Positions 1 to 58,858 of a stretch of 58,858 bases of DNA are shown piece by piece (the first letter of the stretch is position 1; the number at the start of each line of letters is the position of its first letter). The notes below the pieces were generated by a model. That model saw only the letters and a program-made list of their open reading frames with translations. It searched no databases and was not told the origin of the DNA. Made by a program: the position numbers and the translations under genes. The DNA is from a virus. The stretch lies in the IMG/VR virus record IMGVR_UViG_3300025626_000030, positions 1 through 58,858 of that record. One strand, given 5' to 3'.

Positions 1-885
1 ACCGCCCTGCTAGAAGCAAACGCTGCGGGTCTTGATCTGAACGCGCAAGCTATTGCAGACGCTCAACTAGATATTGACGCCTTAGTAGAGCAGGGTTCTT
101 CCACTCAAGACGCTGTTGCCGAAATTGCTGATCAGTTAGGCACTACCGCACAGGCTTTGGCTACAGCAATAGGGGGTATAGACACTGCTGTAGTGGGGGT
201 ATCTAGTGAGGTGCAGGCACTTTCCGAACTTATAGGTAAGCCTGCCAGTGCAATTACTGATACAGACATAGATTTTTACGCGGACTACTTAGCACAACAA
301 GAAGTACTTAGCGAGGCTGAACAGGCTTCTTTTGTTCCAACTGACCAACAATTGCAGTATGATGTTAACAATGATGGAGTCATTGATATTGCTGACCAAA
401 CTTTAGCAACTCAATCATTCCAAGGGCAAGACGTAGACCTAGCAGGTAAGTTTGCGGCAACGGGATTATATGCTGGGCAACAGGCGCTAGACGCTAGGTT
501 GCAAGACCAATTAGACTCCCAGCTTGAGTTTGAGCAGCAGCAAGCGTTAGAACGAGAGCGAGAGCTAGAACGAGAGCAAGCGTTAGAAGTACAACAGCAG
601 ATTGCCGCAAGTGCCTCGGTGGAAGCCGCGAACCAAGAGAAGTATGAAGAAGGGTTTAGACAGTTAGCGGCATCGAACGCCAGAGGGACTATCAAAACGA
701 ATAAAATGGGGCTAGCGGAGTTCGGCCCCCAATACGATTTTAAGTCTATCTTTGCGGATCAAAAGGACGCTTCGATGGCCATGACTCCCTACGGAGCTAA
801 CCAGCAAGGGTTTTTTGGTGCCAAAGCGGGCGGCAGGGTAGAGAGTGACACAGACAAATTGATACGATTAATTGGAGAACAGTGA
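1..885 (+). CDS. C-terminal end of a large virion-type protein (5' partial)
   Basis: Frame 1 is open from base 1 to the stop at 883-885. No start with a ribosome binding site is seen, so about 294 C-terminal residues of a gene entering from the left are visible. Residues 121-132 read DVNNDGVIDIAD, the spacing of an EF-hand or dockerin-type calcium loop. Residues about 175-205 are a Gln/Glu/Arg-rich probable coiled coil. The composition is rich in Ala, Gln and Asp, like the giant frame that leaves the window on the right, and both have calcium-type Asp motifs; they could be the two ends of one gene on a circular or permuted genome. The next gene starts on the stop codon (TGATG), so it is co-translated with the following virion genes. 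Function not recognised; a structural or tail-associated role is inferred from context only. Confidence 0.75.
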   Translation, partial: TALLEANAAGLDLNAQAIADAQLDIDALVEQGSSTQDAVAEIADQLGTTAQALATAIGGIDTAVVGVSSEVQALSELIGKPASAITDTDIDFYADYLAQQEVLSEAEQASFVPTDQQLQYDVNNDGVIDIADQTLATQSFQGQDVDLAGKFAATGLYAGQQALDARLQDQLDSQLEFEQQQALERERELEREQALEVQQQIAASASVEAANQEKYEEGFRQLAASNARGTIKTNKMGLAEFGPQYDFKSIFADQKDASMAMTPYGANQQGFFGAKAGGRVESDTDKLIRLIGEQ

Positions 886-2588
886 TGGGTTGGTATTCAG
901 ACACAGTAGATTTCCTTACGCCCGATGGTAGTAAGGTGGAAGAATTTTTTAATAGTGAAATTGTCGGCGGAGTTATACAAGGCGCTGCTGCTAATGAACT
1001 TAACAAATACTTCCAGCCAGACATACCCAAAGTAGGTTACCAAGGTAAGATACCTAACTTGCAGGCCGTACGCGAACGCGTGCCTATGCAACAACCTACA
1101 GAAGGACAGCCTGCCCGTAGACCCGGCGAAGCGGGACGTAGGTACTTCTCTGATGTGCAGTATGCAACACGCCCCAAACAAGAAACTCAGACAGTAGAAG
1201 AAGCACAAGCTAAAGCAAGGGCACAAGCAAACGATCTTGCAGGGATTGTCCCTGAACCCCAGACACCGGCTGGCAATGCCCAGTTTGACAATATTAATAC
1301 TGGTTTTGCTGCGGGTGGCATTGCCTCTGCGCATAATGGCTACTACCTAGGTGGTAAGACTGATGGCATGGCTGACGATGTGCCAGCAAGCATTGATGGT
1401 AAGCAAGAAGCCCGTCTGAGTGACGGTGAGTTCGTTATCCCTGCTGACGTAGTAAGTCACCTAGGCAACGGTAACTCTGATGCAGGTGCAGACCAGTTGC
1501 ACGGTATGATGAACAATGTACGTATGGAACGTACGGGTAACCCAGAGCAAGGTAAACAAATAGACCCTAACAAGTTTATGCCTACTATGGCTCAAGGCGG
1601 AATTGCACAGGCGTATAACAACGGCGGCTCTGTCTATAAAAACTATAGCCCCAAAACTAACTTCGCGGATGGTGACCCTGTAGTAGGCGGAGAAGGCGCG
1701 GGAACAGTAGACCCCAACGCAACGATCGGGCAAGTCGCGGGTACAGAATCCTCCCTTTCTAACTGGGCGGGGGACTACGTAGTTGACTTACTAGGACAAG
1801 GCAAGGCGCTGGGCAATCAAGAGTATCAAGCCTACGAAGGCCCGATTAGCGCAGGGGCATCCGATCTTCAAGATCAGGCGTTTACTGGGGTTGGTAGCTT
1901 AGACCAAGGGACAATGGGCGTCCAAGATTTCACTGCCGCAGATGCTACCGCAGGTATGAACCCGTACTTGATGGCCTCCCTCAACCCTCAACTAGATGAG
2001 GCTCGTCGTCAGTCAGAGATAAGTCGCGTTGCTAATGCGGGCCGCATGACTAAAGCGGGTGCCTTTGGGGGTTCTCGTCAGGCTCTTATGGATATGGAAG
2101 GCCAACGCGGGTTACAAGCTAACCTAGCGGACATAACGGGCAGGGGTTATAAAGATGCGTACGACGTAGCAAGAGATCAGTTCAACAAGACTCAAACCGC
2201 ACGTAACGCCTATGGCTTTGATGTACTTAACGAGCAGCAGGAAGCAGGTGCAACCCAGCGCGGTATCGAGTCTGAAGGTATGGCCGCAGATTACGCGCAG
2301 TTCAGCGAAGAACGTCAGTTCCCCTACACGCAAGTGCAGTACATGAAGTCGTTACTACAAGGATTACCTTTGGAAGCGCAGACTCAAAGTTATATTGCCC
2401 CTAGCAGCGCAGCGCAGCTAGCCAATACAGCAAATACAATAGATGAACTCTATGGCGAGTACGGGCCGGGATCATCGACGCCTTTTAACGCGGCTATTTA
2501 CGGCAGCGCAACAGCTACGCAAATCCAAGCGGAGCAAGTAGCAAACCCGTCGATTACCAACGCGCAAATAAAAGCCAAGTACCCTTAA
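885..2588 (+). CDS. virion-associated protein with glycine motifs and ARLSDGEFVIPADVV motif
   Basis: A 567-residue protein. The ATG at 885 overlaps the previous stop (TGATG) and has GGAG eight bases upstream, so it is preferred over the GTG at 882. Around residues 176-190 lies ARLSDGEFVIPADVV followed by a small Gly/Asp-rich stretch, a motif I associate with tail-region proteins of many marine and soil phages. Two Gly-Gly segments (about residues 142-157 and 236-251) have the pattern AxGGIAxAxNxGY/GG, which recurs in several other virion genes here. The C-terminal half is Gln/Ala-rich and probably helical. It sits between the giant frame and another glycine-motif gene. The exact role is unknown; a tail or ejection-complex component is inferred. 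Confidence 0.7.
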   Translation: MGWYSDTVDFLTPDGSKVEEFFNSEIVGGVIQGAAANELNKYFQPDIPKVGYQGKIPNLQAVRERVPMQQPTEGQPARRPGEAGRRYFSDVQYATRPKQETQTVEEAQAKARAQANDLAGIVPEPQTPAGNAQFDNINTGFAAGGIASAHNGYYLGGKTDGMADDVPASIDGKQEARLSDGEFVIPADVVSHLGNGNSDAGADQLHGMMNNVRMERTGNPEQGKQIDPNKFMPTMAQGGIAQAYNNGGSVYKNYSPKTNFADGDPVVGGEGAGTVDPNATIGQVAGTESSLSNWAGDYVVDLLGQGKALGNQEYQAYEGPISAGASDLQDQAFTGVGSLDQGTMGVQDFTAADATAGMNPYLMASLNPQLDEARRQSEISRVANAGRMTKAGAFGGSRQALMDMEGQRGLQANLADITGRGYKDAYDVARDQFNKTQTARNAYGFDVLNEQQEAGATQRGIESEGMAADYAQFSEERQFPYTQVQYMKSLLQGLPLEAQTQSYIAPSSAAQLANTANTIDELYGEYGPGSSTPFNAAIYGSATATQIQAEQVANPSITNAQIKAKYP

Positions 2589-2612
2589 AATTTAAAGTTT
2601 CAGGAGATAGAC

Positions 2613-4565
2613 ATGTTAGAAGCAGGCGGCATAGACAAGCTAGTTAACCAGAAGGCAGACGCCTATCGGAGCAATCCGCAAGCGCTAAAGCAAAGATACT
2701 CTCAGAATCAAGAGTTGATGGACTTGCTCGCCATGCAAAAACTGAAGACTGAAAAAGAAACTGTCGCCCGTGACATGGCATTAAAAGCCGAACAGACTCC
2801 CGGCACCATCGCAGAGCAATACGAGCAGCAGCTAGTGTCTATGAACAAAGATCAAATGGCCCAGCAGACTGCGGGAATCCTTGGAGAACGTCAGAAAAAA
2901 GCCCAACAGAAGTCGCAAAGCATGGGCATGCCTCCCCAACAACCGCAAGGTCAACGCCCCCCTATGCCTCAAGGCGCTCCTCAAGGTATCGCTAGTCAAC
3001 CTCGCCCTAACATGCAAGGTATGGCACAAGGCGGTATTGTCGGTTATCAAGCAGGGGGGAAGCTAAGTAGGCGAGAACGAGCACTAAAAGCCTTGGGTAT
3101 TACCGAAGATGCTTTGGAGCGGATGTCTCCTGACCAGAAGAAAGTTGTTGAACAGCAGATACAAAGTGAATACGTAAAGCAACGTAAAGAGTTTACCGTG
3201 CCTGAAATGCCTATCTCTAAGGTGGTAAGAGAGGCGCAAGACCCCGAAATACAAGCTGCAAAGAGGGAAGATATTCGTAGGCGTATGAACCCTACAGCAG
3301 AAGAAAAAGCGCAAGATGGTCTGGGCAATCTCCTTGCCGATAAAGAGCTACTTGCAGGGGAAGAAGAAGATATGACGCGCATTGCCGCCGCTACCGCTAC
3401 CGCTCCTACTACTGCTCCTGCCGCTACCGCTGCTGCGCCTACTCCCGCTACTGATCCTACTACTGGGGGAGTTGCTACATTACCTGTCGATCCTTCCGCA
3501 GGGGTGAACGCAAACTTAGAGCGTGTTGGGCTGGATGTCGATAGCCTAACCGCAACGCCAGACACATCTGGAATAAGCAGAAAACAAGTAACCGAAGCTT
3601 TAGCAGGCACGGGTGTACTTGAGGGACTTAAAAAAGACATAGCTACAGACCCCGCTAAAGTACAAAAAGATGAAATCGCTAGAATGAGTTCTGATGATAA
3701 AGATGCAGGGGGCTTCGATAGAGCTGGACAAAAAGCAATGTACGATAAGTACTTAGGAGAGAAAGAAACACTAGATGCTAAGGCGTTGAGTCCTGCCGAA
3801 GTAGAAAAAAGACGTAGGCGAAAAGCTATCCAAGGATTTATGTCAGAGGGTACTAGCCGTGGTACAGGTATTGCTCAAGCTAAATTTGATGACGATCTTG
3901 CTAAAAGCAGGCAAGGGAGCATTCTTCAGCGTTTGAGCATCGAGAAGCAAGGCATGGACAACGATGTCAAGATAGCGACTGCTATAAACGAAGAGGCAGG
4001 TCGTGCTTTGGGTAGGGCTATGGATGCACGCTCGAAAGCAATGACTACCGTATCTAATCTCGCCGCTGACGACATTTCTATGTACAATGCAGAAGCCAAT
4101 AGAATGTACACGGCCAACCAAAATGGTATCAAGAACAAAATTGATGCTCTACGAGTAGATACTGAAGCTAGACTACAAAGTCTTATTCAAAGTCAAGCTA
4201 GCGCCGCCCAAATCGGCACGGAGATTGCCAGACTAGAGAAAGAAGGTACAGACTTACGCGAAGTATTCTTTGCCCAACTCGGGCCAGAAATTGCACAGCT
4301 ACGTAGCAAAGAACGTAGGGAGGGCTTGACGGGAGATGAAATTAAGTTGCTAGCAGGGTACGAAGCCCAGTTCCAGCAGTTAAAAGAAAAAACGCGTATG
4401 GATGATACCATTGACATGTACCGTAAGATGTTAAAACAAGAGCAGGGGGGTTACTCTAACCAGATAAAATCTGGCACAACGAGTACAACAGGCACGACGT
4501 CAGGTGCAACTTCTACTCAACAAGCTCAAGTAGCAGCAAAAGCAAACTCGTACATACAACCATAA
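2613..4565 (+). CDS. helical virion-associated protein with AQGGIVGYQAGG motif
   Basis: A 650-residue protein with a clear ribosome binding site (AGGAGA, six bases before ATG). The N-terminal 130 residues are Gln/Lys-rich and helical, followed by a Pro/Gln stretch and the motif AQGGIVGYQAGG (about residue 139), shared with the upstream gene. Residues about 256-295 are a low-complexity Ala/Thr/Pro linker. The remainder is charged and largely predicted helical, with long heptad-like segments (about residues 400-600), ending in a Ser/Thr/Gln-rich tail. It is followed 20 bases later by the 2103-residue gene. In short-tailed phages, large helical proteins at this place are often internal or ejection proteins; that role is an inference from position and composition. 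No enzymatic motif is seen. Confidence 0.65.
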   Translation: MLEAGGIDKLVNQKADAYRSNPQALKQRYSQNQELMDLLAMQKLKTEKETVARDMALKAEQTPGTIAEQYEQQLVSMNKDQMAQQTAGILGERQKKAQQKSQSMGMPPQQPQGQRPPMPQGAPQGIASQPRPNMQGMAQGGIVGYQAGGKLSRRERALKALGITEDALERMSPDQKKVVEQQIQSEYVKQRKEFTVPEMPISKVVREAQDPEIQAAKREDIRRRMNPTAEEKAQDGLGNLLADKELLAGEEEDMTRIAAATATAPTTAPAATAAAPTPATDPTTGGVATLPVDPSAGVNANLERVGLDVDSLTATPDTSGISRKQVTEALAGTGVLEGLKKDIATDPAKVQKDEIARMSSDDKDAGGFDRAGQKAMYDKYLGEKETLDAKALSPAEVEKRRRRKAIQGFMSEGTSRGTGIAQAKFDDDLAKSRQGSILQRLSIEKQGMDNDVKIATAINEEAGRALGRAMDARSKAMTTVSNLAADDISMYNAEANRMYTANQNGIKNKIDALRVDTEARLQSLIQSQASAAQIGTEIARLEKEGTDLREVFFAQLGPEIAQLRSKERREGLTGDEIKLLAGYEAQFQQLKEKTRMDDTIDMYRKMLKQEQGGYSNQIKSGTTSTTGTTSGATSTQQAQVAAKANSYIQP

Positions 4566-4585
4566 TAGAATAGGTACTTAGCGGT

Positions 4586-7500
4586 ATGGCCACTATCCAG
4601 CAACTAGAAGACGCGGTTGTACGCGCTCGCGCAGCGAATGATGACGCCTCAGTACAGTACTTACTCCAGCAAATTGAGGGGAAAAAAGCTTCCGAAGAGG
4701 TAGACATATCGGGTTACCGCCTTGCAGAAGAAGAAGAAGACTCAGGATTTTTCGAGAACATAGCTTCAGGTTTTGGCGCGGGTGTTGTTGGTGTAGGAGA
4801 AATGGCGTCTCTCGGTGCCGTTACAGCACTAGAAGAGGAAGCAGAGCTTGAAGCCCGAGAGAAAATACAAAGCGTTGCCTCCTCCCTCCGTCCCGAAGGC
4901 GGCGATCCAGACTCTTACGCATATAAAATAGCACAGGGTTTCGGTTCTGTTGCCGGTATAGCCGTACCTGCCGCTGCCGCTGTCTATGCTGGTGCCCCCA
5001 CCCTCGTTGCTACAGGTATTGCTGGCGCGTTAGGTGTAGGTGCCGCATCGGGTGAGGCTAGTGAACGTGCCCGCGCCGCAGGTTCTACCGAAGAAGAAAG
5101 GTCTTCCGCTGTCCTCCGTGCTGCTCCTATTGGCCTTCTCGAAGTATTACCTTTGAGTAGGTTTATTAAGGCTATTGACGTTCCTGTCTTAACCGACCTA
5201 GCAAATAAAATTGGCCCTGACGTTGTAGAGACTTTGGGACAGAAAGTACAAAGCGCCTTTGTATCTGGCGGGTTTGAAGCTGCGCAGGAAGCCGCGTCTG
5301 GAGTCTTGCAGAACCTTAACGAACAGCAATACAACGCCGCTGCCGAAACCTTTGGTGGGGTAGGCGAAGAAGCTACTATCGGTGGTATTGTAGGTGCAAC
5401 TCTTGACCTGCTATTGCCGGGGGGAAGCCGAGCGCGAGGTGTGAGTAGAGAAGACGCTAAAGCCCTGATAGACAGCGAGACTGAGAACGACGAGCAAAGG
5501 CAGCAAGCTGACGAGGCGTTTCTCCTACCCGCACTTCCTGAGACCGTTAACATACCCATGCCTGATGGCTCCCTACGTGAAAACGTGTCAATGGATGACC
5601 CTGACGCAATAGCGTATGTACGCGCCCAGAAAATGCAGGGCAGGGCTGAAACAGACCTAACCACGCAGAGAAAAACTGAACTCGAAGCTATACGTACCGC
5701 CCAAGATAAAGAACAAGGACTAGCCTCACTAGTTAGGGACGACGCGGCAGAACAAGCACGTAGGCAAACTGGCGACCTATTCCCACTAGAAAAAGCAACA
5801 GCAGAAAGAGAAGCTGCTAGAGTAGCTGCACGCGCACCCGAGGGTATGAGTGACGCCGAAATGGCTGATGCTATGGCCGAGCAAGACGCCGAGACCGAGA
5901 GAGCAAAGCGTCTGGAAGATGACGACCAGATAAAAGAACAGCCTGACATGGTAGCCCGCGCAGAAGACGAACAGATAAGGGACATGGAAGAGACGGCTGA
6001 GATTGAATCCATGCTCGCAGAAGACGCGGCTCAGGAAGCTAAAGACGCTGAAGAAAAACGTGCTATAGAGCAAGAGTATTCCATCTTGTTTGAAGGTAAC
6101 CTAGATGTTGCTGATGCAGAAGCGAGAGATGCCGCCGTAGCAACCGAAAACAGAGCAGCACTAGCGCAGCTAGAAGCGCAAGTTAAAGAGCGTGGGCCTA
6201 AACAAACCCAACAACAGCAGCCTCTAGGTGGTATGCAGAGTAAGACCGCTGCCAAGAGACAAGGCGTGAGGCGCGATGCTACCGTAACTGGAGCCGAAAG
6301 TGTTCCTACTTTACCAGAGCTACAACCGGTGTCGAAAGCAGTTACCCAGCAGCTAGAGGGATTAGGTATTGCAGTACCTGCTGTAACGACTAAAGCGGCA
6401 CCAAAAGCAAAAGTGGCACCAAAAGCAAAAGCGCCAGTGCGCGGTACCCCGCCAACCCCAGTGCCTGTTGATACCAGTACACAAGAAGCCGTTGCCGATA
6501 TAGGCGGGAATATTGAGTTCCCCACTGCCATACCCCGTGGCACGGAGTTTACCCAGCCTGCTGACGTAGAAGCTATAGACGCGCTGCTAACCAAGAAAGT
6601 AGCTCGTTCAGGGGACGAGAAGATTGCTCAAACTTACATTAAGAGGTTTAAGCGACCTGCCGATGCGTTTGAGGCTATAGCGTTTGAAATCGCAGAGAAC
6701 ACGCCTAAGTTCCGTGAACAGAAAGGTACTCCTACATCCGAGAAAGCTAAGTTTGCAGGTACTGGTGGAGCTAACACTAAAACTACATTGCAGTGGATAG
6801 AGAAGAACCTAAGCCCCGATGCTAAGGCTGAAATAGATCGCCGCGTAGTCGAGCAACAGAATAAGTCAGCCGATGTAGAGAAGGGTACGAAAGCTAGGGC
6901 TACTCAAGAACGAGAAGATACTAGGGTAAAGCAACGCGAAACTAAGATAGCGCAGGATGTAGATAAGGCCACCGCTGGTAAAGCTAAAGTAGTTGGTACA
7001 TCTACCCCGTCCAAGGTTACTCCAAAAGCCGAGCCTAGCCCTACTGCCCGTGCAGATAAAGCCGCTAAGAAAGAAGATATTGTCAAAGAAGCGGTGGAAA
7101 AAGTACAGGGTAAGGCTAAGACAAAAGAACCTCTTACTGAGGATATGTCTCCCGCACAACTACGTGAAAAGATTGCCAAGGATACTGCCTCGTTTGTCGC
7201 AGACGGCGGCATCATAGACGTACTGAACCTAGAACTTGATCCTAAAGTAGCGGTGGCCTTAGATGCTAACCTCCCCACCGCTGTTAAGGCGTTACTGAAG
7301 AAAGGGGATTTAAAAGGCGCATTACAGTCCCTTGCTAAGTCCTCTAAAAACAAACGTGTTAAGCAAATAGCCAGAGCGTTGGCTGAGAACACCGGTACCA
7401 CCAAAGTAGAGTTGGCTAACACCGCAGAAATCCAAAAACGTGGGTACGATACCAAAGGCGAAGATGTAGCCGGATTGTTTGACCCCGCCATTAACACAGT

Positions 7501-10500
7501 AATACTTAACTCTAATGTACCCCTCACGGTACATGCACTGCTACACGAGACTACACATGCCTCGACAATTAACGTCCTCAAAAACAAATCGCATCCGCTA
7601 ACCAAGCAGATGGAGAAGTTGTATAAAGACTCCAAGCCCTACCTAGGTACAGCGTACGGAACTAAAAACTTAAATGAGTTCATAGCAGAAGCGTTTAGTA
7701 ACCCTAAGTTCCAGCAAGAGTTGGCCAAAATAAACGTCAAGGGGGAACCAATCAGTGCTTTGGAGCGGTTTTATCAAGCGGTTACTAACTACGTACGTAG
7801 ACTTATCGGTATGGAAACTAGACCTACGGGTTCGGCATTAGAAGCGGCTGATGCGGCTATCATAGGTATGCTCTCCCCGAATATAACTACACGCGGCGGC
7901 GCTATGTATATGAAGTCTACGCCCAAAGGTGTAAAAGAAGTACTCCGAAGCATAGGTGCCACACAGAAAGCTATTAACGACAATGTATCTTCAAAAGACT
8001 TCGTGAAGAACGCGAAAGACTTTGTTACTGACATGAGTATAACTACCAAGGTTAAAAAGGTATTCTTTAAGCTGACAGGTTCACAGGCTTTAGGAGACAT
8101 AGCACGGACGATGGGTTTCAAGCAGGCGGGGCTTAGACTACATGACGCGTTTGAAAGCCAGATTGGTGACATCCGTAGGGCCGATGGACTGGTACAAAAA
8201 GCCGTAGATGCTACCGATGCGTGGATTAAAAAGCCTAGCGTGGGCATGGATGGATTAAACGTCCTAAACAGCCTAGTGTATAGTTCAGAGCATGGTGCCA
8301 CCATCTACCAAGTAGACCCTACTAAGCCTAGGAGTTACTACAAGGGCAAGAAAGCTGCGGCAGATAACAACATAGACTTAGTAGACATATGGGACGCGCA
8401 ACGTAAAGACTGGAACAAACTAACGGCTAACGGGGGGGACAAGATATTTACCCTACAGCGCGACGAGTATGGCCGTATGCACAAAGAACTAGTGAAAGCT
8501 ATCGAAGGGCAAATCGACGAGCTGGTCGGGACAGATAGTGCTAGTGGTAAGAAACTGAAGAAGCAGGTATACGAGCGTATGTTTGCGGCGGGTAACCTAG
8601 ACGTGTACTTCCCCCTAGTACGGGAGGGCAACTTTAAACTGTTCTTCAATGCCAAGATTAGAGACGCGGACGGTAATGTGCTGCGGACAGAGCCGGTATT
8701 TTTAATGTTTAATAGTAAGTCTGACCGTAACAATACCGAAGCGGCTTTAAAAGATGATCCCGATGTTGTTGGAGATATAGAAGCGTACGAGGGAACAACT
8801 TCTCGTGAGCGGTTTAACAACGCCCCCTCTGGATCGTTTGTTGCCGATGTACTAGACGTGTTAAAGGCCAGCAAAGTAGATCCCAAGGTGCAAGAGGAAG
8901 TCATGCGTTTGTTCATTGAGGCGCTACCTGAAAACTCATTCGCTAAGTCCCTTCAAAGACGTAAGAACACGTTAGGTTTTATAGCGGATACAAGAGTAGC
9001 CCTGAAGGACAAAGGTTTTGCTTTAAGTGCTCAAGTAGAGAAGATAAAAAACAGCGCGATAATACGTAGCATAGAAAACGAGATAGCCGAGATGAAAGCT
9101 CCAGAAGGGGGCAACCGCGAAACTTTTCAAGCTATGCAAGCAGAGCTTATCGAGCGGGCTATTTTCGCTAGGACTGGTGCTAAAGACAAACCTGCCGAAC
9201 AGTACTATAAATTGGCTAACCAAGTAGCGTTTATATATACCATCGGGTTTAACGCTTCGTCTGCAATTGTCAACCTGACTCAGGTACCTATGTTTGTAGG
9301 GCCGATGTTATCTGCTAAGTTTGGGGTTAAAGAAACCTATGCAGCTATGGCGCGTGCAAGCAAGTTCGTAAGTATAGATTCTAAGCTGTCTATGGATGAG
9401 TTCTACGATATTGCGGGGGAGGGTAGAAACCTTACTTTCACGGTAAAGAAATCCTTGATAAAGAAAATACGTGCTAACTCCACTGAGGCAGAAGCTAAGA
9501 CGAAGATAGCAGAACTGGAGAAGATAGCTCCGCTAGTTAAACTAGCTATGGGAAGAGGGCAGCTTTACAACACCCAACTCTCTGACGCGTTAGGTATTTC
9601 TGACGCGGGGCGTAGGGACAGTAAAAACCCTGCAATGCGTTTCCTAGACAATACGTCCGCGCTATCCGCAATTATGTTTAACACTGCGGAAAGATTTAAC
9701 CGACAGACCGCTATGGTAATGTCCTACAACCTAGCCCTAGACAAGATGACAGCGGACGGAAAAGCAGGTAAACAGTTTTACAGTTCTAAACAAGCTGGTT
9801 TTATAGACGTACCTAGTGACTCAGAGTCCATAGCGGCGCTAGCGGCTGAAGAAGCGTTATACCTAACGCAAGAAACAAACGGCGGTGCAGTACTAGAAAC
9901 CGCTCCGTCCCTTTCTCAGCAAGGTGTGGGCCGTGTAGCCTTAATGTACAAGAGTCACGGGCTACAGATGTACTACACTATGATTAAATCCGCTAAGTTA
10001 GCGGCTGACAACATGTATGGAAAGACCCCCAAAGAGTTAGAACTTAGAAATATGGCCCTAAAGCAACTTGCGGGAGTACATCTAACTGCGTTGTTCTTCG
10101 CTGGTGTGCAGGGTATACCTTTGTATGGCGCAGTCACTATGCTAGCGGACATGTTTTTACTCGACGACGAAGAAGATGATGCGGATACAGTAGTACGTAA
10201 GCATCTAGGGGAAGGGTGGTATAAAGGAGCCGTTGCTGAACTTACGGGAGTTGATATTGCCGGTCGGGTTCGGCTCACGGGTTTGTTACTACAGGAGAAC
10301 AGGTTTAACAAAGACCCGTCTCTCGAAGAGTCCATAGGTTTTGCTATAGGTGGCCCCGCATTAAGTGTAGCTGGTAGGCTACAGCGCGGTATGACTGATT
10401 TGGGTGAAGGTGAAGTGCAGCGTGGGATAGAAAACTTATTGCCCGCAGGAATAACTAACGTGTGGCGTAATACGATGGGCCGTTATGTCCAAGAGGGGGG

Positions 10501-10897
10501 CATCTTCACTCGACGTGGGGACGTTATTCACGACGACTTGACTATAGGGGATTTTGCAACTCAAGCGATGGGTTTCCCCCCTGTGGAATACACGTTCAAA
10601 ACGGAACAGACTGCACGGAACAAAGGCATAGAAAAAGCGATAACTGAAAGACGGTCTAGCCTCACTAAGAAATACTACGTAGCCCAACGGCTAGGAGACT
10701 ACGAGGAGATGAATGAAATACTTATAGAGATAGGGAAGTTCAATGATCGTCACCCTGTAGAAGCTATACGGCCAGAGACTATTATGAAGTCTGTCAAGTC
10801 TCATATGAGTACAACCGCAACGATGCACAACGGAGTGTCTATAAGCCCTCTTTTGCGGTACGCGATCAATAAAAGTAACGAGGAGTACAGACAATAA
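4586..10897 (+). CDS. giant polyvalent-type virion protein with HETTH zincin motif
   Basis: A 2103-residue protein, the largest complete gene in the window. After a charged N-terminus there is a Gly/Ala-rich hydrophobic region (about residues 118-152) that could insert into membrane, then a long acidic helical segment and an Ala/Lys/Pro repeat linker (about 600-630). Residues 987-991 read HETTH, the zinc-metallopeptidase signature HExxH. Some 40 residues later NLNEFIAEAF supplies E1031 or E1035 as a possible third ligand. Zincin domains of this form with an EFIAEAFSNPxFQ tail are known in phage polyvalent proteins, which are injected with the DNA. Near residue 1548 is GFNASSAIVNLTQVP, a segment I recall from other large phage proteins. 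It probably travels in the virion and enters the host; protease activity is predicted, not shown. It ends just before the convergent terminator. Confidence 0.75.
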   Translation: MATIQQLEDAVVRARAANDDASVQYLLQQIEGKKASEEVDISGYRLAEEEEDSGFFENIASGFGAGVVGVGEMASLGAVTALEEEAELEAREKIQSVASSLRPEGGDPDSYAYKIAQGFGSVAGIAVPAAAAVYAGAPTLVATGIAGALGVGAASGEASERARAAGSTEEERSSAVLRAAPIGLLEVLPLSRFIKAIDVPVLTDLANKIGPDVVETLGQKVQSAFVSGGFEAAQEAASGVLQNLNEQQYNAAAETFGGVGEEATIGGIVGATLDLLLPGGSRARGVSREDAKALIDSETENDEQRQQADEAFLLPALPETVNIPMPDGSLRENVSMDDPDAIAYVRAQKMQGRAETDLTTQRKTELEAIRTAQDKEQGLASLVRDDAAEQARRQTGDLFPLEKATAEREAARVAARAPEGMSDAEMADAMAEQDAETERAKRLEDDDQIKEQPDMVARAEDEQIRDMEETAEIESMLAEDAAQEAKDAEEKRAIEQEYSILFEGNLDVADAEARDAAVATENRAALAQLEAQVKERGPKQTQQQQPLGGMQSKTAAKRQGVRRDATVTGAESVPTLPELQPVSKAVTQQLEGLGIAVPAVTTKAAPKAKVAPKAKAPVRGTPPTPVPVDTSTQEAVADIGGNIEFPTAIPRGTEFTQPADVEAIDALLTKKVARSGDEKIAQTYIKRFKRPADAFEAIAFEIAENTPKFREQKGTPTSEKAKFAGTGGANTKTTLQWIEKNLSPDAKAEIDRRVVEQQNKSADVEKGTKARATQEREDTRVKQRETKIAQDVDKATAGKAKVVGTSTPSKVTPKAEPSPTARADKAAKKEDIVKEAVEKVQGKAKTKEPLTEDMSPAQLREKIAKDTASFVADGGIIDVLNLELDPKVAVALDANLPTAVKALLKKGDLKGALQSLAKSSKNKRVKQIARALAENTGTTKVELANTAEIQKRGYDTKGEDVAGLFDPAINTVILNSNVPLTVHALLHETTHASTINVLKNKSHPLTKQMEKLYKDSKPYLGTAYGTKNLNEFIAEAFSNPKFQQELAKINVKGEPISALERFYQAVTNYVRRLIGMETRPTGSALEAADAAIIGMLSPNITTRGGAMYMKSTPKGVKEVLRSIGATQKAINDNVSSKDFVKNAKDFVTDMSITTKVKKVFFKLTGSQALGDIARTMGFKQAGLRLHDAFESQIGDIRRADGLVQKAVDATDAWIKKPSVGMDGLNVLNSLVYSSEHGATIYQVDPTKPRSYYKGKKAAADNNIDLVDIWDAQRKDWNKLTANGGDKIFTLQRDEYGRMHKELVKAIEGQIDELVGTDSASGKKLKKQVYERMFAAGNLDVYFPLVREGNFKLFFNAKIRDADGNVLRTEPVFLMFNSKSDRNNTEAALKDDPDVVGDIEAYEGTTSRERFNNAPSGSFVADVLDVLKASKVDPKVQEEVMRLFIEALPENSFAKSLQRRKNTLGFIADTRVALKDKGFALSAQVEKIKNSAIIRSIENEIAEMKAPEGGNRETFQAMQAELIERAIFARTGAKDKPAEQYYKLANQVAFIYTIGFNASSAIVNLTQVPMFVGPMLSAKFGVKETYAAMARASKFVSIDSKLSMDEFYDIAGEGRNLTFTVKKSLIKKIRANSTEAEAKTKIAELEKIAPLVKLAMGRGQLYNTQLSDALGISDAGRRDSKNPAMRFLDNTSALSAIMFNTAERFNRQTAMVMSYNLALDKMTADGKAGKQFYSSKQAGFIDVPSDSESIAALAAEEALYLTQETNGGAVLETAPSLSQQGVGRVALMYKSHGLQMYYTMIKSAKLAADNMYGKTPKELELRNMALKQLAGVHLTALFFAGVQGIPLYGAVTMLADMFLLDDEEDDADTVVRKHLGEGWYKGAVAELTGVDIAGRVRLTGLLLQENRFNKDPSLEESIGFAIGGPALSVAGRLQRGMTDLGEGEVQRGIENLLPAGITNVWRNTMGRYVQEGGIFTRRGDVIHDDLTIGDFATQAMGFPPVEYTFKTEQTARNKGIEKAITERRSSLTKKYYVAQRLGDYEEMNEILIEIGKFNDRHPVEAIRPETIMKSVKSHMSTTATMHNGVSISPLLRYAINKSNEEYRQ

Positions 10898-10933
10898 AAA
10901 ACCCCCTGCCGTCTCGGAAACGAACAGGGGGTT
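10894..10933 (-). terminator. intrinsic terminator of the leftward operon
   Basis: The stem AACCCCCTG (10900-10908) pairs with CAGGGGGTT (10925-10933) around a 16-base loop. Read leftward, the stem is followed by a U run (complement of the A run at 10895-10900), so it should stop transcripts from the minus-strand arm. It may also slow rightward transcripts from the 2103-residue gene, although no U run follows on that side. It lies between convergent genes. Confidence 0.8.
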
Positions 10934-10984
10934 AAGGGGAAACGAAGAACTGAGGGAGGGACTCACTCTTCGTCCATCATGGTA

Positions 10985-11194
10985 TCATATAGTCCGCCAG
11001 AGACGTATACCTAATTTGCCATTTTCTATGACTATTTTTGTTGTTACTTGCCATCGCTTTGCTTTAGCTATCGCGTTGACCTGATCCTTTGCCTTGTGTG
11101 TGTTTATGCACGGTACGAACACCGAAGCTCCCCTTGGCATACCTTCCCAGTTAATTACGATGCGTATGCCGTCGGGGTCTAAGTCATCTAGCAT
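10985..11194 (-). CDS. small conserved-looking protein at the end of the left operon
   Basis: A 69-residue protein read from the ATG at 11194; a GTG at 11200 is an alternative start. It follows the primase-helicase stop by 7 bases and is the last gene before the terminator. The sequence is mixed alpha/beta with a basic middle (KAKDQVNAIAKAKRW) and ends GIRLWRTI. I recall short phage proteins of this shape (GASVFVPCIN followed by a helix and a final strand) next to replication genes, but no function is known to me. No membrane segment and only one cysteine. It is likely co-transcribed with the primase-helicase. Function not assigned. Confidence 0.6.
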   Translation of the reverse strand: MLDDLDPDGIRIVINWEGMPRGASVFVPCINTHKAKDQVNAIAKAKRWQVTTKIVIENGKLGIRLWRTI

Positions 11195-11201
11195 TAACAC
11201 G

Positions 11202-14036
11202 TTAGGACGAGGGTTCTACTACGTCCACTTTTGAACAGTCTATAGATAGGACAGTGGTCGGAGGTAGTTGAGTAGTAGTACCTTTAGTCAGGCGTACCTT
11301 GGTTGTCTTAGCTCCAAAATCGGCTTCCAGTTCCTTCTTAAACGAGGCGAAGTTCATCTGCTGCCTACCGCACCATGCTTTAAGTATTTTGGGTAGGAGG
11401 TATGCGCGTTTAGTGTCAGTCTCATAACGCCCTACCAAACGAACCTTGGGGTCTAGCTCAGGAATTACTAGCGTATCTAATCCATTATCGTGTGTCTTGC
11501 GTAGGTCATCGGTGCTTTTGATTTTTAGTATGCTACCCCAATGCTCGTGGAAGTAGTCGTTTAGTGTATCGGCTGCGGTAACACTCAATTCGGTTACCCC
11601 ACCTTTGTTTTCTAATAGTAACCCAGTGGTATAGGTCATTAGTTTTGTAGTGTTATAGTTTACTAACTCTAGCCTTTTGGCTATGAGTAACCCAGTTACC
11701 GTAGCTGCCGCACCCGCTGACCAGAAACGGTTCTCTGCTGTCAGGCCCGCTGCCTTGTCTATCCTAGCGCGAACCTTGCTTAACAAATCCGTACACGCCT
11801 CTAGGTTATTAATTACGAACTGCACGAAAGGTATACCTGCATGCCCATACAGCGTAGTAGCATTAACGGCGTGTGCGTCTGTCTCGGCCTTAGACCCCGC
11901 ATCGGAAAACAACCTAACCGCTCTGGTCTCCATCATGCGCTGTGCTTCTGCTTTTGGCATATTCTTATACAAGCTGACTTTCTCTATGATGCTAGTGTTT
12001 CCAGTAGTAACAGCTAGTAAGCTCCAAGGTTTACCCCTAGCACGTTCAGTGTTGTTGCCGCCGCTAGTCATACGGTTCTTCTGCTTACCACCGGATAGCT
12101 GGTAGATCATGTCAGACAGCTCGTCACCCTTCGCGTTGGTTAACTCGTCAATATATAAGGGTAAGTTATGGTACACCTCGCCGCGTAGCATCCTAGAGTT
12201 CTGCGTATCGTTCTCGTCTAGCACTAGCTCTTTGGGATTACCCCAAATTGATGCGCCTATATACATTGCAGTAGTCTTACCAAGTCCACTTTCCTTACTG
12301 TGGATGTGGAACCCCGAACATGCGATAGGGCATAGGGCCATAAGAATAGAGCCAAACCCCGTGCCTACGATATATTGGTGTAGTTCAAACCCGTCACGGT
12401 CGTAGAAGTTAGCCATGTCGATCCACTCTTGCAAAGTACCCTTGGGTTCAAACGCGTGAAACAACCCCGCTGTCGGGGTAGAGGGTGGGTTGTTCTTGAT
12501 AGTATGCCCAAATATTTCTTTATCGCCCAATACAAACGACTTAAACGTATCGTCTGTCCAACCGAACTGCCTACGCGCCTCAGTTGCTACGCTAGTAGCC
12601 TGTAACTCGTTTACCCACGTTGTCATGTAACTCATAAGGTCATCCATTCTGGTAACAGCTACGCCGTGCATAGCCATGTGTTTACGTAAGTCTTCTTTGG
12701 AGGTTACTGAAGTGAGTGGTATTGTGAACTCTCTAACCCCATCTCTCGGCAAGTGTAGTTTGACGACTACCGCTTCGCCCATCTCTATATCTGAAATACG
12801 CTTAGTTACGTATATGTCGTTGTGGTACACAAGTTTCTCATCGGGGTCACCATCTGCGTCAGTCGTGCGTATATAGACGCCCCCGTTGACACCCCTAAAG
12901 AAAGGCTTAGGGTACGCCGGAATCACATGGGTAGTAGAAGCAGGTAGGTCGGCAGTTAGCTCAGGTTCTACAGGTGTAGTAGGCACCTTGACTACGTTGT
13001 CCGCTGCGGTCGCGGGTATGACCCTGTTGCCCAACACGATAGGAGACTTTATTCTTCCCCAGTGGGAGCACTGCGTACACACATCAGCGTTGAACTCGTC
13101 AAAAGAATTACACAGGTATGGGCCTTTAATAAGCTCCATCTTCGCTGCCGTAGCCGCTGCTGAATAACCTTCGTGACCCTTGGATATGTTACGTGCGGCC
13201 ACTTCGGAGTCACTACAGAACTTAGCAATGGACAGTCCGGCTCTCCACATAGGCTCACTGCAATTGGCTTGGTCAGTCAGGATCGTGCCTAGCTGTGCGC
13301 AGCCCGTACCCCTAGCGGTTTTGGCTATAATGTCTTTAAACTTAGTTTCGTTATTACCCATGATTGTCTGCATGACGGCACTTGCGCCAGAGGGAACCAT
13401 TCTCTTGGGTACTGGTATCATCCCCCCACCAAGCAGGGTAGAGAACTTATCGAAATCTACATCGGCAGGACTGTCTATTCCATAGAACTCTACTACGGAG
13501 GGAGGTGTTGTCTTGTGATTATGGGTAGCGGGTATCCGCAGTACCCTAGCGGCGTCCGCAGTTACAGACGGGTCGGCCAGTAATTTATGTTGTGCGCATA
13601 ACTTTTTGAGGCGTTCTGCTACAGGTAGCCAGTCGTCCAGTGATACGGATTCAGATAGAAACCAATACGCGTGTACACCTCTACCTGAGTTAACCATCTT
13701 AGGTGCGGGCAGTGATAACGTACTGCAAAACCCCTGCAATGCTAGGATAGCTTCTTCTTGAGTAGGATACTCCTTGTCAATACCGCAGTCTAAGTCTAGG
13801 AAGAAAGACTTTAGTCGCTTCACGTTATTAACTCTACGGGAGTTTGATTCCTCGAACGTGGCTAATGCGAAGTACGCATCGTAGCCTTTGTTGTCTAGGT
13901 CTCGTGCCGCATCTGCCATGTCACCCACAGAGGTATAGAATTTCTGTACCCTAGTATCTGCCTTGGTGTTGGAAGAAAACGCACAGTAATAACCCTCGTT
14001 TGCTACTGCCCTTCTTAAAAAATCTTCAATATTCAT
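11202..14036 (-). CDS. primase-helicase: AEP-type primase plus DUF927-like helicase
   Basis: A bifunctional replication protein of 944 residues from the ATG at 14036; a GTG 45 bases upstream would add 15 residues unlike the family. The N-terminus has primase-polymerase features: FFLDLDCG with D81 and D83 as metal ligands, GRGVHAYW with H122, and AARVLRIPATHNHK near residues 162-175. A cysteine group (C309, C320, C323) follows. The C-terminal half carries a P-loop ATPase with Walker A GLGKTT at about 584-589 and Walker B LYIDEL at about 627-632, matching helicases of the DUF927 type. It should prime and unwind phage DNA at the fork, together with the polymerase, SSB and SNF2 helicase of the same operon. 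The two-domain order matches fused primase-helicases of phages and plasmids. Confidence 0.85.
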   Translation of the reverse strand: MNIEDFLRRAVANEGYYCAFSSNTKADTRVQKFYTSVGDMADAARDLDNKGYDAYFALATFEESNSRRVNNVKRLKSFFLDLDCGIDKEYPTQEEAILALQGFCSTLSLPAPKMVNSGRGVHAYWFLSESVSLDDWLPVAERLKKLCAQHKLLADPSVTADAARVLRIPATHNHKTTPPSVVEFYGIDSPADVDFDKFSTLLGGGMIPVPKRMVPSGASAVMQTIMGNNETKFKDIIAKTARGTGCAQLGTILTDQANCSEPMWRAGLSIAKFCSDSEVAARNISKGHEGYSAAATAAKMELIKGPYLCNSFDEFNADVCTQCSHWGRIKSPIVLGNRVIPATAADNVVKVPTTPVEPELTADLPASTTHVIPAYPKPFFRGVNGGVYIRTTDADGDPDEKLVYHNDIYVTKRISDIEMGEAVVVKLHLPRDGVREFTIPLTSVTSKEDLRKHMAMHGVAVTRMDDLMSYMTTWVNELQATSVATEARRQFGWTDDTFKSFVLGDKEIFGHTIKNNPPSTPTAGLFHAFEPKGTLQEWIDMANFYDRDGFELHQYIVGTGFGSILMALCPIACSGFHIHSKESGLGKTTAMYIGASIWGNPKELVLDENDTQNSRMLRGEVYHNLPLYIDELTNAKGDELSDMIYQLSGGKQKNRMTSGGNNTERARGKPWSLLAVTTGNTSIIEKVSLYKNMPKAEAQRMMETRAVRLFSDAGSKAETDAHAVNATTLYGHAGIPFVQFVINNLEACTDLLSKVRARIDKAAGLTAENRFWSAGAAATVTGLLIAKRLELVNYNTTKLMTYTTGLLLENKGGVTELSVTAADTLNDYFHEHWGSILKIKSTDDLRKTHDNGLDTLVIPELDPKVRLVGRYETDTKRAYLLPKILKAWCGRQQMNFASFKKELEADFGAKTTKVRLTKGTTTQLPPTTVLSIDCSKVDVVEPSS

Positions 14037-14132
14037 ATGGCTACCTAATTCCGAGAGGTACCATAGCAGGGGCGCTTGCACGCCCTTTTCGGAATAATCC
14101 TAGCTACAGGTGTTGTATTACAAGGGGGAGTA

Positions 14133-14858
14133 TCAGTCGTCCCAGTCAGCGACAATAGAAGCTAGCGCATCGTCGTCTGTCTTGGGAGCAGGAGCAGTTT
14201 TCTTGACTACTTTTTTAGGCTCCGGTGCAACGGGTTCCTCATCCTCAAACAAAGTATCAGTGACTTCTGCTTTTGCTGCGGCATACACGGGGGCATCGGT
14301 AACTACCTCGAATGGATTCTCTTCGGCGGCAAATTCAAACCCTCCTTCTACTGCGTCAAACGGTGACGCTGCTGTCATAGGTACGTACTTGATCACCTGT
14401 ACGGCACGTAGTCTAAGGGATACACCTGCCTCGCGCATGTTGTACGGCGTAAAAGTAACCGCCACATTCACAGTGCTTCCAGTAGTGAGCAAAAAGTCTT
14501 CCGGTAGTTTAGCTCCTTTTGCATCGTATTGTATAGGCTTAAAGGTAAGGTCTTTACCATAGGCACCTTTTAGACCTGCCTTAAAGACGTAAGTACCATC
14601 TTCTTCTTTGGTAAAAGGGTTGTCAAACTTGTCAGGCCAGCTAGCTTCTTTCTTCCCAGCGTAAGCCTGAGCCATCTCTACATACAGAGCTTTAGCAGCT
14701 TCTTTAGACATGCGGAACTTGATCTCATACCTAGCGCCGTCCTCAAGTGGTTCACATGGTACGCTACGGTTCTCGCTAGAATCAAATCTATAAGTCTTAT
14801 TGATTCGCGGGTAAAGAGCTTCTACGTTTTTAATTACATACTGATTATTTGTAGCCAT
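14133..14858 (-). CDS. single-stranded DNA-binding protein, T7 gp2.5-like
   Basis: A 241-residue protein with an OB-fold-like N-terminal two-thirds: strand-rich, with aromatic and basic residues, and a segment AGVSLRLRAVQVIKYV close to the conserved SLRLxAVQVI block of phage gp2.5-type proteins. Its C-terminus is a long Ala/Pro/Glu linker ending ALASIVADWDD; a short acidic tail with a terminal aromatic is the hallmark by which SSBs contact polymerase and helicase. It lies upstream of the primase-helicase in the same operon and would coat single-stranded DNA at the fork and in recombination. Length is close to the 232 residues of T7 gp2.5. The assignment rests on the tail and the conserved block; overall identity cannot be computed here. 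Confidence 0.8.
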   Translation of the reverse strand: MATNNQYVIKNVEALYPRINKTYRFDSSENRSVPCEPLEDGARYEIKFRMSKEAAKALYVEMAQAYAGKKEASWPDKFDNPFTKEEDGTYVFKAGLKGAYGKDLTFKPIQYDAKGAKLPEDFLLTTGSTVNVAVTFTPYNMREAGVSLRLRAVQVIKYVPMTAASPFDAVEGGFEFAAEENPFEVVTDAPVYAAAKAEVTDTLFEDEEPVAPEPKKVVKKTAPAPKTDDDALASIVADWDD

Positions 14859-14878
14859 TTTAATTTCCTAATTTTAGT

Positions 14879-15544
14879 TTAGTTTGCGTTTATGTCAAAA
14901 CCTTCCACCGCTGAGAACGGAGACACGGGTTCACTTGTTACAGGGACAGTCATAGTGACGGCCTTCGCAGTATCTTCGTGATCCACCATGCTGCATACGG
15001 CGGCATAGGTGTCTTCGTCTAAACGACTTAGAGGTTTGAAATAAAGTTTTGGTACCACGCTATCACTATCAAAATATACTCTAGTAGTGACAGCAATTAT
15101 CGCCGTATCGTGCTTAGACAAAAGCCGTGCGTACTCTTGCAGCCCTTTATCCCCACCCTTACTACTACCAAATATAGAGGTAGCGGGTATCTGTAGCTGA
15201 TACACTTCTTCAGGTTCTTCCTGAAATACAACTGCAAGTCGTTGTGAGAACCGACAAGCCCTTCCTCCAAACTCACCTGAACCCCTTACGTTCTGAGGAC
15301 AGTCCATACAACGCATGGATTGCTTTTGCTCTTGGGGTACAGCTTCATCCGGTCGCTGCGTGTCAGGTGACCAACACGTTGGAACCGCAACCCTGTTAGG
15401 GTCGTACGCCTCGCCATAGTAAGCGCGGGACACTGGGGCGGCATTAACTACTACCACGTCCATAGTCTGACTGTCGAGTGCCTTACCCTCTACTGTAAAC
15501 TTGCTACCACGTAGACTGATTCGGCGTAGACTATCGTTACTCAT
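14879..15544 (-). CDS. replication-operon protein with a cysteine cluster
   Basis: A 221-residue protein between the SSB and an HTH gene. Residues about 57-97 hold a cysteine group: a Cys before a Pro/Gln-rich stretch, then CMDCPQN and GGRACRF, which looks like a zinc-binding knuckle in an N-terminal domain. The middle is strand-rich and the C-terminal 20 residues (SPFSAVEGFDINAN) resemble the SPFDAVEGGFEF stretch in the neighbouring SSB, perhaps a shared interaction tail. I recall similar Cys-motif proteins beside replication genes in other phages, but I know no function. Its stop lies 20 bases from the SSB start and its start is next to the HTH gene stop, so it is co-expressed. A DNA-binding accessory role is an inference. 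Confidence 0.65.
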   Translation of the reverse strand: MSNDSLRRISLRGSKFTVEGKALDSQTMDVVVVNAAPVSRAYYGEAYDPNRVAVPTCWSPDTQRPDEAVPQEQKQSMRCMDCPQNVRGSGEFGGRACRFSQRLAVVFQEEPEEVYQLQIPATSIFGSSKGGDKGLQEYARLLSKHDTAIIAVTTRVYFDSDSVVPKLYFKPLSRLDEDTYAAVCSMVDHEDTAKAVTMTVPVTSEPVSPFSAVEGFDINAN

Positions 15545-15825
15545 CAGACGTCTTCATCCAGATCGAAATCCAACTCTAACTGTTCTTCTCCATATTCCTC
15601 GGGTACATACACCTCTTCGACTTCTTTCTTACTTACATCTGGGCCGCTACCTACTAGAGATGCTTCAACCGCAGGTAGGTTAAATCTATAGGTGTTACCT
15701 ACCTTAATAAAGGTATCGGGAGCGATTGTACCCTGACGTAACCATGCGCGGATGGTCGATATGGATACCGAGAAATGTCTTGCTACATTCTCAATCGGTA
15801 CAAAAGCGGGTTTAAGTTCTGACAT
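15544..15825 (-). CDS. small HTH DNA-binding protein (MerR/excisionase-like)
   Basis: A 93-residue protein. Residues about 10-55 form a winged-helix HTH: ENVARHFSVSISTIRAWLR is a helix-turn-helix, followed by a short turn and YRFNLPAVEASL as in the HTH_17 or excisionase-like fold. The C-terminal third is acidic (EEVYVPEEYGEEQLELDFDLDED) and probably disordered. It overlaps its neighbours by one base on each side, so it is part of the replication operon. In other phages such proteins act as excisionases or small regulators; no integrase is present here, so a replication-initiation or regulatory role is likelier. It is one of two HTH candidates for binding the repeats in the control region. Confidence 0.7.
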   Translation of the reverse strand: MSELKPAFVPIENVARHFSVSISTIRAWLRQGTIAPDTFIKVGNTYRFNLPAVEASLVGSGPDVSKKEVEEVYVPEEYGEEQLELDFDLDEDV

Positions 15826-16226
15826 TATTTTTTCCTCACTGTTACTACGTACTCTGAATCTACATTAAGACCTTTTGGTGTAAGGTCGGGGTTTTCTTCT
15901 AGGAACTGCTTCATGTTTGCCTGATTGAGGCGCTTATCAAGTAGCTCCGGTGCCCCATGCTCTAACACAAACTCGTGCATGTTGCTCCAATCGCTAGTCC
16001 AATACCTAGTCTTGGCAGACCTATAAAACATTCCTTCTGAAGTCTTTACACTATCTACGCCTTGCGTCTTACAGAAATCTAACATGGCCTTCTTTACTTC
16101 GTCTAACTGATCGGACAACTTACTGTCCTTCTCTTTAAACTCTGCTGTTAGCTCCGCTCTCTTAGCCTTGATCTTATGGAAGACCTTGGTGAGTTTCTCA
16201 ACAGGGGCGCTGCTTTCATCGTTCAT
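15825..16226 (-). CDS. conserved phage replication-block protein, coiled-coil N-terminus
   Basis: A 133-residue protein. Residues 1-50 are a Lys/Glu-rich coiled coil; the second half contains KTRYWTSDWSNMHEFVLEH and ends NVDSEYVVTVRKK. I recall close relatives in many podovirus and siphovirus replication blocks (Gp157-like in shape) but no proven function. It follows the SNF2 helicase and precedes the small HTH protein; the stop overlaps the HTH start. The ATG at 16226 is preceded by AGGAGAG, a good ribosome binding site. It may be a partner of the helicase or of recombination proteins; that is inferred from position only. Confidence 0.65.
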   Translation of the reverse strand: MNDESSAPVEKLTKVFHKIKAKRAELTAEFKEKDSKLSDQLDEVKKAMLDFCKTQGVDSVKTSEGMFYRSAKTRYWTSDWSNMHEFVLEHGAPELLDKRLNQANMKQFLEENPDLTPKGLNVDSEYVVTVRKK

Positions 16227-16276
16227 TGCTCTCTCCTATTAGTGACAGGGCGTCCACTTTAGTACCATCTAATACC

Positions 16277-17812
16277 CTAGTCAAGTATTTCTTTGTAAAG
16301 ATCAATCATTTTTGTGTGTACGTTGATTCTGTTATCGAGTAATGCGTAAACACGTTTCTCGGCGTGGGAACCTTGGAGTTGGACGACGGTACATTTGTGA
16401 TCTTGCCCTGATCTGTGTACACGGGCGTTTGCCTGAGCGTATGTCTCCAGTGAACTCGTCGGTGCCCACCACACTACTGTATTAGCCGCAGTTAACGTGA
16501 CGCCGTGCGCTGCTGACTGAGGTTGGATCACTAGCACCTTGGGATCTTCTTGCTCTTGGAACCGCTTAAATATCTCAGTTCGTTTGGGGGCTGGTACGTC
16601 CCCCCGTATAACGTCTACAGTTATGCCATCGTCCCGTAGTTTGGCGGTTAGCATGTCGATGGTGTGTTTAAACGGTACGAACACTAGTACCTTTTTACTG
16701 GACTCATCTATCACTTCCCGTAGCACTTTGTATCGAGGAGCTATATCGAACTGCACTGCATCACCCTTGTCGGTGTACACTGCACCCGCAGATATTTGCA
16801 GGAGTTTGTTCATGTTGACCGCCGCGTTAGCTGCTGTGACTTGCTCCCCCGCTGCCTCCATGACCATCTTGCTCTTTAGTTCTTTGTAGTACTTCTTTTG
16901 TTGGCGTGTTAACTCCACCTCACGCTTCACATACACCATCGGCGGAAGGTCTAGGCATTCTTCTTTCGTAAACCGTATAGCGGGTTGCAACACTCTATGC
17001 ACCGTTGTGGTAGCGTCTTCTTTCGGTGCCCACTTAAAGTTAGTTATCTTTCTCATAACTTGGTCGCGGAAAGAACCAAAGAACTTAGGTACGGCAGTGG
17101 GGTTAACAAGTCTGGCTATGCCATACGCATCTGTAGGACTCTGTGCCGCAGGAGTACCCGTCATCATCCATAGCCAAGTACTTGGGCCAACTAACCTGTT
17201 GAGCGTCTTCCATCGGGTAGTCTGAGGGTTCTTGTAGTGGGTAGCTTCGTCTATGATTATTAGGTCAAAGCCCCCGTTGGCGATAGCGTCCTCTACAATA
17301 GCCAACCCGTCATAATTTATTATCACGTACTCAGCCTCACCTTCAATTACCGCACGCCGTTTCTTAGCTGCTCCGTACGCCACATCTACTTTGCGGTGCA
17401 TGGCAAAACTAAAGAGGTCATTCCTCCATGCGGAATCCATGATGGATAGGGGGCATACCACCAACACACGTCTTATGACGCCTTGGTCGATTAGGTAGTC
17501 AGACGCCCATATAGCACTAGCGGTCTTGCCTGTACCCTGCTCGTTAAAGCAAAACGCCTTACGGTTAAGTGTTAGGAAAGAGGCGGTGGTCTTCTGGTGG
17601 TCGAACGGCGCGTACCTACCTGACCACTCGTACCTAGATTCTATGGGGGATGGCGCGTTGATGTTCATGTTGCGTAACACCTGAGTCTCCTCCAATCCCC
17701 AGTTAACAAGTACTTGGTTGTTCGGTAGTTCTTTGCTTTTAGGTATCACCGCAGTAACTCTTGATGGGTTACGTAGGGTGAGTAGTAATGCCTTATCGTC
17801 TACTATCTTCAT
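16277..17812 (-). CDS. SNF2-family DNA helicase/translocase
   Basis: A superfamily 2 ATPase of 511 residues from the ATG at 17812, which has GGAG seven bases upstream. The frame is open 43 codons further, but those residues are unlike the family and lack a ribosome binding site. Motif I is EQGTGKT (91-97), motif II DEAT (188-191), motif III MMTGTPA (about 216-222). Near the C-terminus, SAAHGVTLTAAN and a QANARVHRSGQ motif VI complete the SNF2 set. Phage SNF2 proteins are thought to drive branch migration or remodel replication forks. It is the first gene after a 240-base stretch (17813-18053) in which I see no gene, so it may have its own promoter there. Confidence 0.9.
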   Translation of the reverse strand: MKIVDDKALLLTLRNPSRVTAVIPKSKELPNNQVLVNWGLEETQVLRNMNINAPSPIESRYEWSGRYAPFDHQKTTASFLTLNRKAFCFNEQGTGKTASAIWASDYLIDQGVIRRVLVVCPLSIMDSAWRNDLFSFAMHRKVDVAYGAAKKRRAVIEGEAEYVIINYDGLAIVEDAIANGGFDLIIIDEATHYKNPQTTRWKTLNRLVGPSTWLWMMTGTPAAQSPTDAYGIARLVNPTAVPKFFGSFRDQVMRKITNFKWAPKEDATTTVHRVLQPAIRFTKEECLDLPPMVYVKREVELTRQQKKYYKELKSKMVMEAAGEQVTAANAAVNMNKLLQISAGAVYTDKGDAVQFDIAPRYKVLREVIDESSKKVLVFVPFKHTIDMLTAKLRDDGITVDVIRGDVPAPKRTEIFKRFQEQEDPKVLVIQPQSAAHGVTLTAANTVVWWAPTSSLETYAQANARVHRSGQDHKCTVVQLQGSHAEKRVYALLDNRINVHTKMIDLYKEILD

Positions 17813-18053
17813 TTGTCGCTCCGATGCGAAATAGCATGAAGTGGGTGTCCACGTCACGCGAAAAAATTTAGTGGCCCTGCTTCGTCCATAGATAGGGCTA
17901 GGTCTACTTATGATGGAAAACGTGAAAATTCCACGAAACACGCTACCGTTGGACTACTCGATTTTATGGCGCTTTATATGCCCTCTTAACGGGAGCACGC
18001 CATCATTTAAAGACGCATCAAGCACGCGTCAACCCATACCAATAGGGAGTTCT

Positions 18054-18329
18054 TTACTTAGGCTTTCTACTGCCTTTCTTTTTGTAGTTCCGGCTACGGT
18101 TAGTAGAGCTATCCTCTACTGTAACACCATCTTTGTTGGTGCCGCCATTGACTAGGGCTTTCTTGTGACTAACGTCTTTACCTTCCCGCTTGTCAGCCTT
18201 GCCATTGCCGTTGGCGTCTTTGCCTTTCTTATCCATAGCACGTCTGGCACGCTGTCGCTCCATTCGGCGTTCAAACGTGTCACTCCCTACAGGAGCATTG
18301 ACTTGTTTCTTTCTTTTTCTAGGACGCAT
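18054..18329 (-). CDS. small very basic protein, possible divergent HNH fold
   Basis: A 91-residue protein starting at the ATG that shares a base with the upstream stop (TAATG); an upstream extension of the frame overlaps the nuclease gene and is not needed. About a third of residues are Lys or Arg. The second half reads GKDVSHKKALVNGGTN, then a strand and a final NRSRNYKK, which follows the order of small phage HNH proteins (xVDHxxPLxxGGxN, strand, NRS). The usual Asp before the His is a Ser here, so activity is uncertain. It lies between the Cas4-like nuclease and the SNF2 helicase. It could instead be a DNA-binding or compaction protein; the HNH reading is tentative. Confidence 0.5.
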   Translation of the reverse strand: MRPRKRKKQVNAPVGSDTFERRMERQRARRAMDKKGKDANGNGKADKREGKDVSHKKALVNGGTNKDGVTVEDSSTNRSRNYKKKGSRKPK

Positions 18330-19000
18330 TAGTGTCTTCCGTTGTGTACACATTCTGTCACTAGGCAGTGACGTTTACATAGCCCACTTTGGTGTGCGTT
18401 CCACACATCTTTCTCGAACGCTTTCTCCATACGGCTATAGTCTGACAACCATTTAGACCACAGTTTAGCTTCATCTGGCTTGTTGTAAGTGCCTGTTACT
18501 AACTCACCACACACAACAAACACGAGACCCCCCCGGACAAACTGTATTTCGGGGTAGTGTTTAAACACTGCGAGGGCCATCAACTCTAACTGCCCTTTAT
18601 CTGCGTATCGTGTGTTCTTGCTGGTCTTGTAGTCTATCACCCAAGCTGTCTTGGCTTCTCTATCCAGTATAACTAAATCGGCTATGCCCCGCCACCACAC
18701 ATTATCATCCCTAAATCCACAGGGGTCTAGGTTCTCAGTAAGCCCCATCTCTAACTCACAGAGCTTCTCACCTGACTTAGCCATCAACGCATCGAGAACA
18801 TCTTTACAGTAACCGTACTTAGCGGGGAGCGGCGTGCCGTCCCTAACGTATTCCTCTGCGGCGAGGTGTACGGCGGTGCCATATAGCATCGCCTCTGTCT
18901 CAGGTTCTTTATAGTCCTTAGCCACCTTCAAGTGATAGAACTTCTTAGGACACTGTTCAAAAGACTTAATCTTTGAGAACGACCACGGCGCTATACCCAT
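18329..19000 (-). CDS. PD-(D/E)XK exonuclease, Cas4/RecB-like, with four-cysteine cluster
   Basis: A 223-residue nuclease. Motifs in order: SFSKIKSFEQCP (C17), GTAVHLAAEE (H45), GIADLVILD (D108), WVIDYKTSK (D123, K125) and QLELMALAV (Q137), as in the RecB/Cas4 nuclease family. The C-terminus has C208, C212 and C217; one N-terminal plus three C-terminal cysteines is the iron-sulphur arrangement of Cas4, AddB and Dna2. It would cut or resect DNA ends during phage recombination or degrade host DNA. Its ATG overlaps the upstream stop (TGATG), and its stop overlaps the next start, so it is translated with the polymerase-proximal genes. No cas genes or CRISPR array are near. Confidence 0.85.
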   Translation of the reverse strand: MGIAPWSFSKIKSFEQCPKKFYHLKVAKDYKEPETEAMLYGTAVHLAAEEYVRDGTPLPAKYGYCKDVLDALMAKSGEKLCELEMGLTENLDPCGFRDDNVWWRGIADLVILDREAKTAWVIDYKTSKNTRYADKGQLELMALAVFKHYPEIQFVRGGLVFVVCGELVTGTYNKPDEAKLWSKWLSDYSRMEKAFEKDVWNAHQSGLCKRHCLVTECVHNGRH

Positions 19001-19227
19001 CAGTGTTTCTCCACAAACATCGAACTTACTATTGTTAGTTCACGTATCAATACGTCTAGTTGCTCTACCTCTAGGAATACAGCATTAATGTGTGTCTTTT
19101 TACCATGTGTCAGGCACTGCTCTACGCAAACTACAGGATCTCCGTCATCATCCTCACCCACCATTATCGCCAAGTAGTCGCCCGTTGTTTCTGGGAATTT
19201 GTCAGGGAACTTAATAATCTCACCCAT
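19000..19227 (-). CDS. small acidic hypothetical protein
   Basis: A 75-residue protein with GGAG nine bases before its ATG. It is acidic, mixed alpha/beta, with GEDDDGDPVVCVEQCL in the middle and a C-terminal helix. It overlaps the preceding membrane-protein gene by 8 bases and its stop overlaps the nuclease start, which argues for a real gene in a coupled operon. No family recognised. The position between polymerase and nuclease suggests an accessory of DNA metabolism, but nothing in the sequence proves it. Confidence 0.55.
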   Translation of the reverse strand: MGEIIKFPDKFPETTGDYLAIMVGEDDDGDPVVCVEQCLTHGKKTHINAVFLEVEQLDVLIRELTIVSSMFVEKH

Positions 19228-19426
19228 TAACGTATACTCCCACTATCCCGCCCAACACAAACAACCCAACCCACCCGCACGCCGAAACCACGGTGGGGCT
19301 AAACAACAGACCGTATACTCGCGTAGCAAACGTATCGCCAACGCGGTGTCTAAACATAGTCGCCTTCCGTATCTCTCGATCTGCAAACCTATTGGCTTCC
19401 CGTACTGCTCTTTTAATATCGCTCAT
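19220..19426 (-). CDS. small membrane protein
   Basis: A 68-residue protein with a basic helical N-terminal half and one strong C-terminal membrane helix (VVSACGWVGLFVLGGIVGVYV). Its ATG overlaps the polymerase stop by sharing TGA (ATGA arrangement), so it is translationally coupled to the polymerase. By topology the basic half should stay in the cytoplasm. No family recognised; small membrane proteins in phage early operons can alter host envelope functions, but that is only a possibility here. Confidence 0.6.
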   Translation of the reverse strand: MSDIKRAVREANRFADREIRKATMFRHRVGDTFATRVYGLLFSPTVVSACGWVGLFVLGGIVGVYVNG

Positions 19427-21258
19427 CCCGCTGCCTCTCCATATGATTTACCACTGTCTGACTCACACGTTATCGGTAAGCCCTCTGCCCAATCGGGCGT
19501 AACACGCATACAACTTTCAATGAATGCCTGTCCTCGTACTAAGTCGTCAGTAGGTACGCAACACACTAATGAATCGTGTACGGTCAATGCTACCTTCTCC
19601 TGTTTGGCAACAGCCAACATCTGCTCACCGATGATACACCTAGCGATAGCCTGACACACGTTCTCACATAACTTACCGCCATAGATGCGGGTGTACCCGC
19701 GCCGAGTCTTGTACCTAAACTCCGGCCCGTGCTCCCCCTGCTCAAAATCTAACCCGTCATAACGCATAACCAAACCGGACGGCAGTAGTATTCCCATACC
19801 CGTAGCGGTTTCGACGGATTTAATAATCCCGTTCGGCCCAAGGGACATGGTTTCTCCACGGGACATTTTTACTATCATCTGTTGTAAGTCACGCCATAAC
19901 TTGTTTATCTTCCAGTTAGCGTCTCGGTAGATGTTAACTACCCTACGCCCCTCCTCCAACGGCATGACGTGACCAAATGTAGCCAACTGCTCTACAAACC
20001 TAACCGCTCCCATACCATAGCCACACCCTAGGATAGTCGTTTTGCCCACAAAGCGTTGCTCTTTGGTAACATCTTCTTCCGGTATGTCGTAAATCTTCGA
20101 CGCCATCTTTATATAAACGTCTTCCCCGTTCAGGAAAGCTGATACCAGATCATCCTGCCCAGCTACCCACGCCAACACCCGTGCCTCAATCTGCGAGGAG
20201 TCACAGTCAACCATCGTATACCCTTCGGGGGCAAGCATACTGTTCTTTAACTTCTTACCGTTCGTACCACGACTAGGTAGGTTCTGGATGTTGATCTTGT
20301 CATCGCCTCCCCACCTACCCGTATGCGCGGCGTAGTATCTTATCGGTACCGGCATTAGTCCGCGCTTGGCTATACCTATAAACCTCTCAGTACGCGACTC
20401 CTCCAACGTACTCTTGGTGCCTAACCTAGATGTTACCAATGTCTGTACCCTATGATCGGGGTGGTCAGCCAATGCCTTGAACTGCTCGTCACTCTTAGCA
20501 AACGCATAGGTCTGCTTACCAGTCGTTAGACTCTTCTTCATGGGGGGTATAACACCTAACCCCTCAAGTAACTCAGCGAACTTAGGGTTACTCATCAGCT
20601 CCTTCTTAGTCGCACCAGAAGACGCTATCAGGTCTTCTTTAATTTGCTTGGTAGATTCTAAGTGGTGCTCCAACAAGCCAAGGTCTAACTCTAGTATAGG
20701 GTCTACGAACATACGTAACGTGCAATCAATGATGCGTAGTTCTTGCTTGGGAAACCCTCTACCCATAATGTTAAACAATCTGTACGTTAACTCTACGTCA
20801 TTGATACAGTAGTCGCCATAACTGCTTAGTTCTTCTACGGTGAAATCTGTTCGGCGTTTACCGAGGGCGTCGAGTACTTCTGTTCCCTTCTTACCGATGT
20901 TATATCTTTCAGCGAGTGCAGCGAGTGATCCACCAACCTCAACCCCGTGTAAAGCACGGGCCATACACAAAGTATCACCGAGCAAGCGAGGATGCACATC
21001 AAACAACCAACTAAGAATAGCCCCATCGAACATAGTGTTGTGGCATAGTAGGATAGAGTTGGCCCAATCGAACGAGTGTAGATACTCTTTAAGTTCTTCG
21101 TGTGTGCCACTAGCCCACTCCGTTCCACCGTTGTTTACTTTTATACCTATACCGATCACCTCAAAGCGAGGGTCACGGATATAGGATTCAGTTGTCATCT
21201 TTCTTAAAGAGAAGTCTTTGTCATAATACGTTTCCAGATCAACCGTTATCAAGTCCAT
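19423..21258 (-). CDS. family A DNA polymerase with 3'-5' exonuclease domain
   Basis: A 611-residue replicative polymerase. The ATG at 21258 sits six bases after AAGGAGG; an upstream ATG is too close to that site, and the 46 extra codons look non-coding. Exonuclease motifs: VDLETY (D7, E9), HNTMFDGA (D78) and YCINDVELTY (D154). Polymerase motifs: YYAAHTGRW (about 308-316), motif A VDCDSSQIEARVLAW (D351/D353), motif B QRFVGKTTILGCGYGMG (R402, K406, Y414) and motif C TVHDSLV (H561, D562, S563). Two details stand out: the residue equivalent to E. coli Phe762 is leucine (L410), and motif C has HDS rather than the usual HDE. It copies the phage genome with the primase-helicase and SSB of the same operon. 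Confidence 0.95.
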   Translation of the reverse strand: MDLITVDLETYYDKDFSLRKMTTESYIRDPRFEVIGIGIKVNNGGTEWASGTHEELKEYLHSFDWANSILLCHNTMFDGAILSWLFDVHPRLLGDTLCMARALHGVEVGGSLAALAERYNIGKKGTEVLDALGKRRTDFTVEELSSYGDYCINDVELTYRLFNIMGRGFPKQELRIIDCTLRMFVDPILELDLGLLEHHLESTKQIKEDLIASSGATKKELMSNPKFAELLEGLGVIPPMKKSLTTGKQTYAFAKSDEQFKALADHPDHRVQTLVTSRLGTKSTLEESRTERFIGIAKRGLMPVPIRYYAAHTGRWGGDDKINIQNLPSRGTNGKKLKNSMLAPEGYTMVDCDSSQIEARVLAWVAGQDDLVSAFLNGEDVYIKMASKIYDIPEEDVTKEQRFVGKTTILGCGYGMGAVRFVEQLATFGHVMPLEEGRRVVNIYRDANWKINKLWRDLQQMIVKMSRGETMSLGPNGIIKSVETATGMGILLPSGLVMRYDGLDFEQGEHGPEFRYKTRRGYTRIYGGKLCENVCQAIARCIIGEQMLAVAKQEKVALTVHDSLVCCVPTDDLVRGQAFIESCMRVTPDWAEGLPITCESDSGKSYGEAAG

Positions 21259-21427
21259 CGTCATCCTCCTTGTCTTTGGGCACAGGACGTACCTCTTTGG
21301 GCGTAGAACGTACCTTATCTTTCTTCTTATTAAAGATGTTGTCCCAGTTATCCGCAAATGTACCTGCCGTGGGACGTTGCTTGTCCCCCTTACCACCGTG
21401 CGTATGACCTCTACTCATAATCTTCAT
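21239..21427 (-). CDS. small basic protein with KGDKQRPT motif (paralogue of 21997-22539)
   Basis: A 62-residue protein starting MKIMSRGHTHGGKGDKQRP, then a WDNIF stretch followed by Lys-rich and acidic residues. The ATG at 21427 has AGGA eight bases upstream; an in-frame ATG three codons later is an alternative. The motif KGDxxRPTxxxxxxNWDxIF is one I recall as a short conserved peptide in many phages, without known function. Its first 19 codons are nearly identical in DNA to those of the gene at 21997-22539, showing a recent duplication. Its end overlaps the polymerase start by 20 bases. Confidence 0.65.
   Translation of the reverse strand: MKIMSRGHTHGGKGDKQRPTAGTFADNWDNIFNKKKDKVRSTPKEVRPVPKDKEDDDGLDNG
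21369..21426. repeat. 58-bp near-identical duplicate, copy 1
   Basis: This block matches bases 22490-22547 at 55 of 58 positions. In both places it encodes the N-terminus MSRGxTHGGKGDKQRPT of a small minus-strand gene plus the bases just before it. The similarity stops on both sides, so only the 5' coding module was copied. Confidence 0.9.
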
Positions 21428-21428
21428 T

Positions 21429-21581
21429 CTATATATCCTTAAATGTAATTGCTTTGAAGCATTGTAAGTAAAAGTCTTTTATATCATTTCTCTCTTGCCA
21501 GAGAATTAAAGCTGGAACATAGACCGGTGAGATAATTAAATTTAGAATACCAAGACCAAAGTATTTAAGTTTCTTTTTCAT
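21429..21581 (-). CDS. small membrane-anchored hypothetical protein
   Basis: A 50-residue protein beginning MKKKLKYFGLGILNLIISP with AAAAGGA about six bases upstream of ATG. A basic start followed by a hydrophobic stretch (about residues 8-28) suggests one membrane segment or an uncleaved signal anchor. Its start overlaps the end of the upstream small gene by 17 bases and its stop lies one base from the next start, as expected in this compact operon. It is AT-richer than its neighbours. No family recognised. Confidence 0.55.
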   Translation of the reverse strand: MKKKLKYFGLGILNLIISPVYVPALILWQERNDIKDFYLQCFKAITFKDI

Positions 21582-21828
21582 TACTATTCCTTTTGCGCCT
21601 AGAATAAACTGTCAGCGACAAGCTAAAACATAGCCATTGCAACCCTATGTCTGTAGTTTCCCAAGGCTTAAACCTACCGCCATTTGTAACAGGGTTAGGC
21701 AGCCAAAACCACCAGTTGCGGCCAAAACGCGGCCTGCTTTTAGCGTCTAGCTCCCACTGTTCAAACTCAACGCCTTTACTGCTGCCAGCAACAATTAGGT
21801 TTATAAATATGTAATCGGTAATCTGCAT
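21565..21828 (-). CDS. hypothetical protein rich in aromatic residues
   Basis: An 87-residue protein with a strong ribosome binding site (GGAGG seven bases before ATG). It contains NWWFWLPNPV and GLQWLCFSLSLTVYSRRKR, so it may touch the membrane; the C-terminus is basic and hydrophilic. It follows the next small gene by two bases. Unrecognised. The unusual tryptophan density (six Trp) separates it from random frames, and the spacing supports a real gene. Confidence 0.55.
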   Translation of the reverse strand: MQITDYIFINLIVAGSSKGVEFEQWELDAKSRPRFGRNWWFWLPNPVTNGGRFKPWETTDIGLQWLCFSLSLTVYSRRKRNSNEKET

Positions 21829-21830
21829 TA

Positions 21831-22007
21831 CTATTCCTCCATATCAAATTCAAATGCTTCATCAAAGCCATTCATTATGTATTCAGCAATGCAGTTTGTT
21901 ATTGTATATTCATCAGGGGTATCGGTATGCTTGTGCGCCCTATGATAACCTGCACATGTACCTTGCTCGACTATCTGCTCTATCAGTTTATAAATTTTAA
22001 TTCTCAT
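21831..22007 (-). CDS. small acidic hypothetical protein
   Basis: A 58-residue protein read from the ATG at 22007, which has GGAG eight bases upstream; another ATG 18 bases earlier is possible. It starts MRIKIYKLIEQIVEQG, has a His-rich centre (GYHRAHKHTD) and an acidic C-terminus (DEAFEFDMEE). It overlaps the end of the upstream gene by 11 bases. No family recognised; role unknown. Confidence 0.5.
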   Translation of the reverse strand: MRIKIYKLIEQIVEQGTCAGYHRAHKHTDTPDEYTITNCIAEYIMNGFDEAFEFDMEE

Positions 22008-22539
22008 TGCGATACTCCACCTCATCTTGCATTACTTTGTACATAGCTGGACGCATGGTTTTCTGCTGCGTGTCTAAGATAGCTCTAAGGTGGTATGGGT
22101 TTAAGCCAGCAATTGTCACATACCTCAAAGGCTCGTCACCCTCCTTGCCGTAAGTTCCCCATTTGGCATGCAGCCTTATCACTTCGTGGGGGTAGTCGGT
22201 ATAAATAGTTAGCAGCTCTTCGTCGCCGTTAGCAGAGCATCTAACGTAGTCACAGCCGCCATCAAGCATGTACTCTTTGCCGTTGGCATCTGTATGGGTC
22301 ACATAATCGTGACGATGGATGGATTCAAGTATTGTGCCGTCAGGTGTCCGCATTCTACTGTTTAATATTGCTAGCTTTTCTTTCTTCTCCTTCTCTCTTC
22401 GTAATAATTCTGAACCACAGGGTTCTTCTCTACCTGTCTTCTTCTTACCAAAGATAGCATCGTAGTTATCTTCGTACTTCTTTTTGTCTGTGGGGCGTTG
22501 CTTGTCCCCCTTACCACCGTGCGTCTGGCCTCTACTCAT
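21997..22539 (-). CDS. hypothetical protein with KGDKQRPT N-terminus (paralogous module)
   Basis: A 180-residue protein from the ATG at 22539; a GTG three codons upstream matches the ATG used by its paralogue. Residues 1-35 carry the MSRGQTHGGKGDKQRPT and NYDAIFGKK motif shared with the 62-residue gene at 21239-21427. A Lys/Glu linker follows, and then a strand-rich domain (about 60-180) with THTDANGKEYMLDGG and a region on latitude-like repeats of Tyr and His that I do not recognise. The shared N-terminus joined to an unrelated C-terminus suggests a movable interaction peptide. It overlaps the DUF3310-like gene by 8 bases. Confidence 0.6.
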   Translation of the reverse strand: MSRGQTHGGKGDKQRPTDKKKYEDNYDAIFGKKKTGREEPCGSELLRREKEKKEKLAILNSRMRTPDGTILESIHRHDYVTHTDANGKEYMLDGGCDYVRCSANGDEELLTIYTDYPHEVIRLHAKWGTYGKEGDEPLRYVTIAGLNPYHLRAILDTQQKTMRPAMYKVMQDEVEYRNEN

Positions 22540-22547
22540 AATCTTCA
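22490..22547. repeat. 58-bp near-identical duplicate, copy 2
   Basis: Partner of 21369-21426, with three substitutions in 58 bases. It covers the start and first 16-17 codons of the 180-residue gene. The identity extends into the bases just upstream of the ATG, so the start site was copied with the coding part. Confidence 0.9.
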
Positions 22548-23113
22548 CCCACTAACTCGATAAGGCGTGACAGGTACCACTCAGCTTTCTGGAGGTCTTG
22601 CAGTGGGTCGTAAGCGTGCTTGGTCTCATAGCGCCAGAGGTACTTCATGCAGTTGCCCTTGAGATAGCCCGCGAACGCTGCGGTAGTCATGCTCTCCTCA
22701 ATAGCTTCGATACACTCGATGAGACCTGACTTGTAGTGGTCGGGGTTTATAGCATCGTCTTTCTCGTCTTCTTCAGCTATATCAGCAGCATCTGTTTCCC
22801 GCATGTACTTGTTATACTCTTCTTCGGCGTCTTCTTCTTTTCCCCAGTGTGTGGCAGCGCACTCCAACCACTTTGCTTTGTCTAGCGAATATGCTGCGGC
22901 GTCTCGCTCTTCTTCGGCTGCGTCCAGATACACCCGCATAAGAGACTCATCTATTGTTGGCGTTGCGGCTTTAACAGCCTCTGCACCTAGGTTAAACCCT
23001 TGCTCCACCGCTTCTACCACAAAGTCTACTATTGCGGGACTTTCTTTTCGCAGTCTTTCCCATTCGGCATCCAACGCGCCGCGTACTTTGGATTCTGATT
23101 TTTCATTGCCCAT
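22532..23113 (-). CDS. DUF3310-domain protein (T7 gp1.7-like C-terminus)
   Basis: A 193-residue protein. The first 125 residues are acidic and helical (EEERDAAAYSLDKAKW and EEDAEEEYNKYMRE). The C-terminal 65 residues, beginning NPDHYKSGLIECIEAIEE and including GNCMKYLWRYETK and DLQKAEWYLSRLIEL, match the DUF3310 domain found in T7 gp1.7, a nucleotide kinase, and in many other phages. It may therefore act in nucleotide metabolism, although the domain alone does not prove kinase activity. The start overlaps the VRR-NUC gene by 85 bases, unusually long for this operon, so a later start is possible. Confidence 0.75.
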   Translation of the reverse strand: MGNEKSESKVRGALDAEWERLRKESPAIVDFVVEAVEQGFNLGAEAVKAATPTIDESLMRVYLDAAEEERDAAAYSLDKAKWLECAATHWGKEEDAEEEYNKYMRETDAADIAEEDEKDDAINPDHYKSGLIECIEAIEESMTTAAFAGYLKGNCMKYLWRYETKHAYDPLQDLQKAEWYLSRLIELVGEDYE

Positions 23114-23403
23114 TTGTGTTCTCCGAGTAATTTTTCTATGTCGTTCATATTGGTTTCGTTTACTACGTACGCTAACCCGTACGCAGCGTTTATCTGGTCT
23201 AGGTTCATCTGCTGTAAAGCTGTTGGTGTGTTCTTACCCGCCTTACATTCGATACCAAAGAACTTCCCGTTGTAGCAACCTACTATGTCAGGCACTCCGC
23301 TCTTACCATATCCCCCAGTAGCAGGGAAAAAGTAGTAACACCCTAACGCTTTCAGTTGCTCAACTATCTTCTTCTTGACCTTACCTTCCGGCGTCATCGC
23401 CAT
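23029..23403 (-). CDS. VRR-NUC-type endonuclease
   Basis: A 124-residue nuclease. TPEGKVKKKIVEQLKALG is the first helix, then GVPDIVGCYNGKFFGIECKAG provides the D...ExK core of the PD-(D/E)XK VRR-NUC fold, and a helix with TALQQMNLDQI follows. Stand-alone VRR-NUC proteins in phages are Holliday-junction or flap nucleases. GGAGATAAGT precedes the ATG. Its start overlaps the HTH gene end by 23 bases; its C-terminus extends over the next gene. It is one of four nuclease-like genes in the window, which together suit recombination-dependent replication or host DNA breakdown. Confidence 0.85.
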   Translation of the reverse strand: MAMTPEGKVKKKIVEQLKALGCYYFFPATGGYGKSGVPDIVGCYNGKFFGIECKAGKNTPTALQQMNLDQINAAYGLAYVVNETNMNDIEKLLGEHKWAMKNQNPKYAARWMPNGKDCEKKVPQ

Positions 23404-23602
23404 ACTTATCTCCCATCTCCTTTACTTCTTTAACAGCGGACTCTATTCGTAGTAGGGTATCCCAACACGGCGCGTTTACCTTATTAATAAAACTGGACAC
23501 CGTGTTGATGTGTACTCCTGCTATGTCTGCTATATCCTGACGCCTACGGGATACGTAAGCGTCTATTCTTATTTTTTCGTAGATCGGATAAAGGTCGCTC
23601 AT
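23381..23602 (-). CDS. small Cro/CI-like HTH regulator
   Basis: A 73-residue protein whose centre RRQDIADIAGVHINTVSSFIN is a helix-turn-helix of the lambda-repressor type, followed by a short helix (WDTLLRIESAVKEV). At this size it would be a DNA-binding domain only, acting as a dimer. The ribosome binding site is weak; the ATG is preceded by AACTGGTATCA, a string that also occurs in the three direct repeats at 30102-30246. It lies at the edge of the 23.8-31.0 kb zone holding the 18-bp palindromes and is the best candidate in the window for their cognate repressor or activator; no binding evidence exists. Confidence 0.65.
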   Translation of the reverse strand: MSDLYPIYEKIRIDAYVSRRRQDIADIAGVHINTVSSFINKVNAPCWDTLLRIESAVKEVKEMGDKYGDDAGR

Positions 23603-23614
23603 TGATACCAGTTC

Positions 23615-23803
23615 TCAGTTCGGGCGGGGGCAGTAACCTTGTCCCGCAGTGGTTATGTACACGGTGTTAGTTCCCCAACCTGACTTCCATTGGCATATTA
23701 CATCCCCAGAAGGGTACCGTTGTTCAGATATTTTTGTCCACCAGTTAGCATTGGCGGTGCTTGCTAGGGTTAATAGTGTTGCTATCAATAGATACTTCTT
23801 CAT
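23615..23803 (-). CDS. small exported protein with signal peptide and two cysteines
   Basis: A 62-residue protein with a classic signal peptide: MKKYLLIATLLTLASTANA followed by NWW, predicted cut after A19. The mature part (43 residues) has two cysteines (C37, C58) that could form a disulphide in the periplasm, and many Trp, Gly and Tyr. GAGG lies nine bases before the ATG, and a palindrome variant sits at 23824-23841, 21 bases upstream of the start. An early-region secreted protein could modify the envelope or block superinfection; that is inference. Family not recognised. Confidence 0.65.
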   Translation of the reverse strand: MKKYLLIATLLTLASTANANWWTKISEQRYPSGDVICQWKSGWGTNTVYITTAGQGYCPRPN

Positions 23804-23823
23804 ATGTACATCCTCAGTTGTTT

Positions 23824-23841
23824 TGTATACATGTGTATACA
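23824..23841. promoter_or_regulatory. palindromic operator site 1 (one-base variant)
   Basis: TGTATACATGTGTATACA differs from the consensus TGTATACATATGTATACA by one central base; both arms are intact. It lies 21 bases upstream of the signal-peptide gene and between it and the next leftward gene. Confidence 0.7.
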
Positions 23842-23846
23842 GTTAG

Positions 23847-24125
23847 TTATTTCAATACCCAAAAAGTGTGTTCGTCAATACGCCTACCAACACCTTCTAT
23901 AGTGGGGGTCGGTGGAGTGGGGTCGCATAGGCATAACGCAGCAACGCGCCCTGCCAGCCACTCGGGTAACTCATTTACCTCATAGTAGCGCAGCATTTGC
24001 TCCTCGTCAACACAGTCTATGCCTATACATGTCACCTCGGCCTTATTGGTGGCGGTAAGTATCTTTACCCTGTAGATAGTATCAGTACCGTCAGGATCAC
24101 CCATAAACGTATCAGTCTGTGACAT
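23847..24125 (-). CDS. small protein sharing a C-terminal domain with its upstream neighbour
   Basis: A 92-residue protein from the ATG at 24125, just past the end of the upstream gene; an upstream extension of the frame is not needed. Its last 45 residues, LPEWLAGRVAALCLCD then IEGVGRRIDEHTFWVL, match LPEWVAGKLSLLSMCD and IEGVGYHYDRTIFYV at the end of the 336-residue protein next door. The N-terminal half is short and strand-rich. The pair probably arose by partial duplication and may share a partner. It overlaps the upstream gene by 14 bases. No known function. Confidence 0.65.
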   Translation of the reverse strand: MSQTDTFMGDPDGTDTIYRVKILTATNKAEVTCIGIDCVDEEQMLRYYEVNELPEWLAGRVAALCLCDPTPPTPTIEGVGRRIDEHTFWVLK

Positions 24126-25122
24126 AGAATATAGTCCTGTCGTAGTGGTAACCAACACCTTCTATGTATTCCTTCTCATCGCACATAGATAGTAGGGATA
24201 ACTTACCTGCAACCCATTCGGGTAGAGTGTCTTCGGTGTACTCAATCGTATCGCCTATCTCCTTACCTGAGTGAGTCATAGAGTAGTTGGGGTTGCGATT
24301 AATGCCATCCATCATGGCCATACTAAATACCTGTCTACCCCTAGACTCGTACACACGCACACAGTAATCGGTAGCGGCTGCACGTTGAGCGTTAGCTGAC
24401 TCATACGCCGCCATCTCATCACGTAGCTGTCTAAGGTGGGTCTCGAACTCCTTGTTAAGAAACCCCGTACCCATATCCAGTAGGTGAACCAACTCCTTAT
24501 ATAACGGCATAGCTTGCGTGTTCTTTACGTTGTAAGACTTGACCCCAATTTCATCGGTCAGTAGGTCAGCGTTACGGCGTAACTTGTCGAGTCCCTGTCT
24601 CGCTGCGGTAACGTACTCTTCCCGCGTTATCATAGTCAACTCCTTATGCGTTACCCTGCGTAGGTACTTCTTGGCGTTCTTGATCGCCTTGTTTATATCT
24701 TTTGACGCCGCTGAATACCGCTCACGCTTGCCTCTAGCGTACTTGTTGTTGTCTACGGTGTGACTCCACACGGTGTATATCAACTCGGAGTCTATAGTTA
24801 CTGTGTTCTCACCCCACCTGTACTTGGCGGGGTCATGGACGGTTATTACACCCATACAAAACGTATCTTCTGGCATGTATACGAATGCCCTAAACGTCTC
24901 AGTACCCGCTGCGTACCCCTCTACTACTTCGCACCCTCGGAATGCTTTCTTTACCCCATCCACAAACTCCATGAACTTGGGGCGTGCGCACGCTCTTGCG
25001 GTGTTTACAGTATCTACGTAACCAGAGCGAGTACTAAGCGCATCTACTCTATAAAAGTACGCCTCCTCGTACGTCCCCGCTTTAACTTTCGCCCGCGTTT
25101 CTGCTGGTCTAATTTCAGCCAT
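24112..25122 (-). CDS. hypothetical protein of the MoxR/VWA cluster
   Basis: A 336-residue protein directly downstream of the VWA gene, their stop and start overlapping. The first 150 residues form a mixed alpha/beta domain with ENTVTIDSELIYTVWSH; the middle (about 150-260) is helical, with HKELTMITREEYVTAARQG and a long Lys/Arg-rich segment. The last 45 residues are the LPEWVAGKL domain also present in the next gene. I do not recognise the family; co-translation with the VWA protein suggests it is a substrate, regulator or adaptor of the MoxR/VWA machine. No catalytic motif is evident. Confidence 0.6.
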   Translation of the reverse strand: MAEIRPAETRAKVKAGTYEEAYFYRVDALSTRSGYVDTVNTARACARPKFMEFVDGVKKAFRGCEVVEGYAAGTETFRAFVYMPEDTFCMGVITVHDPAKYRWGENTVTIDSELIYTVWSHTVDNNKYARGKRERYSAASKDINKAIKNAKKYLRRVTHKELTMITREEYVTAARQGLDKLRRNADLLTDEIGVKSYNVKNTQAMPLYKELVHLLDMGTGFLNKEFETHLRQLRDEMAAYESANAQRAAATDYCVRVYESRGRQVFSMAMMDGINRNPNYSMTHSGKEIGDTIEYTEDTLPEWVAGKLSLLSMCDEKEYIEGVGYHYDRTIFYVTD

Positions 25123-26330
25123 TACATATCTCCCGATTTGATGTGTACTGCCTTACCTACATCCGGTACGGCAAACTTGTTATTGAGTATTGTCCACAAC
25201 ACGGGACAGTCCCACTGACCCCAACCGGAATACAAATCCCCGTCAGTCAACACAACACACGCCTGTGGTTTGATGCTGTGCTCGGTCATGTAGTCGGTGA
25301 CACACGTAACATCAGTGCCACCACCTCCCGCTGGTTTGGTGGACGTAACCAGACCGTCTAACTCGTCTAGTGCATACACCTCGTCACCCACTACCTTGTG
25401 ACCCCAGTACAGTAAGCGTATCTTTTCAGGGTGTACGGTGTCACATATAGCCTTGACCTCTGATAGGAACGCGGTCAGGTCTGCCCGTTGTATGGAACCG
25501 GACGTGTCAACTGCGATCACTAACTCGCCAACCTGCTGACTGATACCAGTAGGCATATAGATACCCTGACTCATTAACCTACGGTTGGGGCGTGCGTATG
25601 TAGAGTAGTCACTACCTGCACACGTAGTCTGGATAAACTCACGCAACACCTCGCGCCAATCTACCTGCGGCTGTAGTAACTCGTCCAGACCTAGGTCACC
25701 CGTAGAACCTACCTTACCTGCGACCATCGCGCCCTGACGTATAGCCTCGTCAATGTCTCGCGCCAACTCGCGTTGCTCCTCCTCGGATAGTTCCTGCGCA
25801 CCTTCCCAGTCGTGCTCGTCCATACCACCTGACCCGTTAGTGGGTGTGCCTCCACCCTCCCCGGTAGACCTTTCGTTCTCTTCCATGTCCTTACGTATTA
25901 GGGTGAACACTTGAGCACTGTCCATGCCAGAGTACTTGTCATCTATAAGCCCCCCATCGGGTAGCTTGGCGAACCCATCGCGGTTGTCATCCCTGATCTT
26001 GAGGTTGATCACGTAGTCGCACGCCATGTTAGCGGTATGCGCGTCTATCTGCCACAGATGCTTCCATGTAGTTAGGTGACTGTATAGCTTGTGATAGTTC
26101 TCGTGTAGTACCAACCCACGCAATTCGGGGTCGGTCAGGCCAGCTACAAACGCACGTCCGTACTTCTCATCACGTCCATTAGTACACGCCGTAGATACGT
26201 CGTCACATATAGTCTTGTCGCCGATCATCAGTATGCCCGCTAGTGCTACATACTTGGGGTTACCCATGATGGCCACGACTGCCTTAGACAGTCGCTCTTC
26301 TGCTGAAAGTTTCTTACCGATAGCTAACAT
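25122..26330 (-). CDS. VWA-domain protein with HExxH metallopeptidase-like N-terminus
   Basis: A 402-residue protein of the DUF2201-VWA type. Residues 74-80 LVHENYH-like (H76, E77, H80) form an HExxH zinc site, followed about 25 residues later by ACDYVIN, matching the metallopeptidase-like domain. After an acidic Gly/Ser linker (about 145-200), a VWA domain begins: VIAVDTSGSI gives the MIDAS triad D275, S277, S279, with GGGGTDVT (T340) and VVLTDGD (D365) as the later ligands. Such proteins pair with MoxR AAA+ ATPases, and the MoxR gene lies just upstream with only a zinc-ribbon gene between. In phage genomes this pair is often mislabelled CobS/CobT; no CobN is present. Target unknown. Confidence 0.85.
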   Translation of the reverse strand: MLAIGKKLSAEERLSKAVVAIMGNPKYVALAGILMIGDKTICDDVSTACTNGRDEKYGRAFVAGLTDPELRGLVLHENYHKLYSHLTTWKHLWQIDAHTANMACDYVINLKIRDDNRDGFAKLPDGGLIDDKYSGMDSAQVFTLIRKDMEENERSTGEGGGTPTNGSGGMDEHDWEGAQELSEEEQRELARDIDEAIRQGAMVAGKVGSTGDLGLDELLQPQVDWREVLREFIQTTCAGSDYSTYARPNRRLMSQGIYMPTGISQQVGELVIAVDTSGSIQRADLTAFLSEVKAICDTVHPEKIRLLYWGHKVVGDEVYALDELDGLVTSTKPAGGGGTDVTCVTDYMTEHSIKPQACVVLTDGDLYSGWGQWDCPVLWTILNNKFAVPDVGKAVHIKSGDM

Positions 26331-26518
26331 TATATTCTCCCCGTAAATACTCGGATTCTACGTCCACATCTGAAACACCCTGACACCCAGTCACCGTTAG
26401 GTTGGGAGCACCGGCAATACCTATCGCGGCGCTCCTCTACGGTGGTGTACTTGCCACTTGTCCTAAACTTGCTAGGGTGTAACCTGAGTTGTAGCATTTC
26501 GCTACGTGTGATCTTCAT
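26330..26518 (-). CDS. small zinc-ribbon-like protein between MoxR and VWA genes
   Basis: A 62-residue basic protein. The ATG at 26518 overlaps the MoxR stop (ATGA) and its own stop overlaps the VWA start, so it is coupled to both. It begins MKITRSEMLQLRLHPSKF and has a cysteine pattern C-x-C (RYCRCSQP) and C-x2-C (SGCFRCGRR), a likely four-cysteine zinc site. Its place inside the MoxR-VWA pair suggests an adaptor or nucleic-acid contact for that complex; this is inferred. No family recognised. Confidence 0.65.
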   Translation of the reverse strand: MKITRSEMLQLRLHPSKFRTSGKYTTVEERRDRYCRCSQPNGDWVSGCFRCGRRIRVFTGRI

Positions 26519-27597
26519 ACCACGTCTGCCGCGAACATGTAGTTGTTCTTCATCGCCCACTGCGTAAAGTTCTTACTCTGCATTACGATGGAACGCTTGG
26601 CGTAGCTGTTGCTGCGTACACCCATAGCGAATAGACCCTGCGCTTCCTTATCGAGTCGCTCCAAGTACGTCACCCAGTTATCCACCCAGTCACGATCCAT
26701 AGCACCCAGTGCTCGGTACACAACCATACACACTGCCGATGCTGACTCGGGTACCTTGGCGTCGAGTGGTGACTGCTTAATAGAGGATAGACTAGGTAGC
26801 TGGTCTGCTAACTTGACAAACGCCATCATGTCCATAGCTGCGCGGTCACCTATCGTACCCATCAACGCTGCTGTTAACGTGTTGTCATCTAAGTGCTCAC
26901 GTTGGTGAAGCCAATCACTCGCAGCTTCCAACGAGCGGGGGGTAACAAAGGCGGCGCGTTGCTGCTTGGGGTGGTAGATGTACGGGTTGTCATCAGGGTT
27001 CTTCACATCCTCGAAGCCTTGCATTACTTGTGGGAACTCACGTACGAAACCTAACACTGACGGATGAAAGTTGTTGTTGATGCCATAGTCGATCCACTCG
27101 GTAGCGTCTGACTTACGCATGGTAACAACAGACATACGGTTACGGGCATGGGGAGGGATAATGTCACCTACACCCTCTGCACCTAGGTTGGTGGTTGCGA
27201 ACACGATGCTACCCTCGGGTAACTTCTTAGTGCCTACCTTACGTTCTAGCATGGTGACTAGCGTACCCAACTTGACTGCTGGATTGCCCTTACCCCACTC
27301 ATCGAACATCAGGATCACTGGCTTGTCTAGGTGAATACCAAACTCCTCATTGGGTAGGTAGGACACATAGCCTTCTTCTGTATTGAGGTTAGGGATACTA
27401 AGATCGCCTAGGTCTTTCGTCGTGCAATCAAAGTAGCACGGTACATGGTTGGGGAACTTATCTGCTAACGTCTTTAACAGCGTTGACTTACCAGACCCCA
27501 TATGCCCTTGGACTAACACGGTGCGCTCGGTGCCGCCTGTTGCGATTAGGTTTACAGTCTGGTCGATAGATAGTGCGTACATAGCTGATGTATTCAT
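26515..27597 (-). CDS. MoxR-type AAA+ ATPase
   Basis: A 360-residue AAA+ ATPase. Walker A is GHMGSGKST (31-39), Walker B VILMFDE (94-100), sensor 1 IVFATTN (131-137), and HARNRM (150-155) supplies the likely arginine finger. The C-terminal helical half lacks other domains. MoxR proteins act as hexameric remodelling chaperones that work through a VWA partner, here the gene at 25122-26330. The gene has its own leader: AAGAGAG before the ATG and the palindrome at 27623-27640 centred some 34 bases upstream. It would be annotated CobS-like by many pipelines, but the pairing with DUF2201-VWA and absence of CobN point to a general MoxR system. Confidence 0.85.
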   Translation of the reverse strand: MNTSAMYALSIDQTVNLIATGGTERTVLVQGHMGSGKSTLLKTLADKFPNHVPCYFDCTTKDLGDLSIPNLNTEEGYVSYLPNEEFGIHLDKPVILMFDEWGKGNPAVKLGTLVTMLERKVGTKKLPEGSIVFATTNLGAEGVGDIIPPHARNRMSVVTMRKSDATEWIDYGINNNFHPSVLGFVREFPQVMQGFEDVKNPDDNPYIYHPKQQRAAFVTPRSLEAASDWLHQREHLDDNTLTAALMGTIGDRAAMDMMAFVKLADQLPSLSSIKQSPLDAKVPESASAVCMVVYRALGAMDRDWVDNWVTYLERLDKEAQGLFAMGVRSNSYAKRSIVMQSKNFTQWAMKNNYMFAADVV

Positions 27598-27622
27598 AAT
27601 AGTATTACTCTCTTGGTTAGTT

Positions 27623-27640
27623 TGTATACATATGTATACA
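27623..27640. promoter_or_regulatory. palindromic operator site 2
   Basis: An exact TGTATACATATGTATACA, 26 bases upstream of the MoxR start. The surrounding leader (about 27598-27660) is repeated before the gene at 28261-29157. Confidence 0.8.
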
Positions 27641-27648
27641 GGTTGGTG

Positions 27649-27897
27649 TTACTTGTTAGTGACAGTGTGATCAACATCAAAGTCGTATTTGTCGAACACC
27701 ACATACTCACGGGTGTCCCTGTGCTTAAAGTGGTGCGCCACCTCGGTCGAGTACATATGCATATAGTCCTCGGGGTTGTCCATACCTAGGATAATAGCTT
27801 CCTCGAACGCTACATTGGATGCGCCCTCGGCACGTACACGTATTATACGGTCAACTACATTCTGCCACTTGGACGTACATGGGTTCTTAATTTTCAT
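27649..27897 (-). CDS. small hypothetical protein
   Basis: An 82-residue protein, MKIKNPCTSKWQNVVDRI at the start and an acidic C-terminus rich in Asp and Tyr. It may be a helix-strand protein; DYMHMYSTEVAHHFKHRD has several His. Its start shares a base with the stop of the upstream gene (TAATG), so the genes 28258-27649 form a coupled run ending just before operator site 2. No family recognised. Possibly an accessory of the coiled-coil gene upstream in the same transcript. Confidence 0.55.
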   Translation of the reverse strand: MKIKNPCTSKWQNVVDRIIRVRAEGASNVAFEEAIILGMDNPEDYMHMYSTEVAHHFKHRDTREYVVFDKYDFDVDHTVTNK

Positions 27898-28085
27898 TAG
27901 AACACCTCCATTACGCGACCGCTCTCGGTCACGACTTTATAGTAAGACACACGCGGGGTACGCGTAGTGCGTAGGTAGTTATAGTGCTTGGTGCGCTTGT
28001 AGTTGCGCACACGTAACACGGTCTGCCCGTCTAGGTTACCCAGTATGGGTCTGTCGCTTGAGTCGAACGCTTCAATATAAAACAT
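27897..28085 (-). CDS. small strand-rich basic protein
   Basis: A 62-residue protein with alternating hydrophobic and basic residues (GQTVLRVRNYKRTKHYNYL then PRVSYYKVVTESGRVM), likely an all-beta or SH3-like small fold. TAATG overlaps couple it to both neighbours. No family recognised; the fold could bind nucleic acid, which is a guess from charge and strand pattern. Confidence 0.5.
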   Translation of the reverse strand: MFYIEAFDSSDRPILGNLDGQTVLRVRNYKRTKHYNYLRTTRTPRVSYYKVVTESGRVMEVF

Positions 28086-28258
28086 TACATCTCCTCCAGT
28101 TCATTAGCATCAGCAGACTCAGCTACCCATGAGAAATCCATATTGCGGCTACTAGTGAACAGCTTGACGCTACCGTCCTCGTTGAGTAACTCGTTACCGT
28201 CCTCGTCAACTTTGTAGAACTGTATGTCCCACACTGCGATTGAATATTTTTTGTCCAT
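28085..28258 (-). CDS. small acidic hypothetical protein
   Basis: A 57-residue protein with GGAG eight bases before its ATG. It begins MDKKYSIAVWDIQFYK, then VDEDGNELLNEDGSVKLF, and ends ADANELEEM. The stop overlaps the following ATG (TAATG), and the upstream gene ends two bases before its start, so it belongs to the same transcript as the 298-residue gene. No family recognised. Short, but the ribosome binding site and coupling support it. Confidence 0.6.
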   Translation of the reverse strand: MDKKYSIAVWDIQFYKVDEDGNELLNEDGSVKLFTSSRNMDFSWVAESADANELEEM

Positions 28259-28260
28259 GA

Positions 28261-29157
28261 TTACATCTCCAACGATGGTAGTAACTTGAGGGCGTTGTCT
28301 ACTACCCTTTTCGTTTCGACACGCAGTGTCTCGTTAGTACGTAACCCATCGGGTGTGACGCCACGGAGTGCCTCTTCTAGCGTCAGGCGCATCTGCTCCA
28401 TCTGGCTGTCACCTGTTACGTTACACACACTGAGCATATCAACCATGTCGAGCACGTTATCGACTAGGGTATCGCGGAACACTTTCTTCTTATCATCCCC
28501 GCTGTAATCGAGACGGTCGGACATATTGGTCAACGCCTTGTGCGTGCGCTGCCACACATCGTCCATAGCTGATACCAGTTGGCGTTGGTAGTAGTCGTTA
28601 TAGTGATCCTCCAACACCTGCTTCTGCTCATTGCCTACATCGACACGGAAGTCACCCACATCGGGTAAGGGTATATAAGAGATGCGGAACCCAAACTTGT
28701 TACTGATAGAGTCGGGCGTGGGGTAGTCATTGCGTACAAACAAGTCACCCAGCCGTGCCTGTGCCCTGCTTATCTCCCAATCGTAGTTGGTGACAAACAA
28801 ACCGGTCATGCGTCTGAACTCATCCTGCAAGTCGGTCATCTGTTGGTGATAGTCGAAGTACTGCGCGGTCGGTAGCAACCGCATACCCGTATCGCTCCAC
28901 GGCATAGTCATGCTGTAGTGTATGTTACGTGCATTAGCAGTGAATTTGTGGATGGCGTCTAACTCTTGGCAGTGACCTAATAACTTCTTACTCACTGCTG
29001 CGGTGCCCTTGTCCGCATAGTTCTGATCGGTAACAGTAGCAGAGGCACGCTTGTCCTTCTTACGTCCTGTCCACTGACTGACTTGTAGCTCTACTAACAT
29101 TGCACTCGATCCGATGGACGGTGCGCTTGCCTGTGGTGCATTAGATAATGTATTCAT
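28261..29157 (-). CDS. coiled-coil partner protein of the phage MoxR/VWA module (DUF3150-like)
   Basis: A 298-residue protein. Features in order: QVSQWTGRKKDKRAS near the N-terminus, a helical region, the segment ARNIHYSMTMPWSDTGMRLLP, and ISYIPLPDVGDFRVDV near residue 175, then a long helical C-terminus. I associate this pattern with a phage family (which I believe is DUF3150) usually found beside MoxR and VWA genes; the name is from memory. It has its own palindrome-containing leader, almost identical to that of the MoxR gene, so the two are probably induced together. It may be the oligomer or substrate adaptor of the complex. No enzyme motif seen. Confidence 0.65.
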   Translation of the reverse strand: MNTLSNAPQASAPSIGSSAMLVELQVSQWTGRKKDKRASATVTDQNYADKGTAAVSKKLLGHCQELDAIHKFTANARNIHYSMTMPWSDTGMRLLPTAQYFDYHQQMTDLQDEFRRMTGLFVTNYDWEISRAQARLGDLFVRNDYPTPDSISNKFGFRISYIPLPDVGDFRVDVGNEQKQVLEDHYNDYYQRQLVSAMDDVWQRTHKALTNMSDRLDYSGDDKKKVFRDTLVDNVLDMVDMLSVCNVTGDSQMEQMRLTLEEALRGVTPDGLRTNETLRVETKRVVDNALKLLPSLEM

Positions 29158-29187
29158 AATAGTATTGCTCTCTTGGTTGGTTTAGTT

Positions 29188-29205
29188 TGTATACATATGT
29201 ATACA
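29188..29205. promoter_or_regulatory. palindromic operator site 3
   Basis: An exact TGTATACATATGTATACA, 31 bases upstream of the 298-residue gene. The flanks on both sides match those of operator site 2. Confidence 0.8.
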
Positions 29206-29213
29206 GTTTGGTG

Positions 29214-29504
29214 TTACTCGGCTATGTCACTACATAACATTTGGATATTCTCGACCCGTGCCCGTGAAACGTGTACAAGGGAACCATCGAGACACACTTG
29301 CACATAGCGCCTAGTCATAAATATGACGTTACCAGACTCACCGGCTAGTGGGGCAGACAGAAGCACAATACCCTCTTTCTTGTTTATCCACTGCGTAGTG
29401 AAGCTGGCCATAGTCTGGCGGTAAAACTTTAACGTGTCACGGGTAAAGAAATGTTCTCCCAGTATGCCTGACTGCTTGATCTGCAAAGGGGTTGGCTTTC
29501 TCAT
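29214..29504 (-). CDS. first gene of the left arm, hypothetical
   Basis: A 96-residue protein from the ATG at 29504. The frame is open further upstream, but those codons lie in operator site 4, so the internal ATG (AGGA upstream) is preferred. Sequence: MRKPTPLQIKQSGILGEHFF, then a helical part, then a strand-rich half (GIVLLSAPLAGESGNVIFM and YVQVCLDGSLVHVSRA). It resembles no family I know. As the most promoter-proximal gene of the left arm it may be an early regulator or host-takeover protein. That is a position-based inference. Confidence 0.55.
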   Translation of the reverse strand: MRKPTPLQIKQSGILGEHFFTRDTLKFYRQTMASFTTQWINKKEGIVLLSAPLAGESGNVIFMTRRYVQVCLDGSLVHVSRARVENIQMLCSDIAE

Positions 29505-29527
29505 AATGTGTAATCCTATATCTGTTT

Positions 29528-29545
29528 TGTATACATATGTATACA
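29528..29545. promoter_or_regulatory. palindromic operator site 4
   Basis: An exact TGTATACATATGTATACA, 24 bases upstream of the first left-arm gene. The flank on the far side (AGTTGGGTTGCTTGTCAG) resembles the flanks of sites 2 and 3. Confidence 0.8.
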
Positions 29546-29667
29546 AGTTGGGTTGCTTGTCAGCGACAAAAATGTAATGCGGTTAATCGCCTTTACATCA
29601 ACCATTATACGCCCTTATCAGCTTATGTCAAATGTTACACAAACGTGTTGTTTGGTGGGTAGAAGTG

Positions 29668-30044
29668 TATTGTTCTGTAATGTTCCATAATGTTCTACTG
29701 TGTAGGTGGGTAAGTCATTGATTTCCTTACAATGTTCCAATGTTCCTTTTTTAACAGAATTACTTGCCGATATATTTTGGCGTAAGAGAGTGGAACATTA
29801 GAAAGATTTCCAATAATAGCTAAGTAGTTTTTTCCAGCGGAACATTACAATTACTTTTTAAAGAAAGTATATATATAAGCACTTCTGCTCACTCCTGCAT
29901 ATGTAGCTTTATAGACTAACTGCCATTAGATACCACCAGATACAACCGCAGTATAATGTTCCACACTTTGTCCAAAAACGGGAACATTAGGGGAACATTA
30001 CGGGAACATTACAACTTTTTTGGAACATTACAAATGGAACAATT
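29668..30044. repeat. GGAACATTA iteron-like array in the control region
   Basis: The stretch 29546-30305 has no convincing gene. Within it, the 9-mer GGAACATTA occurs exactly eight times on either strand: starts at 29678 and 29954 (reverse) and 29792, 29839, 29981, 29992, 30003 and 30022 (forward). One-mismatch copies lie at 29688, 29730 and 29738. Three forward copies are spaced exactly 11 bases apart (29981, 29992, 30003), about one helical turn. AT-rich DNA with a TATATATATA run follows the 29839 copy. This is what a replication origin with iterons or a multi-operator regulatory region looks like; which of the two cannot be told from sequence. Confidence 0.85.
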
Positions 30045-30047
30045 GCT

Positions 30048-30065
30048 TGTATACATATGTATACA
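30048..30065. promoter_or_regulatory. palindromic operator site 5
   Basis: An exact TGTATACATATGTATACA between the iteron-like array and the 42-bp direct repeats. No gene start lies within 500 bases leftward, so it may control a longer leader transcript or act at the origin. Confidence 0.75.
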
Positions 30066-30101
30066 CAAACGTGTCTAAACGTGCGTAGACGTGCCATGTC
30101 C

Positions 30102-30246
30102 GAGGCGCAACGCGGATCACCAACTGGTATCAACGTGTTATCCTGTGACGTATAACCTTGCCCGGGGCGGAGGCGCAACGCGGATCAACAACTGGTATCA
30201 ACGTGTTATCCCGCGAGGCGCTACGCGGATCAACAACTGGTATCAA
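30102..30246. repeat. three 42-bp direct repeats
   Basis: Copies at 30102-30143, 30170-30211 and 30215-30246 (the last truncated). Each starts GAGGCGC, goes through ACGCGGATCA and ends with AACTGGTATCAA; copies 1 and 2 continue to GTGTTATCC. Copies differ by one or two bases. They are GC-richer than the flanking iteron region. They could be protein-binding sites, part of an origin, or remnants of a repeat element. Confidence 0.85.
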
Positions 30247-30264
30247 AAAGTACTTTTTGGTAGG

Positions 30265-30292
30265 CGAAAAAAAAGCCCCCTTTCGGAGGCTT
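30265..30292 (-). terminator. intrinsic terminator of the 30306-30911 gene
   Basis: Read leftward, AAGCCTCC pairs with GGGGGCTT (one G-U pair) around a GAAA tetraloop, followed by at least eight U residues. It lies 14 bases after the stop of the minus-strand gene and isolates it from the iteron-like region. Confidence 0.9.
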
Positions 30293-30305
30293 ATATTGGT
30301 GGGTT

Positions 30306-30911
30306 TTAGTGAGATGGTTCGACCGGAGTATTTACAATCTTTAACGCTTTAGCCAGTAGTGCGGTCAGTGCTACAACATCGAAGGTAGGTGCCTCTTCGC
30401 CTTGAGCCTTTTTGTTTGCCTGAGTCAGTAACTCGATTATCTTCGTGTTGTTATTCGATGACGCCTCAGTCGGAGCGTTCGGAGTCTGAGGGGCTTTAGT
30501 CTTCGCGGTAGACTTGCTGGCCTTGTAAGCGGCATCCTGTCGCAATCGCATTGCGTTCCGATCATCGGTGACGTACTTATTAAGTTTGATGCTGACCGTT
30601 CGCTTGTCTGCCTTGTCGCTATCGCTCAGGGCTTTAGTCGGCGTCCCTGCTAGTTTGATAGCCTTCGCGCCCATGCCCTTCAGTCGCGCCGCCATGATAG
30701 CCAACCGTAGTTCGTTGTTCGCCGTGGACTTGCTACCGTCATGTTCTTTTCCTACCGGTATAAAGTCAGTCCATAGCATGCCATCGGCGTGCATTTGATC
30801 ATATGCCGCTTGAGCCGCTTTACGTGCTGAACTGTCGGAGCGTGTAGCTTTAGTCAATAAAGTTTCAGCGGCTTTAGTAAAACGTGTTGGGATAGTGTTG
30901 TCGTTATTCAT
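30306..30911 (-). CDS. stand-alone hypothetical protein of the control region
   Basis: A 201-residue protein flanked by its own terminator (30265-30292) and an upstream palindrome (31010-31027). The first 75 residues are helical and basic (TRFTKAAETLLTKATRSD and NNELRLAIMAARLKG). A Lys/Ser/Thr/Pro-rich linker (about 125-165) follows, then a final hydrophobic helix (VVALTALLAKALKIV). The layout (basic helical domain, flexible linker, short C-terminal helix) would suit a small DNA-binding or oligomerising regulator. It is a monocistronic unit, unlike the rest of the left arm, which fits a regulator or origin-binding protein. No family recognised, no catalytic motif. Confidence 0.6.
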   Translation of the reverse strand: MNNDNTIPTRFTKAAETLLTKATRSDSSARKAAQAAYDQMHADGMLWTDFIPVGKEHDGSKSTANNELRLAIMAARLKGMGAKAIKLAGTPTKALSDSDKADKRTVSIKLNKYVTDDRNAMRLRQDAAYKASKSTAKTKAPQTPNAPTEASSNNNTKIIELLTQANKKAQGEEAPTFDVVALTALLAKALKIVNTPVEPSH

Positions 30912-31009
30912 AATGATTTACTCTTTTAGTTTATCAACCGCGTGATTGCTGTTGATGGTTCCCATAGTAACAGGTTTACGTGTGATTACAATAGATAGCC
31001 TGCTATCGC

Positions 31010-31027
31010 TGTATACATATGTATACT
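31010..31027. promoter_or_regulatory. palindromic operator site 6 (one-base variant)
   Basis: TGTATACATATGTATACT, last base altered. It lies 98 bases upstream of the 30306-30911 gene in the divergent region (30912-31238) between left and right arms. Just beside it (30994-31007) is a short perfect inverted repeat, GATAGC-CT-GCTATC. The rest of that 327-base stretch is AT-rich near 31108-31145, compatible with promoters, but I can fix no certain one. Confidence 0.7.
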
Positions 31028-31238
31028 GAAACCCACGAATCGGCACAATCCGATACCCACCCCGCCCCCATGCACCACTTCAGACAGACCGGAGTCCCGT
31101 GTGCTCTTATATTACTAATATACTCAAATAAATCGTATTTTTCTCAAAATGGAACCCCCACCCCCTCTATATAGGAAGACCCCCCACATCACTTTAAAAA
31201 CACCTTGTGAAAAAAATTTTATACCTTATTATCAAGGT

Positions 31239-31628
31239 ATGGATAAAGTCGATAGCAGCACAGTTAGGGGACGTGTAGGGGAATGCCTTGTAATCTACCT
31301 ACTCGAAAAAATGGGCGTAGAGTGCCACCACGTAGACCGTTCCGGCGTAGACTTGTGGTGCCAGTCGCGTAACGGAGATGTGTTTACCGTGCAGGTCAAA
31401 TCGGCGAACCGGAATCCTAGGTTATCTCGCTATTCGTATAACCTCCGTACGACTAAGACCGCAGACTTCTACGTTTTCGTAGCTTTAGACACGGAGCGCC
31501 TGTTCGTGCAATCTATAGACGAGGTAACAACTGCCGGTGCCAAGCAATTTGCGGCCAGTAAGTTCACCAAAGAAAAAATGGAACAGGGATTAGAAAGGCT
31601 AAGTAACTTTACGAGTCGTACGCAATAA
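31239..31628 (+). CDS. PD-(D/E)XK-type endonuclease, small
   Basis: A 129-residue protein from the ATG at 31239; the frame is open further upstream but those codons are proline-rich and unlike a protein start. VRGRVGECLVIYLLEKMG carries the first Glu, SGVDLWCQ the Asp, and FTVQVKSANR the QxK core of the resolvase/restriction-like fold. It resembles small Holliday-junction or VSR-like nucleases with group-specific ligands. First gene of the rightward arm, so it may be expressed with packaging genes, where resolving branched DNA is needed before packaging. The ribosome binding site is weak. Confidence 0.7.
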   Translation: MDKVDSSTVRGRVGECLVIYLLEKMGVECHHVDRSGVDLWCQSRNGDVFTVQVKSANRNPRLSRYSYNLRTTKTADFYVFVALDTERLFVQSIDEVTTAGAKQFAASKFTKEKMEQGLERLSNFTSRTQ

Positions 31629-31725
31629 GAGCAAGACCAACAACAGAAATAAAACACATAACGGTAGTAACTAAAACAGAAAAGCAGATCACGGGAGCCT
31701 CAATTGAGTAGGAGTAAGGTGCCAT
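31609..31725 (-). CDS. possible 38-residue membrane peptide
   Basis: A short minus-strand frame, MAPYSYSIEAPVICFSVLV then a continuous hydrophobic stretch to residue 35, opposite the end of the nuclease gene. One membrane helix is obvious, but the ribosome binding site is weak and the strand is opposite to its neighbours. It could be a real small protein or chance. The bases 31629-31918 otherwise hold only a putative promoter region before the terminase genes, with a near-palindrome at 31773-31790. Confidence 0.25.
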   Translation of the reverse strand: MAPYSYSIEAPVICFSVLVTTVMCFISVVGLALIAYDS

Positions 31726-31918
31726 TTTAAACCAATCAGTTATGATTACTAATGCCCTTTTTTCATGTAAGTCATATCATATATGGTATGGCCACACTTT
31801 TAGCATGCAATAATTCGCCTTAGTTGGCACTTTTACGCACCAAACCCCCTATGCCAGACATATGCTTGTTTCCAAAAAACAAGTGTGTTATAAATGCACC
31901 TCCGGTGAATAACCTGCG

Positions 31919-32512
31919 ATGTACGATATGACGATTAAACTCGAACCCGAGCTTGGGGTTCCGCTTTTTGATGACGATCCTGCGGTGGACTTGACTGTCC
32001 GTACCGTTGCAGCAACAACTACAGCCTTAGAGCTAGCAGAACATGGGTTAGAATTGAAACCCAACAAAGAAGACCAAGACGTAGCATCTAAACTTGCTAT
32101 AGCGTACGCCGACGACCCCGAAAAAACATCGAAGAAAGCTACAAGTAAGCGTCTAGCCCAGCTTACACCTGCCTCATTGGTACTTACAGGGAACATTTTG
32201 ACTGAATTTGGTCAGTCTGTTGTCCAGTCTGCTACTACTGTGCGTCACCTCATCACCAACAAACTCATCTTAGAGACCGAGAACCCCGACCCCAAGGTAC
32301 GAATACGGGCATTGGAGTTACTGGGTAAGATTTCAGACGTGTCGTTGTTTGCCGAGAAGTCAGAAGTGACTGTTACACACCAGTCAACAGACGATCTGAA
32401 GGCAAAACTACGACAAAAACTCGAAAAGATCGTAAATCCTGTGGATGAGGTGGTGTTGGACGGAGAAGTTATAGACATAGACGCCGAATTAGGGGTAAGT
32501 AAGGATGCCTAA
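31919..32512 (+). CDS. probable terminase small subunit
   Basis: A 197-residue protein just upstream of the large terminase. It has an acidic start, a helical DNA-binding-like middle (ATSKRLAQLTPASLVLTGN), and a helical segment PDPKVRIRALELLGKISDVSLF, followed by a coiled-coil-like end (DDLKAKLRQKLEKIV). This pattern is familiar from small terminase genes of marine podoviruses and suits oligomerisation into a ring that recognises phage DNA for packaging. There is no classic HTH match that I can prove, so the call rests on position plus general shape. Ribosome binding site weak; the ATG nine bases later is an alternative. Confidence 0.65.
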   Translation: MYDMTIKLEPELGVPLFDDDPAVDLTVRTVAATTTALELAEHGLELKPNKEDQDVASKLAIAYADDPEKTSKKATSKRLAQLTPASLVLTGNILTEFGQSVVQSATTVRHLITNKLILETENPDPKVRIRALELLGKISDVSLFAEKSEVTVTHQSTDDLKAKLRQKLEKIVNPVDEVVLDGEVIDIDAELGVSKDA

Positions 32513-32741
32513 GACGTATATCCATGTGAACCAACACAAAATCCGTGCCAATCTCAAGAATGGGACGAACGAACCCGTAATCACCGTAAAACAAGGCAAG
32601 AAAAACACGTACTGTAACTCTGTAACTATAAACGGGCCGTCTGAAGTGCTGCAAAGTACCACAGACAAGCCGATTTTGAGTTGTGGGGCGCGAGTAGTCA
32701 TGGTAACTACCGCTGATGTGACGATAAATGACTGCGCCTAG
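32505..32741 (+). CDS. small conserved phage protein before the large terminase
   Basis: A 78-residue strand-rich protein, MPKTYIHVNQHKIRANLKNG, then PVITVKQGKKNTYCNSV and LSCGARVVM. I recall near-identical short proteins next to terminase genes in many phages, without a function. It overlaps the small terminase by 8 bases and the large terminase by 14, so it is translated with them. Two or three cysteines, no clear metal site. A role in packaging is likely from conservation of position, not from a motif. Confidence 0.7.
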   Translation: MPKTYIHVNQHKIRANLKNGTNEPVITVKQGKKNTYCNSVTINGPSEVLQSTTDKPILSCGARVVMVTTADVTINDCA

Positions 32742-34287
32742 CACTCCTGAAGCTTTTACGCAAGAAGAAATCCAGCGTATGTTGGATAACATTGACGACT
32801 TTACGCCGGACGAGGTGGTAGAGATAGAAAAACTGTTCGATGAACTGGACAGTAGGCGTACAAATAAAGCCGCATATGACGATTTAATTGAGTTTTGTAA
32901 ACTTATGCAGCCTGACTACCTAGTTGGGAAGCATCACCGCATGCTGGCCGACCTATTAATGGCTATTGAGCGTGGAGACAAGGACAGAGCCTGCGTAAAT
33001 ATCCCCCCGCGCCACGGAAAGTCCCAATTAGTGTCCATTTTCTTCCCCGCGTGGTATTTGGGACGTAATCCAGACAAGAAAGTAATGATGGTGTCCCACA
33101 CTACCGACCTCGCAGTGGATTTTGGTCGTAAAGTACGTAACATTATCTCCAGTGAAGCCTATAGAGCCATATTCCCTACCGTAACACTCGCCAAAGACTC
33201 CAAATCAGCAGGTCGTTGGAGCACAAACATGGGCGGAGAGTACTACGCTTGTGGTGTTGGCTCCGCATTGGCTGGTCGTGGTGCCCATTTGCTGCTAGTA
33301 GATGACCCACATTCCGAGCAAGACGTAATTAATGGCAACTTTATCGTCTTTGAGAAGGCATATGAGTGGTTTACGTTCGGTGCTCGTACCCGTCTAATGC
33401 CCGGAGGTAGCGTAGCTATCATCCAAACTAGGTGGCATATGGACGATTTGACGGGGCGTGTGGTCAAGGATATGGCTCAAAACGAGCGATCTGACCAGTA
33501 TGAGGTTATTGAGTTCCCCGCGATCCTCGATGTGGAAGATACGACCACCGGAGAGATAGTAGAGAAGCCTTTATGGCCCGAATTCTTTGATTTAGAGGCA
33601 TTATTACGCACAAAAGCTTCTATGCCTGTGTTTCAGTGGAACGCTCAGTACCAACAGCAGCCTACAGCAGAAGAAGCCGCACTTGTCAAACGCGAGTGGT
33701 GGAACGAATGGGAGCACGAACACCCCCCAAGCTGCGAATATATCATCATGTCACTGGATTCGGCGGCAGAAAAACACAACCGAGCGGATTACACGGCCCT
33801 GACTACATGGGGTGTCTTTCTAAATGAAGAGACTTCAGCGTATAATATCATACTACTTAACAGTATAAAGCAGCGGTTGGAGTTCCATGAACTAAAAGAG
33901 TTGGCCATGCAGGAGTATTCTGACTGGGAACCTGACTCGTTCATCGTGGAGAAGAAGAGTTCTGGTGTTGCCTTGTACCAAGAGATGCGTAGGATGGGAC
34001 TACCGGTGTCTGAGTATACCCCCCACAGGGGATCAGGCGATAAACTTGCACGCTTAAACTCAGTATCTGATATTGTACAGTCTGGATTGGTATGGGTTCC
34101 CCAGACCCGATGGGCTGAAGAAGTTGTTGAGGAGATAGCGGGGTTCCCCTTTGCTAGCCACGATGACTTGGTGGATTCTACGGTTATGGCACTTATGAGG
34201 TTCAGGCAAGGTGGGTTTATTCGACTGCCCACTGATGAACCAGACGACATTAGATACTTTAAACACCGCAAGAGCGGGTTTTATTAA
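32728..34287 (+). CDS. terL: terminase large subunit (packaging ATPase and nuclease)
   Basis: A 519-residue terminase. ATPase motifs: PPRHGKS (93-99, Walker A) and LLLVDDP (188-194, Walker B). The nuclease half has SLDSAAEKH (D344), IVEKK (E408) and HDDLVDS (D479/D480), the RNase H-like metal ligands. It docks on the portal and pumps DNA into the prohead, cutting concatemers. It is followed 11 bases later by the portal gene. Length matches the family. A headful mode would fit a circularly permuted genome, but the sequence does not tell the packaging strategy. Confidence 0.95.
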   Translation: MTAPSTPEAFTQEEIQRMLDNIDDFTPDEVVEIEKLFDELDSRRTNKAAYDDLIEFCKLMQPDYLVGKHHRMLADLLMAIERGDKDRACVNIPPRHGKSQLVSIFFPAWYLGRNPDKKVMMVSHTTDLAVDFGRKVRNIISSEAYRAIFPTVTLAKDSKSAGRWSTNMGGEYYACGVGSALAGRGAHLLLVDDPHSEQDVINGNFIVFEKAYEWFTFGARTRLMPGGSVAIIQTRWHMDDLTGRVVKDMAQNERSDQYEVIEFPAILDVEDTTTGEIVEKPLWPEFFDLEALLRTKASMPVFQWNAQYQQQPTAEEAALVKREWWNEWEHEHPPSCEYIIMSLDSAAEKHNRADYTALTTWGVFLNEETSAYNIILLNSIKQRLEFHELKELAMQEYSDWEPDSFIVEKKSSGVALYQEMRRMGLPVSEYTPHRGSGDKLARLNSVSDIVQSGLVWVPQTRWAEEVVEEIAGFPFASHDDLVDSTVMALMRFRQGGFIRLPTDEPDDIRYFKHRKSGFY

Positions 34288-34298
34288 GAGGTTAGATC

Positions 34299-36764
34299 AT
34301 GGCAATTGAAAAAGGGTTATACGCTGCTCCCGAGAGCATAGAAGAAATTGACGGTGAGTTGATGGAACCAGAACTTGAAATCGAGGTTGTCAACCCCGAA
34401 ATGGTAACTCTGGATGACGGTAGCGTAGAAATCACTATCATTCCCGGCGGAGATGAAGACGACTTGCTAGGATTTGACGCTAACTTAGTAGAGGCGATGG
34501 ACGAAGGCGAGCTAACTGAGCTGGCTGACGATCTTATCGGTATGGTAGACGCTGACGTAGAGGGCCGTAGAGAGTGGGCTGAAACTTACGTCAAGGGGCT
34601 AGACATCCTAGGGTTCAAGACTGAAGAGCGTACGACTCCTTGGGAAGGCGCTTGCGGCGTTAACTCCCCCCTCCTAGCAGAAGCTGCCATCCGGTTCCAA
34701 GCAGAGACCATGAGCGAGACTTTTCCCGCCGCTGGCCCTGTACGCGTAAAAGTATTAGGCGCAGAGACAAAAGAGAAGCTAGAAGCCTCTGAACGTGTTA
34801 AGGCGGACATGAACTACGAACTAACCGAGAATATGGTCGAGTATCGCCCCGAACACGAGCGTATGCTGTATAGCCTAGGACTCGCAGGATCGGCGTTTAA
34901 GAAGGTTTACTTTGACCCTAACCTAGGACGTCAGGCAGCCATCTATATCCCCGCAGAAGACGTTATCGTGCCCTACGGAGCGTCTAACATTGAGTCTGCG
35001 GAGCGTGTTACACATATCATGCGCAAGACTAAGAACGAGGTAATGAAACTGCAAGTAAGTGGTTTTTACTCGGGAGTAGAGTTAGGTGAACCTGAACCGT
35101 TCCACTCGGACATCGAAGAGAAGAAAGCCGAAGAAGGTGGCTACGATATTACCGATGATGACCGGTACACTATATACGAAATCCACGCAGACCTCCTTAT
35201 CGAGGGTATAGACGATGAAGATGGTATCGCAAAGCCCTACATCGTAACTATTGAACGTAGTAACCATCAGATACTAGCTATACGCCGTAACTGGAATGAG
35301 ATTGACCCCCTGACATTGAAGCGTCAGCACTTTGTACACTACGTATATGTGCCCGGATTCGGCTTCTACGGCCTTGGACTGATTCACATAATCGGTGGGT
35401 ACGCTAGAGCCGGAACGTCGATCATACGGCAACTGGTGGACGCTGGCACCCTGTCTAACCTCCCCGGCGGATTAAAGTCCCGTGGCCTTCGTATTAAGGG
35501 CGATGATTCCCCCATCGAGCCGGGAGAATTTAAAGATGTGGACGTGCCTTCAGGTAGCATCCGCGAAAACATTATGACGCTCCCTTATAAGGAGCCAAGC
35601 CAGACACTGCTAGCGTTGCTTAACCAAATCACTACTGAAGGTCGTCGCCTAGGCGCTATTAGTGATATGAACATCTCTGATATGTCTGCAAATGCCCCCG
35701 TAGGTACCACACTAGCGTTGTTAGAGCGTACGTTGAAGCCTATGGCTGCGGTACAGGCACGCGTACATTACGCTATGAAGCTAGAGTTTAAGATGCTCAA
35801 GGCTATTATGGCCGAAGAAGCCACCGCTGAGTACGAGTATCAGCCCGCTAGAGGCGAAGTATCAGCCAGACAGTCTGACTATGCGATGGTTGATGTAATC
35901 CCTGTAAGTGACCCTAACAGCTCCACAATGGCTCAACGAGTAGTCCAGTACCAAGCCGTGTTGCAAATGTCACAACAAGCACCTCAAATATACAACTTAC
36001 CCCAGTTACACCGCCAAATGATCGAAGTACTTGGGGTTAAAAACGCTGACAAGTTAGTCCCCACGGAAGACGATGTGAAACCTACCGATCCCGTAAGCGA
36101 GAACATGAACGCCTTAACAGGTACCCCCATAAAAGCCTTCCTGTCGCAAGACCACGAAGCTCACATTATGGCTCACCAGTCGTTTATGAAAGACCCCATG
36201 ATCGCAGGAACTATCGGTCAGAACCCACAGGCGCAGCAGATTATGGCAGCTTTGAACGCCCATATCGCAGAGCACCTTGGATTCAGATACCGCGCTCAGA
36301 TGGAAGACAAGCTGGGTGTCGCCCTACCACCACCAAACGAAGCGTTGCCCGAAGAGATTGAAGTCCAGTTGTCCCGACTTATATCCGAAGGTGGTAAGCA
36401 GCTTACCGCGCAACACGAGCAAGAAGCAGCGCAAAAACAGGCGCAGCAGAAGCAACAAGACCCTGTGGTGCAGATGCAGCAGGCAGAACTACAGGTCAAA
36501 CAACAAGAAGTACAACGTAAAGCCCAGAAAGATCAGGGTGATATGCAGATAAAACAGGCTGAACTACAACTCAAAACCCAGAAGAGCCAAGCGGACATAC
36601 AGAATGATGCCGCGCAACTTGAATTAGACAGGCAAGAGTTGGAGCTTGATGCTCAGAAAATGGGCGCAAAACTAGCTGCGGACAGAAGAACAGCTAGCAC
36701 TAAACTCGACCTCGACTTAATGAAGACTCAAAGCGAGGCCGCAAACAAACGTAATAAGGAATAA
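34299..36764 (+). CDS. portal protein, P22/podovirus type
   Basis: An 821-residue portal. The acidic N-terminus is followed by the portal core: ERTTPWEGACGVNSPLLAEA (about 107-126), MLYSLGLAGSAFKKVYFD and GFGFYGLGLIHIIGGYARAG, which I recognise from portals of large marine podoviruses. The C-terminal 150 residues are a Gln/Lys/Glu coiled coil, like the barrel of P22 gp1, whose length varies. It forms the twelve-subunit ring for DNA entry and exit. It lies between terL and the GroES-like gene. The size, well above siphovirus portals, supports the short-tailed type. Confidence 0.9.
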   Translation: MAIEKGLYAAPESIEEIDGELMEPELEIEVVNPEMVTLDDGSVEITIIPGGDEDDLLGFDANLVEAMDEGELTELADDLIGMVDADVEGRREWAETYVKGLDILGFKTEERTTPWEGACGVNSPLLAEAAIRFQAETMSETFPAAGPVRVKVLGAETKEKLEASERVKADMNYELTENMVEYRPEHERMLYSLGLAGSAFKKVYFDPNLGRQAAIYIPAEDVIVPYGASNIESAERVTHIMRKTKNEVMKLQVSGFYSGVELGEPEPFHSDIEEKKAEEGGYDITDDDRYTIYEIHADLLIEGIDDEDGIAKPYIVTIERSNHQILAIRRNWNEIDPLTLKRQHFVHYVYVPGFGFYGLGLIHIIGGYARAGTSIIRQLVDAGTLSNLPGGLKSRGLRIKGDDSPIEPGEFKDVDVPSGSIRENIMTLPYKEPSQTLLALLNQITTEGRRLGAISDMNISDMSANAPVGTTLALLERTLKPMAAVQARVHYAMKLEFKMLKAIMAEEATAEYEYQPARGEVSARQSDYAMVDVIPVSDPNSSTMAQRVVQYQAVLQMSQQAPQIYNLPQLHRQMIEVLGVKNADKLVPTEDDVKPTDPVSENMNALTGTPIKAFLSQDHEAHIMAHQSFMKDPMIAGTIGQNPQAQQIMAALNAHIAEHLGFRYRAQMEDKLGVALPPPNEALPEEIEVQLSRLISEGGKQLTAQHEQEAAQKQAQQKQQDPVVQMQQAELQVKQQEVQRKAQKDQGDMQIKQAELQLKTQKSQADIQNDAAQLELDRQELELDAQKMGAKLAADRRTASTKLDLDLMKTQSEAANKRNKE

Positions 36765-36766
36765 AC

Positions 36767-36964
36767 ATGGCTACTACCGTCCTAGACGTGCTAAAGAAGA
36801 AAATCGAAGAGGACATCTCTTCTGCTCAAGAACATCTCAGTGGGGGCGCACCGAAAGACTACGCGTGCTACCGAGAAGTAGTTGGTTTGATTCGAGGTCT
36901 CGAAGCCAGCTTAGGGTACATAAACGACCTCTCGCGTAACTATTTGGATGATGACAATGACTGA
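36767..36964 (+). CDS. small conserved protein after the portal
   Basis: A 65-residue acidic helical protein, MATTVLDVLKKKIEEDISS, with GLIRGLEASLGYINDLSRN and a terminal LDDDND. I recall similar helical proteins right after the portal in related marine phages. It overlaps the following GroES-like start by 8 bases. The function is unknown; a head-assembly helper is plausible from position. Confidence 0.6.
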   Translation: MATTVLDVLKKKIEEDISSAQEHLSGGAPKDYACYREVVGLIRGLEASLGYINDLSRNYLDDDND

Positions 36965-37331
36965 TCTAAGTAACGAAGTAACGGAAGAAGAAGTAGAAGC
37001 CCAACTGCCGAAACCTGTGGGATATAGGGTTTTAGTGGCTATGCCGGAAGTAGATGATACTTATGGTAGTAGCGGCATCATTAAGTCGAGTAAGGAAATG
37101 CACAACGAGCACATCATGTCGATCATGGGGCTTGTGTTGGATATGGGCGATGGTGCCTATTCTGATAAAGAGCGCTTCCCTACAGGGCCGTGGTGTAAAC
37201 AAGGTGACTACGTAATGTTCCGCATGAACACTGGAACGCGTTTTAAAGTAGAAGGTGTTGAGTATCGTCTGATGAACGACGATTCAATTGAAGCTGTAGT
37301 AAGTGACCCCCGTGGCATAACACGAGCGTAA
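36957..37331 (+). CDS. GroES-like co-chaperonin
   Basis: A 124-residue protein of the Cpn10 fold, read from the ATG at 36957 with GGA eight bases upstream; two ATGs at 36948 and 36951 are alternatives. KPVGYRVLVAMPEVD matches the first strand of GroES, SSGIIKSSKEM the mobile loop, and GLVLDMGDGAY plus GDYVMFRMNTGTRFKVEGV the rest of the barrel. A phage-borne co-chaperonin, as T4 gp31, lets host GroEL fold the large capsid protein. Its place between portal and scaffold supports that. An insertion at SDKERFPTGPW is longer than in bacterial GroES. Confidence 0.85.
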   Translation: MTDLSNEVTEEEVEAQLPKPVGYRVLVAMPEVDDTYGSSGIIKSSKEMHNEHIMSIMGLVLDMGDGAYSDKERFPTGPWCKQGDYVMFRMNTGTRFKVEGVEYRLMNDDSIEAVVSDPRGITRA

Positions 37332-37342
37332 GGAGAGATAGT

Positions 37343-38347
37343 ATGGGATTTCAACCAGTAGAGTACAAACTTCCGCATGAGCAGGAAGAAACCAAGCTAG
37401 AGATAGAGTCTAGCGGGTCAGTAGAAATAGATATAACTGGCAAGAAAGAAGCTAAAGAGTACGAAAACGAGACAAAATCAGAAGAAAAAGAAATAGAAGT
37501 TGAGGTTGTTGATGATACGCCAAAAGCTGATAGGGGCCGCAAAGCTTCCGCACCCCCTGAAGAAGTTACCGACGAAGAACTTGAGGACTACTCTGAGAAG
37601 GTACGTAAACGCATCCAACACTTCAGTAAAGGCTACCACGATGAGCGCCGAGCGAAAGAGCAGGCTAACCGTGAACGTGAAGAGCTAGAAAACTTTGCCA
37701 AGACCCTTGTTGACGAGAATACCAAGCTAAAAGGCGACGTAGGTAAGAATCAAGCTGCTTTGCTAGAGCAAGCTAAGAAAAACTCAGCTATTGAAGTACT
37801 TAGTGCCAAACGCGCATATAAAAGAGCGTATGAAGCTGGCGACGCAGACAAACTGCTGGAGGCCCAAGAAAAGTTAACTACTGCTAAGATAAAAGTAGAT
37901 AAACTGGGTAATTACGAAGAGGGGGCTTTACAACAGGAAGAAGTTCCTGTACAAATGCCTCAAGAGACACGTCAAAAGCCAGATGCCAAAGCGTCCAATT
38001 GGGCAAGTGAAAATTCTTGGTTTGGTTCTGATGACGAGATGACAGCTTATGCTATGGGTGTCCATAGTAAACTTGTTAAACAAGGAATGGACACCACAAG
38101 TGACGATTACTACGAGACTATTAATTCTCGTATGCGAAACACCTTCCCCGAGGAATTTGAAGGGGAAACTGAAGAGCAAGAGGCCAAAACAACTAAGCGA
38201 CAGTCAAACGTGGTTGCCCCCGCTACGCGGAGCACAGCACCCAAAAAGGTGCGATTAACGCAGACACAGGTAGCTATCGCTAAGAAACTTGGAGTACCGC
38301 TTGAACTATACGCCCAAAAGGTTGCTGAAGAGATGAGGAAAATATAA
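37343..38347 (+). CDS. head scaffolding protein
   Basis: A 334-residue, highly charged protein: an acidic N-terminus (about 1-80), then a helical coiled-coil core (VRKRIQHFSKGYHDERRAKE and a long Glu/Lys stretch), and near residue 215 the motif ENSWFGSDDEMTAYAMGVH. I associate that motif with scaffolding proteins of many podoviruses. The Lys/Arg-rich C-terminus would bind coat subunits. It is followed at once by the next head gene (TAATG). It directs prohead assembly and is lost during packaging. No protease gene is seen nearby, in line with scaffolds that exit intact. Confidence 0.8.
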   Translation: MGFQPVEYKLPHEQEETKLEIESSGSVEIDITGKKEAKEYENETKSEEKEIEVEVVDDTPKADRGRKASAPPEEVTDEELEDYSEKVRKRIQHFSKGYHDERRAKEQANREREELENFAKTLVDENTKLKGDVGKNQAALLEQAKKNSAIEVLSAKRAYKRAYEAGDADKLLEAQEKLTTAKIKVDKLGNYEEGALQQEEVPVQMPQETRQKPDAKASNWASENSWFGSDDEMTAYAMGVHSKLVKQGMDTTSDDYYETINSRMRNTFPEEFEGETEEQEAKTTKRQSNVVAPATRSTAPKKVRLTQTQVAIAKKLGVPLELYAQKVAEEMRKI

Positions 38348-38796
38348 TGGCTAATAACAGACTTGATCGTGAACTAGAAACCCGTGCAAAAACGGTTCGT
38401 AAAGCAGCTTGGACTAGGCCAGAGGTTCTACCTTCGCCCCACCCCGAGCAAGGATACGCGTTTCGCTGGATTCGTGTGAGCACCCAAGGAAATATTGATG
38501 CTACTAATGTTTCTTCTAAAATACGTGAAGGTTGGGAACCTGTTAAAGCAACAGATCACCCAGAAATTACGCTTGTCGCTATTGAAAACGAAAGATTCAA
38601 AGACAACGTAGTTATTGGTGGCCTACTGCTTTGTAAAGCACCTACTGAGATGGTTGAACAACGTACTGACTACTACAACCAACAAAGTAAGGCACAGCTT
38701 AATTCTGTGGATAACAACCTTATGCGAGAGAACGATCCTCGTATGCCGCTATTTAGCGAGCGGAAATCTAAAGTTACCTTTGGTAAAGGTACCTAA
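38347..38796 (+). CDS. conserved head-region protein
   Basis: A 149-residue protein between scaffold and a decoration-like gene. It begins MANNRLDRELETRAKTVRKA, with EGWEPVKATDHPEITLV and a final basic VTFGKGT, a pattern I recall from marine podovirus head clusters. No function is known to me. It is translationally coupled to the scaffold stop (TAATG). Possibly a second scaffold-like or minor head protein. Confidence 0.6.
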   Translation: MANNRLDRELETRAKTVRKAAWTRPEVLPSPHPEQGYAFRWIRVSTQGNIDATNVSSKIREGWEPVKATDHPEITLVAIENERFKDNVVIGGLLLCKAPTEMVEQRTDYYNQQSKAQLNSVDNNLMRENDPRMPLFSERKSKVTFGKGT

Positions 38797-38823
38797 ACTA
38801 AAATTTATTTGGAGTAATTCAAA

Positions 38824-39432
38824 ATGGCTCTTACTGCCGCACCATACGGGCTACGCCCCGTAAAACGTGCTGACGGCCTGCCTTACGCAGGTGCTACGAC
38901 TCAGTACTTGATTGACCCTGCCGGAGAAGCTACTAACATCTTCAACGGACAGGTTGTGTTTATTGGCGCTGATGGATACATCGCTATCGCTACTGGTACT
39001 GGCGCTAACGCTGGCGCACAGGCATTCCCAGTTGCAAACAGCTTTACTGGCGCTCTAGGCGTGTTTATGGGTTGTGAGTACGTTAACGCGCAAGGTCAAG
39101 TGATCTTTAGCCAATACTACCCTTCTGGCACTACTGGTGTTGTTAAGGCTTACGTTGTTGACGATCCAAACGTATTGTTTCAAGTTCAGTTTGATGGCGC
39201 TGTTGACCAGTCTGACATCGGAGCTAACACGTTCTTCGCTGCTGCTCAAAGTACTGCTACTGGCGATACTGCTACTGGTAACTCTACAAGTGCAGTTGAA
39301 TCAACTACTGTAACAACCACTGCGGCATTCAGAATTGTTTCTGCCGTTTCCCCTCTGACTGATGCCTTCCCTGACGTACTTGTTAAGTTCAACGTCGGAT
39401 ACAACAGTTCAACTAACGCCGTAGGTCTATAA
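38824..39432 (+). CDS. probable head decoration or minor capsid protein
   Basis: A 202-residue Ala/Thr/Gly-rich strand protein just before the major capsid gene. It starts MALTAAPYGLRPVKRADG and contains many small polar residues and few charges, as decoration and head-stabilising proteins do. A GGAG ribosome binding site precedes the ATG. I know similar proteins beside coat genes in other marine phages. The decoration role is inferred from position and composition. Confidence 0.65.
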   Translation: MALTAAPYGLRPVKRADGLPYAGATTQYLIDPAGEATNIFNGQVVFIGADGYIAIATGTGANAGAQAFPVANSFTGALGVFMGCEYVNAQGQVIFSQYYPSGTTGVVKAYVVDDPNVLFQVQFDGAVDQSDIGANTFFAAAQSTATGDTATGNSTSAVESTTVTTTAAFRIVSAVSPLTDAFPDVLVKFNVGYNSSTNAVGL

Positions 39433-39443
39433 GGAGCTAACTA

Positions 39444-40352
39444 ATGGCTATTTCAAGAGCGCAGTTATTAAAAGAGTTACTCCCCGGCCTGAACGCCCTG
39501 TTCGGTTTAGAGTACGCAAAGTATGGTGAAGAGCACAAAGAGATTTTCGAGACTGAAACCTCTGACCGTTCTTTTGAAGAAGAAACTAAGCTGTCTGGTT
39601 TTGGCGCTGCACCTGTTAAGGGTGAAGGTTCTGCCATCGACTATGACAACGCGCAGGAAGCATGGAGCGCACGCTACACGCACGAAACCGTTGCAATGGG
39701 TTTCTCAATCACTGAAGAAGCGATTGAAGATAACTTGTATGACTCCTTGTCATCTCGTTACACCAAAGCACTGGCTCGCGCTATGGCATACACTAAGCAA
39801 GTTAAAGGCGCAGACATCCTGAACAACGCTTTTGCTGGCACTACCTTTGGTGACGGACAAGTACTTTGTTCTACTGCTCACCCATTGGTTAATGGTGGGG
39901 TTAACTCTAACCGTCCTGCGGTTGGTTCAGACCTTAACGAAACTTCTTTGGAAGCCGCTGTCATTCAGATCGCTGGCTGGACTGATGAGCGTGGTCTCCT
40001 GATCGCCTCTAAGCCTAAGAAGCTCGTTATCCCACCTGCCCTGCAATTCGTAGCAACCCGTTTGCTTGAGACTGAAGGACGTGTAGGCACTGCCGACAAC
40101 GATCTTAACGCCCTCAACAACAACGGCTCTGTTCCACAGGGTTATGCAGTTAACCATTATCTGACTGATACAGATGCTTGGTTCCTGTGTACTGACGTTC
40201 CTAACGGTCTGAAGCACTTCGTTCGTAGCCCAATGGCTACTTCTATGGACGCGGACTTCGATACTGGCAACAGCCGCTATAAAGCTCGTGAGCGTTACTC
40301 GTTCGGTGTATCTGACCCATTAGGTATCTTCGGTTCTCCCGGCGCTAACTAA
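39444..40352 (+). CDS. major capsid protein
   Basis: A 302-residue capsid protein. LLPGLNALFGLEYAKYGEEH, FETETSDRSFEEETKLSGFG and YTHETVAMGFSITEEAIEDN are features I recall from marine phage major capsid proteins of an HK97-like fold (comparable to gpT-like coats). Codons are well tuned and the gene has a good ribosome binding site (AAGGAG). It is followed by a strong terminator, usual for the most abundant virion protein. It follows scaffold and decoration genes as expected. Confidence 0.85.
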   Translation: MAISRAQLLKELLPGLNALFGLEYAKYGEEHKEIFETETSDRSFEEETKLSGFGAAPVKGEGSAIDYDNAQEAWSARYTHETVAMGFSITEEAIEDNLYDSLSSRYTKALARAMAYTKQVKGADILNNAFAGTTFGDGQVLCSTAHPLVNGGVNSNRPAVGSDLNETSLEAAVIQIAGWTDERGLLIASKPKKLVIPPALQFVATRLLETEGRVGTADNDLNALNNNGSVPQGYAVNHYLTDTDAWFLCTDVPNGLKHFVRSPMATSMDADFDTGNSRYKARERYSFGVSDPLGIFGSPGAN

Positions 40353-40375
40353 TCGCTTAGTAACATGTTGTACTA

Positions 40376-40399
40376 GGGGGGCTTCGGCCCCCTTTTTTT
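40376..40399 (+). terminator. strong intrinsic terminator after the capsid gene
   Basis: GGGGGC (40377-40382), a TTCG loop and GCCCCC, then seven T residues to 40399. A UUCG tetraloop with a pure GC stem is very stable. It would limit read-through and shift mRNA level between capsid and tail genes. Confidence 0.95.
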
Positions 40400-40403
40400 A
40401 TGT

Positions 40404-40433
40404 TTGACTTAAAGTTACACACTGTGATATGTT
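40404..40433 (+). promoter_or_regulatory. putative sigma70-type promoter for the tail/virion block
   Basis: TTGACT (40404-40409) and TATGTT (40428-40433) spaced 18 bases, directly after the capsid terminator and 92 bases before the next gene. The -35 has five of six consensus bases, the -10 four. It would restart transcription of the downstream structural genes. Confidence 0.45.
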
Positions 40434-40525
40434 TACCCTTATCGGGAAACAATCCGGTGAATCTGACAGACCCGACTGACGACATGTAGACAGATTTGCC
40501 TTAACTCACATGTGAGAACTCTATA

Positions 40526-40996
40526 ATGGCTAATACTACTTTTTCCGGCCCTATCCGCGCCGGTAACATCCGAAACACCGTAGGTACTACTGTAGGTACT
40601 GACGTAGCTAACGTAGGCTATGTTGTAATGACTCAACAGCACGTAGCTGACCTATCAGGTGGCGCACTTACTGCATCATCTACTAATATAGTTATTCCCG
40701 CAAACTCTAAGATTGTTAACATTCTAGTTGACCTAGAGACGGCTGCTAATACAACTACTAATATAAGTGTTGGTCAAGCGGGTGGAAATAACAATACTTT
40801 CATTAACGCTATCGCTTCAGGCACAAGTGTAGGACTTAAAACAATTACCACGCAAGGTGGTGGTACGCTAGAGTGGAAAGATACGGGTTCTTCTGATCTA
40901 CGTCTTACTGTTACTTCTTCTGCTGGAACTAACGCAGGTAGCGCGGTAATCACTGTAATGTACGCACAGGCGTTTAACACTGCAATTCAACCGTAA
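40526..40996 (+). CDS. strand-rich virion protein, small
   Basis: A 156-residue Thr/Ala/Gly/Asn-rich protein with few charges; about residues 60-150 read like a jelly-roll or beta-sandwich (TNISVGQAGGNNNTFINAI, LRLTVTSSAGTNAGSAVIT). It is the first gene after the capsid terminator and promoter. Such proteins are often decoration or fibre-like. A second gene of the same kind (41007-41600) follows ten bases later and may be a relative. No family recognised. Confidence 0.6.
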   Translation: MANTTFSGPIRAGNIRNTVGTTVGTDVANVGYVVMTQQHVADLSGGALTASSTNIVIPANSKIVNILVDLETAANTTTNISVGQAGGNNNTFINAIASGTSVGLKTITTQGGGTLEWKDTGSSDLRLTVTSSAGTNAGSAVITVMYAQAFNTAIQP

Positions 40997-41006
40997 GGAG
41001 TAGGTT

Positions 41007-41600
41007 ATGTCTTCTGACATTCAATCGACATTTATATCTGCGGCAGTAGCAAGTGCGACGGCTATATCCACCGCTGCGGGAGTAGGTAATAACGCTGCTC
41101 TCGTGCTTGTTGGGGGTAGTCCTTTTACCCTTGACGCGGCTAGGAAAATTACTATCACTTCTGCGGGCGACGATAGCGGAAAATCTTTTACTATTGTTGG
41201 ACTAGATCAAGATGGTAACGCCGCTACTGAAAGTCTTGTAGGCGCAGATACTGGCGTAGTAACAAGTGCTGGATATTACACTTCTATCACTTCTATTACA
41301 GCAGTGGGTAACCCTGCGGCCAATGTAAGCGCAGGTACTTCTAACAGCGTAGCAGCTCCTATATTTGGGGGTAGGTTACGTTTGAAGGGTCTATACGCAG
41401 TTAACACAGCTACAGCAGGTACTATTACGTTCAGAGAGACTAGCCCTACAGGCAATATCCGTATGCAGTTTGCTACGGTAGCTTCTGCGACTACTTCTGA
41501 ATACCCTGATGTACCGGACGATGGAATACTGTTTAAAGACGGAGGGTATATAGATTATTCCCCCGCCAACATGTCTTCTATAACTGTGTTCTATGCGTAA
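41007..41600 (+). CDS. strand-rich virion protein, second
   Basis: A 197-residue Ser/Thr/Ala/Gly-rich protein, ribosome binding site AAGGAG. It reads as repeated beta strands (ISAAVASATAIS, TSITAVGNPAANV, GRLRLKGLYAVNTATAG). It overlaps the next basic gene by 8 bases. A capsid-surface or tail-associated protein is likely from composition and place; no family recognised. Its composition resembles the preceding gene, so the two may act together. Confidence 0.6.
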   Translation: MSSDIQSTFISAAVASATAISTAAGVGNNAALVLVGGSPFTLDAARKITITSAGDDSGKSFTIVGLDQDGNAATESLVGADTGVVTSAGYYTSITSITAVGNPAANVSAGTSNSVAAPIFGGRLRLKGLYAVNTATAGTITFRETSPTGNIRMQFATVASATTSEYPDVPDDGILFKDGGYIDYSPANMSSITVFYA

Positions 41601-41907
41601 TTACTACGCTAAAGGCGGGTCAGTAAGTAAAGGCACCGGTATGAAGGGCATGAGCCAGAAGAGCGGCGACAAGCGCTCTACTAAGTCCGGTGCCGGTATG
41701 ACTGCTAAAGGAGTAGCGAAGTACAGGAAGAATAACCCCGGCTCCAAGTTAAAGACTGCGGTTACCGAGGATAAACCCACTGGCAAGCGAGCAAGTAGGC
41801 GTAAGTCTTACTGCGCTCGTTCTGCGGGACAAATGAAACAGTTTCCTAAAGCGGCTAAAGACCCTAATTCAAGGTTGCGGCAAGCTAGGAAACGATGGAA
41901 GTGTTAG
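41593..41907 (+). CDS. basic virion-associated protein, MTAKGVAKYRKNNPG motif
   Basis: A 104-residue Lys/Arg/Gly-rich protein. It starts MRNYYAKGGSVSKGTGMKG, continues GMTAKGVAKYRKNNPGSKL and RRKSYCARSAGQMKQ, then ends RQARKRWKC. I recall the GMTAKGVAKYRKNNPGSKLKTAVT segment from cyanophage-like and marine phage virions, where it is a small basic head protein (possibly named DUF6321). It may bind packaged DNA. It overlaps the upstream gene by 8 bases. Confidence 0.65.
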   Translation: MRNYYAKGGSVSKGTGMKGMSQKSGDKRSTKSGAGMTAKGVAKYRKNNPGSKLKTAVTEDKPTGKRASRRKSYCARSAGQMKQFPKAAKDPNSRLRQARKRWKC

Positions 41908-41916
41908 GAGAATAAC

Positions 41917-42336
41917 ATGATGAACAGAAGCTCCATGCAAAAACAAATGATGAGTAAAGGCGGAAAGCTAAACATGGTCAAGGGGAAGGACGGTAAGATG
42001 GTTCCCGACTATGCGGCTGACGGCAAGGGCAAGATGAAAGCTGGTGGAATGGCCAAGGCGTATCAAGAAGGCGGCCCAGTAGTCCCCACTAAAGAAGAGT
42101 ACGAGGCTATGTCTCCAAAAGAAAAAGCAGCCCACGATAAAAAAGTTATGATGCAGAACTTGAATCTTAGTCCTAAAGAGGAAGCAGCCAAGAAAGCTAT
42201 GATGAAGAAAGACCCAGAAATGGGAAGGAAGAAACCCACCATGAAGTACAAGGAAGGTGGTATGGCTAAGAAGCCAAAGGCTAAAGCTCGCGGTTACGGC
42301 ATGGCTCGTGGTGGCAAAGTTTGTAAGATGCGCTAA
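41917..42336 (+). CDS. basic, Met/Lys/Gly-rich virion protein
   Basis: A 139-residue basic protein. GGMAKAYQEGGPVVP and KEGGMAKKPKAKARGYGMAR carry the Gly-Gly motif seen in other virion genes; the middle, KAAHDKKVMMQNLNLSPKEEAAKKA, is helical. The stop overlaps the next ATG (TAATG). It is probably a DNA-associated or membrane-active capsid component; nothing enzymatic is visible. Confidence 0.6.
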   Translation: MMNRSSMQKQMMSKGGKLNMVKGKDGKMVPDYAADGKGKMKAGGMAKAYQEGGPVVPTKEEYEAMSPKEKAAHDKKVMMQNLNLSPKEEAAKKAMMKKDPEMGRKKPTMKYKEGGMAKKPKAKARGYGMARGGKVCKMR

Positions 42337-42500
42337 TGCGTACTTACTACCGCAAAGAAACTAGCGCGTGTGGGTACAAGGAAGGTGGTACTGTAAAAGA
42401 CGCGTGCTACAAGAAAGTAAAGAAGCAATATAAAGTGTTCCCGTCAGCATATGCTTCGGGGGCCATTGCTAAATGCCGGAAGAAAAAGGCTGGTAAGTAA
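42336..42500 (+). CDS. 54-residue basic virion peptide, VFPSAYASGAIAKCRKK
   Basis: A short gene with TAATG couplings at both ends. YKEGGTVKDACYKKVKKQ is followed by YKVFPSAYASGAIAKCRKK, a motif I recall as widespread in virions of marine phages and even larger viruses, without proven role. Three cysteines. The coupling and conservation make it a real gene despite its length. Confidence 0.7.
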   Translation: MRTYYRKETSACGYKEGGTVKDACYKKVKKQYKVFPSAYASGAIAKCRKKKAGK

Positions 42501-42784
42501 TGCGTAAGAAGATACGCAAGACAGAGAAAGGTGCTTCGTTAAAGCGTTGGTTCAAAGAGGACTGGAAAGACGTTAGCACCGGTAAGGCGTGTGGTCGAAA
42601 GAAGGGAGACGGTCGTGGCACTCCATATTGCCGTCCTAGCAAACGGGTATCTGAAAAGACTCCTAAGACCTCTGGCGAGATGTCTAGCGCCGAGAAGAAA
42701 AAGAAGGTAGCCGAGAAGAAGAGTCTTGGCCAACCAGCAGGAAAACCTAGGCGTGTAACAGCCGCCAAAAGGAGAAAAAAGTAA
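42500..42784 (+). CDS. basic virion protein, SLKRWFKEDWKDV motif
   Basis: A 94-residue protein, about 35 percent Lys and Arg. ASLKRWFKEDWKDVSTGKACG and TPYCRPSKRVSEKTPKT form the conserved core I recall in many marine viral genomes (perhaps DUF5872), followed by a Lys-rich helical tail. Cys residues (two to three) may bind metal. Both ends use TAATG overlaps. Likely a small DNA-binding capsid protein; inferred. Confidence 0.7.
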   Translation: MRKKIRKTEKGASLKRWFKEDWKDVSTGKACGRKKGDGRGTPYCRPSKRVSEKTPKTSGEMSSAEKKKKVAEKKSLGQPAGKPRRVTAAKRRKK

Positions 42785-42966
42785 TGGGTATGGGCGTCAA
42801 GCACTACAAAAAAGACGGTAAAGAACACAAAGGCGGTCTACACAAGATGGCTGATGGGAGTCTTCACACGGGCAAAACCCATACTAAGACTAGTGTAAAG
42901 TTGTTCCACTATGGCAATCTATCTAACAAAGCCAAAGTTAAAGCTAAATCAGGATGGGGTAAGTAA
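42784..42966 (+). CDS. small basic virion peptide with GLHKMADGSLHTGKTH
   Basis: A 60-residue basic protein starting MGMGVKHYKKDGKEHKGG. The HTGKTHT stretch and overall pattern are common in marine phage capsid clusters. TAATG overlaps tie it to the connector gene. Many His and Lys could contact DNA or metal. Function unknown. Confidence 0.65.
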   Translation: MGMGVKHYKKDGKEHKGGLHKMADGSLHTGKTHTKTSVKLFHYGNLSNKAKVKAKSGWGK

Positions 42967-43652
42967 TGGCTACATCAAATAGTGCGACGTTTAACATGGA
43001 GTTCACGGACATTGCCGAGGAAGCGTTCGAGCGTGCGGGACGGGAAATGCGCTCTGGGTACGATTTAAAGACCGCTAGACGTTCCATGAACCTGCTTACT
43101 ATCGAGTGGCAGAACCGTGGCATAAACATGTGGACTATAGATAGTGGAACTATTGACCTAGTTCAAGGACAGACGCAGTATCCCCTACCCGCAGATACCA
43201 TAGACTTACTAGAACATCAGGTACGCACAGGCAGTGGCAACGTGGCGACTCAATCTGATCTCAACCTAAGTCGTATTAGTGTGAGTACTTACGCGTCCAT
43301 CCCTAACAAGTTAACACAAGGCAGACCTATCCAACTTTATATAGAGCGGCTGCGAGATGCCCCCCTAGTAAATGTTTGGCCTGTGCCAGACACCAACGAC
43401 TACAAATTATACTACTGGCGTATGCGTAGGATCGAAGATGCGGGTAGTGGCGTACAGACTCCAGACATGAACTTTAGGTTCTTCCCCTGCCTAGTAGCGG
43501 GGCTAGCGTACTACATAGCAATGAAACTGCCGGAGATGATGGATCGGGTACCCCTACTTAAAGCGGTGTACGACGAGCAGTTTGAGCTAGCCGCAGGAGA
43601 GGATAGAGAGAAAGCGTCAGTTAGATTCGTACCCCGTATGGGATATATGTAG
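42966..43652 (+). CDS. head-tail connector protein (P22 gp4-like position)
   Basis: A 228-residue protein. The helical start TDIAEEAFERAGREMRSG, TARRSMNLLTIEWQNRGIN and the end MKLPEMMDRVPLLKAVYDEQF fit adaptor proteins that sit under the portal in P22-like phages (gp4) and in related marine podoviruses. It would join the portal to the tail hub. The family name is recalled from shape and position. It follows the basic peptides by a TAATG overlap. Confidence 0.7.
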   Translation: MATSNSATFNMEFTDIAEEAFERAGREMRSGYDLKTARRSMNLLTIEWQNRGINMWTIDSGTIDLVQGQTQYPLPADTIDLLEHQVRTGSGNVATQSDLNLSRISVSTYASIPNKLTQGRPIQLYIERLRDAPLVNVWPVPDTNDYKLYYWRMRRIEDAGSGVQTPDMNFRFFPCLVAGLAYYIAMKLPEMMDRVPLLKAVYDEQFELAAGEDREKASVRFVPRMGYM

Positions 43653-43654
43653 TC

Positions 43655-44017
43655 ATGTCTAGCCAATTCGCCTCTAGTAAGAGAGCAATAGCCTACTGCG
43701 ACATATGCGGATGGGAATACAAACTAAAAGAACTACGTAGTCTAGTTGTCAAGAGCAGAGATACTAACATAAAGGCGTGTCCTGAGTGTTGGAACAAAGA
43801 CCATCCCCAGTTAAGGTTGGGAGAGTTTCCGGTCAATGATCCTCAAGCGTTACGTGATCCACGACCTGATACCAGTTTGGGTGAGTCAGGAGACTTTAGT
43901 AGTAGAGGCACTCAGTGGGGGTGGAACCCTGTAGGTGGCGGATTTGACCCCTATAATTTAACTCCTAATACTTTATTAATTAGTGGTATTATAGGCCAAG
44001 TTACAATAACGACTTAA
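43655..44017 (+). CDS. four-cysteine zinc-binding virion protein
   Basis: A 120-residue protein. YCDICGWEYKLKELRSL and ACPECWNKDHPQL give two CxxC pairs, a zinc ribbon about 20 residues apart. The C-terminal half is Gly/Pro/Asn-rich and ends in a hydrophobic strand. I recall near-identical genes after the gp4-like gene in marine podoviruses. It may be a small connector or stabiliser. No enzyme motif. Confidence 0.7.
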   Translation: MSSQFASSKRAIAYCDICGWEYKLKELRSLVVKSRDTNIKACPECWNKDHPQLRLGEFPVNDPQALRDPRPDTSLGESGDFSSRGTQWGWNPVGGGFDPYNLTPNTLLISGIIGQVTITT

Positions 44018-44030
44018 TAGGAACAAAACG

Positions 44031-44183
44031 ATGAAAGAAGTAAAAGTAACCAAGAATAAGGGTGTGCAGCCCTACTCTAGTGCGTGTAAGCCGTGCATGG
44101 CTGACGTTAAAACTTCCGGTATCAAAGTTCGCGGTACTGGCGCAGCAACAAAAGGCACTATGGCTCGCGGCCCAATGGCGTAA
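44031..44183 (+). CDS. 50-residue virion peptide with VRGTGAATKG motif
   Basis: A short gene, MKEVKVTKNKGVQPYSSACK, then MADVKTSGIKVRGTGAATKG and TMARGPMA. The final RGTGAATKGTxxRGPMA pattern is one I recall in many marine phage genomes in this position. Two cysteines. It lies between two connector-type genes with short gaps on both sides. Function unknown. Confidence 0.65.
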   Translation: MKEVKVTKNKGVQPYSSACKPCMADVKTSGIKVRGTGAATKGTMARGPMA

Positions 44184-44186
44184 ACT

Positions 44187-44819
44187 ATGAACTACACCGA
44201 ACTAAAAGCCAATATCCAAGACATTTGTGAGAACACGTTCACCGATGACCAGCTTGCTATGTTTACCCAACAAGCGGAGCAGAAGATATACAGCTCGGTT
44301 CAAATCCCTGCGTTGCGTAAACTAGATGACGGGCCATTAGTACAGACAAATAAGCTGTATACCTTGCCCAGTGACTTTTTATACACGTATAGCTTGGCCG
44401 TTATAAGCAATAGTACTTACACGTACCTGCTGAACAAAGATGTTAACTTTCTGCGGGAAGCCTACCCCGTAAACACTGCGGCTAACTACGGCACTCCCAA
44501 ATTTTACGCTTACTACGACGAGACTAAGCTAGAGTTTGCCCCTACGCCTGATGCTAACTACGAGATAGAACACATATACGGGTACTACCCTGCTTCTATA
44601 GTTACCGCAGGTACTACTTGGCTAGGTACAAACTTCGACTCCGCGTTGTTAAATGGCGCTTTGGTAGAAGCTATACGGTTTATGAAGGGCGAGCCAGACC
44701 TTGTTGCGAACTACGAAAAAATGTTTGCTCTGGCTATAGGACTGTTAAAGAACTTGGGTGACGGAAAGTTACGTCAAGACATGTATCGTTCTGGGCAATA
44801 TAGAGTTACCCCCACTTAG
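44187..44819 (+). CDS. tail/head-tail adaptor protein
   Basis: A 210-residue protein starting MNYTELKANIQDICENTFTD, followed by helical and strand-rich sections (IEHIYGYYPASIV) and a terminal basic GKLRQDMYRSGQYRV. I recall it as an adaptor or gp6-like connector in marine podoviruses. It would fit between the zinc-ribbon connector and the tail hub. The role is from place and recalled resemblance. Confidence 0.65.
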   Translation: MNYTELKANIQDICENTFTDDQLAMFTQQAEQKIYSSVQIPALRKLDDGPLVQTNKLYTLPSDFLYTYSLAVISNSTYTYLLNKDVNFLREAYPVNTAANYGTPKFYAYYDETKLEFAPTPDANYEIEHIYGYYPASIVTAGTTWLGTNFDSALLNGALVEAIRFMKGEPDLVANYEKMFALAIGLLKNLGDGKLRQDMYRSGQYRVTPT

Positions 44820-44829
44820 GTAAATACGA

Positions 44830-45267
44830 ATGTCAATCAGCCAAGCAATGTGTACTTCTTTTAAAGTCGCTCTACTAGACGCAGAGATGGATTTTAGTGC
44901 GAATACTACACAAACATTTAAGATAGCGCTGTACACTTCTAGTGCTAGTATAGACGCTACTACGACAGCTTACACCACTGATAACGAGGTAGTAGGCACG
45001 AACTACGTTGCGGGAGGAAATACGTTAACTATTTCTACTAACCCTACAAACGGAGGCTCTGGCACAGTAGCTTTCCTAGACTTTGCAGACACTACATGGG
45101 CATCATCTTCTATTACCGCCCGTGGCGCTTTAATATACAAGGCGGGGGGTACTAACCCTGCGATAGCCGTGTTAGATTTCGGGGCGGATAAAACTACTAA
45201 AACCAGCGCCTTTGTAGTGCAATTCCCCGCCGGTGATGCTGCTAACGCCATAGTGCGGGTAGCGTAA
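44830..45267 (+). CDS. strand-rich structural protein
   Basis: A 145-residue protein; SFKVALLDAEMDFSANTTQTF and GALIYKAGGTNPAIAVLDFG form beta strands. I recall similar proteins in phage tail-fibre regions as a small hub or fibre-proximal domain. No membrane segment or catalytic motif. It precedes the tail-fibre gene by 31 bases and may join it. Confidence 0.6.
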   Translation: MSISQAMCTSFKVALLDAEMDFSANTTQTFKIALYTSSASIDATTTAYTTDNEVVGTNYVAGGNTLTISTNPTNGGSGTVAFLDFADTTWASSSITARGALIYKAGGTNPAIAVLDFGADKTTKTSAFVVQFPAGDAANAIVRVA

Positions 45268-45298
45268 ACAAATAACTTAGCCGTGTGAGGCCAAACAA

Positions 45299-47644
45299 AT
45301 GACAACGCAATATACTCCAATTCTAAAACTAGCCCTGCCAGTGCAGGGTGAACTTAGCGGTACGTGGGGAGATGTAGTAAACGACAACATAACCTCGATG
45401 ATCGAACAGGCTATTGCGGGACGACTAGTTATAAATACTTGGTCTAGTAACTCCCATGTTTTAACTACTGCTGATGGTACTACCGCAGAAGCTCGTGCAG
45501 CCATGCTGTCTTTAACTGATTCAGGTACTCAACTTAGTGCCGCAGGTACTGTAGTCTGTCCGGCTCTAAGCAAAACGTACATCGTTAAGAACGGCGCAGG
45601 GCAAATAATTACGGTTAAAACAGCTTCTGGTTCTGGTATTGCTATTCCTAACGGTAAGACAATGCTTGTGTACTGTGATGGTACCAACGTATTAGAAGGC
45701 GTAGATCACGTAGTTACGCTCTCTGCGGGCACGCTTACTATTACTGGACTTACTACTTTTGCATCTTTAAAAGGAGCTGACGCAACAACAGTTACGGGCA
45801 TTCTTGACGAAGATAACATGAGTTCTAACAGTGCTACTAAACTCGTTACTCAGCAGTCTGTAAAAGCGTATGTTGACGCTCAAGTTGGCTCTTTTGATAC
45901 TCTTGCTGAAGTTCTAGCTAGCGGTAATACTACTGGAGGCGCAGACATTGTTGCTTCTACGGATGACAAGGTTCAGTTCCGTGATGCCGCGATATATATA
46001 AACTCTAGCGCCGATGGTCAGCTTGATATTGTTGCCGATACTGAGATTCAAATAGCCGCTACAACTGTAGACATTAATGGTGCTGTAGCACTTAATGGTG
46101 CAGTTACTGGAGCTACTAACATTACATTAAGCGGTGAGCTTGATGCGGCTACAGGTGACTTCTCAGGCGCAGTAGATATTGACGGAGCTTTAGACGTAGC
46201 AGGAACAACTAACTTAGACGTTGTTGACATTGATGGTGCTGTAGACATGGCTACAACGCTTGCAGTAGCAGGCAATGTAGCTTTTAGTAGCGACTTAGAT
46301 GTAGATGGAACAACTAACTTAGACGTTGTTGATATTGATGGCGCTGTGGATATAGCGACTACTGCTCTTGTTACAGGTGTTTTGACCACCACTGCGGCTA
46401 CTGTGTTTAATGGCGGCTTTGCTTCCAATGCTGATTCTATTCTTGGTACTGATAAAAAGGTACAGTTCCGTGATGCCGCGATCTACATCAACTCAAGCGC
46501 AGACGGCCAGTTAGATATAGTCGCTGACACAGAGATTCAGATAGCGGCTACAACGATTGATATTAATGGTGCTATCAACGCAAGCGGTGAGATCATTGCG
46601 GCTAGTTTGGATATTAGTGGCAACATAGACGTAGACGGCACTACTAATCTAGACGTAGTAGATATAGACGGTGCTGTGGACATGGCTACAACCCTTACAG
46701 TAGGCGGCAACGTAGACTTTAACGGCGATCTAGATGTTGACGGCACAATAGAATTTGATGCTATATCAGGCACAGGCTCTGTAGCAATAACGGACATTGC
46801 TGATGAAGATGATATGTCTTCTAACAGCGCAACAAAACTAGCCACTCAACAATCTATTAAAGCCTATGTAGACTCCCAAGTAACTGCTCAGGATTTAGAC
46901 CTGACTGACGGAACTACAAGCATTTCAATCGACTTAGACTCAGAAACTCTAAGCGTACTAGGCGGCACTGGCGTAACCTCTACTGCAAGCGGAAATGGCG
47001 TGACACTCGCTATAGACAGCACTGTAACTACGCTTACAGGCTCACAAACTCTTACTAACAAGACCCTTACTTCTCCTGACGTAAACACTCCTGACATTGA
47101 TGGTGGTACTATAGATGGTACTGTAATTGGTGGGGCTACTCCGGCGGCAGGCTCGTTTACGACCGTAGGCGCTACAGGAAACATTACAGTTGGCGGCACA
47201 GTTGACGGCGTAGATATTGCTACCCGTGATGGTGTTTTGACTACCACTACTAACACCGCTAACGCTGCGTTACCTAAAGCTGGTGGAACTATGACTGGCG
47301 TAGCTGTTTTTGCAGCGGGCATTACAGAAGACGCTGTAACGCTTACCGGAACCTCTACAACTATTGACATCTCAGCCGCTACTAACTTCGTACACGACCT
47401 CACAGGCGCTACTACTTACACGTTTAGCAACCCAGCGTCCACAGGCAACGCCTCCAGTTTCACGCTCAAGATTATCCAAGACTCAACAGCCAGAGCAATT
47501 ACTTGGCCTTCTAGTGTTGACTGGGCGGGCGGTACAGCCCCTACGCTAACAGCGACTAATAACGGTGTAGATGTGTTTGTGTTCTATACCATTGATGGCG
47601 GTACAACCTACTACGGCTTTACGGCTGGTCAGGCGATGGCATAA
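45299..47644 (+). CDS. tail fibre protein with internal beta repeats
   Basis: A 781-residue protein. The first 50 residues (LALPVQGELSGTWGDVVNDN) match the N-terminal attachment region common in podovirus fibre genes. The middle is built from repeats: KVQFRDAAIYINSSADGQLD occurs twice (residues about 224 and 387), SSNSATKLxTQQSxKAYVD twice, and TNLDVVDIDGAVDMATT two or three times, with DxDGxxxxD stretches. Such Asp/Gly-rich beta repeats fit a trimeric fibre. The C-terminus (SSFTLKIIQDSTARAITWP) is a host-binding or assembly domain. A tail-fibre chaperone-like gene lies downstream. Confidence 0.8.
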   Translation: MTTQYTPILKLALPVQGELSGTWGDVVNDNITSMIEQAIAGRLVINTWSSNSHVLTTADGTTAEARAAMLSLTDSGTQLSAAGTVVCPALSKTYIVKNGAGQIITVKTASGSGIAIPNGKTMLVYCDGTNVLEGVDHVVTLSAGTLTITGLTTFASLKGADATTVTGILDEDNMSSNSATKLVTQQSVKAYVDAQVGSFDTLAEVLASGNTTGGADIVASTDDKVQFRDAAIYINSSADGQLDIVADTEIQIAATTVDINGAVALNGAVTGATNITLSGELDAATGDFSGAVDIDGALDVAGTTNLDVVDIDGAVDMATTLAVAGNVAFSSDLDVDGTTNLDVVDIDGAVDIATTALVTGVLTTTAATVFNGGFASNADSILGTDKKVQFRDAAIYINSSADGQLDIVADTEIQIAATTIDINGAINASGEIIAASLDISGNIDVDGTTNLDVVDIDGAVDMATTLTVGGNVDFNGDLDVDGTIEFDAISGTGSVAITDIADEDDMSSNSATKLATQQSIKAYVDSQVTAQDLDLTDGTTSISIDLDSETLSVLGGTGVTSTASGNGVTLAIDSTVTTLTGSQTLTNKTLTSPDVNTPDIDGGTIDGTVIGGATPAAGSFTTVGATGNITVGGTVDGVDIATRDGVLTTTTNTANAALPKAGGTMTGVAVFAAGITEDAVTLTGTSTTIDISAATNFVHDLTGATTYTFSNPASTGNASSFTLKIIQDSTARAITWPSSVDWAGGTAPTLTATNNGVDVFVFYTIDGGTTYYGFTAGQAMA

Positions 47645-48690
47645 TGGGTAGAGTTGCTGATAAACTTATTAAGGCTAAGACTGCTGCTGTTGCTGCTACG
47701 GTAGGCATTACAGGCACCCAGTCTACTAAACTTACGACTATAGATATTTCTGACCCCACTTCAATGTCTATTTTAGATACTAACACGGCAGGTCTTGAAA
47801 GCGGTGTTTTTAACGCGGCCATAGATGGTAACCAAGTGTATACAGCGGCGCAGAACAGTGATTCTGTTAATTCTTACGACTTGTCTAATCCTTCTGCTAT
47901 TAGCCACTCAGATACACTAACAGATAATACTAATCTAAACGGTGCTTATGGCATTGCTATAGATGCTGATAGAGATTTATTATTTGTGAGCGCACATGTA
48001 AGTAGTACAGACACGTTAAACTCAATCAACATATCTAACCCTGCTAGTCTAGTTATTAGAGACTCGTTAAAAGACGCTACTAATTTAGATTTTCCTTACG
48101 GCATAGCCATAGATACTACTAATGAAATTGTGTATGTTACATCTGTTTCGGACGATTCTTTAACCTCAGTAGACTACTCAGACCCAGATAACTTAGCAAT
48201 CCTTAGTAAGTTTGCAGATGCAGACATGGACGGAGCTAGAGATGTAGGTTTAGATTTAGCAAACAATCGTGCTTATGTCTGCGCTAATCTTGAAGACAGT
48301 ATTACCTGTGTAAATATTAGTAACCCTTCTAGCATGAGTAAAGTAGGTTCTCTTATTGATAACACTAATATTGACCAACCCTATGCTATCAAACTAGATT
48401 TAGCAAGAAACGTAGCATTTATGACGGCTATTGGCAGTGACAATTTTATTGCTGTAGATATTAGCGACCCCACAAACATGGCAGTTTTAGATACCATTAC
48501 ACATTCAAGTATTGCCAACCCAAGAGGCTTTGACATAGATTTAGTAGGTAATACTGCGTTTTTGTCAAATTTAGGCTCTAACTTTATAACGGCAGTAGAT
48601 ATTTCAGACCCTTCTAGTTTGTCCATAGCAGGCACCTTAGAAAGTTCTGCGGATATAGGTACTGGTTCTTTCTTTAAAATATTAAAATAA
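47644..48690 (+). CDS. beta-propeller protein, seven VDISDP-type repeats
   Basis: A 348-residue protein with seven copies of the motif xxDISDPxxM or close variants (DISDPTSM, DLSNPSAI, NISNPASL, DYSDPDNL, NISNPSSM, DISDPTNM, DISDPSSL) about 45 residues apart. Each is followed by a Gly-Ile-Ala-Ile-Asp or similar strand pattern, as in LVIVD/YVTN propeller blades. Six whole blades and a closing strand can be counted. It follows the tail fibre by a TAATG overlap and probably forms a receptor- or sugar-binding tip, though enzymatic activity cannot be excluded. Such propellers occur in marine phage fibre regions. Confidence 0.8.
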   Translation: MGRVADKLIKAKTAAVAATVGITGTQSTKLTTIDISDPTSMSILDTNTAGLESGVFNAAIDGNQVYTAAQNSDSVNSYDLSNPSAISHSDTLTDNTNLNGAYGIAIDADRDLLFVSAHVSSTDTLNSINISNPASLVIRDSLKDATNLDFPYGIAIDTTNEIVYVTSVSDDSLTSVDYSDPDNLAILSKFADADMDGARDVGLDLANNRAYVCANLEDSITCVNISNPSSMSKVGSLIDNTNIDQPYAIKLDLARNVAFMTAIGSDNFIAVDISDPTNMAVLDTITHSSIANPRGFDIDLVGNTAFLSNLGSNFITAVDISDPSSLSIAGTLESSADIGTGSFFKILK

Positions 48691-48701
48691 AAGGTAATAT
48701 T

Positions 48702-49151
48702 ATGCACGTTAAAATAGTAAGCGGCTCTGTAGATACGTTCCCATACAGCGTTAGTCAGCTTAAACAGGATAACCTTAATACATCATTTCCTAGTTCTTTA
48801 ACTGGTATAGACTTATCAAGTTGGGGCGTACAGACAGTTACAGTGTCTTCAAAACCTTCTGTCAACCATAACCAAAAAGCAGTAAGTGAGTCTGCGCCTA
48901 CGCTAGTGGACGGTATTTGGACTTTAGGGTGGACGGTAAGAGTTTTAACAACAGAGGAAATAGCACAGGAAGCTAAGAATGCCCGTAGTGATCGTGACGA
49001 ACTATTAGCGGATAGTGATTGGACACAGATTCCTGACAGCCCGTTAGACGACAGCACAAAGGCTTCTTGGGCTACGTACCGCACAGCACTACGAGATGTA
49101 ACTGAACAGTCTGGTTTTCCTACAGACATAACTTGGCCTACAGCGCCTTAA
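48702..49151 (+). CDS. tail-fibre assembly chaperone-like protein
   Basis: A 149-residue protein. The C-terminal half reads ARSDRDELLADSDWTQIPD, then KASWATYRTALRDVTEQ and GFPTDITWPTAP, the pattern of the phage tail assembly chaperone family (PF16778-like) that often follows fibre genes. The N-terminal half is a strand-rich domain. It would help fold or trimerise the fibre or stay as its tip. Good fit in motif and place. Confidence 0.75.
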   Translation: MHVKIVSGSVDTFPYSVSQLKQDNLNTSFPSSLTGIDLSSWGVQTVTVSSKPSVNHNQKAVSESAPTLVDGIWTLGWTVRVLTTEEIAQEAKNARSDRDELLADSDWTQIPDSPLDDSTKASWATYRTALRDVTEQSGFPTDITWPTAP

Positions 49152-49171
49152 CTATACTTGGAGTAACAACA

Positions 49172-49375
49172 ATGAAATATTTATTATTAGCATTACCCTT
49201 GGCCCTTATGGGCTGCAACACCTTTAACGGCGCTGTTGACGGATCACAGCAAATTGTAGGCACTACTGTTGATTCAGCTCAGTCTATGGTTACGGATACA
49301 GCTAAAGGCGTTGGTGCAGGATCAGCTACGTTTGTTGAAGGTATTGCCACTGACATCCGCAAAGCGTCTGAGTAA
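49172..49375 (+). CDS. small lipoprotein at the head of the lysis block
   Basis: A 67-residue protein from the ATG at 49172 (GGAG, ten bases upstream). MKYLLLALPLALMGC is a lipoprotein signal with lipobox LMGC; C15 would be lipidated. The mature part is short, polar and Thr/Ser/Ala-rich. By size and place it could be an outer-membrane spanin-like (Rz1-like) or an immunity lipoprotein. It lies upstream of the holin and M15 genes; lysis is the best guess. No partner with an i-spanin shape is certain. Confidence 0.65.
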   Translation: MKYLLLALPLALMGCNTFNGAVDGSQQIVGTTVDSAQSMVTDTAKGVGAGSATFVEGIATDIRKASE

Positions 49376-49810
49376 ATGTTAGCCGAGATCACCGCCGCCA
49401 ATGCTGCGTTTAAGCTTATCAAAACTGCGCTTAGTAACGGCAAGGAGCTTTACGACTGTTCAGAAGCGGCGAAATCTTATTTTACTAACAAGAGCGCTAT
49501 AACCAAGCGCGTTGCTCAAAAAGGCAAGTCTGACCTCGATACTTTTATGGCCCTTGAGAAAATCAAAGAGCAAGAGGAATGGCTAAAGGACTATATGGTC
49601 TACGCTGGCCGAGCTGAGATGTATAGCGACTGGCTCAACTTCCAAAGCGAGTGCAAACGGGAGCGAGAGAGAGTCGCTAGGTTGGCTGTACTTAAACGCC
49701 ATGCCACACTAAAGCTAATTAAACAGTTTGTTACCGTTATAGGTATAGCGGTAGCGGTAATTCCCATAATGATTTACGTAGTAATACTTACGGCACAAGA
49801 GTACAAATAA
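49376..49810 (+). CDS. membrane-anchored helical protein of the lysis block
   Basis: A 144-residue protein. The first 100 residues are helical and charged (FKLIKTALSNGKELYDCSEA, EEWLKDYMVYAGRAEMYSDW), and the last 30 contain a membrane helix (IAVAVIPIMIYVVIL). I recall close relatives in marine phages in this location, function unknown. It may be an inner-membrane spanin or virion protein. Its stop overlaps the next ATG. Confidence 0.6.
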   Translation: MLAEITAANAAFKLIKTALSNGKELYDCSEAAKSYFTNKSAITKRVAQKGKSDLDTFMALEKIKEQEEWLKDYMVYAGRAEMYSDWLNFQSECKRERERVARLAVLKRHATLKLIKQFVTVIGIAVAVIPIMIYVVILTAQEYK

Positions 49811-50016
49811 TGACCACAGTCAAAGAGATGGAAGTAAAACTAAACGGGCATGAAAAAGAGTGTGCCGTTAGGTATGCCAATATAGAAAAGCAATTAGACC
49901 AAGGCAATGCCAAGTTTGATAAAATTAACACTCGATTTGATGCTGTTGATAAGCGGTTGTGGCTTCTTTATCCCTTTGTGCTAGTTTCTCCTCTCGTAGA
50001 GAAGTTATTCCAATGA
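49810..50016 (+). CDS. small coiled-coil protein, XhlA-like holin accessory
   Basis: A 68-residue protein: a coiled coil (AVRYANIEKQLDQGNAKFD) and then a hydrophobic C-terminal segment (LWLLYPFVLVSPLVEKLF). The architecture matches XhlA-type holin-associated proteins. It overlaps the holin start (ATGA), which supports a role in lysis. Function by inference from shape and place. Confidence 0.6.
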   Translation: MTTVKEMEVKLNGHEKECAVRYANIEKQLDQGNAKFDKINTRFDAVDKRLWLLYPFVLVSPLVEKLFQ

Positions 50017-50390
50017 GTATATTAAACTCTTTAATAGCACCCGTAACTGGTCTTCTTGACAAGTTTATTCCTGATGCCGATACAAAACAAAAGATCGCGC
50101 ACGAACTAGCGACTATGGCCGAAAAGCACGGGCAGGAAATAGCACTAGCGCAAATTAAACTTAACACTGAAGACGCTAAAGGCAATTGGTTTCAATCGGG
50201 CTGGCGGCCAGCAACTGGCTGGATTTGTGTTGCTGGATTTGCCGTAAACTTCCTTATTTCGCCATTAGCTGCACCTTTAGGAATAACAATACCACAAGCG
50301 GATACCACGGTTATGTTGCCTGTATTGCTTGGTATGTTGGGTCTGGGTGGTATGCGCACTGCGGAAAGGATGAAGGGTAAAGGCAAATGA
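50013..50390 (+). CDS. holin of the three-helix family
   Basis: A 125-residue protein from the ATG at 50013, which overlaps the upstream stop. The N-terminus LIAPVTGLLDKFIPDADTKQ is amphipathic, then FQSGWRPATGWICVAGFAVN and a second hydrophobic stretch (TTVMLPVLLGMLGLGG) form membrane helices. The GWRPATGW motif fits the holin_3TM family. It would open the inner membrane for the peptidase that follows by ATGA overlap. Confidence 0.8.
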   Translation: MSILNSLIAPVTGLLDKFIPDADTKQKIAHELATMAEKHGQEIALAQIKLNTEDAKGNWFQSGWRPATGWICVAGFAVNFLISPLAAPLGITIPQADTTVMLPVLLGMLGLGGMRTAERMKGKGK

Positions 50391-50728
50391 AGTACTTCAA
50401 ACTCTCAGATTTTAACTGCCAACAGACGGGTAACAACGAGATGTGCGAGGATTTCTTGGTAAGACTTGATAACCTACGCGAGGCTTGTGGGTTTCCGTTC
50501 GTAATTACTTCGGGCTACAGAGACCCTAGACACAGCATAGAAGCACGAAAAGCTAAACCCGGAAAGCACAGTGAGGGCATTGCTTCAGATATACGTATCT
50601 CTAACGGTGCAGAAGGGTATAAAATAGTCTCTGAGGCAATGAAGGCTGGGTTTACTGGCATTGGAATTGCTAAGACATTTATCCATGTAGACGACCGAAA
50701 AACTACTCCGGTTGTCTGGTCATACTAG
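50387..50728 (+). CDS. endolysin, peptidase M15 type
   Basis: A 113-residue metallopeptidase. TSGYRDPRHS, GKHSEGIASDIRI (H61, D68) and TFIHVDD (H100) are the zinc ligands of the M15 D-Ala-D-Ala peptidase family. Size is close to other small phage M15 endolysins. No signal peptide, so it needs the holin upstream. It cuts peptide stems of the cell wall. Confidence 0.9.
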   Translation: MKYFKLSDFNCQQTGNNEMCEDFLVRLDNLREACGFPFVITSGYRDPRHSIEARKAKPGKHSEGIASDIRISNGAEGYKIVSEAMKAGFTGIGIAKTFIHVDDRKTTPVVWSY

Positions 50729-50738
50729 TAGGTAACCT

Positions 50739-52574
50739 ATGCCCCTTAAAAAACTACAGCTAAAACCCGGTATTAACCGTGAGAACACCCGCTATACTAA
50801 TGAGGGCGGTTGGTATGAGTGCGATAAAGTCCGGTTTCGCCAAGGTCTGCCGGAGAAGATTGGGGGGTGGCAGCGTATATCTAACGCTACGTTCCTCGGC
50901 GTATGCCGATCTCTGTGGAACTGGGTTACCCTAAGTAGTCAGAACCTGATCGCCGTAGGCACTAACTTAAAGTACTACATTGAGAACGGTGGCGCTTACA
51001 ACGATGTCACACCATTACGTGCTACTGTAACCCTGACTAACCCGTTTGAGACTACTAGTGGTTCGCCTATAGTAGAAGTTACTGACGCCAACGGAGGCTA
51101 TATTGACGGGGACTTTGTTACGTTTAGCGGCGCAAGTGCTGTAGGGGGTCTCACTCTAAACGCCGAGTATCAGCTAACTGAAACTACAACAAACAACGTA
51201 TATACAATAGATGCAGGGACTAACGCCAGTTCAAGTGCTACAGGTGGCGGCACAGTAACGGCTGCCTATCAGATCAATGTTGGCCCTGCTTTTGCTGTCC
51301 CCCTAGTTGGTTGGGGGGCTTCAAGTTGGGGTGTCGGTGCGTGGGGCGTAGGTGACTCTTCTACTAATAGCCTACGTATATGGAGCCAAGCTAACTTTGG
51401 AGAAGATTTAATACTTGCTCCTCGGGACGGCTCTATATACCTTTGGGATGCCACAAACGGGGTAACCACTAGGGCAGTAGCTCTTACAGGTACGGAAGTA
51501 CCAACGTCACAGAAGCTAATCCTCGTGTCAGACGTTAATCGGTTTGTATTTGCTTTCGGTGCTAACGACCTCGGTTCTTCCCAGCCTAACCCTATGCTTA
51601 TTCGTTGGTCAGACCAAGAAGACGCTACTAACTGGTCACCTTCCTCTACTAACCAAGCGGGAGACCTCATACTATCTAACGGTACAGAGATTGTAGCTGC
51701 TCAACAGGCGCGTCAAGAAGTACTAGTATGGACAGACTCCGCTCTGTACGCGTTACAGTACGTTGGTGCTCCTGCCGTGTGGACTGCGCAGTCCGTTGGT
51801 GAGAATACATCTATTGCCTCGCAGAACGCTGTGGGTTGGGCTAATGGCGTGGCTTATTGGATGGGTCGAGATAAATTTTACATGTACGATGGACGTACCC
51901 AACCGCTCAAATGTGACTTACGAAGGTTTATATTCAACGACTTTAACACCCTACAGTACGAGCAAGTATTCTGCGGTACTAATGAGTCCTACCACGAGAT
52001 TTGGTGGTGGTATTGCTCCAGCAGTTCTAGCGTAGCCGACAAATATGTAGTGTATAACTATGTAGAAAAAGTATGGTACTACGGCAACATGAGTCGTACT
52101 GCATGGCTTGATTCGGGGCTAAGAGACTTCCCTCTAGGCGCTACGTACAGTAATAACCTTGTTAATCACGAGGAGGGCGTTGACGATAACGAAGGGGCGA
52201 CTACCGCTCCTATAGCGGCGTACATATCTTCCGCGCAGTTTGATCTGGAAGACGGGCATCAGTTTGCCTTTATTTGGCGTATCTTGCCGGACATTACGTT
52301 TGATGGGTCTGAAGTAGATTCTCCTAGTGCGACTATGACCCTGTTACCCCTACAAAGTTCCGGTTCAGGGTATAATAACCCCACTTCTGTAGGCGGTACC
52401 AATAGCGCAGGTATTACACGTTCGGCGATATTGCCGGTAGAGCAGTTTACAGACCAACTATTCATACGTGTACGTGGACGACAGCTAGCGATAAAGGTAG
52501 AATCTAGCGCAATAGGTGTTACTTGGCAGTTGGGTAGCCCTCGTATAGACATGCGTTCGGACGGGAGACGGTAA
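50739..52574 (+). CDS. tail hub protein, P22 gp10-like
   Basis: A 611-residue protein starting with LKPGINRENTRYTNEGGWYE and VRFRQGLPEKIGGWQRI, a motif I recognise from the P22 gp10-type tail-hub proteins of podoviruses. The middle includes beta repeats and SSWGVGAWGVGDSS; the C-terminus, FTDQLFIRVRGRQLAIKVES, closes the fold. It forms the tail nozzle below the gp4-like adaptor. No tape measure gene accompanies it, which is the main evidence for a short-tailed phage. Confidence 0.8.
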   Translation: MPLKKLQLKPGINRENTRYTNEGGWYECDKVRFRQGLPEKIGGWQRISNATFLGVCRSLWNWVTLSSQNLIAVGTNLKYYIENGGAYNDVTPLRATVTLTNPFETTSGSPIVEVTDANGGYIDGDFVTFSGASAVGGLTLNAEYQLTETTTNNVYTIDAGTNASSSATGGGTVTAAYQINVGPAFAVPLVGWGASSWGVGAWGVGDSSTNSLRIWSQANFGEDLILAPRDGSIYLWDATNGVTTRAVALTGTEVPTSQKLILVSDVNRFVFAFGANDLGSSQPNPMLIRWSDQEDATNWSPSSTNQAGDLILSNGTEIVAAQQARQEVLVWTDSALYALQYVGAPAVWTAQSVGENTSIASQNAVGWANGVAYWMGRDKFYMYDGRTQPLKCDLRRFIFNDFNTLQYEQVFCGTNESYHEIWWWYCSSSSSVADKYVVYNYVEKVWYYGNMSRTAWLDSGLRDFPLGATYSNNLVNHEEGVDDNEGATTAPIAAYISSAQFDLEDGHQFAFIWRILPDITFDGSEVDSPSATMTLLPLQSSGSGYNNPTSVGGTNSAGITRSAILPVEQFTDQLFIRVRGRQLAIKVESSAIGVTWQLGSPRIDMRSDGRR

Positions 52575-52768
52575 TGGCTGTAGACAATAATAGGTACAAC
52601 GTACCGTTTCGTGCCCCCGCGTTGCCCTACCCCCCAACAACGTACGATGCGCAGGCGTTTGAAGAGTTTAATAAAATACTGCGTATCTACTTTAATCAGT
52701 TAGATAACGCCCTACGAAATGCTGCGCTTGTCCAACAAGCAGAAGCTACTACTTGGTTTATAAGCTAA
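52574..52768 (+). CDS. small conserved virion protein
   Basis: A 64-residue protein, RAPALPYPPTTYDAQAFEEF, then a helix (YFNQLDNALRNAAL) ending TTWFIS. I recall similar genes after the gp10-like gene in marine podoviruses. The stop is part of TAATG with the next gene. Function unknown; probably a tail-linker peptide. Confidence 0.6.
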   Translation: MAVDNNRYNVPFRAPALPYPPTTYDAQAFEEFNKILRIYFNQLDNALRNAALVQQAEATTWFIS

Positions 52769-53088
52769 TGGCTAATACTTACAAGAATGCAAAGCTAGAC
52801 CTAACTACTACTAACGTAACAGTTCTATACACTGCGGCTAGTCTTACTACAGGTATTGTTAAGTCTATTATAGTATCAGAAGATTCCGGTAATGCTGATA
52901 CTATAACGATTACTTTGACTAATGGTAGTACTGTTTACAGCCTGTTTAAAACAAAAGCTGTTGGCGCAAATGCTACTGTGGAGTTGTTAACAGCACCTCT
53001 AGTAATACAACCTACTGAGATATTAAAGGTGACCGCGACTACCGCCAATAGACTGCATGTAGTAGCCAGCATATTAGAAATTACATAG
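52768..53088 (+). CDS. small strand-rich virion protein
   Basis: A 106-residue protein from the ATG at 52768 (TAATG). Thr/Val/Ile/Asn-rich, reading as a beta sandwich (VTVLYTAASLTTGIVKSIIV, HVVASILEIT). It resembles small trimeric tail or fibre parts. No family recognised. It is the last sure gene before the giant frame. Confidence 0.6.
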   Translation: MANTYKNAKLDLTTTNVTVLYTAASLTTGIVKSIIVSEDSGNADTITITLTNGSTVYSLFKTKAVGANATVELLTAPLVIQPTEILKVTATTANRLHVVASILEIT

Positions 53089-53118
53089 GGCACCTAGGAA
53101 GAACTAAGGACGTAAGTT

Positions 53119-53178
53119 ATGGGTAAAAGTAACAACCAAGTCAGCGCATCCTTCCAAGGCGTGTTAATTAAAAATTAG
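53119..53178 (+). CDS. possible 19-residue peptide
   Basis: A short frame MGKSNNQVSASFQGVLIKN with AAGGA about eight bases upstream, between two real genes on the same strand. The length is too small to decide from sequence alone. It may be a leader peptide for the giant gene that starts 10 bases later. Confidence 0.3.
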   Translation: MGKSNNQVSASFQGVLIKN

Positions 53179-53187
53179 AGGTACCAC

Positions 53188-56100
53188 ATGTCAGGATATA
53201 ACAGGACGTCAGGGCAATCTTACAACTACAGTCAAGATGGCACTTTTACCGACCAGTATGGTAACGTAATTGGCACTACGGGAAATTCGCTAGACCGCGC
53301 ATACTACTACTGGCAATCTCGTGCAGGTTCTGGGGCTTTTACCCAAGTAGGAGAAGGTTTAGACCGGCCTGAATATGGCGACCGCTGGAAAGGACATTCT
53401 GAATATAACCCCGCTTACTCTTACTACAAAGCTATGGGTGTTCCTATACGTGATTTTTACTACGCAAGTGATTCCCATTCTGAAGCAGAAATAGAAAGCT
53501 ACGCCCAACTAATCGAAGAGTTTGAAGCAGGCCCAGTTAGCGTTGTGGGTTCTCCTGAGTATACCCGCGCCCAAGAGTGGTTCCGAGAGGCCGTACCTAC
53601 GTTAATTAGCAATACAAATGTAGCTCGGGATAACCTCGTAGACTACTTCGGTATGGAGAAAGAGTTAACCAAAATAGGATACAGCGAGGAAGAAATTGGA
53701 AAGGCGCTAAACAAGAGTAGAATGTCGCCTTACTCAGGGATGGCGTTTAGCACTGGGGCAGAAAGCGCAGGGTTTGCGGACGCGTACACTAAACTATTTA
53801 ACGAGGCAAAAATCTACGGGGGTATTACAGAAGACTTCCAAAAAGCTTACGACATAAAAGCTCCTGAGTACCACGACAAAAACTTTGCCCGACTAGTTTC
53901 CCTGAGTATGACCGACCCTCAAGCGTACCAAAGAGAGTACGCAAAGATGAACTTGCGAGACAAAAATGTCTACATGTTTAAAGCGTACGACAAGGGGTTG
54001 TTCGAGGACTCTGCCGAGCGCACTCGCCTAGAAGAAGCGGGAGTTGCCCCCGAAGAAATTAATAAACGTATCGAACTAGGTTCGATGAACAAGTATAAAG
54101 AAGTTATAGTTAGCAACTTGCACGAGTCGGGTAACTATGACGATGTGTATAAAAGACCCGCTACCGGAGATGCAGAACTTTTAGGTTTTGACGTTGCGGG
54201 GGGTGACCCTGAATCCGAGTGGGTAGTAAAGATGAAAGGCAACGCCTTTCAAGACGCTGGTGGCACTTCGGGCGGGCAGTATGGGTACCGAAGAATAAAG
54301 TTCTTCCCTGAAGAAACCCTCCGCGCTTCTGGGGTGTACGGCCCTGAGTCTAAGTACAACAACTATTTACAGTCTGAATCTAGCCTCGAAGAAAAGCTAG
54401 CCCGACAGTCAGTAGGAAAAATGGAAACCATTGGGGGTCTAGGGGAGTACGTAGACGTAAGCCCTGAAGACGAGGGCGCGCTGGAGGGGGTTGTTAACTT
54501 TGCAGATTTAGCCCTTTCATTATTTGTCCCCACGTATAACCTAATTAAAATCGGCGTAAACGCCGCTCAAGGAGAGACCCTACACTTGGCGGACTACATT
54601 TCTGCGGGTGTATCGGCACTAAAGGTATTTGACGTTATCGCAGCGCCTATGGGGGTGGAAGAAGCGGCGGAAGTAGGTGCGACAGCCTCTGCAAACGTAC
54701 TTGAAGCCGGAGGCACAGCAGCGGAAGCGGCAAGAGCATCAGAGCGGGCTATAGCCTTGGCATCAGCGGGCAAAGGACTTACCTTGCCGGGAATGTCCGA
54801 ACCGCTAACTTACGCGCAGACAGTAGGACTTGCTAACTCTATAACCGAGGGTAACCCTGCGGCGTTTATCCTAGGTACTTTTGGCGGAGATATGCTAGAC
54901 GCAGCTTTCGCTAAGTATGGAGTAGACCCTGCAAATCTCCCTGCGGGAGTAAAAGAAGGCATTGTTAAGGCCATAAGTAAAGTAGGGCAGGGAGAAGATT
55001 GGGATGAGGCTTTATCTTCTGGCGCGTACGCGTGGTTTAAAAGTTCCGACTTAGGAGATGGATTCTTAGGAGAACTTCAGCAGGTGGGTAGGGATATAGA
55101 TAGTACGTACTTGCAGCCCCTAAAAGATTCCCTTCCTGACCTCGGGGGGGTTGTGGGCGATTGGCCTGTGTGGGGAGAAATATCTGAGTCTACCGGCCAG
55201 CTAATAGACGGGTTCCAAGACATAATAGGTGGAATGAACGACTTAGTTCCGGGGATAACAGACTTTGCACAAGAAATAGCCAACAGTGTTTTGGAAGTGA
55301 TACCTACTGAAAGCATAGAAGAAGCTCTTAGCAAGATTGGTCAGATGACAGGCGGGGCGTTTAACGAGCTACCTGCCGCCGCTCAAGATGCCCTAGAAGA
55401 AGGACTTCAAAGCGCCATAATAGACGGAGAAGTAGACTCTCTTGCTATGGCCGAAGCCGTATCTGCCGCAGTAATAACTACTGATGCCATAAACGAAGCG
55501 TTCCCTGAAAGGCTAACTGACGTAGTTTCGGCTCGGATAATAACTAGTGCAGTCCGAAATTCAATAACTGCCGCTATGTCAGGAGGAGATGTTTCTGATG
55601 CGTTTGTACTAAGTATAGCTCAAGGGGCCGCTAACGCCGCTAAAAAATCCTTCCGCGAAGGAACTTGGAAAGACGATCTTAAAGGACTAGTGGACAGAGT
55701 AGAAGGAGACTATACAGACACAAACAACTTACGTGCTGACGTAGATAAAGGAGCTACTGACTATGCGACTAAAGCTAAAGAGTACAATGACCTTGTAACT
55801 GATATGAACTCAGAAGAAGCGGAAGTACTACGCTTATCGGAGAAAGCTGCCAGTACAGGGGCACAAGCAGATGAAGCGGCGTTTAACGCAGCCCGAGACG
55901 CTTTTCAAACAAAAGTAGTCGATACTTACGCCCCGCAACTAAGCACCATAGTACAAGACATAGATAGCATTAAAGTAAAGCGAGATGAAGATGTGAGTAA
56001 GTACACTGCATCTCTGGATAACTTAGATACGGCTACAGTACTGCTTAACGACAACTTAACTCCAGTGTACGCAGATATAGACAAGCTTGCCGTTGAAGGG

Positions 56101-58858
56101 ATTAACCCTGATTTTGACGTTAAGTTTTACGCCCAACAGAATGGTATTACAGAAGAAGAAGCCTACAAAGACTACTTAACCAACGGGTTGTACACCAACG
56201 CCCCCGCCAATCAGACGGCACTTACCGCACAAAACACTGCAACAGTAAACAACGTGCTCAACGATTTAGCCGCATCCACGGGGTTAGACTTGACTAAGCT
56301 AGCGCCCGAACAAATGAAAGCGGTTGTACAAAGGTTAACACAGGTTGCTCAGGGGGATGGAGTAGACCTTAAAGACTTAAATGTTGCTGCTGTAGCTCAA
56401 AATGCGCTAAGTGTAATTAATAATCCAGAGGGGACTGGGGACGAGTTCTTCAGTATGACCACCGATGCCAATGGGAATGTAACTTCTTTCGAGTACGGTA
56501 GTTCATCTGCGGGGTTTAATAGAGCCGAAGGAGTTACTAATCAAGACGTTCTTAGTGGCGCTGCTAGAGCGCAAGTTAACCCTGAAACAGGACAGTATGA
56601 ATGGACTAAAGTTCCACCTCAGACTTATGTTGCTGAAGGGCAACTATACCAGTACGACGCAGAGACTGGACAACCTTACACGACAAACGCAAAGGGGGAG
56701 CGTGAAGACGTAGACTTTATAGTTTTAGCAGGGGGTAACATTGACCCGTTTACTCCTGATGTATCCCCTACGTTACAAGATTTGTCGGACAAAAACTCCC
56801 CCGCGTATAACCCTGAAGTGTTTACAGAGGAGTTAAATAACAGCGCCACCGTTGATGACGGGGGTAATGTGGTAGCGGATGAAAGTTGGGCTGACTGGCT
56901 ATTGGGGGCGTTCCAAGATGGGGCTACCTACATAGCGAAAGCTGAAGAGGAAATAGATGACGCGGGTGGACGTTCAGACTGGATGCCGGGTTCAGACCGG
57001 GAATCTTGGACTAACCCTCAAAATAGGTTTTCTATATTGACCCAAGGAATATCGCAATTTGCGGGGTTTATAGGGGGGATGGCCGACCTTGTTTCTCAAG
57101 AGTACGGAGGCGAAATAACTCAGTTTGCAAAAGACTTAGAAACCCTAGGGTTAGGTTCGGCTACTGAGGAATACCAAGCTGCTAAAGTAAGAGTAGACGA
57201 GTTTGCGGCAAATTTACCCCAAGCGACAGACGACCCTGACACCCCTATAGAATACTACGAAGAAGATGTGTACTCGTATGCTCCTCCGGGTATGGGGGGA
57301 ACTACTCTCATGCACCGAAAAGGAGATTATAAAGGCGGGGATGAGAGCAGGGGGTATGATGCTTTTTTACATGGAATGGGGAACGTATTAGAAACAGCGA
57401 AATTTGACCCTAATATGTTTTTTGCCCAGAACATACTCGTGGAACTGCCCTCCGAAACCGCTACGGTAATGGTGGGTATGAAACTTAAACTTGGAGCGGA
57501 AGTAATGCTGAGGGGGCTTAGTTCTGTAAGAGGGCTAGGTTTGGCGGATGACGTAATAAAATCCGCGAGTACAAAATTTGGTTTGGGTGGAGCAGCCGCA
57601 ACGGACGTTGCGGAAAGTACAGGCGCTAATTTTGCAGGTGCCTACGAGCAGGCTTACGCTACCCAAGAAAAAATGTTAGGGATAGAGGCCGATAGACTAG
57701 AATTAACAGGGCAGGATAAGCAAGATTATATAGACTCATTTACTGAGGACACTGTTAACTACTCACTAAGCGTAGCTACAGACGCTGCCTACGTGGCGGC
57801 TATGGCTACCACTGCTGTATTGTTTTCTGGCGGTATGGCACTGGACAAATTATTTATTGACGGCAAAGTTCCTGACGAGATGCTACCCCTGTGGAAACAA
57901 ACCGTTGGGTACGTAAATAGTAGAAAAAATGCTGTCGTAGGAGAAGGTGGTTCCGAGGGCTTAGAAGAACTTATTGTATCTGATTTTGTTAATGGGCAAT
58001 TGCACTTAATAGACCCTTCCATAAACGTGGCCCAAGAAAACGGAATTGCTACCGCAACGGGTATTGTAGTTGGGGCGGGTACGACGGCTACCATACTGGG
58101 GGTCACTGATATACAAACCCTAAGCAGTCGCCTGATACTTATGCAAAACCCCGAGGCGCTAGAAACTTTAGAGAATAGCGATAACTACAGTAGGGAAGAA
58201 CTAGAATCTCAACTAAACACATTCTTAGGTGATCCTCAAGTTGCTACTGACGCGGTAAACTTCTTGTACGACGAAGTTTACACAAGCACTGCCGAAGCCA
58301 CCGATGCGCTAGAAGCTTTAGGTATACCCTACACGCCGGAAGATGTTACCAATAACACAGGCGAAACAGCAGATGACGACCTAGACGATCAGCTCGCGGC
58401 GTACTGGGCAGCAACCCAAGGAACAGATACCGATACTGACGGCGATGGCATACCCAATGTGCAGGATAACGCACCTAATGACCCAAACATTAGTGGTATA
58501 GACATTGATCCTGACACGCAAGACACATCTTACGTAGATGCTGATGGGCGTATTGTTGTAACTAGCCCCGATGGAGTAGTTAGTATTTTTAACTCCGATG
58601 GCACCCCTGTAACACCTGATTTTACCACTATGCCTATAATTGGTGACGAAGATGTAGATAAAGATCCCGATGTAGACGTAGATGATACTATTGACGAAGA
58701 TCCCGATGTAGACGTAGATGATACTATTGACGAAGATTCCGATGTAGACGTAGATGATACTATTGACGAAGATCCCGATGTAGACGTAGATGATACTATT
58801 GACGAAGATTCCGATGTAGACGTAGATGGTACTATTGACGAAGATTCCGATGTAGACG
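53188..58858 (+). CDS. giant modular virion-type protein, 3' partial, Asp-rich repeats
   Basis: An open frame from the ATG at 53188 to the window end, at least 1890 codons, with AGAGGT about six bases upstream. Domains I can point to: an N-terminal polar region (about 1-420), hydrophobic segments near 430-470 and 1533-1553 that could contact membrane, and a large Asp/Glu/Ala-rich helical part (about 700-960). At about 975-1000, DFDVKFYAQQNGITEEEAYK is a repeat-like motif seen in extracellular proteins. At about 1746-1766, DTDTDGDGIPNVQDN is a thrombospondin type 3-like calcium motif. From about residue 1825 the 12-residue repeat DEDPDVDVDDTI begins and runs off the end. Likely a tail-tip or ejected structural protein; function not recognised. 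Confidence 0.8.
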   Translation, partial: MSGYNRTSGQSYNYSQDGTFTDQYGNVIGTTGNSLDRAYYYWQSRAGSGAFTQVGEGLDRPEYGDRWKGHSEYNPAYSYYKAMGVPIRDFYYASDSHSEAEIESYAQLIEEFEAGPVSVVGSPEYTRAQEWFREAVPTLISNTNVARDNLVDYFGMEKELTKIGYSEEEIGKALNKSRMSPYSGMAFSTGAESAGFADAYTKLFNEAKIYGGITEDFQKAYDIKAPEYHDKNFARLVSLSMTDPQAYQREYAKMNLRDKNVYMFKAYDKGLFEDSAERTRLEEAGVAPEEINKRIELGSMNKYKEVIVSNLHESGNYDDVYKRPATGDAELLGFDVAGGDPESEWVVKMKGNAFQDAGGTSGGQYGYRRIKFFPEETLRASGVYGPESKYNNYLQSESSLEEKLARQSVGKMETIGGLGEYVDVSPEDEGALEGVVNFADLALSLFVPTYNLIKIGVNAAQGETLHLADYISAGVSALKVFDVIAAPMGVEEAAEVGATASANVLEAGGTAAEAARASERAIALASAGKGLTLPGMSEPLTYAQTVGLANSITEGNPAAFILGTFGGDMLDAAFAKYGVDPANLPAGVKEGIVKAISKVGQGEDWDEALSSGAYAWFKSSDLGDGFLGELQQVGRDIDSTYLQPLKDSLPDLGGVVGDWPVWGEISESTGQLIDGFQDIIGGMNDLVPGITDFAQEIANSVLEVIPTESIEEALSKIGQMTGGAFNELPAAAQDALEEGLQSAIIDGEVDSLAMAEAVSAAVITTDAINEAFPERLTDVVSARIITSAVRNSITAAMSGGDVSDAFVLSIAQGAANAAKKSFREGTWKDDLKGLVDRVEGDYTDTNNLRADVDKGATDYATKAKEYNDLVTDMNSEEAEVLRLSEKAASTGAQADEAAFNAARDAFQTKVVDTYAPQLSTIVQDIDSIKVKRDEDVSKYTASLDNLDTATVLLNDNLTPVYADIDKLAVEGINPDFDVKFYAQQNGITEEEAYKDYLTNGLYTNAPANQTALTAQNTATVNNVLNDLAASTGLDLTKLAPEQMKAVVQRLTQVAQGDGVDLKDLNVAAVAQNALSVINNPEGTGDEFFSMTTDANGNVTSFEYGSSSAGFNRAEGVTNQDVLSGAARAQVNPETGQYEWTKVPPQTYVAEGQLYQYDAETGQPYTTNAKGEREDVDFIVLAGGNIDPFTPDVSPTLQDLSDKNSPAYNPEVFTEELNNSATVDDGGNVVADESWADWLLGAFQDGATYIAKAEEEIDDAGGRSDWMPGSDRESWTNPQNRFSILTQGISQFAGFIGGMADLVSQEYGGEITQFAKDLETLGLGSATEEYQAAKVRVDEFAANLPQATDDPDTPIEYYEEDVYSYAPPGMGGTTLMHRKGDYKGGDESRGYDAFLHGMGNVLETAKFDPNMFFAQNILVELPSETATVMVGMKLKLGAEVMLRGLSSVRGLGLADDVIKSASTKFGLGGAAATDVAESTGANFAGAYEQAYATQEKMLGIEADRLELTGQDKQDYIDSFTEDTVNYSLSVATDAAYVAAMATTAVLFSGGMALDKLFIDGKVPDEMLPLWKQTVGYVNSRKNAVVGEGGSEGLEELIVSDFVNGQLHLIDPSINVAQENGIATATGIVVGAGTTATILGVTDIQTLSSRLILMQNPEALETLENSDNYSREELESQLNTFLGDPQVATDAVNFLYDEVYTSTAEATDALEALGIPYTPEDVTNNTGETADDDLDDQLAAYWAATQGTDTDTDGDGIPNVQDNAPNDPNISGIDIDPDTQDTSYVDADGRIVVTSPDGVVSIFNSDGTPVTPDFTTMPIIGDEDVDKDPDVDVDDTIDEDPDVDVDDTIDEDSDVDVDDTIDEDPDVDVDDTIDEDSDVDVDGTIDEDSDVD
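58660..58858. repeat. 36-bp tandem repeat, Asp-rich, open at window end
   Basis: Unit GACGAAGATCCCGATGTAGA followed by CGTAGATGATACTATT, 36 bases, in frame. Full copies start at 58693, 58729, 58765 and 58801; a partial one precedes (from 58660) and another (58837-58858) is cut by the end. Variation is one or two bases per unit (CCC or TCC, GAT or GGT). A contig ending in such a repeat is typical of an assembly break. Confidence 0.95.

Follow-up and report, generated by a model that had tools for sequence, protein, structure and literature searches.

Two open frames at the edges of a marine phage record as the very likely halves of one giant late gene

Described relatives and the late gene cassette

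The ejection (internal virion) proteins of podoviruses, such as T7 gp14-gp16 and P22 gp7, gp16 and gp20, are large helical proteins with hydrophobic stretches, encoded in a late position near the tail hub. A T7-like ejection set has also been described for a pelagiphage (PMC10504331). The isolates compared in this study are the Pelagibacter phages HTVC027P and HTVC023P, 023Pt_psg01, DSL-LC04 and the Roseobacter phages CRP-901 and CRP-902, along with Synechococcus phage MinM2 and Planktothrix phage Pag-Yong1. In the compared isolates, a stabilization-type protein is followed by a structural-gene cassette that ends in a large gene, and the genes occupying the place discussed below are annotated as tape measure, DNA transfer or structural.

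The same arrangement is found in the window, by which we mean the whole 58,858-nucleotide stretch of IMG/VR record IMGVR_UViG_3300025626_000030. Its terminase is 31-47% and its portal protein 38-43% identical to those of the isolates, its late gene order is similar, and the phage is podovirus-like and distantly related to HTVC023P and HTVC027P. Terminase, portal, major head, tail-fibre, holin, endolysin and stabilization genes lie 5' of a giant gene that heads the cassette. A GroES-type co-chaperonin gene (36948-37331) is situated between the portal and capsid genes, as it is in HTVC027P and CRP-901. The genes surrounding the giant gene are as follows:

45299-47644: separate tail-fibre gene
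50739..52574 (+): upstream neighbour, a tail/stabilization-type virion protein (phrog_3287), with the same neighbour in relatives
882..2588 (+): downstream neighbour, orf568, whose GTG start overlaps the giant gene's stop
2613..4565 (+): third late-cassette gene, from the frame listing and gene order in relatives
4586..10897 (+): fourth cassette gene, 2103 aa, resembling giant phage proteins of the 'DarB-like antirestriction' type over its C-terminal third

A HETTH motif was spotted by eye in the 2103-aa product. Part of the front half of orf568 matches one MinM2 gene and the back half matches the adjacent one; orf568 is probably a fusion. Three relatives (L054, L055 and L057) have a shorter frame, or no long frame, in its place.

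The window departs from the compared isolates in the first gene of the cassette, which is much shorter in the isolates. The 'tail tape measure protein' of DSL-LC04 (760 aa) shares the cassette place and has glycine/alanine-rich hydrophobic stretches, but it is one third of the giant protein's length, and its C-terminal DSIPAMLSDGEFV-type domain matches orf568, by motif, rather than the giant protein. It was also considered whether the short genes that open the isolates' cassettes correspond to the giant gene minus its long N-terminus. This reading was rejected as unsupported: the isolates' DGMSDDIPA/DGEFV domain lies in orf568 and not in the giant protein. Grouping with the giant virion proteins of podovirus-like phages is by position and not by sequence membership.

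One gene across two edges

The giant gene is represented in the window by two open frames, one leaving at the right edge and one entering at the left:

53188..58858 (+): 5' part of the giant gene, 1890 codons, from the frame listing; 98.8% DNA identity to the sister contig L022
53188..54477 (+): variable N-terminal module, about 430 residues
55255..58557 (+): conserved central region, residues 690-1790, from comparison with relatives; predicted with low confidence to be mainly helical
58661..58858 (+): acidic 12-residue unit DVDVDDTIDEDP/S, a 36-bp tandem repeat that runs off the window
1..885 (+): 3' part of the giant gene, 294 codons, with the last 53-residue helical repeat and a conserved C-terminal domain
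358..390 (+): calcium loop YDVNNDGVIDI of dockerin/EF-hand-like type, unchanged or almost unchanged in 13 relatives

The right-hand frame (53188-58857) opens with an ATG at 53188 and is free of stops up to the window edge, and the left-hand frame is stop-free back to base 1 and ends at 885. Frames this long are far beyond chance, and the giant frame recurs in many other contigs, conserved at an amino-acid identity of about 20-47%. The initial annotation had described 1890 codons exiting on the right, inside a repeat, and 294 entering at base 1, and the frame listing agrees on each point. The repeat is a 36-bp tandem array that fills the last 198 bases in 5.5 copies (97% matches), and the longest exact repeat within it spans 90 bp (58667 and 58739). 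Direct joining of base 58858 to base 1 does, as annotated, produce a stop (TGA) at 33-35, and the codon phase across the edges calls for a missing piece of 2 modulo 3.

The whole gene is present in L022 (IMGVR_UViG_3300000101_000715), an IMG/VR contig of 12229 bp whose DNA is 97-99% identical to the window's on either side of the break: its bases 4589-10248 align with window 53188-58853, and 10535-11798 align with window 1-1264. L022 carries a single uninterrupted ORF of 2276 aa, which starts like the right-hand frame and ends like the left-hand frame. As read in this sister strain, the piece missing from the window is 281 bases, a length from which the window strain may differ by whole repeat units. 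These units are 36 or 159 bases, both multiples of 3, so a different repeat number would change the length by multiples of 3 only. The gap length of 2 modulo 3 predicted by the initial annotation is the one seen in L022 (281 mod 3 = 2), the protein is longer than the 2184 residues given as its minimum, and the proposal of one gene with an unassembled piece between the edges is supported by the single L022 ORF spanning both. The 281-base piece holds no other genes, only further repeats, namely the closing part of the acidic 12-residue array together with two of the three 53-residue helical repeats; the latter are spaced 159 bases apart in L022, and the window keeps only the third. Repeats sit at both lips of the gap. 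When the 281-base DNA was sought elsewhere in the window record, the only match was the related third repeat, at 81%. The last partial acidic unit reads DSDVD in the window, whereas L022's last unit reads DSDVEL, which suggests that the window strain may carry at least one further repeat unit. The two edge frames are almost certainly halves of one giant gene of about 2280 aa, split at the edges because assembly of a circular map stopped inside the repeats.

A circular genome map

When rotated, each of two relatives, G001 (58318 bp) and G002 (57950 bp), proves collinear with the window over the whole of its own length. The ends of G001 map to 29.5-30 kb of the window and those of G002 to about 48.5-49.5 kb, and both relatives are continuous across the window's own ends; the three records thus have differing break points, each continuous over the others' ends. 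In four more relatives of 58-62 kb, the terminase gene and orf568 occupy yet other positions. The relatives are broken elsewhere, and only a circular arrangement makes them collinear with the window. With the gap added, the window therefore represents almost the whole circular genome map, about 59.1 kb, of an uncultured podovirus-like phage, and not a fragment with two unrelated partial genes. Such a map is consistent with headful packaging or terminal redundancy.

Two other accounts of the edges have to be weighed against this one. If the right-hand frame stopped just past the edge and another gene started before base 1, the window alone would look the same, and a direct join does give a stop; yet the locus reads as a single frame both in L022 (97-99% identical DNA) and in 12 further contigs, so that two separate genes are very improbable. 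Real genome ends at a packaging site within the giant gene, with no assembly break, would suit a record that is classed as linear and in which end repeats were not found. This account is hardly credible, however, as the gene is unbroken in relatives, which break elsewhere, and fixed ends within a coding repeat would truncate it. One giant gene opened by assembly is biologically mostly ordinary, being a break in a large late gene, and it is a warning that repeat arrays within giant virion genes break phage assemblies; the protein family behind the break is undescribed.

A giant protein family of marine phages

Twelve contigs (L003-L007, L009-L011, L014, L015, L017 and L018), some family contigs being near-identical strains, carry one stop-free frame of 1808-2425 codons in the same place, and frames of 1681-2577 codons are found there in further relatives. 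The family frame lies 3' of a 611-aa stabilization-like gene wherever the locus extends that far, and 5' of orf568. The first ~400 residues are poorly shared and are found only in strains about 99% identical, and the central region is 20-44% identical across the family. A linker of 399-1019 residues follows, made of repeats that vary by phage, including DVDVDDTIDEDP, PVD, EADRLAAE, the TSP3-like DTDGDGIPD and the 53-residue helical units. From the calcium loop onward the tail is nearly fixed, at 156-175 residues, and begins at an almost invariant YDVNNDGVID. Among 15 contigs examined that end inside the giant gene, 11 stop in the linker or at its start, a count that is descriptive only, because the set includes several near-identical strains and leaves out L049 and L052. 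Taken jointly with the join and the circle, it is close to certain that these frames define a conserved, hitherto undescribed giant protein family of marine phages with a phage-specific linker repeat sequence.

The giant product is acidic, and its central region contains hydrophobic stretches near residues 1525-1550 and 1617-1635 and, close to its end, a match to TSP3-like calcium repeats. Modelled with AlphaFold, the C-terminal part and the central region reach only low confidence (mean pLDDT of 61 and 50), and the core is predicted, at that low confidence, to be mainly helical. The calcium loop, a single loop, scores 14.9 bits against Pfam dockerin (cut-off 22.9, E 0.031), and the duplicated calcium-binding segment of a type I dockerin was not found at the Pfam cut-off; a calcium-loop profile matches a solved dockerin chain with E 5e-5 over 24 residues. 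The Pfam TSP_3 match likewise falls short of its cut-off (20.0 bits against 25, E 5.5e-4), and several DxDxDGxPD units are present in L004, L015 and L023.

The protein scored no match at the Pfam cut-off and none of significance among the PHROGs, and a tblastn search with both frames found no match in 50,697 phage records. When profiles built from the C-terminal domain and from the whole protein were run on the six-frame ORFs of six isolate stretches, cassette genes included, nothing was found. Of tape-measure profiles, TMP_3 appeared in 1 of 12 members, at only E 0.027. In the PDB, the central region hit F-BAR and dynein chains, which was put down to coiled-coil composition. Genome contigs searched for relatives yielded none, and hence no host.

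Function of the giant protein

The giant gene lies in a late virion cassette, beside tail-hub and other ejection-type genes. Like the T7 and P22 ejection proteins, its product combines this position with large size, a predicted helical core and hydrophobic stretches; unlike them, it has a repeat linker and calcium-type motifs, and no similarity to a known ejection protein family was detectable in Pfam or PHROG, the PDB profile hits being to eukaryotic coiled-coil chains. By position and composition, the giant protein is probably a virion protein of the ejection or internal-core kind, an assignment based on these two features because no convincing Pfam, PHROG, phage-record or isolate-profile match was obtained. 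For the full explanation, comprising the join, the circle and the ejection role, we estimate a probability of roughly 0.7, limited by the function part.

The main rival accepts a single gene and takes its product to be an adhesin that forms a tail fibre or binds the receptor. In this view, the likeness to calcium-dependent surface proteins lies in the acidic TSP3-like repeats, the repeat linker and the variability of the N-terminus; the TSP3 and dockerin-like calcium motifs and the variable modules and repeat numbers speak for it. An adhesin is nevertheless unlikely, given that the tail-fibre gene is already separate, that the giant gene follows a stabilization-like protein and adjoins DNA-transfer-type genes, and that the product has hydrophobic stretches in a largely helical predicted core.

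If the protein is of the ejection kind, it would be made together with the three genes after it and delivered via the short tail, and its helical core and hydrophobic stretches may help to form or line a route across the cell envelope. The linker of acidic and helical repeats could act as a variable-length spacer, possibly stiffened by calcium, and the conserved C-terminal domain could anchor the protein to a partner. A more specific version, which we regard as quite doubtful, is that uncultured marine podovirus-like phages eject a giant family whose fast-changing calcium-binding linker would determine how far apart a membrane-active core and a conserved anchor can lie, with the distance tuned to each host's envelope.

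Palindromes and other features of the window

No tRNA and no Rfam family was found in the window. A palindrome, TGTATACATATGTATACA, occurs in six copies (23824, 27623, 29188, 29528, 30048 and 31010), four of them exact and two with one mismatch, with none expected in shuffles. They are clustered in the strand-switch region and 5' of genes that run leftward. TGTATACATATGTATACA is absent from G001 and G002, where 16-bp palindromes of their own (TATAACACGTGTTATA, TTATAACATGTTATAA) occupy what seem to be similar places. The palindromes are likely phage-specific operators, and a candidate binder is the 73-aa protein encoded at 23381-23602 (-), whose match to a LacI-type helix-turn-helix is weak (E 2e-5, narrowly under the cut-off). 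The strand-switch region also holds three copies of a 47-nt direct repeat (30102-30261, spacings 68 and 45), near the break point of G001. A 58-bp stretch is present at 21369-21426 and 22490-22547 in copies 95% identical, giving two genes nearly the same N-terminus, MKIMSRGxTHGGKGDKQRPT. At 25122-27597 (-), an ATPase-like gene adjoins a DUF2201 metallopeptidase/VWA-like gene, forming a MoxR-VWA-type pair in a phage.
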